This document shows, one piece after another, positions 1 to 41,526 of a stretch of 41,526 nt of DNA; within the stretch, counting starts at the first letter, position 1; every line of letters begins with the position of its first letter. Origin of the DNA: a virus. The translations under genes were made by a program, and so were the position numbers. The stretch covers positions 1-41,526 of the IMG/VR virus record IMGVR_UViG_3300028653_000003. One strand, written 5' to 3'. The notes beneath the pieces were generated by a model that made no database searches, had not been told where the DNA came from, and saw nothing but the letters and a program-made list of their open reading frames with translations.

Positions 1-127
1 CGGCGGCCAGGCTTAGCCTTGGGGCAGCAGCGTCAGGGGTTAATACCGACATCACCGAGCTTGCCGGTTTGACCACGATGCTTCCACTCACAGAGGGCGG
101 AACCGGAGCGTCGAACAGCACGGCGGC
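1..127. repeat. Direct terminal repeat (circular contig overlap)
   Basis: Bases 1-127 are identical to 41400-41526. A 127-base terminal identity is what a de Bruijn assembler using k=127 leaves on a circular contig, and it lies in the 120-bp repeat of the fibre gene. Joining 41526 to 128 keeps the fibre frame open, so the ends are an assembly break and not physical phage termini. Unique length is then about 41399 bases. Because the repeat unit (120) is close to the overlap length (127), the true number of repeat units may be under-counted. Confidence 0.93.
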
Positions 128-2060
128 ATTCAACGCTCTTTCACCAGCATCAATGAAAGGTGACCTCCTTGTGGGTACTGGGGCGAGCACTGTCCGCTTC
201 CCAATCGGGGCTGACAACCTAGTTCTCACGGCAGACTCAACACGGGTAACCGGACTTAATTGGAAGGCGGGGATTGGCGGGCAGTATCAAAATTTCGCGG
301 TTAACCCCAACTGCGCAAGCGGAAACACTAACTACACGGCATCGGCGGGCGCCATCACTCAAGAGATTGGTGCTGGAAATCTTGCCGTCCCATCCTCGGC
401 AGCCTCTTGTAAGTGGGTTACAACGACCGCAGGCGCGACCCTTACGAATGACCCATACACAATCATAAGCGGAGCAGGACCCGGACAACTTAACGGAGCC
501 GCTGCTTGTTACTTCAAAACCACGGCCTCGACCTTCTCGCTTGTTGCCATGAGCGGTGGAGTCGCTACGGGTAATGTTCAGGCGATCCCTGCTGGCGCTA
601 ATTTCGTCCCGGTAGCCTCTAACGAGGGATTCCCGGATTCTGGCACAATCCAGTGGCAGATCCAACACACTGGAGCGGCCTCAGATACCATCTACTTCGG
701 TGGGTGTTTCCTGGGTGATGCTAAAGGTGTGAACCTCCAGAACGTGAGCCAGGCACAGCTTCTCGGCACAGTAACAATTTCTGGGTGTGCGGCGCAGTTT
801 TCAACAACAAGCGCCTCCATGGCAGAATTTGGAACCCAGACCGGGTGCGTTTACACGCTAACCGGACAGGCGCTGGCACCAAGCACCAACATTCCCGCAA
901 TTAGATTTGCGTCTGTTCCCGCAGGCGAAATCGTTATCGAATATGAGGGCGGCCTGCAAACGTCCACGGGCGGATTTGAGTCTTATTTCCAGTTCTGGGA
1001 TGGTACTAATACTGCCAGAGAAAAGGTTACTCTTTATACCAACAATACCACTGGCATGATGCTGCCAGGGACCAGACAGTCCATGACGTACTCTAGCGGG
1101 GCGTCCAACGTGACGTTCTCGCTTCGCGGATCTGTAAGCGCAGGTGGCACGGCTAGAGTCAATAACGGAGGTGGTGGCTGGCCGCAGGGCGTGATTAAGG
1201 TCTACGTGTTTCCATCTCAGAACCAACTCGCCGTCACGCCGGACATGACGCCGGGGAGTTGGAGCGGGTATCACGACATAACCTGTCAATGGACACGGAC
1301 CAATGTGGCCTACGGTAACCCAGCCATTGATTCATCCTGTGCCTTGGTTGAACAATTAAATCAGAACTTTGGTTCTGTTACGAGCTACAACGACGGTACG
1401 CCCGGCAATAATTATCCGGGCATCGTCTTTACCCCAAAGAAGGCGGGAAATTATTTCGTTTGCGCACAACCACAGGTATGGAACGGAAGTAATGGGGGCG
1501 ACGCCACCGTTGCCTTGACTGCTGGCGGAGCTTTCCCCCCAATATCAGAACATTCAGTACAAATACCCACTTCTAGCAACGGCGGTCAGACAATGACGTT
1601 ATGTGGAAAAACATACGCGTCATCTACTGCCCCAGTCACACTCAGTCTTCAGATTAGGTCTGTAACTGGGACGACATATATCCTGGGCAATAATGCCTCG
1701 TATATGTCAGTCGGATGGACCATTTTCTACCTCGACAACTCGCTGCCGTCGCCGGTCGTACTTCCTCGCTTTACCTCTGCACAGGTGACCGTAAGTAATT
1801 CTGCCGCAGCGGTTGTACATCAAATCGGTAACTGGCTCTCTGTGGCAAACGGGGCTGGCGCTGGTTTGACCACGGGGACAATCACCGGATTCACCACTAC
1901 TCCAGACTGTTCTTGTACGGTTGTTGGCGCAGCTAGTACGTCGGCGTCATGGTGTGGGTTTACGGCAGACCCGACAAATACAACTCTTTTAATTACCCGA
2001 ACACGAGCGGGAGCGGCTGAAAACGGCAACGTCAATATCGGATGCACATGGAGTCAATAA
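1..2060 (+). CDS. Tail fibre, C-terminal part (continues from 39299..41526)
   Basis: This is the downstream part of the fibre gene that starts at 39299 and crosses the contig junction. Codons are in phase 3 here, the frame that joins exactly with the end of the window. An apparent ATG at 69 lies inside the repeat and is not a start. The joined protein is about 1386 residues if the repeat number is right. After the last partial repeat (GGTGASNSTAA) come beta-rich, Ser/Thr/Gly-rich segments typical of trimeric fibre shafts and receptor-binding heads. The segment has 14 cysteines; four are in the last 85 residues (DCSC, WC, GC), which is high for a phage fibre. The stop TAA (2058-2060) overlaps the ATG of the next tiny ORF. 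The fibre presumably binds a host surface glycan or protein. The exact domain family of the tip was not recognised. Confidence 0.85.
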   Translation, partial: AARLSLGAAASGVNTDITELAGLTTMLPLTEGGTGASNSTAAFNALSPASMKGDLLVGTGASTVRFPIGADNLVLTADSTRVTGLNWKAGIGGQYQNFAVNPNCASGNTNYTASAGAITQEIGAGNLAVPSSAASCKWVTTTAGATLTNDPYTIISGAGPGQLNGAAACYFKTTASTFSLVAMSGGVATGNVQAIPAGANFVPVASNEGFPDSGTIQWQIQHTGAASDTIYFGGCFLGDAKGVNLQNVSQAQLLGTVTISGCAAQFSTTSASMAEFGTQTGCVYTLTGQALAPSTNIPAIRFASVPAGEIVIEYEGGLQTSTGGFESYFQFWDGTNTAREKVTLYTNNTTGMMLPGTRQSMTYSSGASNVTFSLRGSVSAGGTARVNNGGGGWPQGVIKVYVFPSQNQLAVTPDMTPGSWSGYHDITCQWTRTNVAYGNPAIDSSCALVEQLNQNFGSVTSYNDGTPGNNYPGIVFTPKKAGNYFVCAQPQVWNGSNGGDATVALTAGGAFPPISEHSVQIPTSSNGGQTMTLCGKTYASSTAPVTLSLQIRSVTGTTYILGNNASYMSVGWTIFYLDNSLPSPVVLPRFTSAQVTVSNSAAAVVHQIGNWLSVANGAGAGLTTGTITGFTTTPDCSCTVVGAASTSASWCGFTADPTNTTLLITRTRAGAAENGNVNIGCTWSQ

Positions 2061-2107
2061 TGCGTTTCCTCCTCTGCTTCCTGATGCTGACTGCGGGGTG
2101 TGCGTGA
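2060..2107 (+). CDS. Tiny lipoprotein-signal peptide ORF (15 aa)
   Basis: The ORF reads MRFLLCFLMLTAGCA and stops. It looks like a complete lipoprotein signal with lipobox LTAGC, ending one residue after the lipidated Cys. Its ATG overlaps the fibre stop (TAATG), and its TGA overlaps the GTG of the next ORF (GTGA). Both are layouts of translational coupling. It may be a real micro-lipoprotein, the 5' half of a frameshifted gene with 2104..2268, or a leader. Small lipoproteins and their stable signal peptides act in lysis in colicin systems, which makes a lysis role conceivable but unproven. Confidence 0.4.
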   Translation: MRFLLCFLMLTAGCA

Positions 2108-2268
2108 CACAGGATAAAAAGTCCTCCTACATTCGCATGTCAGAACGAGAGATGCTCATTGGCCTCATGATCAGAACCGAGCATCTTGAGAGAGACCGGA
2201 ATATATTCGTGACTTTCCTAGGAAGTGCGTGGCTTGCTATTATTGCTCTACTGGTTAAATTAAGATGA
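2104..2268 (+). CDS. Small tail-anchored membrane protein (54 aa)
   Basis: This short gene starts with GTG overlapping the stop of the 15-residue ORF. It ends in an ATGA overlap with a possible start (2265) of the next gene. The N-terminal half is polar and charged (SEREMLIGLMIRTEHLERDR). The C-terminal half is one hydrophobic segment (IFVTFLGSAWLAIIALLV) ending in KLR. Size and layout resemble small phage proteins near lysis genes, for example holin-like or XhlA-like proteins, but no family was recognised. An alternative ATG start is at 2137, without a ribosome site. Confidence 0.55.
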   Translation: MTQDKKSSYIRMSEREMLIGLMIRTEHLERDRNIFVTFLGSAWLAIIALLVKLR

Positions 2269-2279
2269 AAGGAAAAAGT

Positions 2280-2465
2280 ATGGCGGGTAAATCAATGGCT
2301 CCGGGTGGTGGTGGAAGGTTTGCAGCTCTCAAGGCAAAACTTGAGCGCGGAGGAAAATCAGCAAAAGCTGCCGGAGGCATAGCCGCCATGGTGGGCCGGA
2401 AAAAATATGGCAAGAAGCGATTCCAGGCGATGGCGACTGCTGGCCGTAAACGGGTTGCTAAGTGA
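2280..2465 (+). CDS. Small basic phage protein (MAGKSMAPGGGG type, 61 aa)
   Basis: The protein starts MAGKSMAPGGGGRF and has a C-terminus rich in Lys and Arg (GRKKYGKKRFQAMATAGRKR). Short proteins of this pattern are common in tailed phages and metagenomic viruses; their function is unknown. The high positive charge suggests nucleic-acid binding or a minor virion role (inference). The ATG at 2280 is chosen because AAAGGA lies about 7 bases upstream. An in-frame ATG at 2265 overlaps the previous stop but has no ribosome site. Confidence 0.75.
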   Translation: MAGKSMAPGGGGRFAALKAKLERGGKSAKAAGGIAAMVGRKKYGKKRFQAMATAGRKRVAK

Positions 2466-2504
2466 AGTTTATAAGGCGGGCTTATTATTGGATCACGCGC
2501 ACGC

Positions 2505-2532
2505 TTAATCTGCACCCCCGCGTGCAGATTAA
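2505..2532 (+). terminator. Perfect 11-bp hairpin between small basic protein and 2557 gene
   Basis: TTAATCTGCAC (2505-2515) and GTGCAGATTAA (2522-2532) form a perfect stem with a 6-base loop. No T-run follows, so this is not a classical intrinsic terminator. It may be an RNA processing or stability element, or a protein-binding palindrome. Confidence 0.4.
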
Positions 2533-2556
2533 ACATGTGAGTGGGAGGAAACATTA

Positions 2557-2898
2557 ATGCTCCCAGGGATATTCCTGCCTAATCTGTTCACAAATTCGGA
2601 CATGACCTCGGCTATTGAAAGCCGGGACATCTATATGCAGGAACTTACCCTAGGGAATATCCATTGTTGGTGGACTGGGGTTCCAGTAGGCACCCTACAA
2701 ATTCAATGGAGAAATTCCATAGATGAACCGTGGGAAATCGACAGTTCGTCCTCCGTTTCAGTGAATGGCGCAGGAAGTGTGACGTACAAATTATCTGACA
2801 TTGGCGCGGGTCTGGGCCGAGTGATATATACCCCCCTGAGCGGGAGTGGCAATCTATACGCATCGTGGTATGGTAAAGTACAGAGCACCTATTACTAA
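2557..2898 (+). CDS. Putative virion appendage/decoration protein (113 aa)
   Basis: This is a small beta-rich protein in the appendage gene cluster after the fibre. Segments such as GNIHCWWTGVPVGTLQIQ, then GAGLGRVIYTPLSGSGNLYASWYGK, resemble a common class of small phage structural proteins in which a beta-sandwich ends in an SGSG.L motif. GGGAGGA precedes the ATG. The precise role (tail tip, head fibre or decoration) is not known. Confidence 0.6.
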   Translation: MLPGIFLPNLFTNSDMTSAIESRDIYMQELTLGNIHCWWTGVPVGTLQIQWRNSIDEPWEIDSSSSVSVNGAGSVTYKLSDIGAGLGRVIYTPLSGSGNLYASWYGKVQSTYY

Positions 2899-2900
2899 AT

Positions 2901-3728
2901 ATGCCAACAGTAACAATCCCAGAAAGTTCATCCGAGGCAGAGAAGATAAGGGCAGAGGCTGCTGAAGCGGCCCTCCAAAGCAACATTGATGGGAAAATAT
3001 CACAAGTAGACCTTGATAACAGGATTGATGTTTTGACTGCTGATCCTGCGGCTCCTTTAGATAAGCAGATCTGGATAAAGCATGAGCCTGTGGTGTCATT
3101 AGCGGGTTCTCTGGCCGTCCCTAATGGTGCTGGTAATGTGGTTGTAAATGTGCAATCTACCAGACCGTCTGATTTTAATTATTTTAGTGACTCTGGCGGT
3201 CTAACTGGTGGACTCATGGTTGATGCTGCCCCGGCTAGTACACCACATGTTTTCGCGTTTTTTCATGATGTTAATTCACTACATGTGAGGGGTGGCTTAA
3301 CGAGCACGTGGGGAGAACTCGTCACGCAGCTTAACGCATGGGCTGTGGCCAACTTGCAGCTTCCTATGGGTGTCACAACAATTGTTTCGTTGGATAATGA
3401 CGCCGCCGACAATGCTATCGAGGTAACTGAACTCGTTCATACCGTCGGCCTTACGGGGGTCCTCGCAGGTATTCCCAGGACAGAGATAAAATATCGCAAA
3501 GATGGCGTTACAATTCCAATCCAATTTCCTTCAATAAGTTTGCCAGTTTATGAGGGATTAGACCCCTTTCCGGTATACCCTGGATATGTTTGGCTTCGTT
3601 TTGATCCCACCGTTCCCCCAACAAATCTTTCTGGACAAGTCAACGATATGAGTATGAATGGATATTTTATGGCAAATATTACTTCGCCCGACAACGCCGA
3701 TTTGGCTTGGTTTACGGGAGGTCCCTAA
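2901..3728 (+). CDS. Putative head/tail fibre protein (275 aa)
   Basis: The N-terminus (about residues 8-35) is a short predicted coiled coil (EAEKIRAEAAEAALQSNI), followed by beta-rich sequence with few cysteines. Residues of about 110-200 contain TWGELVTQLNAWAVANLQ followed by a charged beta stretch. That segment is echoed in the next gene (TWDTVITALNAFCAANLS), so the two appear to share a duplicated domain. A trimeric appendage that joins by its N-terminal coil is a reasonable model. The stop overlaps the next start by one base (TAATG). Confidence 0.6.
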   Translation: MPTVTIPESSSEAEKIRAEAAEAALQSNIDGKISQVDLDNRIDVLTADPAAPLDKQIWIKHEPVVSLAGSLAVPNGAGNVVVNVQSTRPSDFNYFSDSGGLTGGLMVDAAPASTPHVFAFFHDVNSLHVRGGLTSTWGELVTQLNAWAVANLQLPMGVTTIVSLDNDAADNAIEVTELVHTVGLTGVLAGIPRTEIKYRKDGVTIPIQFPSISLPVYEGLDPFPVYPGYVWLRFDPTVPPTNLSGQVNDMSMNGYFMANITSPDNADLAWFTGGP

Positions 3729-4081
3729 TGGGAGGAGGAGGCGGTGGCGGCCCTAACGGGACGATCATATTTACTTGGTGGGATGGTATGCCTATCCCAG
3801 GCCAGGCCATCGTCGTGTTTTCTTCTGGGGTTGGCATAATCGTCCAGCACTTCCACACCACATGGGATACCGTGATAACTGCACTAAATGCCTTTTGTGC
3901 CGCTAATCTTTCTGGTGCGGCCACCTATAGCTTTACTCTTACTGATGAGGGTAACGACGGTACAAAGGAACTTTCGCAGTTTCAACAACAGATGAGCCTT
4001 TCTGGAAATGGCCAGTCGGCCTCTTTTATATTCAAAGGTGTCGCCCCTACCGGCACCACATATCAGGCATCAATGTTCTAG
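3728..4081 (+). CDS. Paralogous appendage protein (117 aa)
   Basis: The start at 3728 overlaps the upstream stop (TAATG) and has GGGAGGT six bases before it; an upstream TTG/ATG reading is less likely. The protein opens with a poly-Gly tract (MGGGGGGGPNG) and contains a TW..VITALNAFCAANL segment. That segment matches the same region in the preceding gene product, as does the following T-DEGNDGTKEL stretch (compare SLDNDAADNAIEV). It is a probable tandem duplicate of a virion domain. Function is unknown. Confidence 0.6.
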   Translation: MGGGGGGGPNGTIIFTWWDGMPIPGQAIVVFSSGVGIIVQHFHTTWDTVITALNAFCAANLSGAATYSFTLTDEGNDGTKELSQFQQQMSLSGNGQSASFIFKGVAPTGTTYQASMF

Positions 4082-4089
4082 GAGGCTTT

Positions 4090-4500
4090 ATGAATCTCTC
4101 CCTTACCCGATGTCACTGGGATATAGACGGAATATTCGGAGAGCTGCACTCAGAGCAAAGCCACTTGATTTGTGAGACTCTCGAGCACGCATACCTGCAC
4201 GGCGATACTTACTTTGCTAAGATCCCGCCTGGGGGATATATCTGCAAGCGTAGCCAACACCGGCTCCATGGCATGCAGGAAGACTTCGAGACATTCGAGG
4301 TCATGGGGGTGCCCGGCCATACTGGCCTCTTATTCCACTGGGGAAATTTCAACCGGGACTCCGAGGGCTGTATCCTGCTCGGTGAGGCTATCAAGATAAC
4401 CGAGGACAAAGAAGAGATGCTCACTAACTCCAGGAGAGCATTTGCTTCTTTTATGGCTTTACAGGACGGTTCGGATGAGTTTACACTCATAGTATCCTAG
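4090..4500 (+). CDS. DUF5675-like protein, candidate lysis enzyme (136 aa)
   Basis: The protein matches the DUF5675 pattern seen in many phage lysis cassettes: C-E-T-L-E near residue 30, IPPGGYICKRS at about 45-55, VPGHTGLLFHWGN at about 74-86, and DSEGCILLG at about 90-98. The spacing H-x-G-N...S-x-G-C resembles the catalytic His/Cys arrangement of YkuD-type L,D-transpeptidases, so a peptidoglycan-active role is plausible but inferred. A strong AGGAGG site precedes the ATG. It is the first gene of a probable lysis group that continues with small membrane proteins and a lipoprotein. No other endolysin was recognised in the window. Confidence 0.7.
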   Translation: MNLSLTRCHWDIDGIFGELHSEQSHLICETLEHAYLHGDTYFAKIPPGGYICKRSQHRLHGMQEDFETFEVMGVPGHTGLLFHWGNFNRDSEGCILLGEAIKITEDKEEMLTNSRRAFASFMALQDGSDEFTLIVS

Positions 4501-4509
4501 GGGGATTTC

Positions 4510-4770
4510 ATGAAAACTTTATTGAGTCTGTTGGGCGGCGCGATTACGATCACTGAGCAGAACGGCATTGTGTCGTTCAACTGGAATGAATCACTCGGCG
4601 GCGGTCAGGCCGCGGGAGTGCTGAAGGGCGTGGGCAGCATCCAACTCAGTGGCAATCAAGCGCTGCACCTTGCCGAGGGCTGGCTGAACGGTAAGCTCCC
4701 GGCCGCGCTCGTGCCATTCGCCAAGGGCATCGAGAATCTCATAGACGTCGGCCTCAAGACTGTCGAGTGA
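4510..4770 (+). CDS. Hypothetical protein in lysis cassette (86 aa)
   Basis: AGGGGGAT lies upstream of the ATG. The protein is small, beta-prone at the N-terminus (GAITITEQNGIVSFNWNES) and then Gly/Ala/Leu-rich. No family was recognised. It sits between the DUF5675-like gene and membrane-protein genes. Its stop TGA overlaps a GTG start of the next small gene, suggesting coupled translation. Confidence 0.6.
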   Translation: MKTLLSLLGGAITITEQNGIVSFNWNESLGGGQAAGVLKGVGSIQLSGNQALHLAEGWLNGKLPAALVPFAKGIENLIDVGLKTVE

Positions 4771-4940
4771 CCCCGAATCAGTTATTCGTAATAGCTTTGC
4801 TTAAGCAGCTGGGGGTTATCCTAGGAATTCTTGCTGCTGCTCACGTCGATAACCGGGTATTCCCCTGGATGAGAAAAAATGCCAACCGAACCGAATCAGC
4901 CGCTCCCCACGACGAATCAACCCGCGACGTACGCCAATAA
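4767..4940 (+). CDS. Small single-span membrane protein (57 aa), holin/spanin candidate
   Basis: GTG at 4767 overlaps the preceding TGA (GTGA). Residues 6-27 form one membrane segment (LFVIALLKQLGVILGILAAA) interrupted by KQ. A polar, charged tail follows (WMRKNANRTESAAPHDES). The 3' end overlaps the start of the next gene by 62 bases in another frame. Position next to a candidate endolysin and a lipoprotein suggests a lysis role (holin or inner-membrane partner). This is inference from context only. Confidence 0.55.
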   Translation: MTPNQLFVIALLKQLGVILGILAAAHVDNRVFPWMRKNANRTESAAPHDESTRDVRQ

Positions 4941-5274
4941 AGTCGTAGGGGATCTCATGGGCCTGGGTGAAACCGCAGTGGAGACAGCCGCGGAGGCTGC
5001 TGCTCCCTTTCTCGCTTACCCCGTGATTAAACAGATATGGGAAGCGCTCCTACATTGGATCTTTGTCACGCTCGGTGGCGCACTCGGAAAGCTTGCGGGA
5101 TACGTGGTGCTAGACATCGAGGAGTATCAAGCCATCAAAACAGCGTCGGACACCCTGCTCGCCCTGGATGCCGCGCGCACTGTAGGAGATCAACATGCGA
5201 TCCAAACGGCCAGTGATGCAGCTGATGATGCTGCCGCTGCTCTTATACACTATTACGGCTCTATCCAGTCTTGA
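4879..5274 (+). CDS. Putative membrane protein in lysis cassette (131 aa)
   Basis: The N-terminal 25 residues are Pro/Thr/Asn-rich. At about residues 45-80 lies a hydrophobic stretch (IWEALLHWIFVTLGGALGKLAGYVVL) that could span the membrane once. The C-terminal third is an Ala/Asp-rich helix. Small phage proteins of this design near endolysins are often holins, but the family was not recognised. The 3' end overlaps the next (lipoprotein) gene by 80 bases. Confidence 0.6.
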   Translation: MPTEPNQPLPTTNQPATYANKVVGDLMGLGETAVETAAEAAAPFLAYPVIKQIWEALLHWIFVTLGGALGKLAGYVVLDIEEYQAIKTASDTLLALDAARTVGDQHAIQTASDAADDAAAALIHYYGSIQS

Positions 5275-5593
5275 GGGCTGCGGAAGTCTTCAGGTCCCTG
5301 TCGTGATTAAAGACGAGTCGGTTTATTATCTGAAGGGCACCACGCAGCTCCCGCCTAGTGACGACGACCCGACATACGCCACCATGATGCACTTCCTGAC
5401 CTCGGGTAAGACACCAGTGACCCGCTATCAGTGGAATGCCATAAGCAAGGGTAAGGCATGCATGGATCTCTCAGCATTTGCAGATTTCAATGTTGAGATT
5501 GCGAAACTGTGCAGCCAGGTCCCGTGTAGCTATAAGCTCCAGGCTATTTTGCCGAGGTTAGTCGCGAGGCTGAAGAGAGAGTCTCTCTACTAG
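5195..5593 (+). CDS. Lipoprotein-like, o-spanin candidate (132 aa)
   Basis: The start ATG is supported by AGGAG six bases upstream. Residues 1-29 look like a lipoprotein signal: MRSKRPVMQ, a hydrophobic core, then LEGC with Cys 29. The Glu in the lipobox is unusual. The mature part begins with a short polar linker and VVIKDESVYYLKGTTQLPP. Embedding inside the 3' end of the upstream membrane gene recalls Rz/Rz1 arrangements, so an outer-membrane spanin-like role is possible but unproven. The last 50 bases overlap, tail to tail, the 3' end of the minus-strand Wzy_C-like gene. Confidence 0.55.
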   Translation: MRSKRPVMQLMMLPLLLYTITALSSLEGCGSLQVPVVIKDESVYYLKGTTQLPPSDDDPTYATMMHFLTSGKTPVTRYQWNAISKGKACMDLSAFADFNVEIAKLCSQVPCSYKLQAILPRLVARLKRESLY

Positions 5594-6737
5594 GCTTTCG
5601 TACCAGTGCCTCGGCTAATCCGCACACGAGCACAATGCATAAGCAGTGTATTGGCATCCGCAGGGGATAGTTAAATAATCCAAGCGTACAAAAGCCCATG
5701 AGAGCACCAAAGAGGGCCGGGCGAGGCCACGCCACACTTGCGAGACGAGCCACAGCAGGTGCTATGCACAGCCAGCCGACGATCCCCCCCTCGGTTAGGA
5801 TCTGTAGCCAGTCGTTGTGGAGCCACATGAAATACTCTCCACCAAAATGATTAGTGGTCACTTGCTGGATGGGCAGGAGTATCTGAGAGGTTGAAAATCC
5901 CATGCCGAGTAGTGTGCTGCCACTCTTATCCCAGCAATCAATGGCCATACGCCAGATCATGAATCTTCCACTGTCCCCCCACAGTGCACCGCCTAGCAGC
6001 TTGTGGCTTACTAAAAGCATCAAACCGGCCAGTAAAAGGGTGCCTAGACCACTCAAAAGCCATGCTTTTCGAGGGGTCCGAGCCACAAAAACAGCAGCTG
6101 TAGTCACGCCCAGTACTCCCCACGGTACACTCGCCTCAGTTCGCCAGATCATGAGCAGGGTAAGCAGCCAGCTCCCGCACATGAAGGCCATCTTTGCGCG
6201 AAAGTTATTACGACATATGGTGCCCGCTGTAAACCCCCAGGCGATAGGAAGCAGGCAGGCTAGTAGTCCAGCCGCCATGCTGGGGTTGCCGAACCATAAC
6301 CCATTGAGTGCTGGGTGTGGCAGAGTAACAAGTGCAAATGTGCCTACGGCCCATACGAGCGATAAAAAGACCAGTATCCCCCGCTTCATGCTCTGAGTAA
6401 TTAGGGCGAATAGGGCGGTGCACGCCACAACCTCGAGCACTCCCGAGAAAGCATTCTTTTGGAGGGCCATGAGTGTAATGATGTCGTACGATCTCAGAAA
6501 GGGCTGATACGGCCAGGCCGCTATCGCGAGCATACTAACCAGACAGTAGAGCAGGCCAGGGAAATAGAACCAGCTCGTGCGCCTCGCCACCCAGCCTGAA
6601 AACCCAGCGGCCGCGAGAGTAAGTATAAGCGCCCACTTCGATAGCCAGGTGGCACTCCAGAAGTTTCCCACCCCAAAGAATAATACCGCTACGCCTACTG
6701 CTAAGATAAGCCACGATTCCCACGTCATCTTTCTCAT
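5544..6737 (-). CDS. O-antigen ligase/polymerase-like (Wzy_C) membrane protein (397 aa)
   Basis: This is an integral membrane protein with about ten predicted spans. Its C-terminal half has the Wzy_C / O-antigen ligase signature: SGRFMIWRMAIDCW (about residues 256-269), LLGMGFSTS (276-284), then a periplasmic loop with WLHNDWLQILTEGGIVGW (305-322). These Arg and His positions are those expected of the WaaL/Wzy glycosyltransferase fold. The start at 6737 overlaps the nuclease stop (ATGA) and has GGGGGA upstream, so the 16 residues before it are excluded. It is the last gene of the early block. In temperate phages such enzymes alter host O-antigen (for example phage D3). Here no lysogeny genes are seen, so receptor alteration or superinfection exclusion during lytic growth is the best guess. 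Confidence 0.72.
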   Translation of the reverse strand: MRKMTWESWLILAVGVAVLFFGVGNFWSATWLSKWALILTLAAAGFSGWVARRTSWFYFPGLLYCLVSMLAIAAWPYQPFLRSYDIITLMALQKNAFSGVLEVVACTALFALITQSMKRGILVFLSLVWAVGTFALVTLPHPALNGLWFGNPSMAAGLLACLLPIAWGFTAGTICRNNFRAKMAFMCGSWLLTLLMIWRTEASVPWGVLGVTTAAVFVARTPRKAWLLSGLGTLLLAGLMLLVSHKLLGGALWGDSGRFMIWRMAIDCWDKSGSTLLGMGFSTSQILLPIQQVTTNHFGGEYFMWLHNDWLQILTEGGIVGWLCIAPAVARLASVAWPRPALFGALMGFCTLGLFNYPLRMPIHCLCIVLVCGLAEALVRKPSRETLSSASRLTSAK

Positions 6738-7042
6738 GATAATCCCCCGTATAATAGTTTCAGATCGGCCAGATGTTTCGGCCACGTTTTAGGTGTGCTG
6801 GAAAGACTCATGCCCCCGGCTCTCGTGTGCCGGTCCAGTTTGAGCTGCTGTAAAAGTGTTGGGACAGAGCCGTCAACTTTGAGTTCGTTGCGGATACTAT
6901 GGCCCTTGAGGCAGATAATCAGATCCGCAACACCCTTCCGCGCCCGCTCCTGGGTTGCTATAATGTCCACATCAGCCCCAAAAGCTAGCTTCAGATCCTC
7001 AATAACTTTTTGCTTAAACTTTCCTTCAGCTTGCTGGGCCAT
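6734..7042 (-). CDS. VRR-NUC-like PD-(D/E)XK nuclease (102 aa)
   Basis: The small protein carries GVADLIICLKG followed by RNELKVDG and then QLKLDRHTRAGG. This is the core of VRR-NUC-type PD-(D/E)XK nucleases (D in the ADLI motif, then E-L-K). Phage members are thought to act on replication or recombination intermediates. ATG at 7042 is chosen because GGAG lies a few bases upstream and it overlaps the polymerase stop by 17 bases; a longer reading from 7081 is less likely. It is coupled by ATGA to the Wzy_C-like gene downstream. Confidence 0.72.
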   Translation of the reverse strand: MAQQAEGKFKQKVIEDLKLAFGADVDIIATQERARKGVADLIICLKGHSIRNELKVDGSVPTLLQQLKLDRHTRAGGMSLSSTPKTWPKHLADLKLLYGGLS

Positions 7043-8762
7043 ATTTCTCCAAATCAAACATGTTAGGGCCACTCTCGACACTCACGTCCATATCGAGCAG
7101 CTTTTTATCCCGGTGTGCCGCGATCATAATCCGCTTTATTTCTGGCAACAAGTGCATATCCGGTGGGGCCATGTTGATGAGGAGTTCATCGTGCACCGGC
7201 AAAACCATAAACGATTCTGGCCCCGCATATTTCTTGAGATACGCCCCGATCTCACAAATCGCCAGTTTTAATATCTCCGCACACCCACCTTGAATTCTGT
7301 AGTTGAATGCCTTGTATTCAAACCCAGGGTCAAAGTAGAAGCGTCTACCGAGCCAGTCCATTCCGTATGGCTTACACGTGCGCTGGAGCATGTAGGAGTA
7401 TGCCGCGGTCTTCTGCCCCTGCTCGTCGATAGCATCAGCGATAGTCCTTGCCACGCGCTCACTCACGCCTAAAGTCTGCGCAATGCGCGGTATTCTTGCC
7501 CCGTATTGTTTGGCAAAGCGTCCGTTCTTAGCCAGACTCCGTAGCACCCCAGCGATGTCGGCCACTTCCTGATGCAGATCCGCACCCTCTTGTATGCGCT
7601 TAATCATGGGTAGGTCCTCGGCCTCGTCAGCACTCTTACGCAGTTCCATCTGCGAGTAGTCCATGGAAACTATCACGCAGCCTGGATGCGCGATGAATGC
7701 CCGCCGCACTGGAAACTGTGGGTCTTCCTCCTCGTCCGTTGACCAGTTCTGGCAGCTAGGATCTGAGATGCTCATGCGGCCTGTCGTTGCTCGGTTCTGG
7801 TTGATCGAGGGATGAATGATGCCGTTATGCTCAAACTCTAGGAATTTTTCCCAGTAGGTGGACAGACGCTTTTTTGAGCGACGTATACGTAATAACGCTG
7901 CAACCACACTATGTCCTTCACTGCCCTTAAGACTATCCTCTGTGAAAGAGGCATTGCCCAGTTCAGTCTGACCATAATGTATTCCATTGGCGCCAAAGAT
8001 GGGTTGGAGAGTCTTTCGGCTATCCACGAATGGTACAGACGTAAGAGCCTCGAACTCTCTTGTGGCTTCGACCAAACACCTTTTCTCATACTCTACTCCT
8101 CTGTTACAATACCCGACGTCTACGAGTAGCCCGTGCCGCTCCATATCGAATAGATGTGGCAGCACCGCTTTCTCCAGCTGGACGACCGGCTTAATCTTTG
8201 TGGGACTTGATACGTCCCAGTGCTTGAATACTTCCACCTGATGCTGTCGTAACTTCCACGATAGCCACGCATCTTGCTCCACGTACGGGACAATCAATTC
8301 GTCGGGCGCCTTGTGGTACATGTTCTTATTGCCCCGCTGCTTTAACCACTCAAGCATCGGTTTATACTTGCTCTCGCCTATTCTCTCAGCACAGGCCTGA
8401 AGACTGTAGGATAGATAGTTGTTCTTCTCGATCCGGGCATTAACCTCGGAGTCCCAGACTTCACCCATCACCTCGGCATCAAACTGAGTGTGCAAGAATC
8501 CCAGCTCGAATTTGGCGTTATGAGCACAGTACTTGATGCGTGGATTAGAAAAGAACAGCCTTATGAGCGAGGGAAGCAGGGGATCTTTGTCCAGTTTTAC
8601 GCTGAACCTATCGCCCCGGGTGTTCGTGAACCCCAGGATGAATGCCCTAGCCCCGCTGAATGGACGTAGCCCATCGGTCTCAAAATCCATGCCGACAGCA
8701 CCCCCAGGTCCCTTGGAGATGTTGTCAGCATGGATTGCAAAGTCTCTGAGACTAAGAAGCAT
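7026..8762 (-). CDS. DNA polymerase, family A (Pol I-like, 578 aa)
   Basis: This is the replicative DNA polymerase of the phage, with an N-terminal 3'-5' exonuclease. Exo I is DFE (D26, E28). Exo II is HNAKFE, with E86 where D is usual. Exo III is YVEQD (Y160, D164). In the polymerase part, motif A is DYSQMELR (D368), motif B has R408, K412, F416 and Y420 with RxxxK(x7)YG spacing, and motif C is HDE (524-526). The residue equivalent to E. coli Pol I 762 is Phe (F416). At 578 residues it is shorter than T7 gp5. No ribosome site is visible before ATG 8762, and no other start fits after the upstream in-frame stop. The leader has competing inverted repeats. Confidence 0.95.
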   Translation of the reverse strand: MLLSLRDFAIHADNISKGPGGAVGMDFETDGLRPFSGARAFILGFTNTRGDRFSVKLDKDPLLPSLIRLFFSNPRIKYCAHNAKFELGFLHTQFDAEVMGEVWDSEVNARIEKNNYLSYSLQACAERIGESKYKPMLEWLKQRGNKNMYHKAPDELIVPYVEQDAWLSWKLRQHQVEVFKHWDVSSPTKIKPVVQLEKAVLPHLFDMERHGLLVDVGYCNRGVEYEKRCLVEATREFEALTSVPFVDSRKTLQPIFGANGIHYGQTELGNASFTEDSLKGSEGHSVVAALLRIRRSKKRLSTYWEKFLEFEHNGIIHPSINQNRATTGRMSISDPSCQNWSTDEEEDPQFPVRRAFIAHPGCVIVSMDYSQMELRKSADEAEDLPMIKRIQEGADLHQEVADIAGVLRSLAKNGRFAKQYGARIPRIAQTLGVSERVARTIADAIDEQGQKTAAYSYMLQRTCKPYGMDWLGRRFYFDPGFEYKAFNYRIQGGCAEILKLAICEIGAYLKKYAGPESFMVLPVHDELLINMAPPDMHLLPEIKRIMIAAHRDKKLLDMDVSVESGPNMFDLEKYGPAS

Positions 8763-8770
8763 AATTTGAG

Positions 8771-8872
8771 TTGGCCCTGGGACAGTTTCGAGCTGTCGTT
8801 TCGAGTAAACTGGGCTGTGCCCGCTGTCTGGGCCAACCGCCTCGCGTAATACCCACTATACTACCAGGGCCA
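8771..8872 (-). promoter_or_regulatory. Polymerase leader with competing RNA stems
   Basis: In the 123-base gap before the polymerase gene, plus-strand TTGGCCCTGGGACAG (8771-8785) is complementary to two upstream elements. These are CCAGGGCCA (8864-8872; 9 bp perfect) and CTGTCTGGGCCAA (8824-8836; 7 bp plus 5 bp with a bulge). In the minus-strand mRNA both would pair with the same segment, which ends about 8 bases before the ATG. The start lacks a Shine-Dalgarno site. The layout suggests translational or transcriptional control, but no known riboswitch was recognised. Confidence 0.45.
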
Positions 8873-8885
8873 TTCCAGATTAAAG

Positions 8886-9698
8886 TTAATATTCTCCGTC
8901 TGCCTGCCCGACTACTTGTGCCTCTACCACTACCGGGCGTGCTGCAGTCACTGATGACTCTGTCGGCAGGTCCTCGCGGTCGTCGATTTTGTACCTACCC
9001 GCGGCAAGCATAGCGAGCCAGCTCTCGGCACTCGCTAGCTCTTCCGCTGATGCGGCAAGAGTGCTCTTTGTGTCGATTGTCGGGACGCCATAGGTGTTAG
9101 TGTCTTTCTTCTCTTTCTTGACTCCCATGCCAATGAATGAAGAGTATGGTTTCTTGCGAAAGAAAACCTGCTTATATAGATGTGTCGCAAGTGTGCGGCC
9201 CGCATTCATCCCGGTACTCTTGAACCGGATTAGGCAGGGGAAATCCTCGCCCTTGTCGAGATCGCTCTTTAACAACACAAAGAAGTTAAATGTATGAAAC
9301 CGCTTGACTGACAGTTTTTCTTCCATGCCCTCGCCTGGAAGTTTCTCGTTCTGTTTATTGAGCGGCTGCTCGTGCAAGAATTTGAACCCGCCATCCGTGA
9401 CGTTATAGGTCCGAAGCGTCTTGAACATCTTAAGCGGCAGAAATTGCACGGGCTTATCTAGCCCGCCTAGCCGCTCCTCGGTCTGCATATTCATGATGTC
9501 ACCCAGCTTGGCTTTGTCGTCGCCAACCAAGGCACTTGTGTTCTGCATCACTTGGATTGATGGGATAACTAGGTCTTCCGCATCTACTCCAAGCTCATTG
9601 AGAGCAAGCGCGCGCTCCTCGGCCTCTGCCTGAATAGCAACCGCTCGCTGAGACAAATCGTCAGTCTGTACTGCAACACCCTTTTCTTCTTTCTTCAT
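8886..9698 (-). CDS. Putative ssDNA-binding/recombination-associated protein (270 aa)
   Basis: The sequence begins with a helical acidic region, followed by LGVDAEDLVIPSIQVMQNTS, then KLGDIMNMQ and KPVQFLPLKMFKTLRTY. This order (IPR/IPS..lmQ..S, G-D-I, then a P-L beta core) is seen in phage replication-region proteins often labelled ssDNA-binding. The C-terminus is Ala/Glu-rich and ends in acidic residues, as in many SSB-like proteins. It lies just upstream of the polymerase gene in the same block. ATG 9698 is chosen over 9713 because AAAGGA is well spaced. The function is inferred and not certain. Confidence 0.5.
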   Translation of the reverse strand: MKKEEKGVAVQTDDLSQRAVAIQAEAEERALALNELGVDAEDLVIPSIQVMQNTSALVGDDKAKLGDIMNMQTEERLGGLDKPVQFLPLKMFKTLRTYNVTDGGFKFLHEQPLNKQNEKLPGEGMEEKLSVKRFHTFNFFVLLKSDLDKGEDFPCLIRFKSTGMNAGRTLATHLYKQVFFRKKPYSSFIGMGVKKEKKDTNTYGVPTIDTKSTLAASAEELASAESWLAMLAAGRYKIDDREDLPTESSVTAARPVVVEAQVVGQADGEY

Positions 9699-9728
9699 AT
9701 TAGTTCCTTTCATGGTTATTCCGGAAAA

Positions 9729-10160
9729 TCACCGGGTTTTTCGGAAGCTCAGTCTGGGCGTCATCTTTACCTCTGACACGCCAGGAATAGTTGGCTCGCC
9801 CTCGCCACGTTCTTTGGCAAGGTCGAATTGTTCTTTTACATAAGCGTTGTATACTTGCGAAGACACGCTAATCATAATATCGAACTTTCCTATGGCCTTA
9901 AGATGATCATAGAAAGCCTTGCGGTCGTCGCCTTGCGGTAGTTTGGCCGATGTACGAAAGCCAATGGATACCGTGCCTGCGGGTGCTTTGTAGCTCCTGA
10001 TGTCGTTGGCCATCAGGCTCTCAAGCATCTTATCTTCTTTGGCCTCAAGCCGTGCTGTAATCTCGTGCTTTGCATCGGATGCCGCTTTCTCCTCGTCACG
10101 AAGGGTCGCGATCTCCTCGGCTAATGTGTTCATTTCTGCTAGTGATGTTTCAGTCGTCAT
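9729..10160 (-). CDS. Coiled-coil replication-module protein (143 aa)
   Basis: The N-terminal 55 residues are heptad-like and charged (LAEEIATLRDEEKAASDAKH), predicted coiled coil. A small domain follows with YKAPAGTVSIGF and DRKAFYDHLKAIGKFD. Proteins of this pattern occur between helicase and polymerase genes in other phages, usually with no assigned function; Gp157-like or nuclease-inhibitor-like proteins are loose comparisons. The start overlaps the helicase stop (ATGA). Confidence 0.6.
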   Translation of the reverse strand: MTTETSLAEMNTLAEEIATLRDEEKAASDAKHEITARLEAKEDKMLESLMANDIRSYKAPAGTVSIGFRTSAKLPQGDDRKAFYDHLKAIGKFDIMISVSSQVYNAYVKEQFDLAKERGEGEPTIPGVSEVKMTPRLSFRKTR

Positions 10161-11635
10161 ATGGTCTCCTTACCTCGGCTTATTACACTCGCATCGTGTG
10201 TCTCGCAAGCCGTAAGCGCAAAGCTTTTCTGAATTCCACCGCGCGCCCAAGTCAACACCGCCTCTTGTACATTGTCTTTTCGTATGAGCGCGGTCGCGAT
10301 CGTTTCGTCAATCGTCCCTTCGACGAAGTAGTGATAGTGTAAAACTTTCTCATGGCGCTCACTACCACTGCGATAATTACGCGCCATAGCCTGCATGTAG
10401 TGTAATAAACTCCAGCCGCGCATATAAAAATGTGCGCATCCTGCTACCTGCAAACCGTCGATCCCCTCACCGGCGGCAGCGGGGTTTGCGATGAGAATTT
10501 GCGCGTTGCCCTCGACGAATAGTTTTTTATTGGCCTGTTTTTCTTTGTCAGTCTTCTGCTCACCTGTAAGAAACGTGTGCGATATGCCCCGCTTCGTGAG
10601 TTCTTCTCCGATTCTCTTGTAAGTGGGCCTGAAAACAGTCCAGATAATCTGTTTCTGCGGTCCTATTGAATCAATCCGGTCCATCAGCGCATCCATGCGG
10701 GGGTTATCGTTAAACCATACGGGCTGCTCCTGCTCGTCGGGCTGGATGAATCCCGCCAAGATCTGCTGCATCCGTAAAGTCTTAACCATCTCGAATTCGC
10801 TCGACATGATTAAACCCCGGACCTCGGTGACGAATTCTTTTCGCATATCCTCGTATGCTTTTTTCTGGGGCGCTGACATCAGACATGGCACTGGGATCAG
10901 CGTGAGTGGCGGAAGGTCAAGGCACTCCGCGCGAGTTACTTGCTCGGTGTATGGGGCAATTTTCTCGCCGATCTCTTTCGCTGCCCACGGGTGCGGCACC
11001 CACTCTGGATAGCTGAACTGTCTTCCAGCATTTTTATCGTAGAAATACTGTCTTCTAAATGACCAAAAGCCCGATCCAAGGATCTGTGGATCAAGTGCCC
11101 TGTATTGCCCAAAGAGGTCAAGGAGCGAGTTTGGGCTTGGTGTACCAGTGAGCAAAAACCTGCGATCTGAAGCTGAGCAGAGAGGATAGACCGCCTTACT
11201 TCTCTTAGCCCCACTATCTTTGATTCTATGGCTTTCGTCGAGGATGATGATTTCCGGCTTAAACTTAAGCATTTTTTCATAAAAGTCCTTTATCTGAACA
11301 CTCTCGTAGTTCGTCACGATAACCGCAGGCTCTCCGGTCTCGAGTATCCGTGCAAGTTTTTCCGTCCTTTTCTTGCCTGTGTCAGTCAAAGCATGGACAT
11401 ATTTCACTGGTATCCGTGTAAACTTTTCACACTCAGTGGGCCACTGGGCACACACTGAGAGTGGCGCAAAGATCAGGGTCCGGCGAATCCGCTTATGAGC
11501 GTTGAAATCCTCGGCCAGTATCCGCCATATTGTTGCAGTCTTGCCCGTACCCGCTGCATGAAATAGTGCCCGGCATTTCTGTGCCCGCGCGCGCTCGACG
11601 GCTCGTTGCTGGTGTGCTCTAAGAACTAGCGCCAC
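10157..11635 (-). CDS. SNF2-family DEAD/DEAH-type helicase (492 aa)
   Basis: This is a superfamily 2 SNF2-type ATPase. Motif I is AAGTGKT (27-33), motif II is LDESH (132-136), motif III is LTGTP (162-166), and RecA-2 ends with QAMARNYRSGS (415-425) for motif VI. The core is compact, without chromatin domains, as in phage SNF2 helicases that assist replication or recombination. The start is GTG at 11635, overlapping a 35-codon ORF by 10 bases. The stop overlaps the next start by ATGA. Context with primase, polymerase and nuclease supports a replication role. Confidence 0.9.
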   Translation of the reverse strand: MALVLRAHQQRAVERARAQKCRALFHAAGTGKTATIWRILAEDFNAHKRIRRTLIFAPLSVCAQWPTECEKFTRIPVKYVHALTDTGKKRTEKLARILETGEPAVIVTNYESVQIKDFYEKMLKFKPEIIILDESHRIKDSGAKRSKAVYPLCSASDRRFLLTGTPSPNSLLDLFGQYRALDPQILGSGFWSFRRQYFYDKNAGRQFSYPEWVPHPWAAKEIGEKIAPYTEQVTRAECLDLPPLTLIPVPCLMSAPQKKAYEDMRKEFVTEVRGLIMSSEFEMVKTLRMQQILAGFIQPDEQEQPVWFNDNPRMDALMDRIDSIGPQKQIIWTVFRPTYKRIGEELTKRGISHTFLTGEQKTDKEKQANKKLFVEGNAQILIANPAAAGEGIDGLQVAGCAHFYMRGWSLLHYMQAMARNYRSGSERHEKVLHYHYFVEGTIDETIATALIRKDNVQEAVLTWARGGIQKSFALTACETHDASVISRGKETI

Positions 11636-11733
11636 ATTAGCCCCGCGACAAACCCCATGCCAAAGATCAAGGCCACGATCGTGAGCAGCGCAATAGCCGC
11701 ATAAACCTCAAGATAATCGTCTTTACTCTTCAT
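11626..11733 (-). CDS. Micro-gene for single-span membrane peptide (35 aa)
   Basis: This tiny ORF begins MKSKDDYLEVYAAIALL and continues as one hydrophobic segment to GLMWR. Its ATG lies 11 bases inside the end of the primase-helicase gene and has GGTGGA upstream. Its end overlaps the GTG of the SNF2 helicase by 10 bases. The perfect fit between two genes with overlaps on both sides supports a real coding role. The polar N-terminus and single span suggest an inner-membrane peptide; function is unknown. Confidence 0.6.
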   Translation of the reverse strand: MKSKDDYLEVYAAIALLTIVALIFGMGFVAGLMWR

Positions 11734-14149
11734 CTTTCCACCTTGTGCGGGAATAAATCCGCACTACTTTGCCGCCTATCCTTTTTGGTTTTGAGTTATC
11801 GACAACGGGTGAAAGCGCACCATGAACCATCATGTGACCAAACTGCTTTGAATTTGTGGCGCGGTAGTTATTCTCACCACACCATACTTTGTATTTATCG
11901 TAGGCCTCTTTGCAGCTGACATATGTTTCTTCTGGAACGGACAAACCACTTTCAAGGCACGAGCTGGCAAATTCCACCACACTATCCCCGGAAAGCAGTA
12001 CCTTTTCTTGAGCCTGTACTCCGGCTTGTCCTCCTCGGCTTACGACAAAGTGCCCACCGTTAGCTGATATATTTTCCTGGGTTCTGGACACAAGCATGCT
12101 CAAAATCTTAGGCGTATCGGCTGACAACCTGTCCTCTACGCCCTTATCCGGTACTTGGATCGAGTAATCGAATGGCACAACAAGAAGTCGGCGCCGGAGT
12201 GCCCGCCCATGTTCATGGAAACGAGGCGGTTTATTCGCCGAAAATATGAGCTTTGCCCTATTCGTTAAGTCAAAGGGATGCTCTCCCTTGCGCTCTACCT
12301 CGATTATCCCGCCAGCACTGAGGTCTTTCACTATATTGCACTCCGATGGACTGAGATCGACACCCGACGACTCTTCTGAGATATTGACCAGTTTACCTTC
12401 CAGACTCGCAGGAGAAAACCTATTCCCACTCAATTGAGAAAGAGAAACCGAGCTGAAATTCGCTGCGCCTACCAAGCCCCTCAAAATGTGCATGAGGGTT
12501 CCCTTGCCGTTAGCCCCCTCGCCTATAAAGTAAGCGAACATGTGATCGTCGTATTCTGGCCATAGGCAGTAGGCCATTATGTCCAGAACCGCATCCATCA
12601 GTTCTGTCCGGTTCTGCATCATCTCGGCAAGCCAGTCTAAGAATATCTCACTCGCCACCCCCGGCTCATAATCATACGGTAGGCAGTACTTGAACCCCAG
12701 CGTGGGGGAGTGCGGGAGTAGTTCGCCCTTTATGATATCAACCACACCGTTGCGGCAATTCAGTTTTCCCCGTATCGTGTCCTCAAAGATATCTTTCTCT
12801 TGCTCGTCAGTGAGCGCATTGGACCGCATAACTTTCTTGACGAATTCTACGCAGTGGGCCTCACGCAAGTGCTCTTCATAACCGACCTTCTTTTCTACCC
12901 AGGACTTTATCGTGAGCTGACCAGTGCGCCGGTAGTGGGTATCCTGAAACGTGAAGAGCCGATCCGGCTCGCATGTTACGTAGGCATGCTCCTGCCGGTA
13001 TATCTTTGCCAGGTCACTATAATGAGGATGCAGCGGCCCTTGCTTTCCAAGGACCCAGTACCCGTTTTCTGAGCTGGATATGTGCTCAACTGACTTGATT
13101 GCAAGCGGGGTATTAACCTTTGCGTGGTACTCGCACGTAGCGCAGCCCTCACCCCACGCGGCCGAAACCGTAGAGCACTTAGCAGCCCCATACCGGGTGC
13201 CATGATCCCACTTCTTCTCAAAATCTCCTCTAGCGAGAGACTGGGAGTTACAAGCAGCGTTGAATACGCCCTCTGCCACTTCCTTGGCGGTCTTCTCCTC
13301 AAACTTATCCCCAGGACTCATGGCTGACAAAAGTCCGAGAGCCGCCATAAACTGCGGCTCATGCACCTCCTCGGGATGCGCCACAAGCCACTTCATGAAC
13401 TCACACCCAGCCATCACATGCTGGAAGTCCGGCCGAGGGTAGTTGCGCCTTATCTGAGCAGGCAGGACATTCTCCTGGGCTACTTTGTCCAGCCCCGATA
13501 GTTTTACGATGTCCAGATCCAGCGGCACCAGGCCGGGGTTCTGGAGAATCACGCACTCTTTGATGAGCATCTTGCCCGTTTTTTTATCAAGCTTCTCGTT
13601 GATAGAATTCGGCATACGCAAGATCCGTGGAGCGTCCCATACCGAGGGGTCGGCATCACCTGGCAGGCCCACTTCGTTCATGGCAAGATTAATCCGGTGA
13701 ACCACTTCCGAGTAATCGGCCTTGGTTTCGTCGATATATTTACTCGACCTGATGGGGGTCTTAAGGTGTCCGATGATATGGAGGCCGTTGCCTGTGCTGA
13801 TAAAAACCAGGCTTTGGGGCGCCACATTTAGTGTCTTGGCCACTATAGGCAGGTAATCCCATGCCCGCGCTTGATCTACGTGGTCAATGTCAAAGGGTAG
13901 AATCGTCCGGTACTCAAACGACAGCTTTGTCCGTGCCGGTTTATCCCCACCTAGTCCACTGTGGTGTCCGGTACAGTAGAATAAATTCTTGACGTTACTG
14001 GGATCCTTCTTTCGTACTGACTCTATTATGGCGCCGTTATTCTGATAAATCTCGACGATATTATTTACGCAAAGGCCTGTAGGAAAGCCAACCGGGTGCT
14101 CGTGCCATACGGTTTTGCCATCAGTACGTAGTAGGACTATTTGTATCAA
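11723..14149 (-). CDS. Primase-helicase (AEP primase plus D5/SF3 helicase, 808 aa)
   Basis: The N-terminal third resembles an archaeo-eukaryotic primase/prim-pol domain: PFDIDH (D87, D89), STGNGLH (118-124), and a conserved DPSVWDAPRILRMPNS region near 167-182. A Cys/His cluster (C325, C336, C339, H342) may bind zinc. The C-terminal half is a D5-type SF3 helicase, with Walker A GEGANGKGT (543-551), Walker B-like LVNISEES (about 587-594), and sensor SANKPP (637-642). Such fusions prime and unwind the replication fork in phages and plasmids. The start is a TTG codon with GGGGGA upstream. The end overlaps the 35-residue membrane peptide gene. Confidence 0.9.
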   Translation of the reverse strand: MIQIVLLRTDGKTVWHEHPVGFPTGLCVNNIVEIYQNNGAIIESVRKKDPSNVKNLFYCTGHHSGLGGDKPARTKLSFEYRTILPFDIDHVDQARAWDYLPIVAKTLNVAPQSLVFISTGNGLHIIGHLKTPIRSSKYIDETKADYSEVVHRINLAMNEVGLPGDADPSVWDAPRILRMPNSINEKLDKKTGKMLIKECVILQNPGLVPLDLDIVKLSGLDKVAQENVLPAQIRRNYPRPDFQHVMAGCEFMKWLVAHPEEVHEPQFMAALGLLSAMSPGDKFEEKTAKEVAEGVFNAACNSQSLARGDFEKKWDHGTRYGAAKCSTVSAAWGEGCATCEYHAKVNTPLAIKSVEHISSSENGYWVLGKQGPLHPHYSDLAKIYRQEHAYVTCEPDRLFTFQDTHYRRTGQLTIKSWVEKKVGYEEHLREAHCVEFVKKVMRSNALTDEQEKDIFEDTIRGKLNCRNGVVDIIKGELLPHSPTLGFKYCLPYDYEPGVASEIFLDWLAEMMQNRTELMDAVLDIMAYCLWPEYDDHMFAYFIGEGANGKGTLMHILRGLVGAANFSSVSLSQLSGNRFSPASLEGKLVNISEESSGVDLSPSECNIVKDLSAGGIIEVERKGEHPFDLTNRAKLIFSANKPPRFHEHGRALRRRLLVVPFDYSIQVPDKGVEDRLSADTPKILSMLVSRTQENISANGGHFVVSRGGQAGVQAQEKVLLSGDSVVEFASSCLESGLSVPEETYVSCKEAYDKYKVWCGENNYRATNSKQFGHMMVHGALSPVVDNSKPKRIGGKVVRIYSRTRWKDEE

Positions 14150-14186
14150 AGTTCCCCCGAACCCCTAACAATGAGTGAGTCAATGA

Positions 14187-14369
14187 TTACCGCACAGGAA
14201 TTCTCGTTGTGCTAGAAGAAAGCAATTTAGGCGGGTGTAATTTTACTTCTTTACATTCCACCATTCCGCGAGACTTCATATTAAACTCATATGCCTCGTT
14301 GCCTACTCCAATGCCTATAATGAAGGCTGATAGGAACAAAAACAAAAAGAATAAGTCTTTAAGGTTCAT
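14187..14369 (-). CDS. Small membrane protein (60 aa)
   Basis: Residues 5-25 are strongly hydrophobic (LFFLFLFLSAFIIGIGVG), followed by a polar tail of about 35 residues containing one Cys. This fits a single-span inner-membrane protein or an uncleaved signal anchor. Its ATG overlaps the stop of the DUF3850-like gene (ATGA). No family was recognised. Confidence 0.6.
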   Translation of the reverse strand: MNLKDLFFLFLFLSAFIIGIGVGNEAYEFNMKSRGMVECKEVKLHPPKLLSSSTTRIPVR

Positions 14370-14404
14370 TTTTTCCCCGCGTCTGATGGGACGGGCTTTA
14401 TAAG
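14366..14404. repeat. 39-bp gene-end repeat, copy A (copy B at 14674-14712)
   Basis: The 39 bases covering the 3' end of the DUF3850-like gene and the next start match those at 14674-14712 in 33 of 39 positions. Both copies encode PVP(S/A)DAG(K/E)K and end in the ATGA overlap. Such conserved linkers at gene joints may serve as recombination points for cassette exchange, or may mark a duplicated gene end. Confidence 0.75.
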
Positions 14405-14677
14405 ACTAAAAACAACCATTTCGTTTGGAAGGGAGTAGATATACCCAACCACGAACTCTAGTTGTCGGCCCGTGTATCCGCGCGCCTGCGTGTAAGAACC
14501 TAAGTACATTCCACCAGGGGATTCCTCGTCGAACTCGTCTTCAGTTGGGTCCCACTCCTTAAGAATCACACTATCCCCAAACTGGAATCCACGGTCGTTC
14601 TTCCGAACCTCGAAAGTTTTTGAACCGTCAAGCACCCGATTAAAGTATTGAGGCCATATTTTTAATTCGTGAGTCAT
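14366..14677 (-). CDS. DUF3850 / ASCH-PUA-like protein (103 aa)
   Basis: The start HELKIWPQYFNRVLDGSKTF, then EVRKNDRGFQFGDSVILKEWDP and YTGRQLEFVVGYI, is the hallmark of DUF3850. This is an ASCH/PUA-related fold expected to bind RNA or modified nucleotides. Phages carry such genes often, with unknown targets. It is coupled by ATGA to both neighbours. The last 12 residues (LIKPVPSDAGKK) nearly repeat the end of the upstream gene product (LINPVPADAGEK). Confidence 0.85.
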   Translation of the reverse strand: MTHELKIWPQYFNRVLDGSKTFEVRKNDRGFQFGDSVILKEWDPTEDEFDEESPGGMYLGSYTQARGYTGRQLEFVVGYIYSLPNEMVVFSLIKPVPSDAGKK

Positions 14678-14712
14678 TTCTCCCCCGCGTCTGCTGGGAC
14701 GGGGTTGATTAG
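14674..14712. repeat. 39-bp gene-end repeat, copy B
   Basis: This is the second copy of the linker described at 14366-14404. It covers the 3' end of the small Cys-rich gene and the first bases of the DUF3850-like gene. The six mismatches are spread through the repeat, so the duplication is not very recent or is under coding constraint. Confidence 0.75.
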
Positions 14713-14823
14713 TGGCGTTCCGTCATAAAAAGTACAGTCTTCGTCCACGTCGTGACTCCAGCCACAAAGACCGTCGCACCCTCCGCGCCTTATGAGCTGA
14801 ACATGTCGAGCTGCGTCTTGCAT
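14674..14823 (-). CDS. Small Cys-rich protein (49 aa; possible longer form with membrane segment)
   Basis: ATG at 14823 has AGGAAGG just upstream and gives a 49-residue protein with GGCDGLCGW and EDC, a possible metal site. A longer reading from 14919 would add 32 residues that form a membrane span (LFIVAGTIFLVGLW) plus an Arg-rich stretch. That form would overlap the PP-loop gene by 130 bases instead of 34. Both starts are possible. The stop overlaps the DUF3850-like start (ATGA). The C-terminus LINPVPADAGEK is echoed in the next protein. Confidence 0.55.
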   Translation of the reverse strand: MQDAARHVQLIRRGGCDGLCGWSHDVDEDCTFYDGTPLINPVPADAGEK

Positions 14824-15623
14824 AAGCCTTCCTCGTCTTCGTCTGTTGGCACTGGACCGCCAGAGTCCCACCAAGAAAATAGTTCCTGCCACGATGAAAA
14901 GTTTCGAGAACCAAACCATTCCTCACCGTCCTTCTGTTTTGTTCCTGCTTTCCGGTCCCACAGCCTTTGAAAAAGGCGTTTCCACAAAAATAGATACTTT
15001 GGCCACCTGGCAAACTCGTTTGCCCGCCCTTGCCTTGTCGCCGATGGACATCCAACACACCCCAGGCGCTTAAACCCCTCATCGTAAAGAGAACAATATT
15101 TGATCCCGTTGCCCCTAATAAACTCCCACACATCGGCGTCGGACCAATACAGGATCGGAGAAAGCGCCCATGTTTTGGTTTTGCTGTGCATTGTAATTGG
15201 CTTCCACCGCTTCGCCCTCGCCGCGCTTTCTGCTGCGCGAACACCTAACAGCATTACTGCGCCATGCGGTGCGGCAGTTTCCTTGTATTCCGCGCAACAC
15301 CACCGGCAGATGCGAGTAGGAAACCCTTTTTTCTCGGCATATTTGAAAAAGTTTCCGTGGGGCGAAAACAAAAACTTTACGTCAGGATGATGCTTTCGGT
15401 TGAATTGAACTAGCTCGGGCGGATCAATCGTCGTGACGTTGTAGTGCCATTTCACTCGAACGCCAGCAATCCGGGCCAGCTCCTTGATAACAACCGAATC
15501 CTTCCCCCCAGAGAAGGCCCCCAAAAAAACATCTTGTGGCTGGTGTGCACGAAGCAGCTCAACCGACGCGCGAACACGCTCGTCAAGAGAGAGGCCAAGC
15601 CCAGGAAGAACGGCTCCGCTCAT
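14790..15623 (-). CDS. PAPS reductase-like PP-loop enzyme (277 aa)
   Basis: This is an adenine-nucleotide alpha-hydrolase (PP-loop) protein: FSGGKDS at 37-43, then CRWCCAEYKE (Cys 106, 109, 110), GVRAAESAARAKR (127-139), and GCVGCPSA (Cys 189, 192). The Cys pairs could hold an iron-sulfur cluster, as in DndC and in many phage PAPS reductase-like proteins. The family reduces sulfonucleotides or transfers sulfur to nucleic acids. Partner dnd or ssp genes are absent here, so a DNA phosphorothioation role is not supported. Its 3' end overlaps the small Cys-rich gene, and its start overlaps the upstream stop (ATGA). Confidence 0.8.
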   Translation of the reverse strand: MSGAVLPGLGLSLDERVRASVELLRAHQPQDVFLGAFSGGKDSVVIKELARIAGVRVKWHYNVTTIDPPELVQFNRKHHPDVKFLFSPHGNFFKYAEKKGFPTRICRWCCAEYKETAAPHGAVMLLGVRAAESAARAKRWKPITMHSKTKTWALSPILYWSDADVWEFIRGNGIKYCSLYDEGFKRLGCVGCPSATRQGRANEFARWPKYLFLWKRLFQRLWDRKAGTKQKDGEEWFGSRNFSSWQELFSWWDSGGPVPTDEDEEGLCKTQLDMFSS

Positions 15624-16294
15624 CCCGACTCCCCCTGTTTCTCGTCCATCAGCGCTCGGTACTGTCGTAGTTTATCCATTACAGAATCAGTAACCTTAGC
15701 CGCCTCTGCCTCGACTAAAGTGCGTGCTATGCTGTTAACTATAAAGTCCGACTCTCGAAGAGCATCCAGAGTCTCCCTCGAAATCAAAACCTGGCCTTCA
15801 GGAACAGATATATTGAACTTCGCCGCAACCGAAGCATGTCCTAAAACTTTCGTGCCCTGCGGGGCAACCAGGGCATCTTGAAGTTCTTTGCCAAATTCTT
15901 CTGCTCGACAGGTCCGACAAGGGGTTCCGTGTTTATGTGCGTCGTTGTCACAGTCATAATTAGATGCAAGGTCGTATGCAAAACGCTCTGATCTTACGGC
16001 TATTTTGCGTAGTTCTTCACACCTGCGCTCACTCTCGGCAAGCTTGGCGCTTAGACCCGAAGCTTTTGCTCTCATAGCAAAGAAGCTTTCTGAGTTATCG
16101 TCGCGAGTTTTTATTTCTTCGGATAGCTGAGCGTCCTTCGCGTCGAGCTGTGGCTGTAATAAAAGTTGCCCATATTCAATCGCCAGTAGAATGTCTTTTA
16201 CAACGATCTGGTGTGCGCTCCTGGTCCTGTCGGGCGTGTATCCGTCGGCAACCTTGTGAGCAAAATCTAGTGCGCATTCGTCTGTAGTGGTCAT
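15620..16294 (-). CDS. Coiled-coil protein with Cys cluster (224 aa)
   Basis: A helical region at about 50-105 has heptad character (LSAKLAESERRCEELRKIA). The middle contains C-(x3)-D-x-H-K-H-x3-C-R-T-C, a probable metal site. The C-terminal part is again helical. No family was recognised. The start overlaps the preceding gene (ATGA), as does the end. It is probably an early protein acting on host functions or replication, by position only. Confidence 0.6.
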   Translation of the reverse strand: MTTTDECALDFAHKVADGYTPDRTRSAHQIVVKDILLAIEYGQLLLQPQLDAKDAQLSEEIKTRDDNSESFFAMRAKASGLSAKLAESERRCEELRKIAVRSERFAYDLASNYDCDNDAHKHGTPCRTCRAEEFGKELQDALVAPQGTKVLGHASVAAKFNISVPEGQVLISRETLDALRESDFIVNSIARTLVEAEAAKVTDSVMDKLRQYRALMDEKQGESG

Positions 16295-16530
16295 GTTTTA
16301 CTCCTGTGCTTCTCAAGTGCATTCCTGGCTATCTCCCGACGTTCACGTTCACGCAGCGGCTGAAGCGCCTCGATCTCTTCTAGTGCTCCCTCAAGCGCCG
16401 CAACCTCCTCGTCGCGGGAGGCGTGGCCTGCGAGGAATCCCCCGGCGAGATAATCAACCATTTCCGCTTCTGAGAACCTGAACCGAAGCGCGTACTCGTA
16501 TGCACGCTTGTTTACTTCTTTGTCTTTCAT
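16291..16530 (-). CDS. Hypothetical early protein (79 aa)
   Basis: This is a small helical, charged protein with an Ala/Glu-rich centre (DEEVAALEGALEEIEAL) and an Arg-rich end. No family was recognised. It sits in a run of ATGA-coupled early genes, overlapping 16527..16796 upstream and 15620..16294 downstream. Confidence 0.6.
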   Translation of the reverse strand: MKDKEVNKRAYEYALRFRFSEAEMVDYLAGGFLAGHASRDEEVAALEGALEEIEALQPLRERERREIARNALEKHRSKT

Positions 16531-16796
16531 GGCCCCTGCCTTACTGGATCAATTTCTGATCTATAATCAGACCATGCACGCAGAAACCTTTTTGCCTCGT
16601 CTGCCTGCATGTAAAGATTCGGCTCAAAATTAACAAAAGCGTCCACCCACCGTGAGCACTTAAAAACTATTGTTATGCATTCTTCCCAGCCCTTGCGAAG
16701 GTCCTTGTTTATATACGCAACATCACACATGGGGATGATGTTGTACGTCCCACTGTAAATAGTTTCGCTCGCCAGCCGCTCTTTGTTGTCAGCCAC
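16527..16796 (-). CDS. Hypothetical early protein (89 aa)
   Basis: GTG start at 16796, two bases after the stop of the upstream KGG gene. Aromatic-rich and mixed alpha/beta, with no recognised motif. The stop overlaps the next ATG (ATGA). Confidence 0.55.
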   Translation of the reverse strand: MADNKERLASETIYSGTYNIIPMCDVAYINKDLRKGWEECITIVFKCSRWVDAFVNFEPNLYMQADEAKRFLRAWSDYRSEIDPVRQGP

Positions 16797-16798
16797 GA

Positions 16799-17110
16799 CT
16801 ATTCACTTTCTCTCTCGCGGTATTTCCGCTGCTCTCTCAGGCATTCCGTGCAGTCGAATGCCCCACACTCACTACACCTGCGCCTACGATTAGCGTGTGC
16901 GGCCTCTCCACCCATTTTTCCGATCCGAGCCATGTGCGCGCGGTTAGCAGAAGTAACAGCCCCGCCCTTTTTGCCGAGGGCAGACATATGCGCTTTGTCC
17001 TTGGAGACCGCCAAACCACCTTTTCGCGAAAATGCGCTTCGGTCACTGGGCGATAAATTCTTGAGCCACTCACCTTGCCTACACGTTTGCCCGTTCTTAA
17101 GCAGTTTCAT
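16799..17110 (-). CDS. KGG-repeat protein with C-terminal zinc motif (103 aa)
   Basis: Three repeats of about 19 residues follow the pattern (K/M)GG.A.....AHM..(L/I)GK at about residues 29-80. These recall the KGG motif of bacterial stress proteins. An Arg-rich stretch and CSECGAFDCTEC, a likely four-Cys zinc ribbon, come next. Basic repeats plus zinc suggest nucleic-acid binding (inference). The start overlaps the upstream gene (ATGA). Confidence 0.7.
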   Translation of the reverse strand: MKLLKNGQTCRQGEWLKNLSPSDRSAFSRKGGLAVSKDKAHMSALGKKGGAVTSANRAHMARIGKMGGEAAHANRRRRCSECGAFDCTECLREQRKYRERESE

Positions 17111-17304
17111 TGTTTTGTGCTCTTTATAAAGTCAATTTGAATGTAATCCCGCGCCTCATTTAACTTGAATTTCACCACGAAATTGGTGAACCCGTTATAC
17201 TCCTCGATTGTTTTACGAAGGAGCGGCGCATTGTTATTGAGCGCCTCGTGAAGTAACCCGATCCCCTCTAATGCTATAGTCCTTGCCTCAGTATCATTTT
17301 CCAT
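17107..17304 (-). CDS. Hypothetical early protein (65 aa)
   Basis: ATG 17304 is preferred because GAGG lies about 5 bases upstream. A longer reading to 17349 would add 15 residues without a ribosome site. Mixed alpha/beta, with no recognised family. Its stop overlaps the start of the KGG protein (ATGA). It is the first gene after the structured gap at 17305-17551. Confidence 0.55.
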   Translation of the reverse strand: MENDTEARTIALEGIGLLHEALNNNAPLLRKTIEEYNGFTNFVVKFKLNEARDYIQIDFIKSTKQ

Positions 17305-17460
17305 ACAACCTCGCGTAAAAGGACACCCAGAATCAAAGTTGCCCGGCAAAAGGAGTTGACTCTGGGTATCCGCTTCTCTTTCGAGAAATTTGTAAGTTCT
17401 ATCGCCGAGCAGCTAACCAATTGCACATAAACTTTTATCTGTCAAAATAAAAGCGCCGAG

Positions 17461-17551
17461 TTTATCCAGGTCCCGGTGCGATCCCCTTGCATTCCTGGTA
17501 ACGTCGATTCAAGGGGTATCCCCTGTGCCGCGAGTCAGCGACGAGGGGAAA
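17461..17551. other. Structured noncoding stretch inside early block
   Basis: No gene is seen in 17305-17551. Several G/C-run inverted repeats occur: GATCCCCTTG (17480-17489) with CAAGGGGTATC (17510-17520, one bulge), GGGGTATCCCC (17513-17523), and CCCCT (17520-17524) with AGGGG (17544-17548). They overlap and could form alternative stems in RNA. The only gap of this size within the early block, it may hold a terminator, leader or promoter. A tRNA could not be fitted. Confidence 0.4.
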
Positions 17552-17782
17552 CTAAGACTTAATGTCTAGATGTTTACCTCTGGTCACGAGCAGAACCTTG
17601 AAATCATCGGCGAGATCAGCTTCGAGATCGTTCATTTTGATAACGTTTTTTCGCGCAAGAGTAATTGCACCTTTGACGGTTTTTGCTTTCACAAAGTCGT
17701 AATAGGTTTCAAGGCCCTCAGACCCCGACACGTAGTCCGGGTATTTCAAGAGCACAGAAAAGCTATTTAGTTTGGGCTTCAT
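17552..17782 (-). CDS. Hypothetical early protein (76 aa)
   Basis: Small mixed alpha/beta protein with a charged C-terminal half (DLEADLADDFKVLLV). The ribosome site is weak. No family was recognised. It is the last gene of the first early sub-block before the structured gap. Confidence 0.55.
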   Translation of the reverse strand: MKPKLNSFSVLLKYPDYVSGSEGLETYYDFVKAKTVKGAITLARKNVIKMNDLEADLADDFKVLLVTRGKHLDIKS

Positions 17783-17835
17783 GGTCGCTTCTTTCTGCTG
17801 AACCGAATCAGCGTTATTTTCGCGGATAAACCCGC

Positions 17836-17928
17836 TTAATCAAAGAATACCAATATCAATGCTCCCACCAGCCCTAGCAGCGGGCATACGCTTAAGAACA
17901 GCACTACGGTTATGTTTAGGGGATTCAT
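17836..17928 (-). CDS. Micro-gene for membrane peptide (30 aa)
   Basis: The ORF starts MNPLNITVVLFLSV and is hydrophobic through to its end at VFFD. GAGG about 6 bases before the ATG overlaps the stop of the upstream gene (TGAGG), a classic coupled arrangement. It is too short for most gene finders. Single-span membrane peptides of this size in phage early regions can target host membrane proteins, but no function can be assigned. Confidence 0.55.
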   Translation of the reverse strand: MNPLNITVVLFLSVCPLLGLVGALILVFFD

Positions 17929-17935
17929 ACGCGCC

Positions 17936-18238
17936 TCAATTGAAATACTCGGGGCACAAATCACCGAGCGTACCCGGTCTTGCGATCTTTAGGACAAAGC
18001 CCCGCGGAACTCCATCTATTGTTATTCGCTCGACTATATCCCGCGTGAATACCTTATCCAGGCGAGTCATTAACTGGTCCCGTTTATCTTTGTAATCAGG
18101 CTCATTGCATAGGTTTATGGCATTCCGCTGCGCTGCTCGTGCAATACGCTGTAGACATTCGATCTGCCACTGTGAAAAGTTAAACCCATAGTAAGCGTAA
18201 TACTTCCCAAGTAATTCGAGGCGTGCATTCTTATTCAT
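17936..18238 (-). CDS. Hypothetical early protein (100 aa)
   Basis: ATG 18238 overlaps the upstream stop (ATGA) and is chosen over a longer start at 18262. The protein has an aromatic N-terminal half (YYAYYGFNFSQWQIECLQRI), a charged centre, and a C-terminal beta part. No family was recognised. Confidence 0.6.
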   Translation of the reverse strand: MNKNARLELLGKYYAYYGFNFSQWQIECLQRIARAAQRNAINLCNEPDYKDKRDQLMTRLDKVFTRDIVERITIDGVPRGFVLKIARPGTLGDLCPEYFN

Positions 18239-18468
18239 GCTGCACCAGCTTTGTTTGGGCAATTATCGTCGCGATAACGCTGTACTGCCGCGACAATATC
18301 AAACCAGCTTGCGACGCCTAATTCGAGACACCCTAAACAGGAGCGAGGTGCTGTCTCTTTTGTCTGGTCCGTATATGTCAGTGTTATCGTCTTACGAGTT
18401 ATCTCCGCATAGACCGCACCTGTCATCATTGCCTGGACGGTTGGGGGGACAATTATCTTTGTTTTCAT
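18235..18468 (-). CDS. Hypothetical first early gene (77 aa)
   Basis: This is the first gene of the leftward block, next to the control region. A short beta-like middle (YAEITRKTITLTYTD) is followed by a Cys pair (SCLGC) and a helical end. No family was recognised. It should be among the first phage proteins made if the leftward promoter lies in 18469-18700. Confidence 0.55.
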   Translation of the reverse strand: MKTKIIVPPTVQAMMTGAVYAEITRKTITLTYTDQTKETAPRSCLGCLELGVASWFDIVAAVQRYRDDNCPNKAGAA

Positions 18469-18740
18469 GTTTGACTCTTTTCTGGTGAATCGCTCACCGT
18501 TTAGGCTAGCGGCGTCTAACCCATAGTATGTTTAAATTCAAGAATAATAACACGAACAGTACAAATAAAAGCATTGACTATATATCCTATGTGTGCCGGG
18601 CCACCAATTGTGGTTGCATCGGCATACTGCACGTGGTGTGCCACACTGCGATGCGTCGCGCTTGTGAGACAAATCGGGGGGTTACAGCGGTCTGGCGGGC
18701 AGCGGCAGCACGCCGGCAGGTGACAACGTGTAAAATAGTG

Positions 18741-18757
18741 GTGACAATTTTTGTCAC
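18741..18757. promoter_or_regulatory. Perfect operator-like palindrome
   Basis: GTGACAA and TTGTCAC flank TTT, giving perfect 7-bp arms. This size and symmetry are typical for a dimeric repressor or activator site. No phage regulator gene was recognised, so a host protein may bind here. Confidence 0.5.
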
Positions 18758-18849
18758 TTTGAGCGCATCGGGGTGTAACAGATATGTGAATTGAGCACAA
18801 CGGTCAGGGATTTAGGCAACCAAAGCGGTAGTGATAGGGTGCGCAAATG

Positions 18850-18874
18850 TTGACTGACATAGTAGGACAGTCAA
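18850..18874. promoter_or_regulatory. Inverted repeat TTGACTG / CAGTCAA
   Basis: Perfect 7-bp arms (18850-18856 and 18868-18874) are separated by 11 bases. The second arm runs into a GTAACAGATA repeat. It may be a protein-binding site or a small hairpin. Confidence 0.4.
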
Positions 18875-19284
18875 GTAACAGATAAACAGCGGAAAGGGTC
18901 GGGAGTGGCCTACGTTGTAGGGTTTGTAACTGTAACAATACCCCAAATACCCCCTATCGGTTACGGTTACAGCGGTGTATTGAAAGAGAAAAGACCTATT
19001 TGTAACAGATGCCTCTCCTACTCTGAAAAACATAAATATATATATAGTATAGTATAATAGTACAGTAACAGGGGGGGGTAGATAGGTAGTGTATATATAT
19101 ATGGGCGCCGTAGATTCAACTTCTTCTGTAACACTCACTGCGTCACAAACTGAGTCTCCCATTAACTACGTACACTTGACGCATCGCGCGTCGTGTAACA
19201 ATGCTATCTGTTACACCATTTGTTACTGTTACAGCCCATGCGCTATGAGTCAAAGCAAGAGAGTCAAGTATATCTATCAACGCT

Positions 19285-19338
<54 letters not shown>

Positions 19339-19552
19339 CATCACGATCCTCGATATATCATAGGCTAAATAAGATGGCCCCTAGGGGGTCTAGGCCTATT
19401 AAAAGCAGGACTAGGGGTACCCCCAAGATTAATCATGTCCTAAGGTTCGGCCCCTCCCCCCTCCGGTTGGCCGAATTCCCCCACATGTTTAACGCACTGT
19501 CCCACAATATTCCCCTTGCCCGATCCGGTATCCTCGCTTATGCTTTTGGAAT

Positions 19553-19900
19553 ATGCGTTTGTTGTTTCTTGCACTTTTGCTGATGTCCACTGCCGCGGTA
19601 GCGGATTTCAATCCAGCGCCCACAAGCGTAGGGTTATATAATTTTTCAACAGTCTCTGTGTCTAATCTCGCGGCCTCGACAATCGCTGCGAGAAACTTAT
19701 ACAGGGCCGGTTTAATAATTCAGAATAACGGTGGGGTGTCCGTAGTCATTAAGCCTGGAAGTGCGCCACAAAATGCCACTGATGGCATAGTATTGACCGC
19801 AGGGACCATGATCCAGTTAGTACCACCGCCAGTAGATTCTATCTGGGGCCTGAGTTCTGGGGCAAATGCGAAAGTCGTTTTAATCGAGAACGTTAAATAG
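19553..19900 (+). CDS. Exported structural-like protein with signal peptide (115 aa)
   Basis: Residues 1-17 are a clear Sec signal (MRLLFLALLLMSTAAVA), with cleavage likely before DF. The mature part resembles small phage structural proteins of the type RAGLIIQNNGGVSVVIKPGSAP..ATDGIVLTAG. These normally lack a signal peptide and occur as head or fibre accessories. It is the first gene of the rightward late block, just before the small terminase. No good ribosome site is seen, and the nearest promoter candidate would give an almost leaderless message. Confidence 0.65.
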   Translation: MRLLFLALLLMSTAAVADFNPAPTSVGLYNFSTVSVSNLAASTIAARNLYRAGLIIQNNGGVSVVIKPGSAPQNATDGIVLTAGTMIQLVPPPVDSIWGLSSGANAKVVLIENVK

Positions 19901-19909
19901 AGGTTGTGT

Positions 19910-20488
19910 ATGAAAGGATTCCAGATGAAAAGTTTGATCCTGGTTCTTCTCCTGAGTTTATTCCCGCTATCCGCGCTTGCAGATCTTGAGGGGGCACCGT
20001 ATATCCCGGAGATAGATGCGAGGTTTAATGCCGTAGAGCAGGGGAATCACTTCAAGACGACTTGTGGGAGCGTGGGGGGTGTGGGCTCATGCGATGGGCA
20101 CTGGGCACGGCAACTTGTGTCAGCCACGTATGACTTCTCAACTTTGACTGGCTCGAGCACACTCAACGCTGGAATTTATAACCTTGGTGTGAGTATCCCG
20201 GCGAATTCTATAATCACTGAAAGTGCGCTGTATTCGGGGATTAAGCCTAGCTCGGTGAATAGCGCTACCCTGGGATTTTACTGCCAGAACAGTGCTGACA
20301 TAATCACGGACACGCTTTACTCTAGCTACGGGGCCGCGGGTGTGGCTATCAACGGGTCATCGTCGGGAGCTACCGTAGGCAACTTCAAGTACATCACGGC
20401 GAAATGTGATGTGCATGCAAAGATCGCCACGGGGAATCTTATCGCGGGCCGCGTGACGGCATTCGTGGAGTACTGGACCCATCACTAG
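19910..20488 (+). CDS. Exported Cys-containing structural-like protein (192 aa)
   Basis: Two starts are possible. ATG 19910 (GAGGT upstream) and ATG 19925 (AAAGGA upstream) both lead into a Sec signal (KSLILVLLLSLFPLSALA, then D). The mature part is beta-rich with IYNLGVSIPANSIITES, a motif found in phage structural proteins. It carries four cysteines (CGSVGGVGSC, FYC, AKC) that could form disulfides outside the cytoplasm. It follows the first late gene by 9 bases. Role unknown; an exported virion or cell-surface component is inferred. Confidence 0.65.
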   Translation: MKGFQMKSLILVLLLSLFPLSALADLEGAPYIPEIDARFNAVEQGNHFKTTCGSVGGVGSCDGHWARQLVSATYDFSTLTGSSTLNAGIYNLGVSIPANSIITESALYSGIKPSSVNSATLGFYCQNSADIITDTLYSSYGAAGVAINGSSSGATVGNFKYITAKCDVHAKIATGNLIAGRVTAFVEYWTHH

Positions 20489-20502
20489 ATCTGGGGTCTT
20501 GC

Positions 20503-21078
20503 GTGGCCAAACGTAAAAAGGCTCTGGATGAACTCCGAGAGGACCTACCCACCGTCGTTGACATAGGACCAAAGCAGCCATCGCCATATCGGGAGATGTA
20601 CTCACTCGATCTTGCCAAAAGAATCGCTGATTACTACGGGCAGGGAAAAACACTCACCTGGATCGCCGCTCAGAGTGGCATGCCCGCTTACGGTACGCTT
20701 ATCAAGTGGTCTAAGGAACACGCCGAGTTGTCACGGATGCTTAGAGGAGTGCGCGAGGCACGAGCACTACACTACGAGAACTCAGCCATTGAGACCGCGG
20801 AGAATGCCTGCGGAAAAGATGCGGATCGCCTAAAGTTTGAGGCATACAAGTGGGGAGCCGAGGTCAATGACCCTGGTACATATGGAAAAAAGGTAACTCA
20901 CGCAGGGGACCAGACAAACCCGGTTGTGCTAAAGGTGGTCACTGGATTTGGAGAACCAAACTCGTGGCAACAAGAGCCTAAACTTAAAGCCGACGGAACG
21001 ATTGAGGTGGAAGCAGATGGCAAAGAAGGACAGATTGAAGAACAAGCCACTCCTAAATCTGAACCCACACTGGGTTGA
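20503..21078 (+). CDS. terS: Terminase small subunit (191 aa)
   Basis: GTG start. A helix-turn-helix-like segment (about residues 45-67: GKTLTWIAAQSGMPAYGTLI) is followed by WSKEHAELSRMLRGVREAR, the pattern of phage small terminases that recognise the packaging site. The C-terminal 70 residues are polar and low in complexity. Position directly before the large terminase (one gene between) supports the call. The last 62 bases overlap the next gene. Confidence 0.82.
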   Translation: MAKRKKALDELREDLPTVVDIGPKQPSPYREMYSLDLAKRIADYYGQGKTLTWIAAQSGMPAYGTLIKWSKEHAELSRMLRGVREARALHYENSAIETAENACGKDADRLKFEAYKWGAEVNDPGTYGKKVTHAGDQTNPVVLKVVTGFGEPNSWQQEPKLKADGTIEVEADGKEGQIEEQATPKSEPTLG

Positions 21079-21451
21079 GTTCACCGGACAGAAGGGCGTA
21101 CTCCGCGTGCTCAAACCCGGCGAAGTACTAGCGCGCGCCAGAGGTTTGATATTCTCCTGCCCCCGCTGCTGTAAGAGTAAAGAGACTGCTCACTTCTGCA
21201 TATTCCTATTCAAGCATCCAGATACCCCAGATGAGGTAAAGCCGCTGGGGCGCTTCTTACCAAGCATGAAAGAGGATGACCGTGGGATTCCGCAACTCGA
21301 AAGTTTCCACAGGCTGTCGCTATGGAGTGATAGTAACCCCACAACAGTTCCGCTACATCCCGACGGCATCGGGTGTGGTTGGGAGGGCTGGGTTAAGGAT
21401 GGAATCGTGTATTGGCCTACACGCTTAAGAGATAGGCTACTGAGGCACTGA
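21017..21451 (+). CDS. DUF6527-like zinc-motif protein (144 aa)
   Basis: ATG 21017 lies inside the end of the small terminase; an earlier start at 20948 would overlap more. The protein has FSCPRCCKS (about residues 45-53), RFLPS, SFHRLSLWSDS, TTVPLHPDGIGCGWEGWVKDG (about 116-136), matching phage proteins annotated DUF6527. Family members outside phages include BubE peptidases of bacterial ubiquitin-like operons, but a similar activity here is unproven. Phages often keep this gene beside the terminase. The stop overlaps the large terminase ATG (TGATG). Confidence 0.6.
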   Translation: MAKKDRLKNKPLLNLNPHWVEFTGQKGVLRVLKPGEVLARARGLIFSCPRCCKSKETAHFCIFLFKHPDTPDEVKPLGRFLPSMKEDDRGIPQLESFHRLSLWSDSNPTTVPLHPDGIGCGWEGWVKDGIVYWPTRLRDRLLRH

Positions 21452-22794
21452 TGGAAATTATTGGCTCTGATAACCCGGTCATAATCAATACCGGATTTAT
21501 CCCGCGGAGAATTCAGTCAGAGCTGTATGCCAACATGCGCAGATTCAATGTGGTGGTCTGCCATAGGCGCTTCGGCAAAACCGTTTTCGCTGTAAATCAT
21601 CAGATCAATAAGATGCTGAGGTACACCCTCCCGGCACCTCGCGCGGCATATATCGCGCCAACATACGGGCAGGCAAAGCGTATCTCGTGGGACTACTATA
21701 AGCATTATACGTCAAAGATACCGGGGGCAGTCCCGCACGAGCAGGATCTCAGGGTTGATTACACGCACAATGCTGGGAGGCAGATGCTTCTCTCGGCCGA
21801 AAACTATGTGAGTGTCAAGGGCATCTACCTCGATGATGCCGTGCTTGACGAGTACGCCGAGATGCACCCATCTGCATGGTCTGAAGCTGTGCGCCCGACC
21901 CTGAGTGATCGACGTGGTGGCGCTACATTCATTGGGACACCGAAGGGGATGAATAACTTTCAAACTCTTTATAGGTATGCCACGGAGTCTGGAGACCCAG
22001 AGTGGTATGGGTGTATGTATCGCGCGAGCGAGACCGGGCTAATAGCCGGGGCAGAGCTTGAGTCCGCTCGCCGCAGCATGAGTGAGGAAGAATATGAACA
22101 GGAATATGAGTGCTCTTTCTCCGCAGGACTGGTGGGTGCGTATTTTGCTAGGGAGATGGCTAAGGCCAATTGCGGGGGACGTATCGGAAAGTTTCCGTAT
22201 GATTCTAACTACGCTGTGGACACCTACTGGGACCTCGGAATCAATGACATGACCGCGGTGTGGTTTGTCCAGTCAAAACGTGGGCAGCACGTAGCGATTG
22301 ATTATTACGAGATCTCGGGAGCGTCGATCCCGGAGGTCCTAGCCGACATCAAGAAGAAACCATACTCTCTTGGATATTTTGTGTTCCCACACGATGTGGT
22401 GGCGAGGGATTTCTCCACGGGTAAAACCCAGCAACAGATATTCGCTCAACATGGTGCCAGGCCATCGCGGGTGATACCTAGGGTGGGGACTAAGCGCGAG
22501 GGCATCAATGCTGCTCGGATGATTATCCCTCTGACTAGTTTCGACAAGGAGAAGTGCAAGCGTGGGATCGAGTGCTTACAAAATTACCAGAGGAAATGGG
22601 ACGACAAGAACAAAGTATTCCAGGAAGCGCCGCTGCACAATTGGGCGTCCAATGGGGCTGACGCATTCCAGCAATTTGCTTTGGGACAGCGCGGAGAGTC
22701 TAAAAATAGTGACTTCCGAGAAAATCCAGACTACAATCATGGGCAGACACGTGCCATGACGGATTATAATGTTTTTGATCGGGGGCAGCGATAA
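21451..22794 (+). CDS. terL: Terminase large subunit (447 aa)
   Basis: This is the DNA packaging motor. Walker A is CHRRFGKT (37-44), Walker B is AVLDEYAEM (D133, E134), and a coupling-type motif is IGTPKG (161-166). The C-terminal RNase H-like nuclease has WDLGIND (D261), FPHDVVARD (312-320) and a final NGADAFQQF. Length is normal for a podovirus enzyme. It overlaps the genes on both sides by one base (TGATG, TAATG). Confidence 0.95.
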   Translation: MEIIGSDNPVIINTGFIPRRIQSELYANMRRFNVVVCHRRFGKTVFAVNHQINKMLRYTLPAPRAAYIAPTYGQAKRISWDYYKHYTSKIPGAVPHEQDLRVDYTHNAGRQMLLSAENYVSVKGIYLDDAVLDEYAEMHPSAWSEAVRPTLSDRRGGATFIGTPKGMNNFQTLYRYATESGDPEWYGCMYRASETGLIAGAELESARRSMSEEEYEQEYECSFSAGLVGAYFAREMAKANCGGRIGKFPYDSNYAVDTYWDLGINDMTAVWFVQSKRGQHVAIDYYEISGASIPEVLADIKKKPYSLGYFVFPHDVVARDFSTGKTQQQIFAQHGARPSRVIPRVGTKREGINAARMIIPLTSFDKEKCKRGIECLQNYQRKWDDKNKVFQEAPLHNWASNGADAFQQFALGQRGESKNSDFRENPDYNHGQTRAMTDYNVFDRGQR

Positions 22795-23294
22795 TGGGTG
22801 GGGTTGGGGCAGAGGGCGGAACCGCAAGCAGGTCTGGCAACTATGAGCAGAGGTTTGTCGGGGAAAACCCGCTTAACTTGCCCACATATGCTGGAGATAC
22901 GTCCCAGCTCGGAAGTTTTATAAAGACAGGGGAAGGCAAACAGTACGCGGGACTTTATCGAGAGGGTGATGTCTATCGGACAACCACGGGAGCAATATAT
23001 CGAAAAAACATGGCCACAGGACAGTATGATCCTGGTGAAGCAAACGATGTCTCCAAGATGCTCCAAGCGTACACCGCATGGACTGCTGGCAACGCCGCGA
23101 CCCAAAATAACTGGCAGAATTATGCGAATGCTGTAAAGGGCCAGGGAGAACAGGCTACAGTATTGGGTGGCCCGGCCGAGAGCCAAAGACAAGTTTTGCT
23201 TGGGGAGATGGCTAAACAAACTGCTCCAACATCGGGGCTTGGCAAGATGGGCACTATGCCCGATGGGTCGAAAAAGAAGCTGGGGTCTATCTAA
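22794..23294 (+). CDS. Hypothetical protein between terminase and portal (166 aa)
   Basis: Gly/Ala/Gln-rich protein with no recognised family. It contains YREGDVYRTTTGAIYRKN and AYTAWTAGNAATQNNWQNYA, and ends with a basic SKKKLGS. One-base overlaps on both sides (TAATG) place it firmly in the head operon. A minor head or packaging-related protein is inferred from position only. Confidence 0.6.
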   Translation: MGGVGAEGGTASRSGNYEQRFVGENPLNLPTYAGDTSQLGSFIKTGEGKQYAGLYREGDVYRTTTGAIYRKNMATGQYDPGEANDVSKMLQAYTAWTAGNAATQNNWQNYANAVKGQGEQATVLGGPAESQRQVLLGEMAKQTAPTSGLGKMGTMPDGSKKKLGSI

Positions 23295-25036
23295 TGAGCA
23301 TCGACGCAACCTCATATGGCCTGAATCCCGGCGTTACTACCGACACATTTACTGATGTGATGACTTCTGGCGATCAGACCCAGGAAAAGAGGGATGAGGC
23401 GCAACGATTATTCTCGCGCTGGGCGCAGATGGATACTGCGGCCATCAACTGGAAATTGCACTGGCAGAGAGTTTACGAGTTTATAGTCCCGAGAAAAGAA
23501 GATGTTATTGCAGTCCGAATGCCTGGCGATGATCGAGAAAGCGATATCTACGACACTACACCAGTGCTGGCTAATGAACAGTTAGCCGCAGCTCTTCACT
23601 CGATGTTGACAAATCCAGAGCTTAGGTTCTTTGAACTTTTGTTCGGAGACCCAAACATAGACGTGCTTCCACAGGTTAAGCAGTGGTGTGAGACTTGCGC
23701 AGATAGCATGTACCAAGTTCTGAATACATCTAACTTCCAGACCGAAATTCACGAGGCGTACATTGACCTCGGGGCCGCTGGTACCGCTTGCCTCTACATG
23801 GAGGAAAACCCAGAATTTGTCATTCACTTCTCGACCAGAGCGCTAAAGGAAATTCGTCTGGACGAGAATTACCTTGGACAGGTAGACACTGTCGCGCGCA
23901 TGTTCAAGTTGCGCCCCCATCAGATTCTTCAGAAGTTTCCAAACCTGAAAGAGGACTTCTTAAATTCTGCTCTTCAAACCAACGCGGATAAGAATGCCAC
24001 GGACCAGATTCAGATTTTGCATATAATAGAGCCGGTGGCTGCTGTCAGGGATAAGGCTCACGCGGAAAAGGTCAAAGCCAAGGGGCATAAATTCTCGTCG
24101 AGCTATATGCTCTACGACAAGAAGACCATCATATCGCAAGAGAGTTATCTTGAGTTCCCATGCTGCACGCCTCGTTGGTCAAAGACCACGGGCGAACTCT
24201 ATGGCCGTGGACCAGGATTTCAGATGTTGCCAGACATCATGATGCTAAATGCAATGATGCTGACCGTGATCCAGGGCGCCCAGAAAACGGTAGATCCTCC
24301 CTTAATGGTTGAGGATGATGCCGTGATCGGACAGGTCAGGCTAACCCCCGCGGGACTTACCATTATACGTGCGGGGTCTCAACCACCTAAGCCACTCATT
24401 ACGGATGCCCGTATCGATTTTGGGCAGAAGATGCTCGAGGATGTTCGCAAGAGAATTCGACAGGGGTTTTACGTTGACCAGTTGAAGTTACCCCAGGAGT
24501 CTCCTCAGAGGACCGCTGAGGAAGTTCGCGCGCTCATTGAAGAGCAGATGCGCCTCATGGGTCCGGTACTCGGGCGGCAGCACTTTGAACTTCTCAGACC
24601 CTTGGTGGCCACGCTATTTGCGATCATGGATCGTAGGAATATGTTCCCACCTCGGCCCCCACAAATTGTGGGCAGGAAATTCATAGCTCGGTACTCGTCA
24701 CTCTTAGCGCGCGCACAGCGTATGCAGGAGATGCAGAATATCCAGCGCGCGATCGTGACACTCCAGCCGATAGCCCAGATGCGTCCGGACATCATGGATA
24801 ACGTAAAACTGGACGAGTTGACCAAGGAAGTTTTAACTGGGTATGGCGTGCCCGAAAGGCTGATGCCGACAGACCAAGAATTACGCCGGATACGCCAGGC
24901 CCAGAAACAAATGGCTGCGGATGCCAAGGCCAAGGCAGACCAGCAACATCAGAGCGAGGTAGCCAAGAATATGGCACCGATGGTCCAGCAGATGGGTAAC
25001 GCTCAACAACAGCCAACGATGGGAGGACAACAGTAG
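23294..25036 (+). CDS. Portal (head-tail connector) protein (580 aa)
   Basis: Residues 30-110 show the connector pattern of T7 gp8-like portals: RDEAQRLFSRWAQMD, WQRVYEFIVPRK, then DIYDTTPVLANEQLAAALHSMLTNP. Central sequences (GTACLYMEE, STRALKEIRLDE) and a C-terminal helical, Gln-rich tail also match. The portal forms the dodecameric ring through which DNA is packaged and ejected. Position after the terminase and before the scaffold is standard. Confidence 0.92.
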   Translation: MSIDATSYGLNPGVTTDTFTDVMTSGDQTQEKRDEAQRLFSRWAQMDTAAINWKLHWQRVYEFIVPRKEDVIAVRMPGDDRESDIYDTTPVLANEQLAAALHSMLTNPELRFFELLFGDPNIDVLPQVKQWCETCADSMYQVLNTSNFQTEIHEAYIDLGAAGTACLYMEENPEFVIHFSTRALKEIRLDENYLGQVDTVARMFKLRPHQILQKFPNLKEDFLNSALQTNADKNATDQIQILHIIEPVAAVRDKAHAEKVKAKGHKFSSSYMLYDKKTIISQESYLEFPCCTPRWSKTTGELYGRGPGFQMLPDIMMLNAMMLTVIQGAQKTVDPPLMVEDDAVIGQVRLTPAGLTIIRAGSQPPKPLITDARIDFGQKMLEDVRKRIRQGFYVDQLKLPQESPQRTAEEVRALIEEQMRLMGPVLGRQHFELLRPLVATLFAIMDRRNMFPPRPPQIVGRKFIARYSSLLARAQRMQEMQNIQRAIVTLQPIAQMRPDIMDNVKLDELTKEVLTGYGVPERLMPTDQELRRIRQAQKQMAADAKAKADQQHQSEVAKNMAPMVQQMGNAQQQPTMGGQQ

Positions 25037-25037
25037 T

Positions 25038-25364
25038 ATGTCTCTTTATGACTATTTGGAGAGTCGTAGAAAACAAGCACATAATGCACAATCAGCTGAA
25101 GAGAGAAAGAAACTAGACGAGAAAAATCTTCAGATTCAACGCGACAAAGCTCTCGCATTCAAAAAATACTTCGGCAGTAAAGATGGGCAAGAGGTCATGC
25201 TTGATCTCATGAACCGCTTTCATGTGCTGAATGAGCTACCAGAAACGGATAGCATCATAGCTCTTTCGAGAGCCGAGGGGGCTAGAGATGTCGTAGTGTA
25301 TCTTTTGAAGCGGGCTAAAGTTTCGATGGATGATCTTGATAAAATTTTACGGGGTGAATTCTAA
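25038..25364 (+). CDS. Bbp19-like protein (108 aa)
   Basis: The core FKKYFGSKDGQEVMLDLMNRFH (split by a short linker from SRAEGARDVVVYLLKRAKVS) matches the Bbp19 family of Bordetella phage BPP-1 and relatives, a small protein kept between portal and scaffold. The first 35 residues form a charged helix. The exact role is not known. The stop overlaps the scaffold start (TAATG). Confidence 0.75.
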   Translation: MSLYDYLESRRKQAHNAQSAEERKKLDEKNLQIQRDKALAFKKYFGSKDGQEVMLDLMNRFHVLNELPETDSIIALSRAEGARDVVVYLLKRAKVSMDDLDKILRGEF

Positions 25365-26269
25365 TGGTACCAGGTTTAGGAGAGGGTGGGGCAAATGGCG
25401 GGAATGATGCAGGCACTGCGGTTGCAGGAAGTGGTGGCGCTGCTGCTGGCGCTGGGAGTGTTCCTCCTGCTAGTGATGGTGGGAACGCTGGTGGCGCTCC
25501 TCCCCTTGGCGGTCAAGCGGCGGAAAAGTCATGGCGAGACACGCTGCCCGACGACATCAAAAGTGATCCCACCCTGTCAAAGTACTCGGACGTAGGGAAC
25601 CTAGCAAAGGCGCATGTCGAACTTCAAAAGAAGTTTGGGCAGAAGGGTGTATTCAAACCTGCCGCGAATGCGAGTCCTGAGGAAGTGAAAGCATTTCGAG
25701 AGGCGCTTGGGATTCCGACGGACCCCACAAAGTATGACATGGGTAAGTTTGAAGGCGTAGAGGTTACTCCTGAGACACTTGCTTGGGCGCAGAAAATGGG
25801 CGCCGATCATGGGATTGAACCCTCGGCCATGAAGACGCTCATGACTGAGTACATGAAGGTTGAAAAGGGTAACGAGACCGCGCTCGAGAAAGCCGCCCAG
25901 GAAGACATGAAAGTGGCACTTGCCGAGCTTAAGACGGAGTGGGGCGACGCCTACGATGGGAATATCCAGAAGGCGAATTTCGCGGCCGAGAAGCTGGGCG
26001 GTAAGGAGTTTATCGCGCGCCTGGTGGAGTTCGGCGCGCATAATGATCCCCTGGTCTTGAAAGCTCTCGCAAATGCCGCTAAACTATACGGCGAGGATAC
26101 GCTTCGAGAGGGTGGCATCGGAGAAGGCCAGCAGAATCCGCAGGAACTGGATGCGGAGATATCGCGCGTACAGGGGCAGCTTTTAGGGATGAAATCGACG
26201 GACGGCGCATATCAGAGTGTTAAACTCAAGTATGAGTCCCTCTGGCGGCAGAAGACAAAAGGACGCTAA
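25364..26269 (+). CDS. Scaffolding protein (301 aa)
   Basis: The N-terminal 50 residues are Gly/Ala-rich and disordered. SWRDTLPDDIKSDPTLSKYSDVGNLAKAHVELQKKFG follows in two blocks, then ALGIPTDPTKYDM, and a largely helical, charged C-terminal half ends in basic residues. This is the usual make-up of podovirus scaffolds (T7 gp9-like), which guide capsid assembly and then leave. It is located directly before the capsid gene. Confidence 0.85.
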   Translation: MVPGLGEGGANGGNDAGTAVAGSGGAAAGAGSVPPASDGGNAGGAPPLGGQAAEKSWRDTLPDDIKSDPTLSKYSDVGNLAKAHVELQKKFGQKGVFKPAANASPEEVKAFREALGIPTDPTKYDMGKFEGVEVTPETLAWAQKMGADHGIEPSAMKTLMTEYMKVEKGNETALEKAAQEDMKVALAELKTEWGDAYDGNIQKANFAAEKLGGKEFIARLVEFGAHNDPLVLKALANAAKLYGEDTLREGGIGEGQQNPQELDAEISRVQGQLLGMKSTDGAYQSVKLKYESLWRQKTKGR

Positions 26270-26570
26270 GTGCCTATTCCCCGTTTTCTAGTGGGCGGGG
26301 TCTCCTTCTGGCGCACTGCCAGGGCAGAACAGTGCAGGGGCTGGGCAGGGTGTCCAGCCTCTTCTATTTTGGGGTTGACTAAAAAACTCACCCAAGGCAC
26401 CATAGTACTGCGGCCCAATTTTTCGTCAGGCGTGCAAGGCTCCTGGCGAGGGAGAGCCCGTAGATCGGACACCTCTCCTCTGGACACCCGTTCAGCCAAG
26501 CGTTGAACATCGTTACTCTGGGGCATAGCAAATAGCTTTCCCAGACTGACTAACAGAGGAGAAATTCACA
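26270..26570 (+). ncRNA. Structured leader / candidate ncRNA before major capsid gene
   Basis: A 301-base gap in an otherwise gapless operon. No convincing gene lies in it. Nested inverted repeats: GGGTGTCCAG (26348-26357) with CTGGACACCC (26480-26489), 10 bp perfect, enclose GGCTC (26438-26442) with GAGCC (26454-26458). Upstream, GCACTG (26313-26318) pairs with CAGTGC (26330-26335). The capsid ribosome site GAGGAG follows at about 26556. The region may control the high capsid output, stabilise its mRNA, or carry a promoter. No known RNA family was recognised. Confidence 0.5.
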
Positions 26571-27512
26571 ATGAATTTCAATATAGAACAGTGGCGCGTC
26601 CAAGCTTATACCGCGAACGTCTACCAACTCGCGCAGCAGCGCGCTTCACGTTTGGGACCCGTGGTCCGAACGGAAGTCTTCAAGGCAAAGACCGAATATT
26701 TCGATCGTATGGCGCTCGCGACTGCGCAGAAGAAAACTTCTCGCAATACCCCGACGCCAAATCTCGACATCACGTTGTCCCGCCGGGCGGTGACGACCTC
26801 GATGTACGAGTGGGCGACCCTCGTAGATCGTAAGGACAAGCTCCTTCAGATCCACGATCCCGAGAATCAGTTCGCGCAAGCGGCCTCGATGTCTCTGGGC
26901 CGTGCGATGGACGTTTCGATCATAAACGGTGCTCTCGGCACAGCGGCAACAGGTGAGTCAGGCTCGACCTCTACATCACTCCCGAATGCTCAGAAGTTGG
27001 CTTGCGTTTCTCAAGGCGCAATCAGCTCTCTGAATGTTTCGACTCTTCTGAAAGTAAAACAGAAGTTCGACGCTGCGGAAGCTGTCGGACCCCGTTACCT
27101 TGTCCACAACGCTGCCCAGCTGGTATCGTTGCTGCAACAGACTCAGGTAACATCCTCGGATTACAACACGGTTCGCGCGTTGGTTCGTGGCGAGATCGAC
27201 ACCTACCTGGGATTTAAGTTCATTCATACCGAACTTATTCTCCCGAGTTCGACCTACTCGAGTGCATTCACGGCAGATCCGGCCACTGGCCTGTATTCAG
27301 CCGCGAGTGGATATCTCGCTTTGGGTGGTTCGGAAAATTCCGCATTCGCCTTTGTGGGCGATGGCATCATCCTCGGCAAGAACGAGGAAGCCGTTGGCCG
27401 TATCGACGAGCGCCCTGATTTCTCATACGCCATGCAGGTCTATAACAGCATGGACTTCGGTTCGGTTCGTATGGAAGAAGTCAAGGTAGTGGAAATTATC
27501 TCGGCCGACTAA
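26571..27512 (+). CDS. Major capsid protein (313 aa)
   Basis: Length, position after the scaffold, and the pattern of HK97-fold podovirus capsids support the call: an N-terminal helix with RTEVFKAKTEYFDRM; TPNLDITLSRRAVTTSMYEWATLVDRKD in two parts (65-95); and a long beta-rich domain ending DFSYAMQVYNSMDFGSVRMEE. It resembles the BPP-1-type capsid group. Only one cysteine is present, in contrast to the exported structural-like proteins. The gene has a strong GAGGAG site and a structured 5' leader. Confidence 0.88.
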   Translation: MNFNIEQWRVQAYTANVYQLAQQRASRLGPVVRTEVFKAKTEYFDRMALATAQKKTSRNTPTPNLDITLSRRAVTTSMYEWATLVDRKDKLLQIHDPENQFAQAASMSLGRAMDVSIINGALGTAATGESGSTSTSLPNAQKLACVSQGAISSLNVSTLLKVKQKFDAAEAVGPRYLVHNAAQLVSLLQQTQVTSSDYNTVRALVRGEIDTYLGFKFIHTELILPSSTYSSAFTADPATGLYSAASGYLALGGSENSAFAFVGDGIILGKNEEAVGRIDERPDFSYAMQVYNSMDFGSVRMEEVKVVEIISAD

Positions 27513-27541
27513 TAGTCGAGAAGAAAGGAACTTGGTGAAAT

Positions 27542-28036
27542 ATGTCTACAGTTTATAAGGGCGTAAATTATGCCGAGACTCAAACGAGTCCTCCGACTCA
27601 GATTGAGGAAGGCCAGTACAATGCTATCGCGAAGCATATCCTCGATCAGTTCGTTATGACCGCGGACCTTGCCTCGGGAGATACGGTTCTGGTGGGCGGG
27701 CCGATCCCCGCCGGTGCGGTTCTATTGAATGCCGTGCTAACAGCACAGGCACTCGGTGGTTCAGCCGCCTTGAATTTCGGCTATCAAGCCGGAGTTTCTG
27801 GCCCGACTGGTTCGATTGCTGCAGAGGCCGCGGTAGCTACCGCGTTCTTCTCGGCTCTTCCGGTCAGTACCGCGACCGTAGCACTTGCGCATGGGAGCAC
27901 CTATGAAGGCGCTTTCTACACGCAGGTTCCGCTGACCTCTCAGGTTCAGCCGGTCATTACTTGTTCGGTTGCGTCGTCTGGCGCGACAGGAAAGTCGATC
28001 ATGGTCGACATTTCCTATACGAAAAGCGGTGGTTGA
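27542..28036 (+). CDS. Head decoration/minor capsid protein (164 aa)
   Basis: Beta-rich, low in charge, directly after the capsid gene and before a strong terminator. Segments such as GDTVLVGGPIPAGAVLLNAVL and AALNFGYQAG (about 50-82) match small head proteins next to capsid genes in related podoviruses. A cementing or decoration role is inferred. Confidence 0.7.
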   Translation: MSTVYKGVNYAETQTSPPTQIEEGQYNAIAKHILDQFVMTADLASGDTVLVGGPIPAGAVLLNAVLTAQALGGSAALNFGYQAGVSGPTGSIAAEAAVATAFFSALPVSTATVALAHGSTYEGAFYTQVPLTSQVQPVITCSVASSGATGKSIMVDISYTKSGG

Positions 28037-28038
28037 TT

Positions 28039-28076
28039 AAGTTGGGGGCCGGACTTAAAACTCCGGCCCCACTTTT
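28039..28076 (+). terminator. Intrinsic terminator after head genes
   Basis: GGGGCCGGA (28045-28053) pairs with TCCGGCCCC (28062-28070) around an 8-base A/T-rich loop. The stem extends by AAGT/ACTT across a 2-base bulge, and TTTT closes it. It lies between the head genes and the tail genes, so it probably lowers tail gene expression relative to capsid. Confidence 0.8.
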
Positions 28077-28088
28077 AAAGGTGGGTTG

Positions 28089-28712
28089 ATGGAAGCAAAT
28101 TTCTCGGATGTTAGTATTTGCAACAGCGCCCTCCTGAAAGTCGGAGCCGAGGAGATATCCTCTCTGTCCGACGACACCAGAGCATCCAATACCTGCCAGG
28201 CTCTTTATCCGATCCTTCGAGATGAAGTGATGCGCGCGGTTCCCTGGCGGTTCGCCCTTAGGCAGTCGATCTTTGCCACACCTTCTTTAACTCCTCCGCC
28301 CTTTGGCTACACGGCCGCGTATGATATCCCGAGTGATGTTTTGCGGGTCTGGAAAGTTGAAACGGGCCAGTGGACCGAGGTAGGAAACCAGATTCTTTGC
28401 GATAAAACCGACGGTATCAACGTACTCGCGATATTTCAGAATGTTGACCCCACGAGCTGGGATGCCCAGTTTGCCGAGGCGCTCGCCTGGCGTCTAGCAT
28501 CTCAAATTGCCCTTGCCCTTGTTCAATCAGTTCCATTGAAGCAGGACATGGACCGGGGTTATGAGAAATCTCTCGCGCTTGCGCGGAGTTCAAATGCCGT
28601 GATAGGTACACCCGAGAAACTAATCGCAGATTTATGGTCCGGTGCCCGCAAGTATGGCTACAACAAATTCTGGCCGATTTCCGCGGGGCCTGGTGAACCA
28701 TACGGGGCTTAG
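28089..28712 (+). CDS. Tail tubular protein A (gp11-like, 207 aa)
   Basis: The protein matches the T7 gp11-like adaptor: ICNSALLKVGAEEISSL, then CQALYPILRDEVMRAVPWRFALR, a variable middle, and FAEALAWRLASQIALAL. It forms the ring between portal and nozzle. ATG 28089 has AGGTGG well placed upstream; TTG 28086 is an alternative. The gene order before tail tubular B is standard. Confidence 0.9.
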   Translation: MEANFSDVSICNSALLKVGAEEISSLSDDTRASNTCQALYPILRDEVMRAVPWRFALRQSIFATPSLTPPPFGYTAAYDIPSDVLRVWKVETGQWTEVGNQILCDKTDGINVLAIFQNVDPTSWDAQFAEALAWRLASQIALALVQSVPLKQDMDRGYEKSLALARSSNAVIGTPEKLIADLWSGARKYGYNKFWPISAGPGEPYGA

Positions 28713-31439
28713 ATGGCAAAGTTCAGAGTTTTAAAGAATAGTCTACTCGGTGGACAGGTAAGCCGTGATGCCATGGGGCGTACGGATCTCCCACAGTACG
28801 CACATGCCTGCGAGACTCTCCAGAATATGATCCCTCTTTTGTCTGGGGGCGCATACCGTAGGCCTGGGACTACATTCCACGATATAATTCCGGCAAACAT
28901 CGCCACAGGTTTTGTCAATGCAAATCAGAGTTCCCCCCCGAGAGTTTTCCCATTCATAGTCGATAGGCAGACCTCGTACGCGATCGTACTTGGGACGAAT
29001 AGATATTCGACGCTTCAGTCTGGCGTTAATCCCGATGGGAATCCTGGGGGAGGATATCTACAGGCTTACCGGGCCTCGACGAATACGAACACTCTTGAAG
29101 CGTTGACCGAGATATTCAACGCGCATCCTTATCGGTGCAAGTCGAGCAAGATTGCTGCAACTGCAACTGATGAGGCAATTTACACGCGGCTCGGTGGCCC
29201 CACCGCTGTAGCAAATACTGGCGCCAATCTCGCGGCTGCTCCGATCATTGATGTTGCCGATTCTTTAAAGAGTTATGACGATGACGTGTGGGCAGTTCAG
29301 TACTGTCAGGCCCAGGACGTTTTATTTCTCACGCACCCAGATTATCAGCCACAAACGGTTTATCTGACAGCACCCGACTTGATCTCGATGGTTCCGTATG
29401 ACTATGGCCTCACTGGTTTGAACCTTTGCCAGAGCAGGCCATATATAAATCAGAACACTACCGCGGTAACGATGAAAGTTACCTGGTCTGCTGGGCAGAA
29501 TATTGTTGGTGGCGTGGGCACCCTTACCTGCTCTGATAATTTCTTTGATAATCTCCATGGTCCAAGGACTGGGTTAGAGCCTTTTGTTCAGCCGACTGAT
29601 GGCGCAATCATCGCTCTCGCCGTATCCGAAGGTCAGGATATGACTGGGAACAATACGGACTCTGGCATCCTTTTCTGCCGGATTACTGCTGTATCCAATT
29701 CCAAAGTTTGTACCGTCGTTTTTGATAACGGTGTTCCTTCCCGGTATGCCTCGAATACGACAACTACGTCATGGTGGGAATCGGCGTGGTCAAATTACCG
29801 CGGTTGGCCTAGGGCGTGCGCGATCTTCCAGCAGAGACTAACTCTTGCTGGTACGATTCATCAGCCGAATACTCTGTGGTTTACTTCCACAGGGGGCTTT
29901 GGTGTCACAACCACAAGTATTTTTGGGTCGTGTAAGTTCTCAGCCCTTGGCGATGGGCCTGATCAAGGCATACCCGCCGCGGGGGCTACTGGCATATTAG
30001 CCAATGGTAAGAATTATGCGACTCCGCGTAACTGGGTTTATTTCCCCGCGGATGATTCCCAGGGGGATGGCCAGAGTTCAGGCCCGCTGGGCACTCAACC
30101 GTTTAGGATTTCCCTCGCGGCTGCTTCCCTTGATGGCATTCAGTATCTGTCGCCAGACCAGCAGCTTTTCATTGGGTCCTCAACTCAAGAGTGGGTGTGC
30201 GCTCTCCAGAACGGCAGCTTTGACGTGGCCAACGTAGAGTGCACAATTCAGTCTCACTACGGGAGCGACAACGTACAGGCAGTGCGCATTGGCTATGAGC
30301 TGATGTTCGTGCACCAGAAAAAGGACGAGATCCGGGCCTACCAGTACAACTATTTTGATCAGAGTTTCTTTGGTGAGCCGATCCAGTTATTCTTTGACGA
30401 GTTCCCCGCTGATGAAGAGGGGGACACCAATCTACTGGCGGGTAGAAAGAAATACCGGCAGATAGACTGGGATGCTTCTCGATCAACATTATGGTGCACG
30501 GATACTGCGGGTAATTTATTCGGGCTGACTCGTGATCGTAAGCTATCTATTACTACGTGGCACACACATAAACTGGGCGGATTTAATGCAGACCATGGGC
30601 AAGACCAGAACATCACGGACAATCTTACTGCAAGTAATCGTTATACCGACTCGGCCAATTTCTTATGCGATGGTAGTGTAGTATCTATCTGCACTACCCC
30701 GAATCCCTTCTCTGGGGTGCAAGATCTTTGGATGGTAGTCAAGCGGTCATATGGCACGGGCGATCAGACCGTCTATAGCATCGAGCGCATGGTAGGCGGG
30801 AATACCGTCAGAGAGTCGGCGTATTCGGTAATAGCCCCGGGCAATGCCCAAGAGCCACTTTATGTGGATAGCGCAGTTTTTGCCACTGATACTGGGACGG
30901 CTAGTGAGCGTATTCAACCCGTTGGGCAGCACCTTGTTGGGCAACTCTTGTATGGCACCTATTACTCCAAGGCATGGGGATTGTTTGCTCTCCAAGCGCA
31001 AGCGGTTGTTGCGGATGATTCTCCTGCTGGGACTTATTTACTTCCCGCTGATCTTCCGCCAGACTGGGGAACGATAGCTGACCCACATACTGTGGTCATG
31101 GGGTTGCCATACTCTTCAATCATTAAGCCGGTTCGTATTGATCCACCGAGTCCGATCGGTACTTCTCAAGGTGCAATTAAGCGGCCATCGAAAGCATACG
31201 TCAGAGTGTTTAAAACGCTGATGTTTAAGATGGGGGCGCCTCCTCCTGGCAAACTTGAGATTGTTAGGTTTAAACCCGCTGCTCTCATGGGTCAGTCGAT
31301 AGAAATCTTCACAGGGGACAAAGAAGTCTTTTTACCCATAGGTTATGACCGCGATGGGTATGTCTATATTACGCAGGACCAGCCGTTACCGTTTACTTTA
31401 GTCTCGATATCCATCGAAGGCGCGGAATATGAGCAATAA
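28713..31439 (+). CDS. Tail tubular protein B / nozzle (gp12-like, 908 aa)
   Basis: The N-terminus LLGGQVSRDAMGRTDLPQYAHACETLQNMIPLLSGG (in parts, 10-46), with YRRPGTTF, is the signature of T7 gp12-like nozzle proteins. Later parts (NYRGWPRACAIFQQRLTLAG; SPDQQLFIGSSTQEW; YGSDNVQAVRIG) continue the beta-propeller pattern. At 908 residues it is longer than T7 gp12 (794). The last 11 bases overlap the gp13-like gene. Confidence 0.92.
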   Translation: MAKFRVLKNSLLGGQVSRDAMGRTDLPQYAHACETLQNMIPLLSGGAYRRPGTTFHDIIPANIATGFVNANQSSPPRVFPFIVDRQTSYAIVLGTNRYSTLQSGVNPDGNPGGGYLQAYRASTNTNTLEALTEIFNAHPYRCKSSKIAATATDEAIYTRLGGPTAVANTGANLAAAPIIDVADSLKSYDDDVWAVQYCQAQDVLFLTHPDYQPQTVYLTAPDLISMVPYDYGLTGLNLCQSRPYINQNTTAVTMKVTWSAGQNIVGGVGTLTCSDNFFDNLHGPRTGLEPFVQPTDGAIIALAVSEGQDMTGNNTDSGILFCRITAVSNSKVCTVVFDNGVPSRYASNTTTTSWWESAWSNYRGWPRACAIFQQRLTLAGTIHQPNTLWFTSTGGFGVTTTSIFGSCKFSALGDGPDQGIPAAGATGILANGKNYATPRNWVYFPADDSQGDGQSSGPLGTQPFRISLAAASLDGIQYLSPDQQLFIGSSTQEWVCALQNGSFDVANVECTIQSHYGSDNVQAVRIGYELMFVHQKKDEIRAYQYNYFDQSFFGEPIQLFFDEFPADEEGDTNLLAGRKKYRQIDWDASRSTLWCTDTAGNLFGLTRDRKLSITTWHTHKLGGFNADHGQDQNITDNLTASNRYTDSANFLCDGSVVSICTTPNPFSGVQDLWMVVKRSYGTGDQTVYSIERMVGGNTVRESAYSVIAPGNAQEPLYVDSAVFATDTGTASERIQPVGQHLVGQLLYGTYYSKAWGLFALQAQAVVADDSPAGTYLLPADLPPDWGTIADPHTVVMGLPYSSIIKPVRIDPPSPIGTSQGAIKRPSKAYVRVFKTLMFKMGAPPPGKLEIVRFKPAALMGQSIEIFTGDKEVFLPIGYDRDGYVYITQDQPLPFTLVSISIEGAEYEQ

Positions 31440-31863
31440 TTTAACAGTCGTTGCATATAAACCCGAGCACCTTGAGCAGATCGAGGTCAGATCATGCTAT
31501 GTTGCGGGGGAGTGCCCAAAGACGATCATGACTACTGCTGTAACCTTCCTGTACGGGGATAAAGTGCTGGCGATCCTTGGGGCGTTTCCATTTGTGCCGG
31601 GTGTGCTTCACCTGTGGGGTTTAATCTCCGATCATGTCAAGGAGTGCCCCAAAGAGTTCCACGAGGAAGTTGTCAAGATCATGAACTGGTACGTGATAAA
31701 TGAAAAGCCACGAAGGTTGCAGATGGATGTCCACGCTTCTTACGAGGTGGGGTGCCGCTGGGCAGAGCGGCTAGGATTTGAGCGCGAGGGTCTTATGAAG
31801 GGCTGGGGTCCCAATGGAGAGGGCTTTTATCTCTATGGAAAGGCTATAACATGGCAGCAATAG
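31429..31863 (+). CDS. gp13-like internal/assembly protein (GNAT-like, DUF2833; 144 aa)
   Basis: Start YKPEHLEQIEVRS, then LGAFPFVPGVLHLWGLISD, and a C-terminal WAERLGFEREGLMKGWGPNGEGFYLYGK match the acetyltransferase-like T7 gp13 family (DUF2833). In T7, gp13 is needed for internal core assembly. The position between the nozzle gene and a gp14-like gene agrees. It overlaps both neighbours by 11-13 bases. Confidence 0.82.
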   Translation: MSNNLTVVAYKPEHLEQIEVRSCYVAGECPKTIMTTAVTFLYGDKVLAILGAFPFVPGVLHLWGLISDHVKECPKEFHEEVVKIMNWYVINEKPRRLQMDVHASYEVGCRWAERLGFEREGLMKGWGPNGEGFYLYGKAITWQQ

Positions 31864-32342
31864 CAGCCGCAGGAGTAGCCGTAGTAGGTGCGGGAGTTCA
31901 GATTTATGGCGCGATCAAGACGGCAAATGATCAAGCTGAGATGGATCTCCAAAGAGCCGCAATCGCAAACCAACAAGCCACTGAGATAGGTGAGCGCGAG
32001 GCTGCCAATGAGACCCTACGCAATCAACAGGCGTATAGGCAGAAGCTTCAGTTTGGCGCGTCGTTCGCGGCTACTGGGAGAGAAGGGACGGGCATTGGTT
32101 CACAACTCCAGATTCAGAACCAAACTGATCTCGCAAACATGATGTCAAACCGTGAGGCCGACTTTCAGGCCAAGATGCTCAAGCAACAAGCTGGTATTGA
32201 CACGACGCTTGCGGGACAGACTGAATCAGCTGGCGTGGTTAAAGCACTGGGTATGGGGCTAGGTGGGGCGACTCAAGCGGCAGGGTATCTAGCGCCTAGA
32301 TACGGGGGCACCCAGTCTATGGGCGCTTACGGGGGTGGATGA
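31851..32342 (+). CDS. Internal virion protein, gp14-like (163 aa)
   Basis: An N-terminal hydrophobic stretch (AAIAAAGVAVVGAGVQIYGA) is followed by a long Gln/Ala-rich helix with NDQAEMDLQRAAIANQQA, and a Gly-rich tail. This is the usual shape of podovirus gp14-like ejection proteins, which insert into the outer membrane during infection. The start lies within the end of the gp13-like gene, and the stop overlaps the next start (ATGA). Confidence 0.8.
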   Translation: MAAIAAAGVAVVGAGVQIYGAIKTANDQAEMDLQRAAIANQQATEIGEREAANETLRNQQAYRQKLQFGASFAATGREGTGIGSQLQIQNQTDLANMMSNREADFQAKMLKQQAGIDTTLAGQTESAGVVKALGMGLGGATQAAGYLAPRYGGTQSMGAYGGG

Positions 32343-34891
32343 TGGCTGGCGCTAATGTCCCAGGTTTAGAGAATAATCCGCAGCAGTACTCGACAAATGT
32401 GCCGGGCATGGCTCTGCCTAATCGCCGTGAGTGGGGCGAGGAAGGCCGGGCGTATGAGGGGTTAGGCTCTGAGGTGGGGCAGGCCGCACATGCTGGATAC
32501 CAGATCTATGATGAGGTACAGAGACAGTATGATATCTCCTCTGCTGCCGATGAGCACTTACAAGCAACAATAGGGCATAAAAAGATGATGGATGATCTGG
32601 TGAATAGTTCACCTGATGGATTCATGCATGATACCCAGACCAACGAAATAATAAAAGACAAGGCTAATAATCCCAGAACAATTGCGCATGAGTACTGGGA
32701 TCGAGCAAGTCAGGATTTTGAGGAGAGGCAACATAAACTCACAGACCGTGGGGCGGCTATTTTCCGAGAGGAAATGAAGCAAACAATCGGGCGCAATACG
32801 ATCTCTCTACAAGGAGAGGGCGCAACGATCCAACATAAAGCTTCTCTCGACCTCATAAATGACAGCGTAAAAGCGCACTCTTTGGAGAACGATGTAAAAC
32901 CTTTTCCATCGTATTATCAGAGTACTCGGGATGGGGTGCCCATTTTGCGTGGCAGCCTCTCTCAAGTATTCCAGAACTTGGATGACATCGACAAGAAAAT
33001 TAATCAGCATGGCCCGCTAGCATCAGGTGCGCCGGGATTATTCCCAGCATCACAAGTGAATGACTTAGCCAAAGCGTCCAAAAATACATTGGCCAAGAAT
33101 TATATCGACTCGGTTGTGACTAATATATTTGAGAATGATACGGCCAGAAGAAGAAAGGGGTCACTTTCTTTATCTGCGACCGATCAAGTGCACGGGGCCA
33201 TTGATTTCCTAGATGGAAAAGATCCTGAGAGCCTGGAGAGGCAGGCCAAGAATCTTTCCACTATACATAGTTCTTTGACCTCAGAGCAGATCGACAAGGA
33301 AAAACTTAGGCTGTTTGGCGCGCTCATAGACGCCAAAAAGGTGGATAAGAGCGAGTTCCAGCGTAATTTTGATAACACCCTGGATTTAGCTAAGCGGGGT
33401 AAGTGGGGCGATAACCCGCATGCTTTCTTTGGGTCTGACGAGATTAAATCCCTGGAGAAAGCCGCCACGGCCATAAATCTGCCACCGGAAGAAAAAGCCC
33501 TCAAGATGCGCGAAATGTTCAAGGCTGGGGCTGCCGCTTCTTATTCGGGGCGTGATTTCGACCTGGGCAGTGAGTCTTATCAGAATGCACGTATCGAAAG
33601 CGGGGCAGCACACTGGGCACAAGCGGCGGATCAATACTATGCTGGCATTGGGGCGAAATTATTGCCCGGAGAACCTGAGGCTCTCAGAGCTGATATGGTC
33701 AAAGATGCCCACGAAAAACAAGTGGCAGATCGTAAGAAGTTTGTGGACGACCCAGCTGACTTTTCCAGTAAGTTAGCATCTGGGTATTCTCCGAGTGGCA
33801 TGGCCTTTAGGTCGGCCAAAATGCACGCGGTAGCGGATAAGCAGAATCATGACCCTAGTCTTAATTTCTTAATCAATCCTAGCATAGGTGGGAAATCCCC
33901 TATTGATGTTGGGTTTGAAACGATGGCACCTATATACGCTCGTGGAGAACTGGGCGGGGAAGTCGTCCCCTTTCCAAAGTCAACTTACAAAGAGTGGGCG
34001 CATAGGATCGATAAAGGCCATTACACTGGGGAAGATATAGAAAAAATGTTCACAGGTCTGGAACAGAATCCCCATGGTCGAGTAGTTATGGATCAGTTGG
34101 TACGTGTGGGCGGCCTAGATAAGGCGTACCAAGAGGCGCACTGGCTACAAAATCCAATGGCAAAGATTGATGCCTTCAATAATATTCGTTCCAAAGGAGC
34201 TGCTGCTAAGGCACTCGCCAAAGAAGGCCCAGAACATTCTATTGATAAACAAAGAGCGATAGCAATGAATGTCCCAGAAGTGCGGGAGCAACTTGACTTC
34301 TTAAATAGATTTCATGGGGCTGCTAGCCAAGGAGCAGCCGAGGCAAAGGATCGTTTATTGACGACCTGGATGTCTGCCCGAGCATCGTCATTCGCTGTTA
34401 GTCATGACAGTGATGCCGCAGTGAAGACTGCCAATGAGCGCGTCCTTGGAAAGATGGCGCCCATTCTGGATGTCGTAGACAGGCACTCTTTTCTGGGCAC
34501 GGGCTGGTTTGGTAGGGCTGCTTCAAAGGTCCAACTCGCAAGACCAGGGGATCAATACTCAGACTCGGACAAGGCAAAGATCATTGATGGCCTCTACAAA
34601 AATCAGCAAGAAGCTGCCGTCGCTTCTCATAAGATAGCCCCGGCTACGATCAGGCAGGGAGAGTATGACTTTAATAAAAAGCTCACCCCTAAGTGGGTTT
34701 CAGAGCATCCTTTTATATGGCATCCAGTCCAGTCAGACAAAGGACCGGCATATAGGCTCATGTACCAAGGAATGACTGCAGACGCATCACCCACAGGCAG
34801 CGGGTATGACCTCGAGCAATTCAGAGAAGGCGAGTCTGGGTCGAGACAATTTAAGGAAGTGCTTGAATCTGATTTATTGAAGGGTAAATAA
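32339..34891 (+). CDS. Internal virion protein, gp15-like (850 aa)
   Basis: Large, mostly helical, charged protein without cysteine-rich or membrane segments. It opens with NVPGLENNPQQYSTNVPG, then EVGQAAHAGYQIYDEVQRQYD, and the long alpha-solenoid-like rest fits T7 gp15-type ejection proteins (747 aa in T7). It follows gp14-like and precedes the gp16-like pair. It is expected to form part of the trans-periplasmic tunnel. Confidence 0.78.
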   Translation: MMAGANVPGLENNPQQYSTNVPGMALPNRREWGEEGRAYEGLGSEVGQAAHAGYQIYDEVQRQYDISSAADEHLQATIGHKKMMDDLVNSSPDGFMHDTQTNEIIKDKANNPRTIAHEYWDRASQDFEERQHKLTDRGAAIFREEMKQTIGRNTISLQGEGATIQHKASLDLINDSVKAHSLENDVKPFPSYYQSTRDGVPILRGSLSQVFQNLDDIDKKINQHGPLASGAPGLFPASQVNDLAKASKNTLAKNYIDSVVTNIFENDTARRRKGSLSLSATDQVHGAIDFLDGKDPESLERQAKNLSTIHSSLTSEQIDKEKLRLFGALIDAKKVDKSEFQRNFDNTLDLAKRGKWGDNPHAFFGSDEIKSLEKAATAINLPPEEKALKMREMFKAGAAASYSGRDFDLGSESYQNARIESGAAHWAQAADQYYAGIGAKLLPGEPEALRADMVKDAHEKQVADRKKFVDDPADFSSKLASGYSPSGMAFRSAKMHAVADKQNHDPSLNFLINPSIGGKSPIDVGFETMAPIYARGELGGEVVPFPKSTYKEWAHRIDKGHYTGEDIEKMFTGLEQNPHGRVVMDQLVRVGGLDKAYQEAHWLQNPMAKIDAFNNIRSKGAAAKALAKEGPEHSIDKQRAIAMNVPEVREQLDFLNRFHGAASQGAAEAKDRLLTTWMSARASSFAVSHDSDAAVKTANERVLGKMAPILDVVDRHSFLGTGWFGRAASKVQLARPGDQYSDSDKAKIIDGLYKNQQEAAVASHKIAPATIRQGEYDFNKKLTPKWVSEHPFIWHPVQSDKGPAYRLMYQGMTADASPTGSGYDLEQFREGESGSRQFKEVLESDLLKGK

Positions 34892-36729
34892 TGTCATACG
34901 GTTTAATGCCACAACCACCTTTGTCTGAGAGTCCCACCCTATCGCAGGGGCCTATTCCTACTGATAGTACTCTCGTAGACAAGGCAGCCAATGAGACCAC
35001 GGCACCGTTTGGCCCACAGACTCCGCTAGGGCAACCGATAGCCCCACCAAAGAAAGAAGCTGAGGAAGAGACTGGGTTTAGAGCAGAGCATGGCCCGCAC
35101 CCATCGGCGTGGGAATCTTTTATTGCTCAGCCTATCCGAGAGGAGCTGCATACTCTTATCCCGCCTAAGTGGCCAGAAGTTCAAGGTCGGATGCTCGCGC
35201 CCGATGTGGCCAACAAATTATTCGAGGACCGAGAGGTCCCGTACACTTCGGCTGTAGATGAGAATATTCTAATCATGGAGCGCAATGACGCCTATAAGCG
35301 CCGTGATAATGCTGAATGGGCTGCTCAGAGACCCATGACTACTGCGGGACGAGTGGCGAGCACGGCAGCTGGATTTGTTGGGTCGCTAATTAATCCGACA
35401 AATCTTGTGATAGGCGGAATGAGCGGTGGGCTTGCTGATCTCTTGCCAATCGGAGCACCCTTTGCTGCAAAACTCGGCGCACACTATGGCTCAAATGTGC
35501 TGGGATTTACCGGGACTGACCTCCTCAGAAATTATATTGAACAACAGTACGGCGCAAAACCCAGGTCTGTTGGGCAGGCCCTGGAAGAAAATTTAGCCCC
35601 AGCCGCATTAATGACTGGCGTTGGTTTGCTCGCTCGTGCGGCATTAAAGAGGGGCGCGCGTAGATTTCTCAACGAGCAGGGGGGAACTCCCGAGAGAGAT
35701 ATCAAAGGCGTAAAAGACAATGTTACGACCCTGGATAATAATGAGAAAATCCAGCCCCCACCATTTAGGCCTATCCTTAATGATCGAGCTAATGGCGCGT
35801 CCGTGGGGCCTAGTGGGGAGAAGATACCAGCTACAATAGTAACTTCCCCTCTTGAAACGGCCAAGCTTTACGGCGCCACACACTCAGATGGAACGCCAGT
35901 CGTTCATGAACATAACTTGGGGCCGGGCACGGAGAGACAGCTGACTGATAACCGACAAAGGGCGGCCAACTCTGTCGCGAGAGCGTCGGATACCCCTGGG
36001 CAAGTTCATGAGGCTACTCTACCCGAGGGGTCTAAACTTTTAGACATAGACAAGAGTGTGGCCGAGGATATTGGATCTCCTGAGAGTTTACTCAAGGCCA
36101 TAGAAGAAAAGACGGGCATTCCACTTGAGGCGGCGGCATCCCGTGGCACAACTGTCAAAGACATTATCGCCAACTTAGGAGACATGGCAGGGGGTGAATT
36201 TGAGAAAGGTAAGGTTGTTCCTGAAGACATTCTGGCACAGATTCAAGAAATCGCTAAGTCTAAAGGATATTCAGGCTATCAATTCTCTGGGTTAGATGAG
36301 CAGGGGAATGTCACGAGCAGAGTTGCTCATGTGTTTGAGGCAGACAAACTTCAGATGGGCGAGTCTCACGTGGCTGACCCTAAATCGACACCGGACATTT
36401 ATAGCCAGGCCCCTGAGGAAACTCCAGGGCCTAAATCAGCGGGCGCTATCGAGGGGGAGAAGGCAAAGCAACAAAATTATGACCCCAATATCCAAGCAGC
36501 CCTTGATAAGATCAAGAAGACTGCAAGGACACTCCACCCTGACGAGATGGATAATCAGATCAACGAGATGCAGGCGTCACTTGATGAGCACAAGGCTAGG
36601 CTCCAAGAACTTTCAAAAGAATCCCCTGCTGCCAAAGAAGAGTTAGACGCTCTACGCGAAGATGAGGCGCACGACAAAAGAATGATGGATGTCGCCAAGA
36701 GAATCATGAATTGTGGAGAATCAGAATGA
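34891..36729 (+). CDS. Internal virion protein with ADP-ribosyltransferase-like segment (612 aa)
   Basis: The first 75 residues are Pro-rich. Residues 150-250 contain Gly/Ala-rich hydrophobic helices (AGFVGSLINPTNLVIGGMSGG), possible membrane-active parts of an ejection protein. Residues of about 323-490 resemble an ADP-ribosyltransferase fold: LYGATHSDG (326-334), LGPGTERQLTDNRQRAANSVA (343-363), QVHEATLPEGSKLLDID (371-387), GYSGYQFSGLDE (459-470), VFEADKLQ (481-488). The usual YHGT is YGAT here, so activity is uncertain. The C-terminus is coiled coil. Together with the next gene it may equal a split T7 gp16. Confidence 0.62.
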   Translation: MSYGLMPQPPLSESPTLSQGPIPTDSTLVDKAANETTAPFGPQTPLGQPIAPPKKEAEEETGFRAEHGPHPSAWESFIAQPIREELHTLIPPKWPEVQGRMLAPDVANKLFEDREVPYTSAVDENILIMERNDAYKRRDNAEWAAQRPMTTAGRVASTAAGFVGSLINPTNLVIGGMSGGLADLLPIGAPFAAKLGAHYGSNVLGFTGTDLLRNYIEQQYGAKPRSVGQALEENLAPAALMTGVGLLARAALKRGARRFLNEQGGTPERDIKGVKDNVTTLDNNEKIQPPPFRPILNDRANGASVGPSGEKIPATIVTSPLETAKLYGATHSDGTPVVHEHNLGPGTERQLTDNRQRAANSVARASDTPGQVHEATLPEGSKLLDIDKSVAEDIGSPESLLKAIEEKTGIPLEAAASRGTTVKDIIANLGDMAGGEFEKGKVVPEDILAQIQEIAKSKGYSGYQFSGLDEQGNVTSRVAHVFEADKLQMGESHVADPKSTPDIYSQAPEETPGPKSAGAIEGEKAKQQNYDPNIQAALDKIKKTARTLHPDEMDNQINEMQASLDEHKARLQELSKESPAAKEELDALREDEAHDKRMMDVAKRIMNCGESE

Positions 36730-39296
36730 GTCTTGAAACATGCATCATTGAAGCTAAGAAGTGGGCTGAGGAGAACTCCGAACTTAAGCTTCGCCCCGCT
36801 GACATAGAATACTTAGGACGACTTGTGGCCGCGGCCAATGATGCCGGTGTAACCCCCCCTGAGAAAATGTCCCTCATGCAGCTTGTGGTGGACAAGAAAA
36901 TACTGGCCAACCAGCTTGCGGCGAGGGGAGAGAAGTATTTAAATTCATCAAAGCATGTGTCCTCTCTAGCTAATATCATAAAGAATATCGAGACCTGGAA
37001 AGAGGCCGGGCACAATAAATTAAATGCAGCAGCCGATGCTTTCTGGGCGCATGTCACGGGAGAGGCACCAAGGCCTGGGATTGCCGTGAACAATGATCCT
37101 CTGGCAGCTCGACGTGGGGCTATGAGCACGTTCTTTAATGCCCTAGAAAACTCAATGCCCCCAAAGCTTTTGAAAGTTTTTAAGTCACTCGATAAAAGTG
37201 ACCGGATGACTTTTGACATTATCCAGGAATTGGATGCCCTCAGGAATAAAGGTCAGTCTGGGCTAAGTGGGAATGACATGGCTCTACAAATTGCTCGGCA
37301 TCTGAGGGGCGCCCAAGATTTTGTGTTCGGGCAGGCTAAGGCTTTAAACCCATACCTTAAGGAGAATGAGCTTTATCTATTCTCTCGCTCTCATACCCGT
37401 GATCTTATCTCAAAGGCTGGAGTAAACCAGTGGGTAGAAGATGCCATGGCAACATATGGCAACGCCTTAATCGGTGACGTTGCCAAAAAGCGGGGCCTGC
37501 TCACAAAAGTTTTCAAAGAAATCACGTCAGGCCTTCCCCCTGAGGGTAATGACAGGTTCGAGTATACACCCGGAGATGAAGGCAGTCGGGCTAAGAAATT
37601 GATGGGTAGTCGAGTATTTGTGGCCAACGATTGGAAAGCCGAGGCAGCCTACAACGCTAAGTATGGCGATAGTCTTTATAATAGCTACATGAAGCAGTCT
37701 ATACGCATGGCCGATTATGTGGCAAATACGAATAAGTGGGGCACTAAACCCCCAGAAGCTTTTGCTAAATTATTTCAAGCCGTGGCTGATTCGATCAAAG
37801 ACCCCGCAGAGAAAGTGCGATTTTTAAAGAACGAGGACCGGCTCAAAGAAGGTTTTGAGAGCACTCAAGCTCGTAGAGGGTCTGAGGTCTGGACGCGCAA
37901 GGGCCAGGCTGCTCAAGCACTGATGGGCACCGAGAATTTGTCGATGCTAGGTAATCATTCTCTACGAGTGATGAAAGCTCCAGTCGCCGCGATGTCACAG
38001 ATCAGAGATGCTTATGGTCTAAATATATTTGAGCAGGTGACCCAGATCGCGAGAGGCATGGGCAAGGTCCTGGCCAATTTTGGAGATGCTGGGGCCTCTG
38101 AGATGCAGCGGTTAGGGGGTATGTCTACTTCTGTCAGTAGGGATGTCACTGGGCAGATAGCGGCGGGGCGAAAAGGGGTGCCGCTTGGAGCCACAGCTAA
38201 GGTTTTAAGGCTTGCGGGCAAACTTACTCTCGCCGACTGGACCACCAACGCTTACAAAACCATGATGCTCGATATGGATACCAGGCTACTGGGGGATCAT
38301 GCGGGAGTAGGCTATGATAAACTAAATGTGCTCACGAAAGAACTCTTGAGCCGGTATAATCTGCACGGACCTCGTTGGGAAGTCTTGAGACAGGGGCTTA
38401 ATAAAGGCCGAATAACCCCCTCTGATGTGATGAGGATCCCTGACGAGCACTTTAAGGGCATGCTCGGAGAGCGAGGCTCCCCCAAGGAAATACTGCGGTC
38501 AAAGACTGAAATGGCCCAGGATCTAGGTACTATGCTCAATGACCGGGCATCGCATACCGTTGGAGAGAGTAGTTCTGCTTCACGTGCCAAGGCATACGGG
38601 CTTGCCGATCTGAATACGGCCCCAGGTATTGTGCGCTACTGGTTAACCCAGTTCAGACAGGCATCCATGGTTCAGGCTGAGTTGACCCGTCGGACATACC
38701 GGAGTGGGGGGGGAAATACCTCGAATATCAGCGGGACCTTGCAGCTCATGGTTGGGTCCATGTTCATGGGTATGATCGGGCGGCAGGCTCAAGAGATCGC
38801 AAAGGGTCGGGAGCCATTAAATCTAGCTGACCACAAGATCCTCGGGGAGGCCCTGCGAGAATCTGGTATTTTTGGATTCTACGGGGATATCGTGGCTGAT
38901 CTACTCCAGGCTGATAATCCGTTTAAGGAAAAAAGCCTGCTCATGGGGTCTGTCTTAGGGCCATCATTTGGCACGCTAGCTCAAGCTGGAGTGGCCGGTG
39001 GGAAAACTATAGCTGGTTTGACCCAGGCGGTAAAGGGAGAGAGTTGGAAAGCTGGGGGTGCGGCCAAGCAGTACGGGGGCGCGGAGTGGGCTAAACTCTT
39101 GAACTCTTTGACTCCTGACCAAAATGTGTTTTATCTGAAAGCCGCGATTGACTACATGTTCATGAACGAGATTCATGAGTTCATGAGTCCCAATGGTTAT
39201 CTTGGACATTTACGCGCAGGAATGCAAAAATCGAAAAATATTAGTGGTAACCCCCAACAGTTCTGGGGCATTGGTGGTAAGAACTACTGGGAGTGA
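36726..39296 (+). CDS. Internal virion protein, gp16-like C-terminal part (856 aa)
   Basis: ATG 36726 overlaps the previous stop (ATGA) and has GGAG upstream; a TTG at 36711 is less likely. The protein is large and helical, with hydrophobic segments near residues 425-440 and 690-730 (LQLMVGSMFMGMIGRQ). It ends just before the fibre gene, as T7 gp16 does. It resembles large ejection proteins of T7-like phages. No transglycosylase motif was seen in either half. Confidence 0.75.
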   Translation: MSLETCIIEAKKWAEENSELKLRPADIEYLGRLVAAANDAGVTPPEKMSLMQLVVDKKILANQLAARGEKYLNSSKHVSSLANIIKNIETWKEAGHNKLNAAADAFWAHVTGEAPRPGIAVNNDPLAARRGAMSTFFNALENSMPPKLLKVFKSLDKSDRMTFDIIQELDALRNKGQSGLSGNDMALQIARHLRGAQDFVFGQAKALNPYLKENELYLFSRSHTRDLISKAGVNQWVEDAMATYGNALIGDVAKKRGLLTKVFKEITSGLPPEGNDRFEYTPGDEGSRAKKLMGSRVFVANDWKAEAAYNAKYGDSLYNSYMKQSIRMADYVANTNKWGTKPPEAFAKLFQAVADSIKDPAEKVRFLKNEDRLKEGFESTQARRGSEVWTRKGQAAQALMGTENLSMLGNHSLRVMKAPVAAMSQIRDAYGLNIFEQVTQIARGMGKVLANFGDAGASEMQRLGGMSTSVSRDVTGQIAAGRKGVPLGATAKVLRLAGKLTLADWTTNAYKTMMLDMDTRLLGDHAGVGYDKLNVLTKELLSRYNLHGPRWEVLRQGLNKGRITPSDVMRIPDEHFKGMLGERGSPKEILRSKTEMAQDLGTMLNDRASHTVGESSSASRAKAYGLADLNTAPGIVRYWLTQFRQASMVQAELTRRTYRSGGGNTSNISGTLQLMVGSMFMGMIGRQAQEIAKGREPLNLADHKILGEALRESGIFGFYGDIVADLLQADNPFKEKSLLMGSVLGPSFGTLAQAGVAGGKTIAGLTQAVKGESWKAGGAAKQYGGAEWAKLLNSLTPDQNVFYLKAAIDYMFMNEIHEFMSPNGYLGHLRAGMQKSKNISGNPQQFWGIGGKNYWE

Positions 39297-39298
39297 CT

Positions 39299-41526
39299 AT
39301 GAGAAAACTACTCGTCGGGCTTAGTCTGGTTGTTGCGATTGTCTGCTGTGTGCCGAATATCTTGCACGCGGTGGTGACGAATACTGCGACTGAAACAATC
39401 ACGGGGCTTGGGAATAGCGTAGCCACGTCATTTCCTATTACGTTCGACTTCCGGGATAATGCCTGGGTCAACGTAACTCTCTACGATACCACGACGAATC
39501 CCGCGACGGTAGTGGCAGTGAGTCAGGGTGGCGGGGCCGGGAACTTTACGGTCTCGGGGGGAAACCCAGGGACCGCGGTACTCATGGGCACGGCGCCCAC
39601 GTCGCATCAGTATCTGGTGATCAGCCGGAGTGTGCCGCTCACCCAGGGTGTGGTTTTCAATCCGGCGAGTATATTCCCATACCAGGGCCTGAGCGCAGAA
39701 CTTGACAAGGTTACTCTGGCATTACAGAGCGTGAATGCTGGTTTTGAGTCATCCACACCGGGTGGAACTCCCCCGGCGGGATCGAGCGGGAGTCTCCCTA
39801 GCCCTGGCGCTGCCTACGATTTCATCGGGTGGAATGCCGCGGGCGCGAGCACCGTCAACGCAACGGTAGCGTACGACGCTGGCCAGACAACTTTCGTGGT
39901 GGGCGACGGCATAGTTTTTAATGGCGCGGGCTGGGCTACCTACCCGATGACCTCAAGTAATCTGGTTAATACGATCAACCTAGGTAATAGTCCCCTAGGC
40001 CCTGGCGTGGGTGGATCGGGTGTCTCTAACAGCGGTCTCCTCACCTGGGGGCACAACGCCCTAACCTTCACTACCGCGGGCGTCACTAATTTGATGCTCC
40101 CACAGTCTGGCACCGTGCTCACGGGCACCGCGACGAATAACAACGTAGGCTCAACGATCGTCGAGCGGGATTCCAGCGGAAATTTCACCGCGGGGACTAT
40201 CACCGCAGCCCTCTCTGGAAACGTCACGGGCAACGTGACCGGAAACGTCACGGGGAATACCTCGGGCACCTCGGCAAATGTCACAGGCATCGTTGCTATA
40301 GGCAACGGAGGGACCGGCCAGACTGCTCGCCAAACCGCTATCAACGGGCTGCTTGACACAGGCTCAGGTGTCTCGGGCGACTATCCCCGGTTCAACGGGA
40401 CCGATGTAACTCTCACCCACATTATCACCGGAGATCTCCCGCAGAATATCCCATACTCCAAAATGGAGCAGCAAACCCACAACGCTCTCCTCTGGTCCGA
40501 TAACTCGGGTGACGAGGGCGTGATCGCGACAAGTTCAACGGCGGGATATGTTTTGACTTCTGACGGTGTGCGCCCACGTTGGGCAACCCCCACAGGTGGG
40601 TCTGGTGGGGGCATCCCATACGGTGCTGACACTGGTGTGGCCGATGCTTACGTAGTTCTAAACCCAGTTCCATCGGTAACATCATACATCGTTGGGCAGC
40701 CAGTTTCTTTTGTGGCTGCAAATGCCAACACAGGTGCGGCCACTCTTGATGTGTTCGGACTGGGCGTGGTGGGGCTTACTGCGCAAGGTGGTTCTGCTCT
40801 CACCAAAGGAGACATCATCGCGGGCGCCCTGGTCCTCGCCATATACGATGGCACAAAGTTTCAGATGATCTCGCCACAAGGTATCGCGGTTTCTCCGAAC
40901 ACAGTAAATACCACCGTAAAACGAGACAACGCCGGGAATTTTAGCGCCAACATAATCACCGCGGATATCATTGGCTCTGCGAGCACCGTTACAGGCACAG
41001 TTCCTCTCACAAATGGCGGGACCGGAGCGTCGAACAGCACGGTAGCCAGGTTCAACCTCGGGGTAGCAGCGTCAGGGGTTAATACCGACATCACCGAGCT
41101 TGCCGGTTTGACCACGATGCTCCCCCTCACAGAGGGCGGAACCGGAGCGTCGAACAGCACGGCAGCCAGGTTCAACCTTGGGGCAGCAGCGTCAGGGGTT
41201 AATACCGACATCACCGAGCTTGCCGGTTTGACCACGATGCTTCCACTCACAGAGGGCGGAACCGGAGCGTCGAACAGCACGGCGGCCAGGCTTAGCCTCG
41301 GGGCAGCAGCGTCAGGGGTTAATACCGACATCACCGAGCTTGCCGGTTTGACCACGATGCTTCCACTCACAGAGGGCGGAACCGGAGCGTCGAACAGCAC
41401 GGCGGCCAGGCTTAGCCTTGGGGCAGCAGCGTCAGGGGTTAATACCGACATCACCGAGCTTGCCGGTTTGACCACGATGCTTCCACTCACAGAGGGCGGA
41501 ACCGGAGCGTCGAACAGCACGGCGGC
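39299..41526 (+). CDS. Tail fibre, N-terminal part with Sec signal peptide (continues at window start)
   Basis: The start ATG has a good ribosome site (GGGAG, about 6 bases upstream) and follows the stop of the internal virion gene by 2 bases. Residues 1-24 form a textbook Sec signal peptide: RK, a hydrophobic core LLVGLSLVVAIVCCV, and a likely cleavage after LHA. Next comes a region resembling the T7-type fibre attachment domain: TATETITGLGNSVATSFPITF, then YLVISRSVPLTQG, then LDKVTLALQS, at about residues 27-145. Gly/Ser linker, NVTG repeats, a first GGTG motif and four 40-residue repeats follow. The attachment domain has no internal Met start, so the signal peptide appears to be part of the translated protein. 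The order after internal virion proteins matches T7 gene 17. No stop occurs before the window end; the frame continues at base 128. Confidence 0.88.
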   Translation, partial: MRKLLVGLSLVVAIVCCVPNILHAVVTNTATETITGLGNSVATSFPITFDFRDNAWVNVTLYDTTTNPATVVAVSQGGGAGNFTVSGGNPGTAVLMGTAPTSHQYLVISRSVPLTQGVVFNPASIFPYQGLSAELDKVTLALQSVNAGFESSTPGGTPPAGSSGSLPSPGAAYDFIGWNAAGASTVNATVAYDAGQTTFVVGDGIVFNGAGWATYPMTSSNLVNTINLGNSPLGPGVGGSGVSNSGLLTWGHNALTFTTAGVTNLMLPQSGTVLTGTATNNNVGSTIVERDSSGNFTAGTITAALSGNVTGNVTGNVTGNTSGTSANVTGIVAIGNGGTGQTARQTAINGLLDTGSGVSGDYPRFNGTDVTLTHIITGDLPQNIPYSKMEQQTHNALLWSDNSGDEGVIATSSTAGYVLTSDGVRPRWATPTGGSGGGIPYGADTGVADAYVVLNPVPSVTSYIVGQPVSFVAANANTGAATLDVFGLGVVGLTAQGGSALTKGDIIAGALVLAIYDGTKFQMISPQGIAVSPNTVNTTVKRDNAGNFSANIITADIIGSASTVTGTVPLTNGGTGASNSTVARFNLGVAASGVNTDITELAGLTTMLPLTEGGTGASNSTAARFNLGAAASGVNTDITELAGLTTMLPLTEGGTGASNSTAARLSLGAAASGVNTDITELAGLTTMLPLTEGGTGASNSTAARLSLGAAASGVNTDITELAGLTTMLPLTEGGTGASNSTA
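41003..41526 (+). repeat. 120-bp in-frame tandem repeat in tail fibre gene
   Basis: Four full 120-bp units start near 41003, 41123, 41243 and 41363. A fifth, partial unit starts at 41483 and diverges after the AACAGCACGGCGGC stretch. Each unit encodes 40 residues of the form LTEGGTGASNST..ARxxLG.AASGVNTDITELAGLTTM. The first unit is the most divergent, and the last two are nearly identical. This pattern indicates recent homogenisation or expansion. The unit length is a multiple of three, so copy-number change would lengthen or shorten the fibre without breaking the frame. Confidence 0.95.

What the first reader, a model, noticed from the sequence alone, without database searches (positions are those of the whole stretch)
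5544..6737. O-antigen ligase/polymerase-like enzyme in a phage without lysogeny genes
The Wzy_C signature (R in SGRF, HND loop, TEGG) is intact, and the gene sits at the end of the early block. Known phage Wzy genes are used by temperate phages for seroconversion. A virulent phage would need it for superinfection exclusion, or to stop progeny binding to debris. It could pair with the glycan-binding fibre in the same genome.
Basis: partly seen in the sequence, partly recalled or inferred. Interest (0 to 1): 0.72.

Follow-up and report, generated by a model that had tools for sequence, protein, structure and literature searches.

The report
Surface-sugar polymerase gene in lytic-looking phages
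This phage carries its own version of a bacterial enzyme that builds or attaches cell-surface sugar chains; seven other uncultured phages carry related, very different copies, so these phages probably re-coat the host surface that phages bind to.

Summary
Window 5544-6737 (minus strand) encodes an intact 397-residue membrane protein. Its only Pfam match is Wzy_C (28.5 bits, E 1.5e-6; cut-off 31.7). Two positional orthologues in related phages exceed the cut-off (34.0 each), and the proven phage enzyme D3 Wzyβ scores lower (21.9). AlphaFold modelling with eight phage homologues gives the WaaL/RodA/FtsW (GT-C) fold: VIA Z 18.4 to O-antigen ligase WaaL, 11-12 to RodA/FtsW, 6.4 to the first unrelated chain.

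The gene is not a recent capture. It follows the same small nuclease-like gene, with a 4-bp overlap, in three of three related podoviruses (46% and 27-28% identity). Five more contigs carry divergent relatives. Eight of eight keep the WaaL-type Arg and His. Five of the eight were searched in 50,697 phage records without a match; two motif-prefiltered scans of 84,980 prokaryote species confirmed none. No integrase, resolvase or HTH_3 repressor was found in the three related records.

Most likely it polymerises or transfers lipid-linked surface glycan in the periplasm, remodelling the receptor during lytic infection, as D3 Wzyβ does in lysogens. Polymerase versus ligase, host and benefit are untested.

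The parts
5544..6737 (-). Wzy_C / O-antigen ligase-polymerase-like integral membrane protein, 397 aa
   Evidence: ORF and translation; Pfam Wzy_C 28.5 bits; orthologues in G001 and G004; WaaL-like fold, VIA Z 18.4
5898..5972 (-). GN1-type motif: SGR (R258) ... G278-M-G280
   Evidence: R, G, G invariant in 8 of 8 phage homologues; RX(11-24)GXG met in 8 of 8
5775..5819 (-). GN2-type motif HNDWLQILTEGGIVG (H307, E316, G318, G321)
   Evidence: H307, D309, W310, E316, G318 invariant in 8 of 8; exact HNX9GX(2-4)G in 4 of 8, with HS in 3, last G missing in 1
6734..7081 (-). small nuclease-like gene; its stop overlaps the start of the Wzy-like gene by 4 bp
   Evidence: PHROG 93 endonuclease E 8.4e-5; 4-bp start/stop overlap in 3 of 3 relatives
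7026..8762 (-). family A DNA polymerase, early operon
   Evidence: Pfam DNA_pol_A 164.8 bits; 67% and 50% identical in G001 and G004
10157..11635 (-). SNF2/DEAD-type helicase, early operon
11723..14149 (-). primase, early operon
   Evidence: PHROG 864 E 1.7e-69
5195..5593 (+). lipoprotein-like small protein, converging on and overlapping the Wzy-like gene by 50 bp
   Evidence: translation with N-terminal hydrophobic stretch and Cys; overlap 50 bp here and 53 bp in G001. Lipoprotein reading is inference from sequence
4090..4500 (+). DUF5675 protein of the lysis-side module
   Evidence: Pfam PF18925 72.3 bits
39293..41526 (+). tail fibre, N-terminal part (continues at 128-2060 across the contig ends); signal-peptide-like N-terminus
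   Evidence: PHROG tail fibre; join in frame; N-terminus

Best explanation
The gene encodes a phage-borne inner-membrane glycan polymerase/ligase of the Wzy_C (WaaL/Wzyβ) kind. Inferred mechanism: the protein sits in the host inner membrane with its active site on the periplasmic face. It takes the host's lipid-linked (undecaprenyl-diphosphate) surface-glycan units, with R258 holding the diphosphate and H307 as the catalytic His, and joins them with a different, probably inverted (beta), linkage or onto a different acceptor than the host enzyme does. The host surface glycan, the likely receptor, is thereby changed during a lytic infection, so that the same or sibling phages no longer adsorb (superinfection exclusion) and progeny do not stick to envelope debris. 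SHOWN here: intact ORF, Wzy_C match, WaaL/SEDS fold by prediction, conserved Arg/His, retention in eight phage contigs, fixed gene position in three. INFERRED: enzyme activity, substrate, linkage, receptor change, benefit.
For: Wzy_C is the best Pfam match of all 8 phage homologues. Experimentally proven D3 Wzyβ scores 21.9 and E. coli K-12 WaaL 50.0 on the same model, so the window's 28.5 lies between proven enzymes. Model with 8 homologues (pLDDT 72.2, pTM 0.75): VIA Z 18.4 over 293 residues, 3.9 A, to WaaL 7tpg; RodA/FtsW 11.2-12.4; next unrelated 6.4. Foldseek alone ranks RodA first (prob 1.00, E 0.01); with the earlier, poorer model (pLDDT 60.6) it ranks WaaL first (prob 0.99, E 0.018). 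Alignment to K-12 WaaL places R258 on R288 and H307 on H338. D3 Wzyβ needs Arg254, Arg270, Arg272 and His300; Wzy_C is reported in 9 of 11 Wzy from beta-linked O antigens; and D3 infection gives resistance to superinfection (PMC4815439 passages). Location is the D3-like one: D3 wzyβ lies between the tail protein and the endolysin genes; here it abuts the lysis-side module; in L105 it lies between a fibre-like gene and a GH25 endolysin gene; in VarioGold it faces the lysis cluster.
Against: Host and its surface glycans are unknown. The window protein alone is under the Pfam cut-off. The hhalign match to K-12 WaaL is not significant (prob 0.3) and there is none to D3 Wzyβ; D3 Wzyβ also lacks the ordered GN1/GN2 motif as written. 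The Arg corresponding by eye to E. coli R215 (a residue recalled as important) is Glu201 here, with R199 two positions before. In 5,000 block shuffles of the protein 80 contain the ordered motif, so the motif alone is weak evidence. No O-acetylase or Iap-like partner, as in D3, was seen. No expression data: the gene is in the early operon here but beside late fibre/lysis genes elsewhere.
Confidence: 0.55

Rival explanations
1. Carrier-state seroconversion: the phage can persist in cells without integration (phage carrier state or pseudolysogeny), and the enzyme protects carrier cells, so the benefit is that of lysogenic conversion.
For: All published phage Wzy cases that I saw are in temperate phages. 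Silas et al. discuss persistent virulent infection as a reason for LPS-modifying genes in lytic phages (PMC12373910 passages).
Against: No maintenance, partition or repressor gene was recognised; many ORFs have no assignment.
Confidence: 0.13
2. Envelope sabotage: the enzyme diverts or caps undecaprenyl-diphosphate glycans, limiting the lipid carrier and weakening the wall before lysis.
For: Adjacent to the lysis-side module; fold shared with RodA and FtsW.
Against: The residues kept are those of WaaL/Wzy; lysis genes are already present (DUF5675 here, Amidase_2 in G004, GH25 in L105).
Confidence: 0.1
3. Protein O-oligosaccharyltransferase (PglL/PglS-like) that moves a host glycan onto an exported phage or host protein, for example the signal-peptide-bearing tail fibre.
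For: PglL-type ligases carry a Wzy_C domain (PMC12800693 and PMC13228068 passages). Fibres of four of these phages start with a signal-peptide-like stretch, and in L105 the Wzy-like gene overlaps the fibre gene by 4 bp.
Against: The large C-terminal periplasmic domain described for PglS (residues 438-548) is absent: the phage protein ends at 397. Tail fibres are normally assembled in the cytoplasm.
Confidence: 0.08
4. Passenger host gene with no role in the phage.
For: Wzy_C genes are common in bacteria (11 of 14 control genomes ring, 9 over the cut-off).
Against: Orthologues at the same place in 3 of 3 relatives at 46% and 27-28% identity with a conserved 4-bp overlap; codon-position bias; five more divergent phage copies; no close bacterial relative in two prefiltered scans.
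Confidence: 0.05

Closest known systems
Pseudomonas phage D3 Wzyβ (NP_061525.2), O-antigen beta-polymerase
   Same: Phage-borne Wzy_C membrane protein of similar length (386 aa), essential Arg/His loop, located between tail-protein and lysis genes
   Different: D3 is temperate and carries integrase, Iap and O-acetylase; no detectable pairwise profile similarity to the family here; substrate known there, unknown here
VarioGold VG_p25 (O-antigen ligase family, Variovorax phage)
   Same: Wzy_C gene (411 aa) facing the lysis cluster
   Different: Temperate phage; about 31% identical to the D3-type proteins; its sequence was not compared with this family here
WaaL O-antigen ligase (7tpg; E. coli K-12 waaL)
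   Same: Predicted fold (Z 18.4); Arg288/His338 positions match R258/H307
   Different: WaaL works in bacterial LPS synthesis on lipid A-core; acceptor here unknown; sequence identity about 13% in the structural alignment
RodA/FtsW (SEDS) glycosyltransferases
   Same: Fold class (Z 11-12)
   Different: Lower structural score; no SEDS Pfam hit
Gnarl proteins of lytic coliphages (Silas et al. 2025)
   Same: LPS change by genes of lytic phages, with the same suggested benefits
   Different: 40-90 aa, said to be unlikely to have enzymatic activity themselves

Membership tests
Pfam PF04932 Wzy_C | Score at or above the curated cut-off (31.7 bits) | tested here: inconclusive
   Window 28.5; orthologues G001 34.0 and G004 34.0; five others 18.7-26.8; proven D3 Wzyβ 21.9 also misses it
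Pfam PF04932 Wzy_C | Conserved loop Arg and HX9-10G His | tested here: met
   R258 and H307 invariant in 8 of 8; GN1 8 of 8, HN/HS-X9-G 8 of 8
Pfam PF04932 Wzy_C | WaaL/SEDS (GT-C) multi-helix membrane fold | tested here: met
   VIA Z 18.4 to WaaL, 11.2-12.4 to RodA/FtsW, 6.4 to next; model pLDDT 72
WaaL O-antigen ligase | Transfer of lipid-linked O antigen to lipid A-core | not testable with these tools
   No assay; host unknown
Wzy O-antigen polymerase | Polymerisation of Und-PP repeat units | not testable with these tools
   No assay; fold match to WaaL does not separate polymerase from ligase
PglL/PglS O-oligosaccharyltransferase | Large C-terminal periplasmic domain after the Wzy_C part | tested here: not met
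   Protein ends at 397 after a terminal helix; PglS domain is 438-548; only Wzy_C found
Temperate-phage seroconversion module (D3 type) | Integrase / lysogeny functions in the genome | tested here: not met
   PF00589 0 of 6 records, PF00239 0 of 3, PF01381 0 of 3; contig completeness probable, not certain
Temperate-phage seroconversion module (D3 type) | Partner O-acetylase and alpha-polymerase inhibitor | tested here: inconclusive
   No acyltransferase among the 30 window ORFs scanned with PHROGs or the 19 window ORFs scanned with Pfam; an Iap-sized peptide (31 aa) cannot be excluded

The most novel reading that the evidence does not exclude
A phage-only branch of the WaaL/Wzy superfamily serves strictly lytic phages. 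In some of them it works with a Sec-exported, fibre-like protein (the fibre carries a signal-peptide-like N-terminus in the window, G001, G004 and L105): the phage glycosylates or re-coats the surface and/or decorates its own exported fibre, as a two-part receptor-occlusion system deployed before lysis.
Probability: 0.08. Interest if true: 0.85.

Novelty: new variant of a known kind. Interest (0 to 1): 0.55.

Why it matters
Phage-borne O-antigen polymerases are textbook examples of lysogenic conversion. A deeply diverged, apparently phage-restricted family in genomes without recognisable lysogeny genes would mean that lytic phages also keep a large multi-helix membrane enzyme to remodel the host surface. 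That makes it directly testable whether virulent phages exclude superinfection, or protect progeny from debris, by receptor editing. It also gives a motif (W-L/Y-H-N/S-D-W-L/I-Q) for finding more such genes, which standard annotation misses: PHROGs and NCBIfam are silent on the window protein, and the five of the eight proteins that were searched drew no match in the annotated phage collection.

Tried and rejected
Single-sequence pattern scans of viral contigs with P0001 and with the DNA polymerase found nothing confirmed; alignments worked better. Profile search of PDB sequences: no match at E<=10 with the 2- or 6-row alignment. The window's nearest named portal relatives and some polymerase relatives (10 records, among them Pelagibacter phages HTVC010P, Lederberg, HTVC028P and Baldr) carry neither the family nor Wzy_C: the gene is lineage-specific. 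The helicase alignment scan found only G001. A recent host-gene capture was considered and rejected (see rivals). Promoter/terminator scan 5000-9000: not above shuffles. LUZ100 (PMC10134795) and PMC12041424 came up in literature searches but concern host LPS genes as receptors, not phage-borne Wzy. A search for secreted or signal-peptide tail fibres listed four papers, none of which I opened. Papers: passages only were read for PMC9658991, PMC12373910, PMC4815439, PMC12502699, PMC12800693, PMC10269572, PMC13228068, PMC10134795 and PMC12041424; all others only as search listings. Searches that listed no virulent phage with its own Wzy_C gene, as far as titles, abstract starts and passages show: (one search listed 15 of 104, 12 of 20); two searches were for WaaL residues only.

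The GN1/GN2 motif control: of 784 ORFs of 250 aa or more in the held loci, 24 contain the ordered motif; 19 of these are copies of the family from overlapping loci, 5 are other ORFs.

Full report
CHECK OF THE OBSERVATION. The ORF at 5544-6737 minus is intact, ATG to TAG, 397 aa, hydrophobic (GRAVY 0.77), with SGRF, HND and TEGG as described. Its one Pfam hit is Wzy_C, residues 191-325, 28.5 bits, E 1.5e-6, cut-off 31.7. Reversed and block-shuffled copies hit nothing. PHROGs and NCBIfam are silent, and tblastn against 50,697 phage records finds no match at E<=0.01.

THE GENOME. The window is an IMG/VR virus record. Its two ends share 127 bp within a 120-bp tandem repeat of the tail-fibre gene, and the fibre frame continues across the join; the related record G001 has the same 127-bp end overlap. 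I take both as probably complete circular maps (a 127-bp overlap is what an assembler with that word size leaves; this is recalled knowledge). Portal, major head protein, terminase, DNA polymerase A, primase and helicase were identified. The nearest named portals are those of Pelagibacter podoviruses at about 35-40% identity. Phage_integrase: 0 of 6 records; Resolvase and HTH_3: 0 of 3 records. No tRNA gene.

RELATIVES AT THE SAME PLACE. G001 (42,186 bp; portal 79-80%, DNA polymerase 67%) has a 46%-identical protein directly downstream of the nuclease-like gene. G004 (40,681 bp; portal 47%, DNA polymerase 50%) has a 27-28%-identical one at the same place. In all three the start of the Wzy-like gene overlaps the stop of the nuclease-like gene by four bases (ATGA, TTGA, ATGA), and the gene converges on lysis-side genes: 50- and 53-bp overlaps in the window and G001, 220 bp from an Amidase_2 gene in G004. 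G004's ends do not overlap, so its completeness is not shown. Between the window and G001, 102 of 174 identical residues use different codons; differences by codon position are 169, 121 and 244 over 383 codons. Ten other records (seven named phages with near portals, three polymerase relatives) lack the gene, so it belongs to this lineage, not to all its neighbours.

A WIDER PHAGE FAMILY. The three-row alignment pulled in three further contigs (L094, L095, L096), and a DNA pattern for W-[L/Y]-H-[N/S]-D-W-[L/I]-Q pulled in six stretches: three already known, two new members (L105, L106) and one with no family match (L107). All eight proteins have Wzy_C as their best Pfam hit, at 28.5, 34.0, 34.0, 26.7, 18.7, 26.0, 20.5 and 26.8 bits (window, G001, G004, L094, L095, L096, L105, L106). 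Invariant in 8 of 8: W31, P164, R258, G278, G280, G300, W305, H307, D309, W310, E316, G318, P358, besides the start Met. The published GN1 motif is met in 8 of 8; GN2 exactly in 4 of 8, with Ser for Asn in 3, last Gly missing in 1. Five of the eight proteins were searched by tblastn in the phage collection: 0 of 5 found a match. Two scans of 84,980 prokaryote species with degenerate peptide patterns gave 56 and 7 pattern matches and 0 confirmed relatives. This prefilter sees only close relatives, so 'phage-restricted' is provisional. Neighbours vary: fibre-like gene and GH25 endolysin gene in L105, after a long tail gene in L106, near a small endolysin-like gene (by eye, no Pfam hit) and a primase gene in L094, among virion genes in L096.

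FOLD. With six rows the AlphaFold model has pLDDT 60.6; Foldseek's first PDB hit is WaaL 7tpg (prob 0.99, E 0.018, TM 0.32) and VIA gives Z 10.7. With eight rows pLDDT is 72.2 and pTM 0.75; VIA gives WaaL Z 18.4 (293 residues, 3.9 A), then seven RodA/FtsW chains at 11.2-12.4, then unrelated chains from 6.4 down. Foldseek on that model puts RodA first (prob 1.00, E 0.01) and does not list WaaL in its top 50. Both agree on the WaaL/SEDS class. They do not tell polymerase from ligase.

CALIBRATION WITH PROVEN ENZYMES. On Wzy_C, K-12 WaaL scores 50.0 and D3 Wzyβ 21.9, so the window protein lies between them. An hhalign alignment to K-12 WaaL puts R258 on R288 and H307 on H338, but with probability 0.3 only; Arg288 and His337 are listed as essential in E. 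coli WaaL in PMC10269572 (passage; the His numbering is off by one from the K-12 sequence held). D3 Wzyβ did not align. The position of E. coli R215 falls, by eye, on E201 here, a departure.

FUNCTION. Precedent: D3 Wzyβ changes the O-antigen linkage, needs the loop Arg and His residues, and D3 infection gives resistance to superinfection (PMC4815439 passages). VarioGold carries a Wzy_C gene facing its lysis cluster (PMC9658991 passages). Two Acinetobacter prophages change capsule linkage by their own Wzy, one of the two Wzy being of the Wzy_C family (PMC13228068 passages). All are temperate. For lytic phages, Silas et al. found small LPS-modifying proteins and suggested superinfection exclusion and avoidance of lysed-cell fragments (PMC12373910 passages). 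The present family fits that frame with a real enzyme class. In D3 the gene lies between the tail-protein and endolysin genes, much as here. Which benefit applies, and whether it is polymerase or ligase, is open. Small lipoprotein-like genes beside the lysis genes suggest a Gram-negative host, by inference from sequence only.

SIDE OBSERVATION. The window's fibre begins MRKLLVGLSLVVAIVCCVPNILHA, immediately before a region similar to tailspike N-termini of Salmonella phages (match from residue 37-38). G001, G004 and L105 fibre-like proteins also begin with a signal-peptide-like stretch; those of L094 and L106 do not. No signal-peptide predictor was run, only a simple hydropathy rule.

VERDICT. 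Observation confirmed; enzyme class well supported; role plausible, untested. A new variant of a known kind (phage-borne Wzy_C enzymes): divergent, at a fixed place in one podovirus lineage, present in other phages, with no lysogeny genes found.

Noticed in passing
window 39293-41526 (+) joined to 128-2060; G001 18615-21413 (-); L012 13272-14921 (-); L105 4558-6957 (-): Tail-fibre-like proteins begin with a Sec-signal-peptide-like hydrophobic stretch; in the window and G001 it directly precedes a tailspike-type N-terminal domain. Unusual for a cytoplasmically assembled fibre.
   Followed up: partly
window 41001-41526 and 1-127: 120-bp tandem repeat (4.4 copies, 96% matches) in the fibre gene; the contig ends overlap by 127 bp inside it, so the true repeat number may be larger.
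   Followed up: partly
window 14790-15623 (-): PAPS reductase-like gene in the early operon, no match in G001.
   Followed up: no
window 19904-20488 (+): Protein with a clear signal-peptide-like start at the head of the late operon, conserved in G001 (about 51%).
   Followed up: no
window 32339-34891 (+): 850-aa late protein without PHROG match, only 27% identical in G001 where its neighbours are 38-58%: fast-evolving virion-region protein.
   Followed up: no
OQ414636.1 4860-5297 (locus L100): Pelagibacter phage Baldr has an annotated putative acetyltransferase just upstream of its portal region.
   Followed up: no

Follow-up and report, generated by a model that had tools for sequence, protein, structure and literature searches.

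Predicted Sec signals on fibre- and cement-like proteins of podoviruses, and a possible route for completing tailed-phage virions outside the cytoplasm

To our knowledge, tailed phages are understood to build all of their virion proteins in the cytoplasm. Sec signals do occur on virion components of the filamentous phages, where the coat proteins gp3 and gp8 of M13 carry them and assembly takes place in the membrane; the phages considered here, in contrast, are tailed, have dsDNA genomes and form their capsids in the cytoplasm. Among parts that join late in vitro, tail fibres and tailspikes are the classic examples. The Dec protein of phage L is made in the cytoplasm and has an OB-fold, unlike the cement-like protein described below. 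It attaches to P22 capsids in vitro and so provides a precedent for accessories that join mature capsids late and out of solution (PMC6449081). Phage proteins that use the host Sec pathway have been described in the form of the SP-endolysins, which are Sec-exported lysins (PMC8951688); these are lysis enzymes, however, whereas the proteins of interest here are fibre- and cement-like. In the open-access papers searched, we found no description of Sec signals on the fibres or structural proteins of tailed phages.

The DNA analysed is a stretch of 41,526 nucleotides, positions 1 to 41,526 of the IMG/VR virus record IMGVR_UViG_3300028653_000003, referred to as the window. It represents a podovirus: its portal is of the head-tail connector type (Pfam E 1.6e-121), its capsid belongs to Phage_capsid_2 and its small terminase is Sf6-like. 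Among named phages, those closest to it by portal infect Pelagibacter and are of the HTVC010P type. The early genes run leftward and the late genes rightward, with two small genes, ORF 1 and ORF 2, at the head of the late block and immediately 5' of the small terminase gene (Table 1). Positions 1..127 are identical to 41400..41526, and the genome is therefore circular or circularly permuted. Since an end repeat of the same 127 bases in length is also found in a relative, G001, and in another podovirus, G007, the window ends suggest an assembler overlap on a circular molecule rather than a biological terminal repeat. A TerL scan of the genome collection revealed no prophage relative.

Table 1. 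Features of the window, in window coordinates.
Feature	Position	Strand	Remarks
ORF 1 (P0001), small predicted-exported protein, 115 aa	19553..19900	+	predicted signal 19553..19603, cut after AVA
ORF 2 (P0002), 187 aa from refined start	19925..20488	+	predicted signal 19925..19981, cut after ALA; alternative start 19910
Small terminase subunit	20503..21078	+	immediately downstream of the ORF 1/ORF 2 pair
Portal	23294..25036	+	no signal; internal control; used to find relatives
Major capsid protein	26571..27512	+	no signal; internal control
Unexported cement-slot protein	27542..28036	+	directly 3' of capsid gene; comparison; same profile class as ORF 2 domain
Tail fibre, N-terminal part	39299..41526	+	predicted signal 39299..39370 (MRKLLVGLSLVVAIVCCVPNILHA); T7-type particle-binding domain to about 39742
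Tail fibre, C-terminal part	128..2060	+	across circular junction; Cys-rich distal region
Fibre shaft repeat	about 40860..41526 and 1..200	+	tandem repeat of ~40 residues (LPLTEGGTGASNSTAA...), exactly at contig junction
DUF5675 gene	4090..4500		DUF5675 also annotated in KHP30
Putative lipoprotein	5195..5593	+	LEGC near end of hydrophobic N-terminus; overlaps 4879..5274; near DUF5675 gene
O-antigen-ligase-like protein	5544..6737	-	multi-pass membrane protein
PAPS-reductase-type protein	14790..15623	-	resembles the phage-defence proteins BrxP and DndC (PADLOC E 6e-16)
CATAGTC repeat	19285..19338		7-base unit, 7.7 error-free copies; intergenic, between divergent early and late blocks

Signals were called by a simple rule of our own, which requires a positively charged n-region, a hydrophobic core and a small-X-small cleavage site; applied as a check to eight well-known signal sequences, it recognized five. 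In its strict form the rule fires on 1.2% of shuffled proteins, and in its relaxed form on 9 of 1935 shuffles (0.47%). A preliminary description of this DNA, made from the sequence alone, had assigned Sec-type signals to the frames 19553..19900 and 19910..20488, and both frames are present with predicted signals. The N-terminus of ORF 1 reads MRLLFLALLLMSTAAVA up to the predicted cut and DFNPAP after it. For ORF 2 the start was refined to the second ATG, at 19925, because AAAGGA lies 6 nt upstream of it and the homologues begin there; from this start the protein reads MKSLILVLLLSLFPLSALA, with the predicted cut before DLEGAP. The same description had named a fibre as the third signal-bearing protein, and a signal is indeed predicted at the ATG at 39299. 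The hydrophobic cores of ORF 1, ORF 2 and the fibre score 3.42, 3.41 and 3.54, respectively. In their features for Sec and signal peptidase I, ORF 1 and ORF 2 satisfy the strict rule, while the fibre, with the cleavage site LHA, fails it and passes only the relaxed one.

By this rule, none of the terminase, portal, scaffold, capsid, tail-tube and internal virion genes, nor any of the remaining late genes of the window, combines a positive n-region, a hydrophobic core and a cleavage site, which bears out the earlier statement that capsid, portal and tail tube lack signals. Where hydrophobic N-termini occur elsewhere in the window, they are those of small membrane proteins and of the O-antigen-ligase-like protein; proteins of similar appearance to the latter occur in G001 (15776..16942) and in another phage of the survey, G004. 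A lipoprotein route was rejected for the three proteins, as ORF 1 and ORF 2 have no lipobox (L-[ASTVI]-[GAS]-C) and the CC in the fibre signal does not follow one. The Tat route was likewise rejected, the twin arginine being absent. Elsewhere in the window, the putative lipoprotein at 5195..5593 is possibly an outer spanin.

The relatives bear on whether these N-termini are a conserved property. In G001, a complete and also circular genome whose portal is 80% identical to that of the window, all three signals co-occur, on the homologues of ORF 1, ORF 2 and the fibre. Its ORF 1 homologue is 57% identical and reads MKLFVALVLALFTQAAYA before the predicted cut and DQNPAP after it. In G003 a different protein, again with a signal, stands in the place of ORF 1, and a relative of that protein, signal-bearing too, is found in the Synechococcus phages Yong-M4-211 and Ssp-JY42. 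ORF 1 itself contains no cysteine. Its structure model is unusable (pLDDT 39), leaving the fold unresolved, and hhalign gave no match to the family of proteins in the cement slot after the capsid gene. Neither ORF 1 nor ORF 2 has a significant family in Pfam, PHROGs or PADLOC.

For ORF 2 the comparison is broader. Homologues occur in G001 (53% identical, with signal), in G003 (with signal) and at L019, L138 and L142-L148, and a signal is predicted in ten of ten distinct homologues, across different genomic settings. At L138, L144, L145, L147 and L148 the gene lies in a morphogenetic cassette, 3' of a portal-size gene and 5' of scaffold-like and capsid genes. ORF 1, ORF 2 and their homologues gave no tblastn match among 50,697 phage records, and the ORF 2 family is therefore known here from metagenomic phages only. 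In these homologues the conserved mature sequence begins directly after the cleavage site. This observation speaks against hydrophobic N-termini that remain uncleaved and serve as anchors, tying assembly or packaging to the inner membrane; the strength of the cores would suit such anchors, but the cores are short and are followed by small-X-small sites, and a second transmembrane segment is absent, which leaves anchoring improbable. The four cysteines previously counted in ORF 2 are confirmed. Two cysteines are invariant across 10 sequences of the family, each mature homologue has 2, 4 or 6, and the two further cysteines of the window protein are jointly absent in G001 and G003, as would be expected for a disulfide pair.

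The mature part of ORF 2 consists of a conserved N-terminal arm (GAPYIPEIDARFNAVEQ) of ~40 residues, followed by a beta domain that resembles podoviral capsid cement proteins. A weak model, built from four sequences (pLDDT 54), was compared with the PDB by Foldseek, where the two leading matches were the capsid cement proteins of KHP30 (E 6.7e-5) and, in second place, Pam1 (E 4.3e-4); VIA-align with the same model placed four cement proteins at the top, those of KHP30 (Z 8.5), KHP40 (7.7), Pam1 (7.6) and the Ralstonia phage GP4 (7.2). Sequence and profile links are weak. The best PDB sequence match is the BPP-1 cementing protein, at E 0.48 and 0.3, which is not significant alone. A profile of the cement-slot family matched ORF 2 over 110 columns (E 9.7e-5, probability 58%), but the match vanishes when the profile is built from only three close sequences, so the link depends on the more diverse alignment. 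One member of the ORF 2 family matches phrog_427 (E 0.0032), which sits 3' of the capsid gene in two other phages, vir555 and G025. Given this low-confidence model, a cement fold for ORF 2 is supported but not proven. Weak matches to Rz-like spanins (E 0.025 and 0.22) were set aside, since a lipobox is absent and the architecture differs.

Unlike the podoviral cement proteins, ORF 2 has a signal, the N-terminal arm and the invariant cysteine pair. In KHP30 gp15 and BPP-1 bbp16 the chain starts at the domain, without the signal that is predicted throughout the ORF 2 family. The gene place differs as well: the podoviral cement gene follows the capsid gene, whereas ORF 2 precedes the terminase and its counterparts in relatives may stand between the portal and scaffold genes. 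The earlier label "structural-like" can be kept for ORF 2, on its cement-protein fold matches, and for the fibre, while for ORF 1 it rests on position and a beta-rich look alone.

Joined in frame through the contig ends, the fibre is a protein of 1386 aa that continues with VVTN after the predicted cut. The shaft repeat falls at that junction, and its copy number in the assembly may be wrong. In common with the T7-type tail fibres (PHROG 6518, 1640, 5510 and relatives), the fibre has a complete N-terminal particle-binding domain and is placed after the internal virion proteins. The domain was detected with phrog_6518 and phrog_1640 both in the window (E 1.1e-7 and 1.6e-4) and in G001 (5.6e-8 and 7.7e-7). 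The G001 fibre is 59% identical over the N-terminal part and ends in a Peptidase_S74 chaperone; its cleavage region, NRGWT, is atypical and fails our rule. What sets these fibres apart is the Sec-type signal ahead of the domain. In the window and G001 fibres, the alignment with several PHROG fibre profiles opens at residues 26-28, which correspond to profile position 2-3. Ten outgroup homologues retrieved with the same profile lack a signal, and almost all begin at an ATG exactly where the mature chain of the window fibre would start. This shows, at the level of predicted cleavage, a signal that is a module added in this lineage in front of an ordinary fibre, and the mature product would be a complete ordinary fibre, particle-binding domain included. 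Of the refuting outcome named beforehand, homologues that lack the N-terminal segment, nothing is seen for ORF 1 and ORF 2; it is met by the fibre outgroups, in the sense of an added module.

That outgroup fibres begin at this very point would also suit the production of two forms from each gene, one exported and one leaderless and cytoplasmic, initiated internally and incorporated into virions. None of the three window genes has an ATG or GTG at the mature start (DFNP, DLEG and VVTN), however, and we consider two such forms very improbable.

A survey of 21 phage genomes indicates how widely such signals occur. Among 387 ORFs of at least 200 aa, the relaxed rule made 14 calls, against 1.8 expected from shuffles; ten fell on fibres or fibre-slot proteins, one on the O-antigen-ligase-like protein, one on a lipoprotein and two on other proteins (270 aa in G021, and 209 aa at the record end in vir555). 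Chance hydrophobic N-termini without function might be invoked, as we devised the rule for the present work and about 1% of shuffles trigger it, but this excess, mostly on fibre and fibre-slot proteins, and the unbroken presence of signals across the ORF 2 homologues make chance scarcely credible. The claim of a selective exported set is upheld by the same homologues, by the three signals of G001 and by G025, a distant podovirus of a group found via L138, which has a signal-bearing ORF 2 homologue, an unexported adaptor and a predicted-exported fibre of 1110 aa with LPVANGGTG repeats, like the LPLTEGGTG of the window fibre.

In G004 (L109 1550..7410) four genes in a row encode fibre-like proteins with signals, and they come after an unexported fibre adaptor. 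A similar order is found in vir555 (L111 38140..43157, BK063671), where several signal-bearing fibre-like proteins, one of them beta-helix-spike-like by eye, follow an adaptor; vir555 is assigned to a Methanomicrobiales host, an assignment that may deserve a second look. G007 and G009 each have one signal-bearing fibre-like protein in this slot, preceded by a protein that is not exported. The majority of the phages surveyed do without exported fibres: fibre signals are absent in the control phages HTVC010P, BPP-1, ct3Et533, ctEw122, ctQRb9, DC33, zth2-2, G005, G013, G014, G015, G016, G018 and G021. The 270-aa protein of G021 (IMGVR_UViG_3300009009_000007, 21763..22575, minus strand) has a signal-like N-terminus and an outer-membrane-barrel-like C-terminus ending in GLVYRFW, and is possibly a phage-borne porin-like protein. 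The sample is small and was found via terminase, portal, fibre and ORF 2 homology, so these frequencies are not estimates for phages at large.

Cysteine makes up 1.00% of the predicted-exported mature chains, compared with 0.33% of unexported fibre-slot proteins (p 7.5e-9 by residue, 0.0012 by protein), the controls having been hand-picked from the fibre slot; inside the window alone the enrichment is marginal (p 0.046). Disulfides in the exported proteins are accordingly supported but not proven. Against this, the fibres of G001 and G004 have few cysteines and ORF 1 none, and disulfides cannot therefore be the sole reason for export.

Taken together, signals and cysteine content make export the economical reading. 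The signal-like sequences, their conservation and the domain boundaries are direct observations; export of ORF 1, ORF 2 and the fibre, as predicted from them, is supported but not proven. Made late, the three proteins would pass through the host Sec translocon, be cut by signal peptidase I and fold in the periplasm, in part forming disulfides there, as head and tail assembly proceeds in the cytoplasm. The exported set would consist of outer virion accessories, namely the receptor-binding fibre, ORF 2 as a cement-like protein of the head and, probably, ORF 1 as another small surface protein. Because the cytoplasm is where capsids and tails arise, the exported parts could meet them only once the inner membrane has been opened, at holin triggering or later; with the barriers broken by holin and endolysin, they would attach to completed capsids and tails during lysis or afterwards. 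When and where this joining happens is inferred, and late binding of accessories is plausible given the in vitro behaviour of Dec and of fibres and tailspikes. We put the chances that external virion parts are exported, fold in the periplasm and join cytoplasm-made particles in this way at about even. A large trimeric fibre would have to be exported in the form of unfolded monomers, which is demanding. Candidate selective reasons for export are disulfides, the keeping of receptor-binding parts from cytoplasmic glycans, and receptor masking.

The chief alternative is a role in the host envelope and not in the virion: once released into periplasm and medium, the exported proteins would bind receptors or surface glycans, block superinfection and keep progeny off debris. 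Export would deliver them to where receptors are, the window encodes the O-antigen-ligase-like membrane protein (Wzy_C, E 1.6e-6, under the Pfam cut-off), and the exported proteins of G004 and vir555 lack an adaptor domain. Our strongest argument to the contrary is that the exported chain contains the particle-binding domain, which suggests that it is meant for the virion. In G000 and G001 it is the sole chain found with a T7-type domain of this kind, so that a virion without the exported fibre would have no such fibre. Moreover, genes for ORF 2 homologues are located within the portal-scaffold-capsid cassette, and their products look like capsid cement proteins. Envelope action is in our judgement unlikely, although it remains a serious contender.

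Returning to late joining at lysis, such a two-compartment assembly route was nowhere found described for tailed phages in the open-access literature. Its generalization, that a set of tailed phages in several podovirus groups completes its virions outside the cytoplasm, with Sec-routed fibres and cement-like proteins, periplasmic oxidation and dressing of the particle at lysis, is held more tentatively, at somewhat short of an even chance. The question is testable now, because the isolate Synechococcus phage Yong-M4-211 carries two signal-bearing proteins of similar type, UPT53193.1 and UPT53194.1, and a signal peptide in the fibre slot offers a simple test for annotation. If the route exists, some tailed phages would have a second, extracytoplasmic stage of assembly, disulfide-bonded fibres would become possible, and free periplasmic fibres could also affect superinfection.

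Follow-up and report, generated by a model that had tools for sequence, protein, structure and literature searches.

The tail fibre encoded across the ends of the window (the whole stretch of DNA analysed, 41,526 nucleotides, a single IMG/VR virus record) is, on balance, best explained as a receptor-binding fibre that would be exported by Sec, stabilised by disulphides and docked on the virion after lysis, in an HTVC010P-type podophage that probably infects Bdellovibrionota; we hold this reading to be somewhat likelier true than false. The capsid gene of the window phage is of the HTVC010P type, and the gene upstream of the fibre (36711-39296) has matches in phrog_684 and among the internal virion proteins of podophages. 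The fibre gene comes after the genes for such internal proteins in the structural operon, as it does in T7-like podophages. End-to-end comparison of the record identified a terminal repeat of 127 bp (1..127 = 41400..41526), located within a stretch of the fibre gene (41001-41526) made up of 120-bp tandem repeats. The fibre ORF was therefore joined over the record ends (39299-41399 plus 1-2060) into a polypeptide of 1386 aa, in which the copy number of the 120-bp repeat is uncertain. A length of 127 bp is a common assembler k-mer, and the record of another phage carrying a related tip gene (G043) likewise ends with a 127-bp overlap. Since the overlap has k-mer length and lies inside the tandem repeat, closure of the record is likely and the number of shaft repeats uncertain. 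The fibre had no match in Pfam, and its features are collected in Table 1.

Table 1. Features of the fibre gene, in window coordinates; residue numbers refer to the joined 1386-aa product.
Feature	Position	Strand	Basis or remark
Shine-Dalgarno GGGAG for the 39299 start	39289..39293	+	sequence, anti-SD energy
Stop TGA of the upstream virion-protein gene	39294..39296	+	sequence
Predicted Sec signal peptide of 24 codons, with the cut predicted after A24	39299..39370	+	own scorer
Two in-frame GTG codons, possible internal starts, no Shine-Dalgarno	39371..39376	+	register of other phages' fibre starts
T7-like tail-attachment (adaptor) domain, the genome's only copy	39371..39757	+	profile, PHROG, hhalign, fold
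Fibre shaft, GGTGASN-type repeats; 120-bp tandem repeat enters the terminal repeat	39758..41399	+	
Shaft continued through the terminal repeat (127 bp), read in frame from base 3	1..443	+	
Beta jelly-roll (carbohydrate-binding-module-like), residues 849-947	444..740	+	94 aa, Z 9.9 to EngBF domain
TNF-like domain of the tip (residues 952-1104), homologue of the Bd2734 C-terminal tip (PDB 8okw)	753..1211	+	
Conserved 52-aa tip motif SWSGYHD.TC.W.RTN, query of the census	1230..1385	+	
C1q/TNF-like domain, residues 1117-1281	1248..1742	+	Z about 11
C-terminal cysteine-containing domain and stop	1743..2060	+	related domains in small signal-bearing Bdellovibrionota proteins

Translation from the ATG at 39299 yields the N-terminus MRKLLVGLSLVVAIVCCVPNILHA, followed by VVTNTATET..., with an n-region charge of +2, a mean h-region hydropathy of 3.11, an LHA cleavage site and a predicted cut after A24. 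According to our own scorer, which uses a von Heijne-type weight matrix, only 3 of the 10,036 start codons in the pooled phage loci head an equally strong N-terminus. The strong Sec-type signal peptide that the preliminary description had placed before a T7-like domain is thus confirmed as a sequence feature, and it joins that domain precisely at the domain start. A lipoprotein reading of the same N-terminus was rejected, the lipobox being absent (A at -3, I at -2 and V at -1 before C16). The ribosome site, described earlier as good, bears scrutiny as well: GGGAG lies 5 nt upstream of the ATG and pairs with the anti-SD at -6.8 kcal/mol, on a scale where 18 genes of the window phage have a median of -8.3 kcal/mol and random sites -2.7. 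The statement that no alternative start precedes the domain has to be corrected, as GTG 39371 and GTG 39374 are in frame there and could give rise to a cytoplasmic form, though both are without a Shine-Dalgarno (+0.1 kcal/mol).

The approximately 125 aa after the signal constitute a T7-like attachment domain, as judged from a phage-fibre profile (E 1e-38), from PHROG tail fibres that align to it in the same register, from hhalign comparison with T7 gp17 (E 2.6e-5) and from a PDB fold search in which the first seven matches were all podophage tail complexes (LME-1, Carin1, P-SCSP1u, Kp7, E1004, VP1, T7). A profile search located a single copy of the domain in the window genome. None of the about 29 homologues of this domain that were examined (ten annotated phages, seventeen IMG/VR loci and further cases) presents a signal peptide, and each starts at the domain. 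The closest of them belongs to a near-complete relative, G001, with a capsid 61% identical to that of the window; its attachment gene has a ribosome site of its own and no coding sequence ahead of the domain, and its start Met aligns with A24 of the window fibre. Cleavage after A24 would hence leave the N-terminus of a normal fibre after Met removal. Single-protein scans of IMG/VR with the attachment domain or the upstream virion protein returned no relatives, and a scan for further fusions of signal and attachment domain, using the window and G001 as queries, returned G001 alone. Given that no attachment-domain homologue carries a signal, the direct fusion has been seen once and is unique so far.

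The signal can be accounted for by the opposite end of the fibre, which belongs to a family that regularly bears signals. The 52-aa tip motif recurs with 63% identity in a separate gene of the phage G009, which has its own signal peptide and sits after a signal-less attachment gene. A scan of IMG/VR with this motif identified 16 loci, and the set stayed the same when the scan was repeated with full-length tips. All 16 viral relatives have a signal peptide at the start of the tip ORF; of the 17 tip sequences (window included), 14 passed the strict signal rule, and three fell just short of it on inspection by eye. In each of the 16, the tip ORF also starts no more than 16 nt from the stop of the upstream tail-module ORF, and because of this adjacency the tip genes look like late tail-operon genes. 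The genomes carrying them are of several kinds, most without an HTVC010P capsid, so that the tip gene moves as a module. Three phages (L128/G043, L129/G009 and L132/G038) have a T7-like attachment gene without a signal and, immediately downstream of it, the tip gene with its signal. Since G043 combines this split pair with the capsid family of the window, the window fibre can be regarded as the fused form of an attachment and tip gene pair. A plain fusion would put the signal between the two parts; in the window, the signal leads the new N-terminus. All three traits of the tip family are kept in the window fibre: the 52-aa motif with both invariant cysteines, the N-terminal signal and the coupling to tail genes.

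The 14 cysteines previously counted in the downstream fibre were recovered, all of them past residue 800. Mature tip ORFs contain 1.73% cysteine, threefold the 0.58% of neighbouring ORFs. Among 16 aligned tip sequences, which share ancestry and therefore do not represent independent events, the pair 1129/1147 is present in 16, the pair 1188/1235 is complete in 13 and wholly missing in 3, and the pair 870/936 is complete in 9 and wholly missing in 7. All three pairs hence co-vary perfectly, with no exception. This paired gain and loss is the behaviour of disulphides and, as a pattern in aligned sequences, is evidence that the tip folds in an oxidising compartment.

Residues 849-1386 were modelled with AlphaFold (mean pLDDT 70), and residues 952-1104 of the model superimpose on the tip that ends Bdellovibrio bacteriovorus Bd2734 at its C-terminus (PDB 8okw), with Z 21.2 and 1.9 A over 147 aligned residues (25% identity), and the match is found by sequence profile alone (E 4.8e-13). 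Bd2734 is one of 21 mosaic adhesive trimer (MAT) fibres, which are trimeric and signal-bearing; the sampled MAT fibres are displayed on the predator surface, and one was shown to bind prey glycans (PMC10769870). The one MAT-like N-terminal domain compared (L170) had no match in the phage proteins, and hhalign comparison of it with the attachment profile gave none either (probability 0.2). Acquisition of the signal along with a MAT N-domain was accordingly rejected, that domain being absent from the phage protein. Because the conserved MAT N-terminal domain is missing, the window fibre is not a MAT, and is better described as a phage fibre with a MAT-type tip. Taken over both halves of the protein, a search for the same signal in homologues, as the preliminary description had proposed, gives a divided answer. 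The outcome named there as refuting, homologues that all start past the signal region, is literally what the about 29 attachment domains present, whereas signals are the rule among tip relatives (16/16). Real export of the fibre is thus unsupported by its attachment-domain homologues and supported by the tip relatives, the cysteine pairing and a nearest solved relative that is a surface-displayed Bdellovibrio adhesin.

With respect to the host, the only match among bacterial genome contigs was a prophage in a Bdellovibrionales MAG (L147-L149, G035 contig 76), where chromosomal genes precede a tRNA-Arg gene (5739-5815), phage genes and an integrase gene (47161-48282). The prophage carries a signal-bearing tip gene with further signal-bearing ORFs behind it, and relatives of one of its flanking genes were identified in 60 of 114 genomes of Bdellovibrionota, though the family of this gene is widespread. 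Searching across Bdellovibrionota with the 52-aa motif returned this prophage alone. The full tip profile matched parts of proteins, mostly signal-bearing, in 16 of 369 Bdellovibrionota genomes (15 beyond the prophage, with weaker matches), and the capsid profile matched 3 of the 369. From one prophage and the sharing of domains, we infer that the window phage probably infects Bdellovibrionota, which are predatory bacteria. The C-terminal cysteine domain of the phage tips also occurs in five small signal-bearing Bdellovibrionota proteins (L180, L183, L185, L187 and L196; open frames of 185-239 aa).

Signal-bearing ORFs following attachment genes form a wider pattern. In G001 (L111, 5051-10908), four consecutive signal-bearing fibre-like ORFs follow the signal-less attachment gene, two of them matching PHROG tail or virion families, and G007, G008 and vir555 each present one such ORF after the attachment gene. 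A lipoprotein-like ORF follows the four of G001. In vir555 (L002, BK063671) the ORF spans 5485-7791 and encodes 768 aa downstream of a signal-less attachment gene; its record names a Methanomicrobiales host, an assignment that may merit a second look. In the stretches fetched from Pelagibacter-like relatives the pattern was absent, save for two short signal-bearing ORFs further on. Elsewhere in the window, paired ORFs at 19553-19900 and 19904-20488 (probable start ATG 19925) present very strong signal peptides, with cleavage scores of 14.7 and 12.6, before the terminase genes. The second of these has several cysteines, and the pair has no relatives among the loci collected. Just ahead of it, at 19285-19338, lies a perfect 7-bp tandem repeat, CATAGTC, in 7.7 copies. 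Two further ORFs overlap in different frames (4879-5274 and 5195-5593) and might be a spanin-like pair; the second contains LEGC and starts with a hydrophobic stretch. A DUF5675 gene (4090-4500) is nearby.

Judged from sequence, export of the fibre is likely, with both export and oxidation well supported by the comparisons made, and virion completion outside the cytoplasm would be its most likely consequence; for the full sequence of export and docking after lysis we consider the case about evenly balanced. Expressed along with the late tail genes, the fibre would pass through Sec, lose its signal by cleavage after A24 and fold in the periplasm as a disulphide-bonded trimer, since a tip of the Bd2734 type requires an oxidising compartment. 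Virions without fibres would meanwhile assemble in the cytoplasm, and upon lysis, perhaps in the confined bdelloplast, mature fibres would dock on the tails by the T7-like domain. Because an exported attachment domain cannot reach a cytoplasmic tail, the fibre, if part of the virion, must dock post-lysis. P22-type tailspikes bind tail-less particles in vitro, so that such docking is chemically reasonable, and release within the prey-enclosed bdelloplast would hold the fibre concentration high. In the relatives the job would be divided, with an attachment protein joining the virion in the cytoplasm and a separate exported tip joining later.

An exported fibre need not be a virion component. It may instead be a phage-encoded adhesin on the surface or in the periplasm of the infected predator, masking receptors against superinfection or altering prey binding in the manner of the MAT adhesins with which it has its tip in common. 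We regard this as unlikely, though far from negligible, and the same holds for the blocking of receptors or action on neighbouring cells that the preliminary description had suggested. Such a role would suit both the standalone signal-bearing tip genes of the relatives, which lack a tail-attachment domain, and the place of the tip's nearest solved relative, the MAT adhesin Bd2734, on the predator surface (PMC10769870). It would, however, leave unexplained why a T7-like attachment domain, useless on a cell-surface adhesin, was kept with no MAT N-terminal domain, why it resides in the genome's sole fibre with such a domain and why the tip genes are located in late tail operons. The virion reading is favoured because the attachment domain is retained and is unique in the genome. 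Less probable still is that the gene has two products, a minor or major cytoplasmic virion fibre starting at GTG 39371 or 39374 and an ATG 39299 product exported for another purpose or wasted. Both GTG codons are in register with the starts of all homologues, yet they lack the ribosome site that the ATG has (+0.1 versus -6.8 kcal/mol), and a tip from a signal-bearing, disulphide-patterned family would be ill suited to a cytoplasmic form. That the hydrophobic N-terminus is accidental or non-functional, or the record mis-assembled, with no export at all, is very improbable, since neither the signal-less state of the other attachment domains nor the domain start and ribosome site of G001 outweighs a chance of about 3 in 10,000 start codons, a junction exactly at the domain start, the signals of all 16 relatives with that tip and the co-variation of cysteines.

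Tailed-phage virions are taken as completed in the cytoplasm. If at least some of the receptor-binding machinery is produced elsewhere, as a fibre family that always carries a signal and a disulphide pattern implies, then either virions are finished later or the fibre has another job, which suggests that some tailed viruses complete or use fibres outside the compartment of particle assembly. More tentatively, and at somewhat less than even confidence, the window may represent a phage group whose receptor-binding fibre is routinely Sec-exported, oxidised in the periplasm and joined to fibre-less virions post-lysis, with tips exchanged with the prey-recognition fibres of predators. One homologous tip links phage fibres to Bdellovibrio MAT adhesins; the analysis also yields a concrete set of phages that are candidates for infecting predatory bacteria, and a direct way of testing where fibre and virion meet.

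Searches of open-licence papers turned up no Sec-exported tail fibre with an attachment domain beyond the precedent of PblB. PblA and PblB, tail proteins of streptococcal prophages that serve as surface adhesins, resemble the window fibre in being phage tail proteins working outside the cell; PblB of S. pneumoniae NTUH-P15 has a predicted signal peptide and S. mitis PblB is released through phage-induced permeabilisation (PMC4508584). They differ in belonging to long-tailed phages of Gram-positive hosts, and the passages describing them mention neither a disulphide-patterned tip family nor a fused short-tail attachment domain (PMC4508584). The Uetakevirus tailspikes (SPN1S, phiV10) have a related attachment domain, at about 30% identity, but are without a signal peptide. 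T7 gp17-type tail fibres share the attachment domain by profile, PHROG register, hhalign and fold, but the known members begin with the domain and are synthesised and attached within the cytoplasm, whereas the window fibre has a Sec signal ahead of the domain and a disulphide-patterned tip. The MAT fibres, finally, have the same overall plan, namely a signal peptide, a beta-rich domain of about 130 aa, a shaft and an adhesive tip that is variable in MATs, and the TNF-like tip of Bd2734 is homologous to that of the window (PMC10769870); the window fibre differs from them in being encoded by a phage, within a tail operon, and in having a T7-like attachment domain in place of the MAT N-terminal domain.
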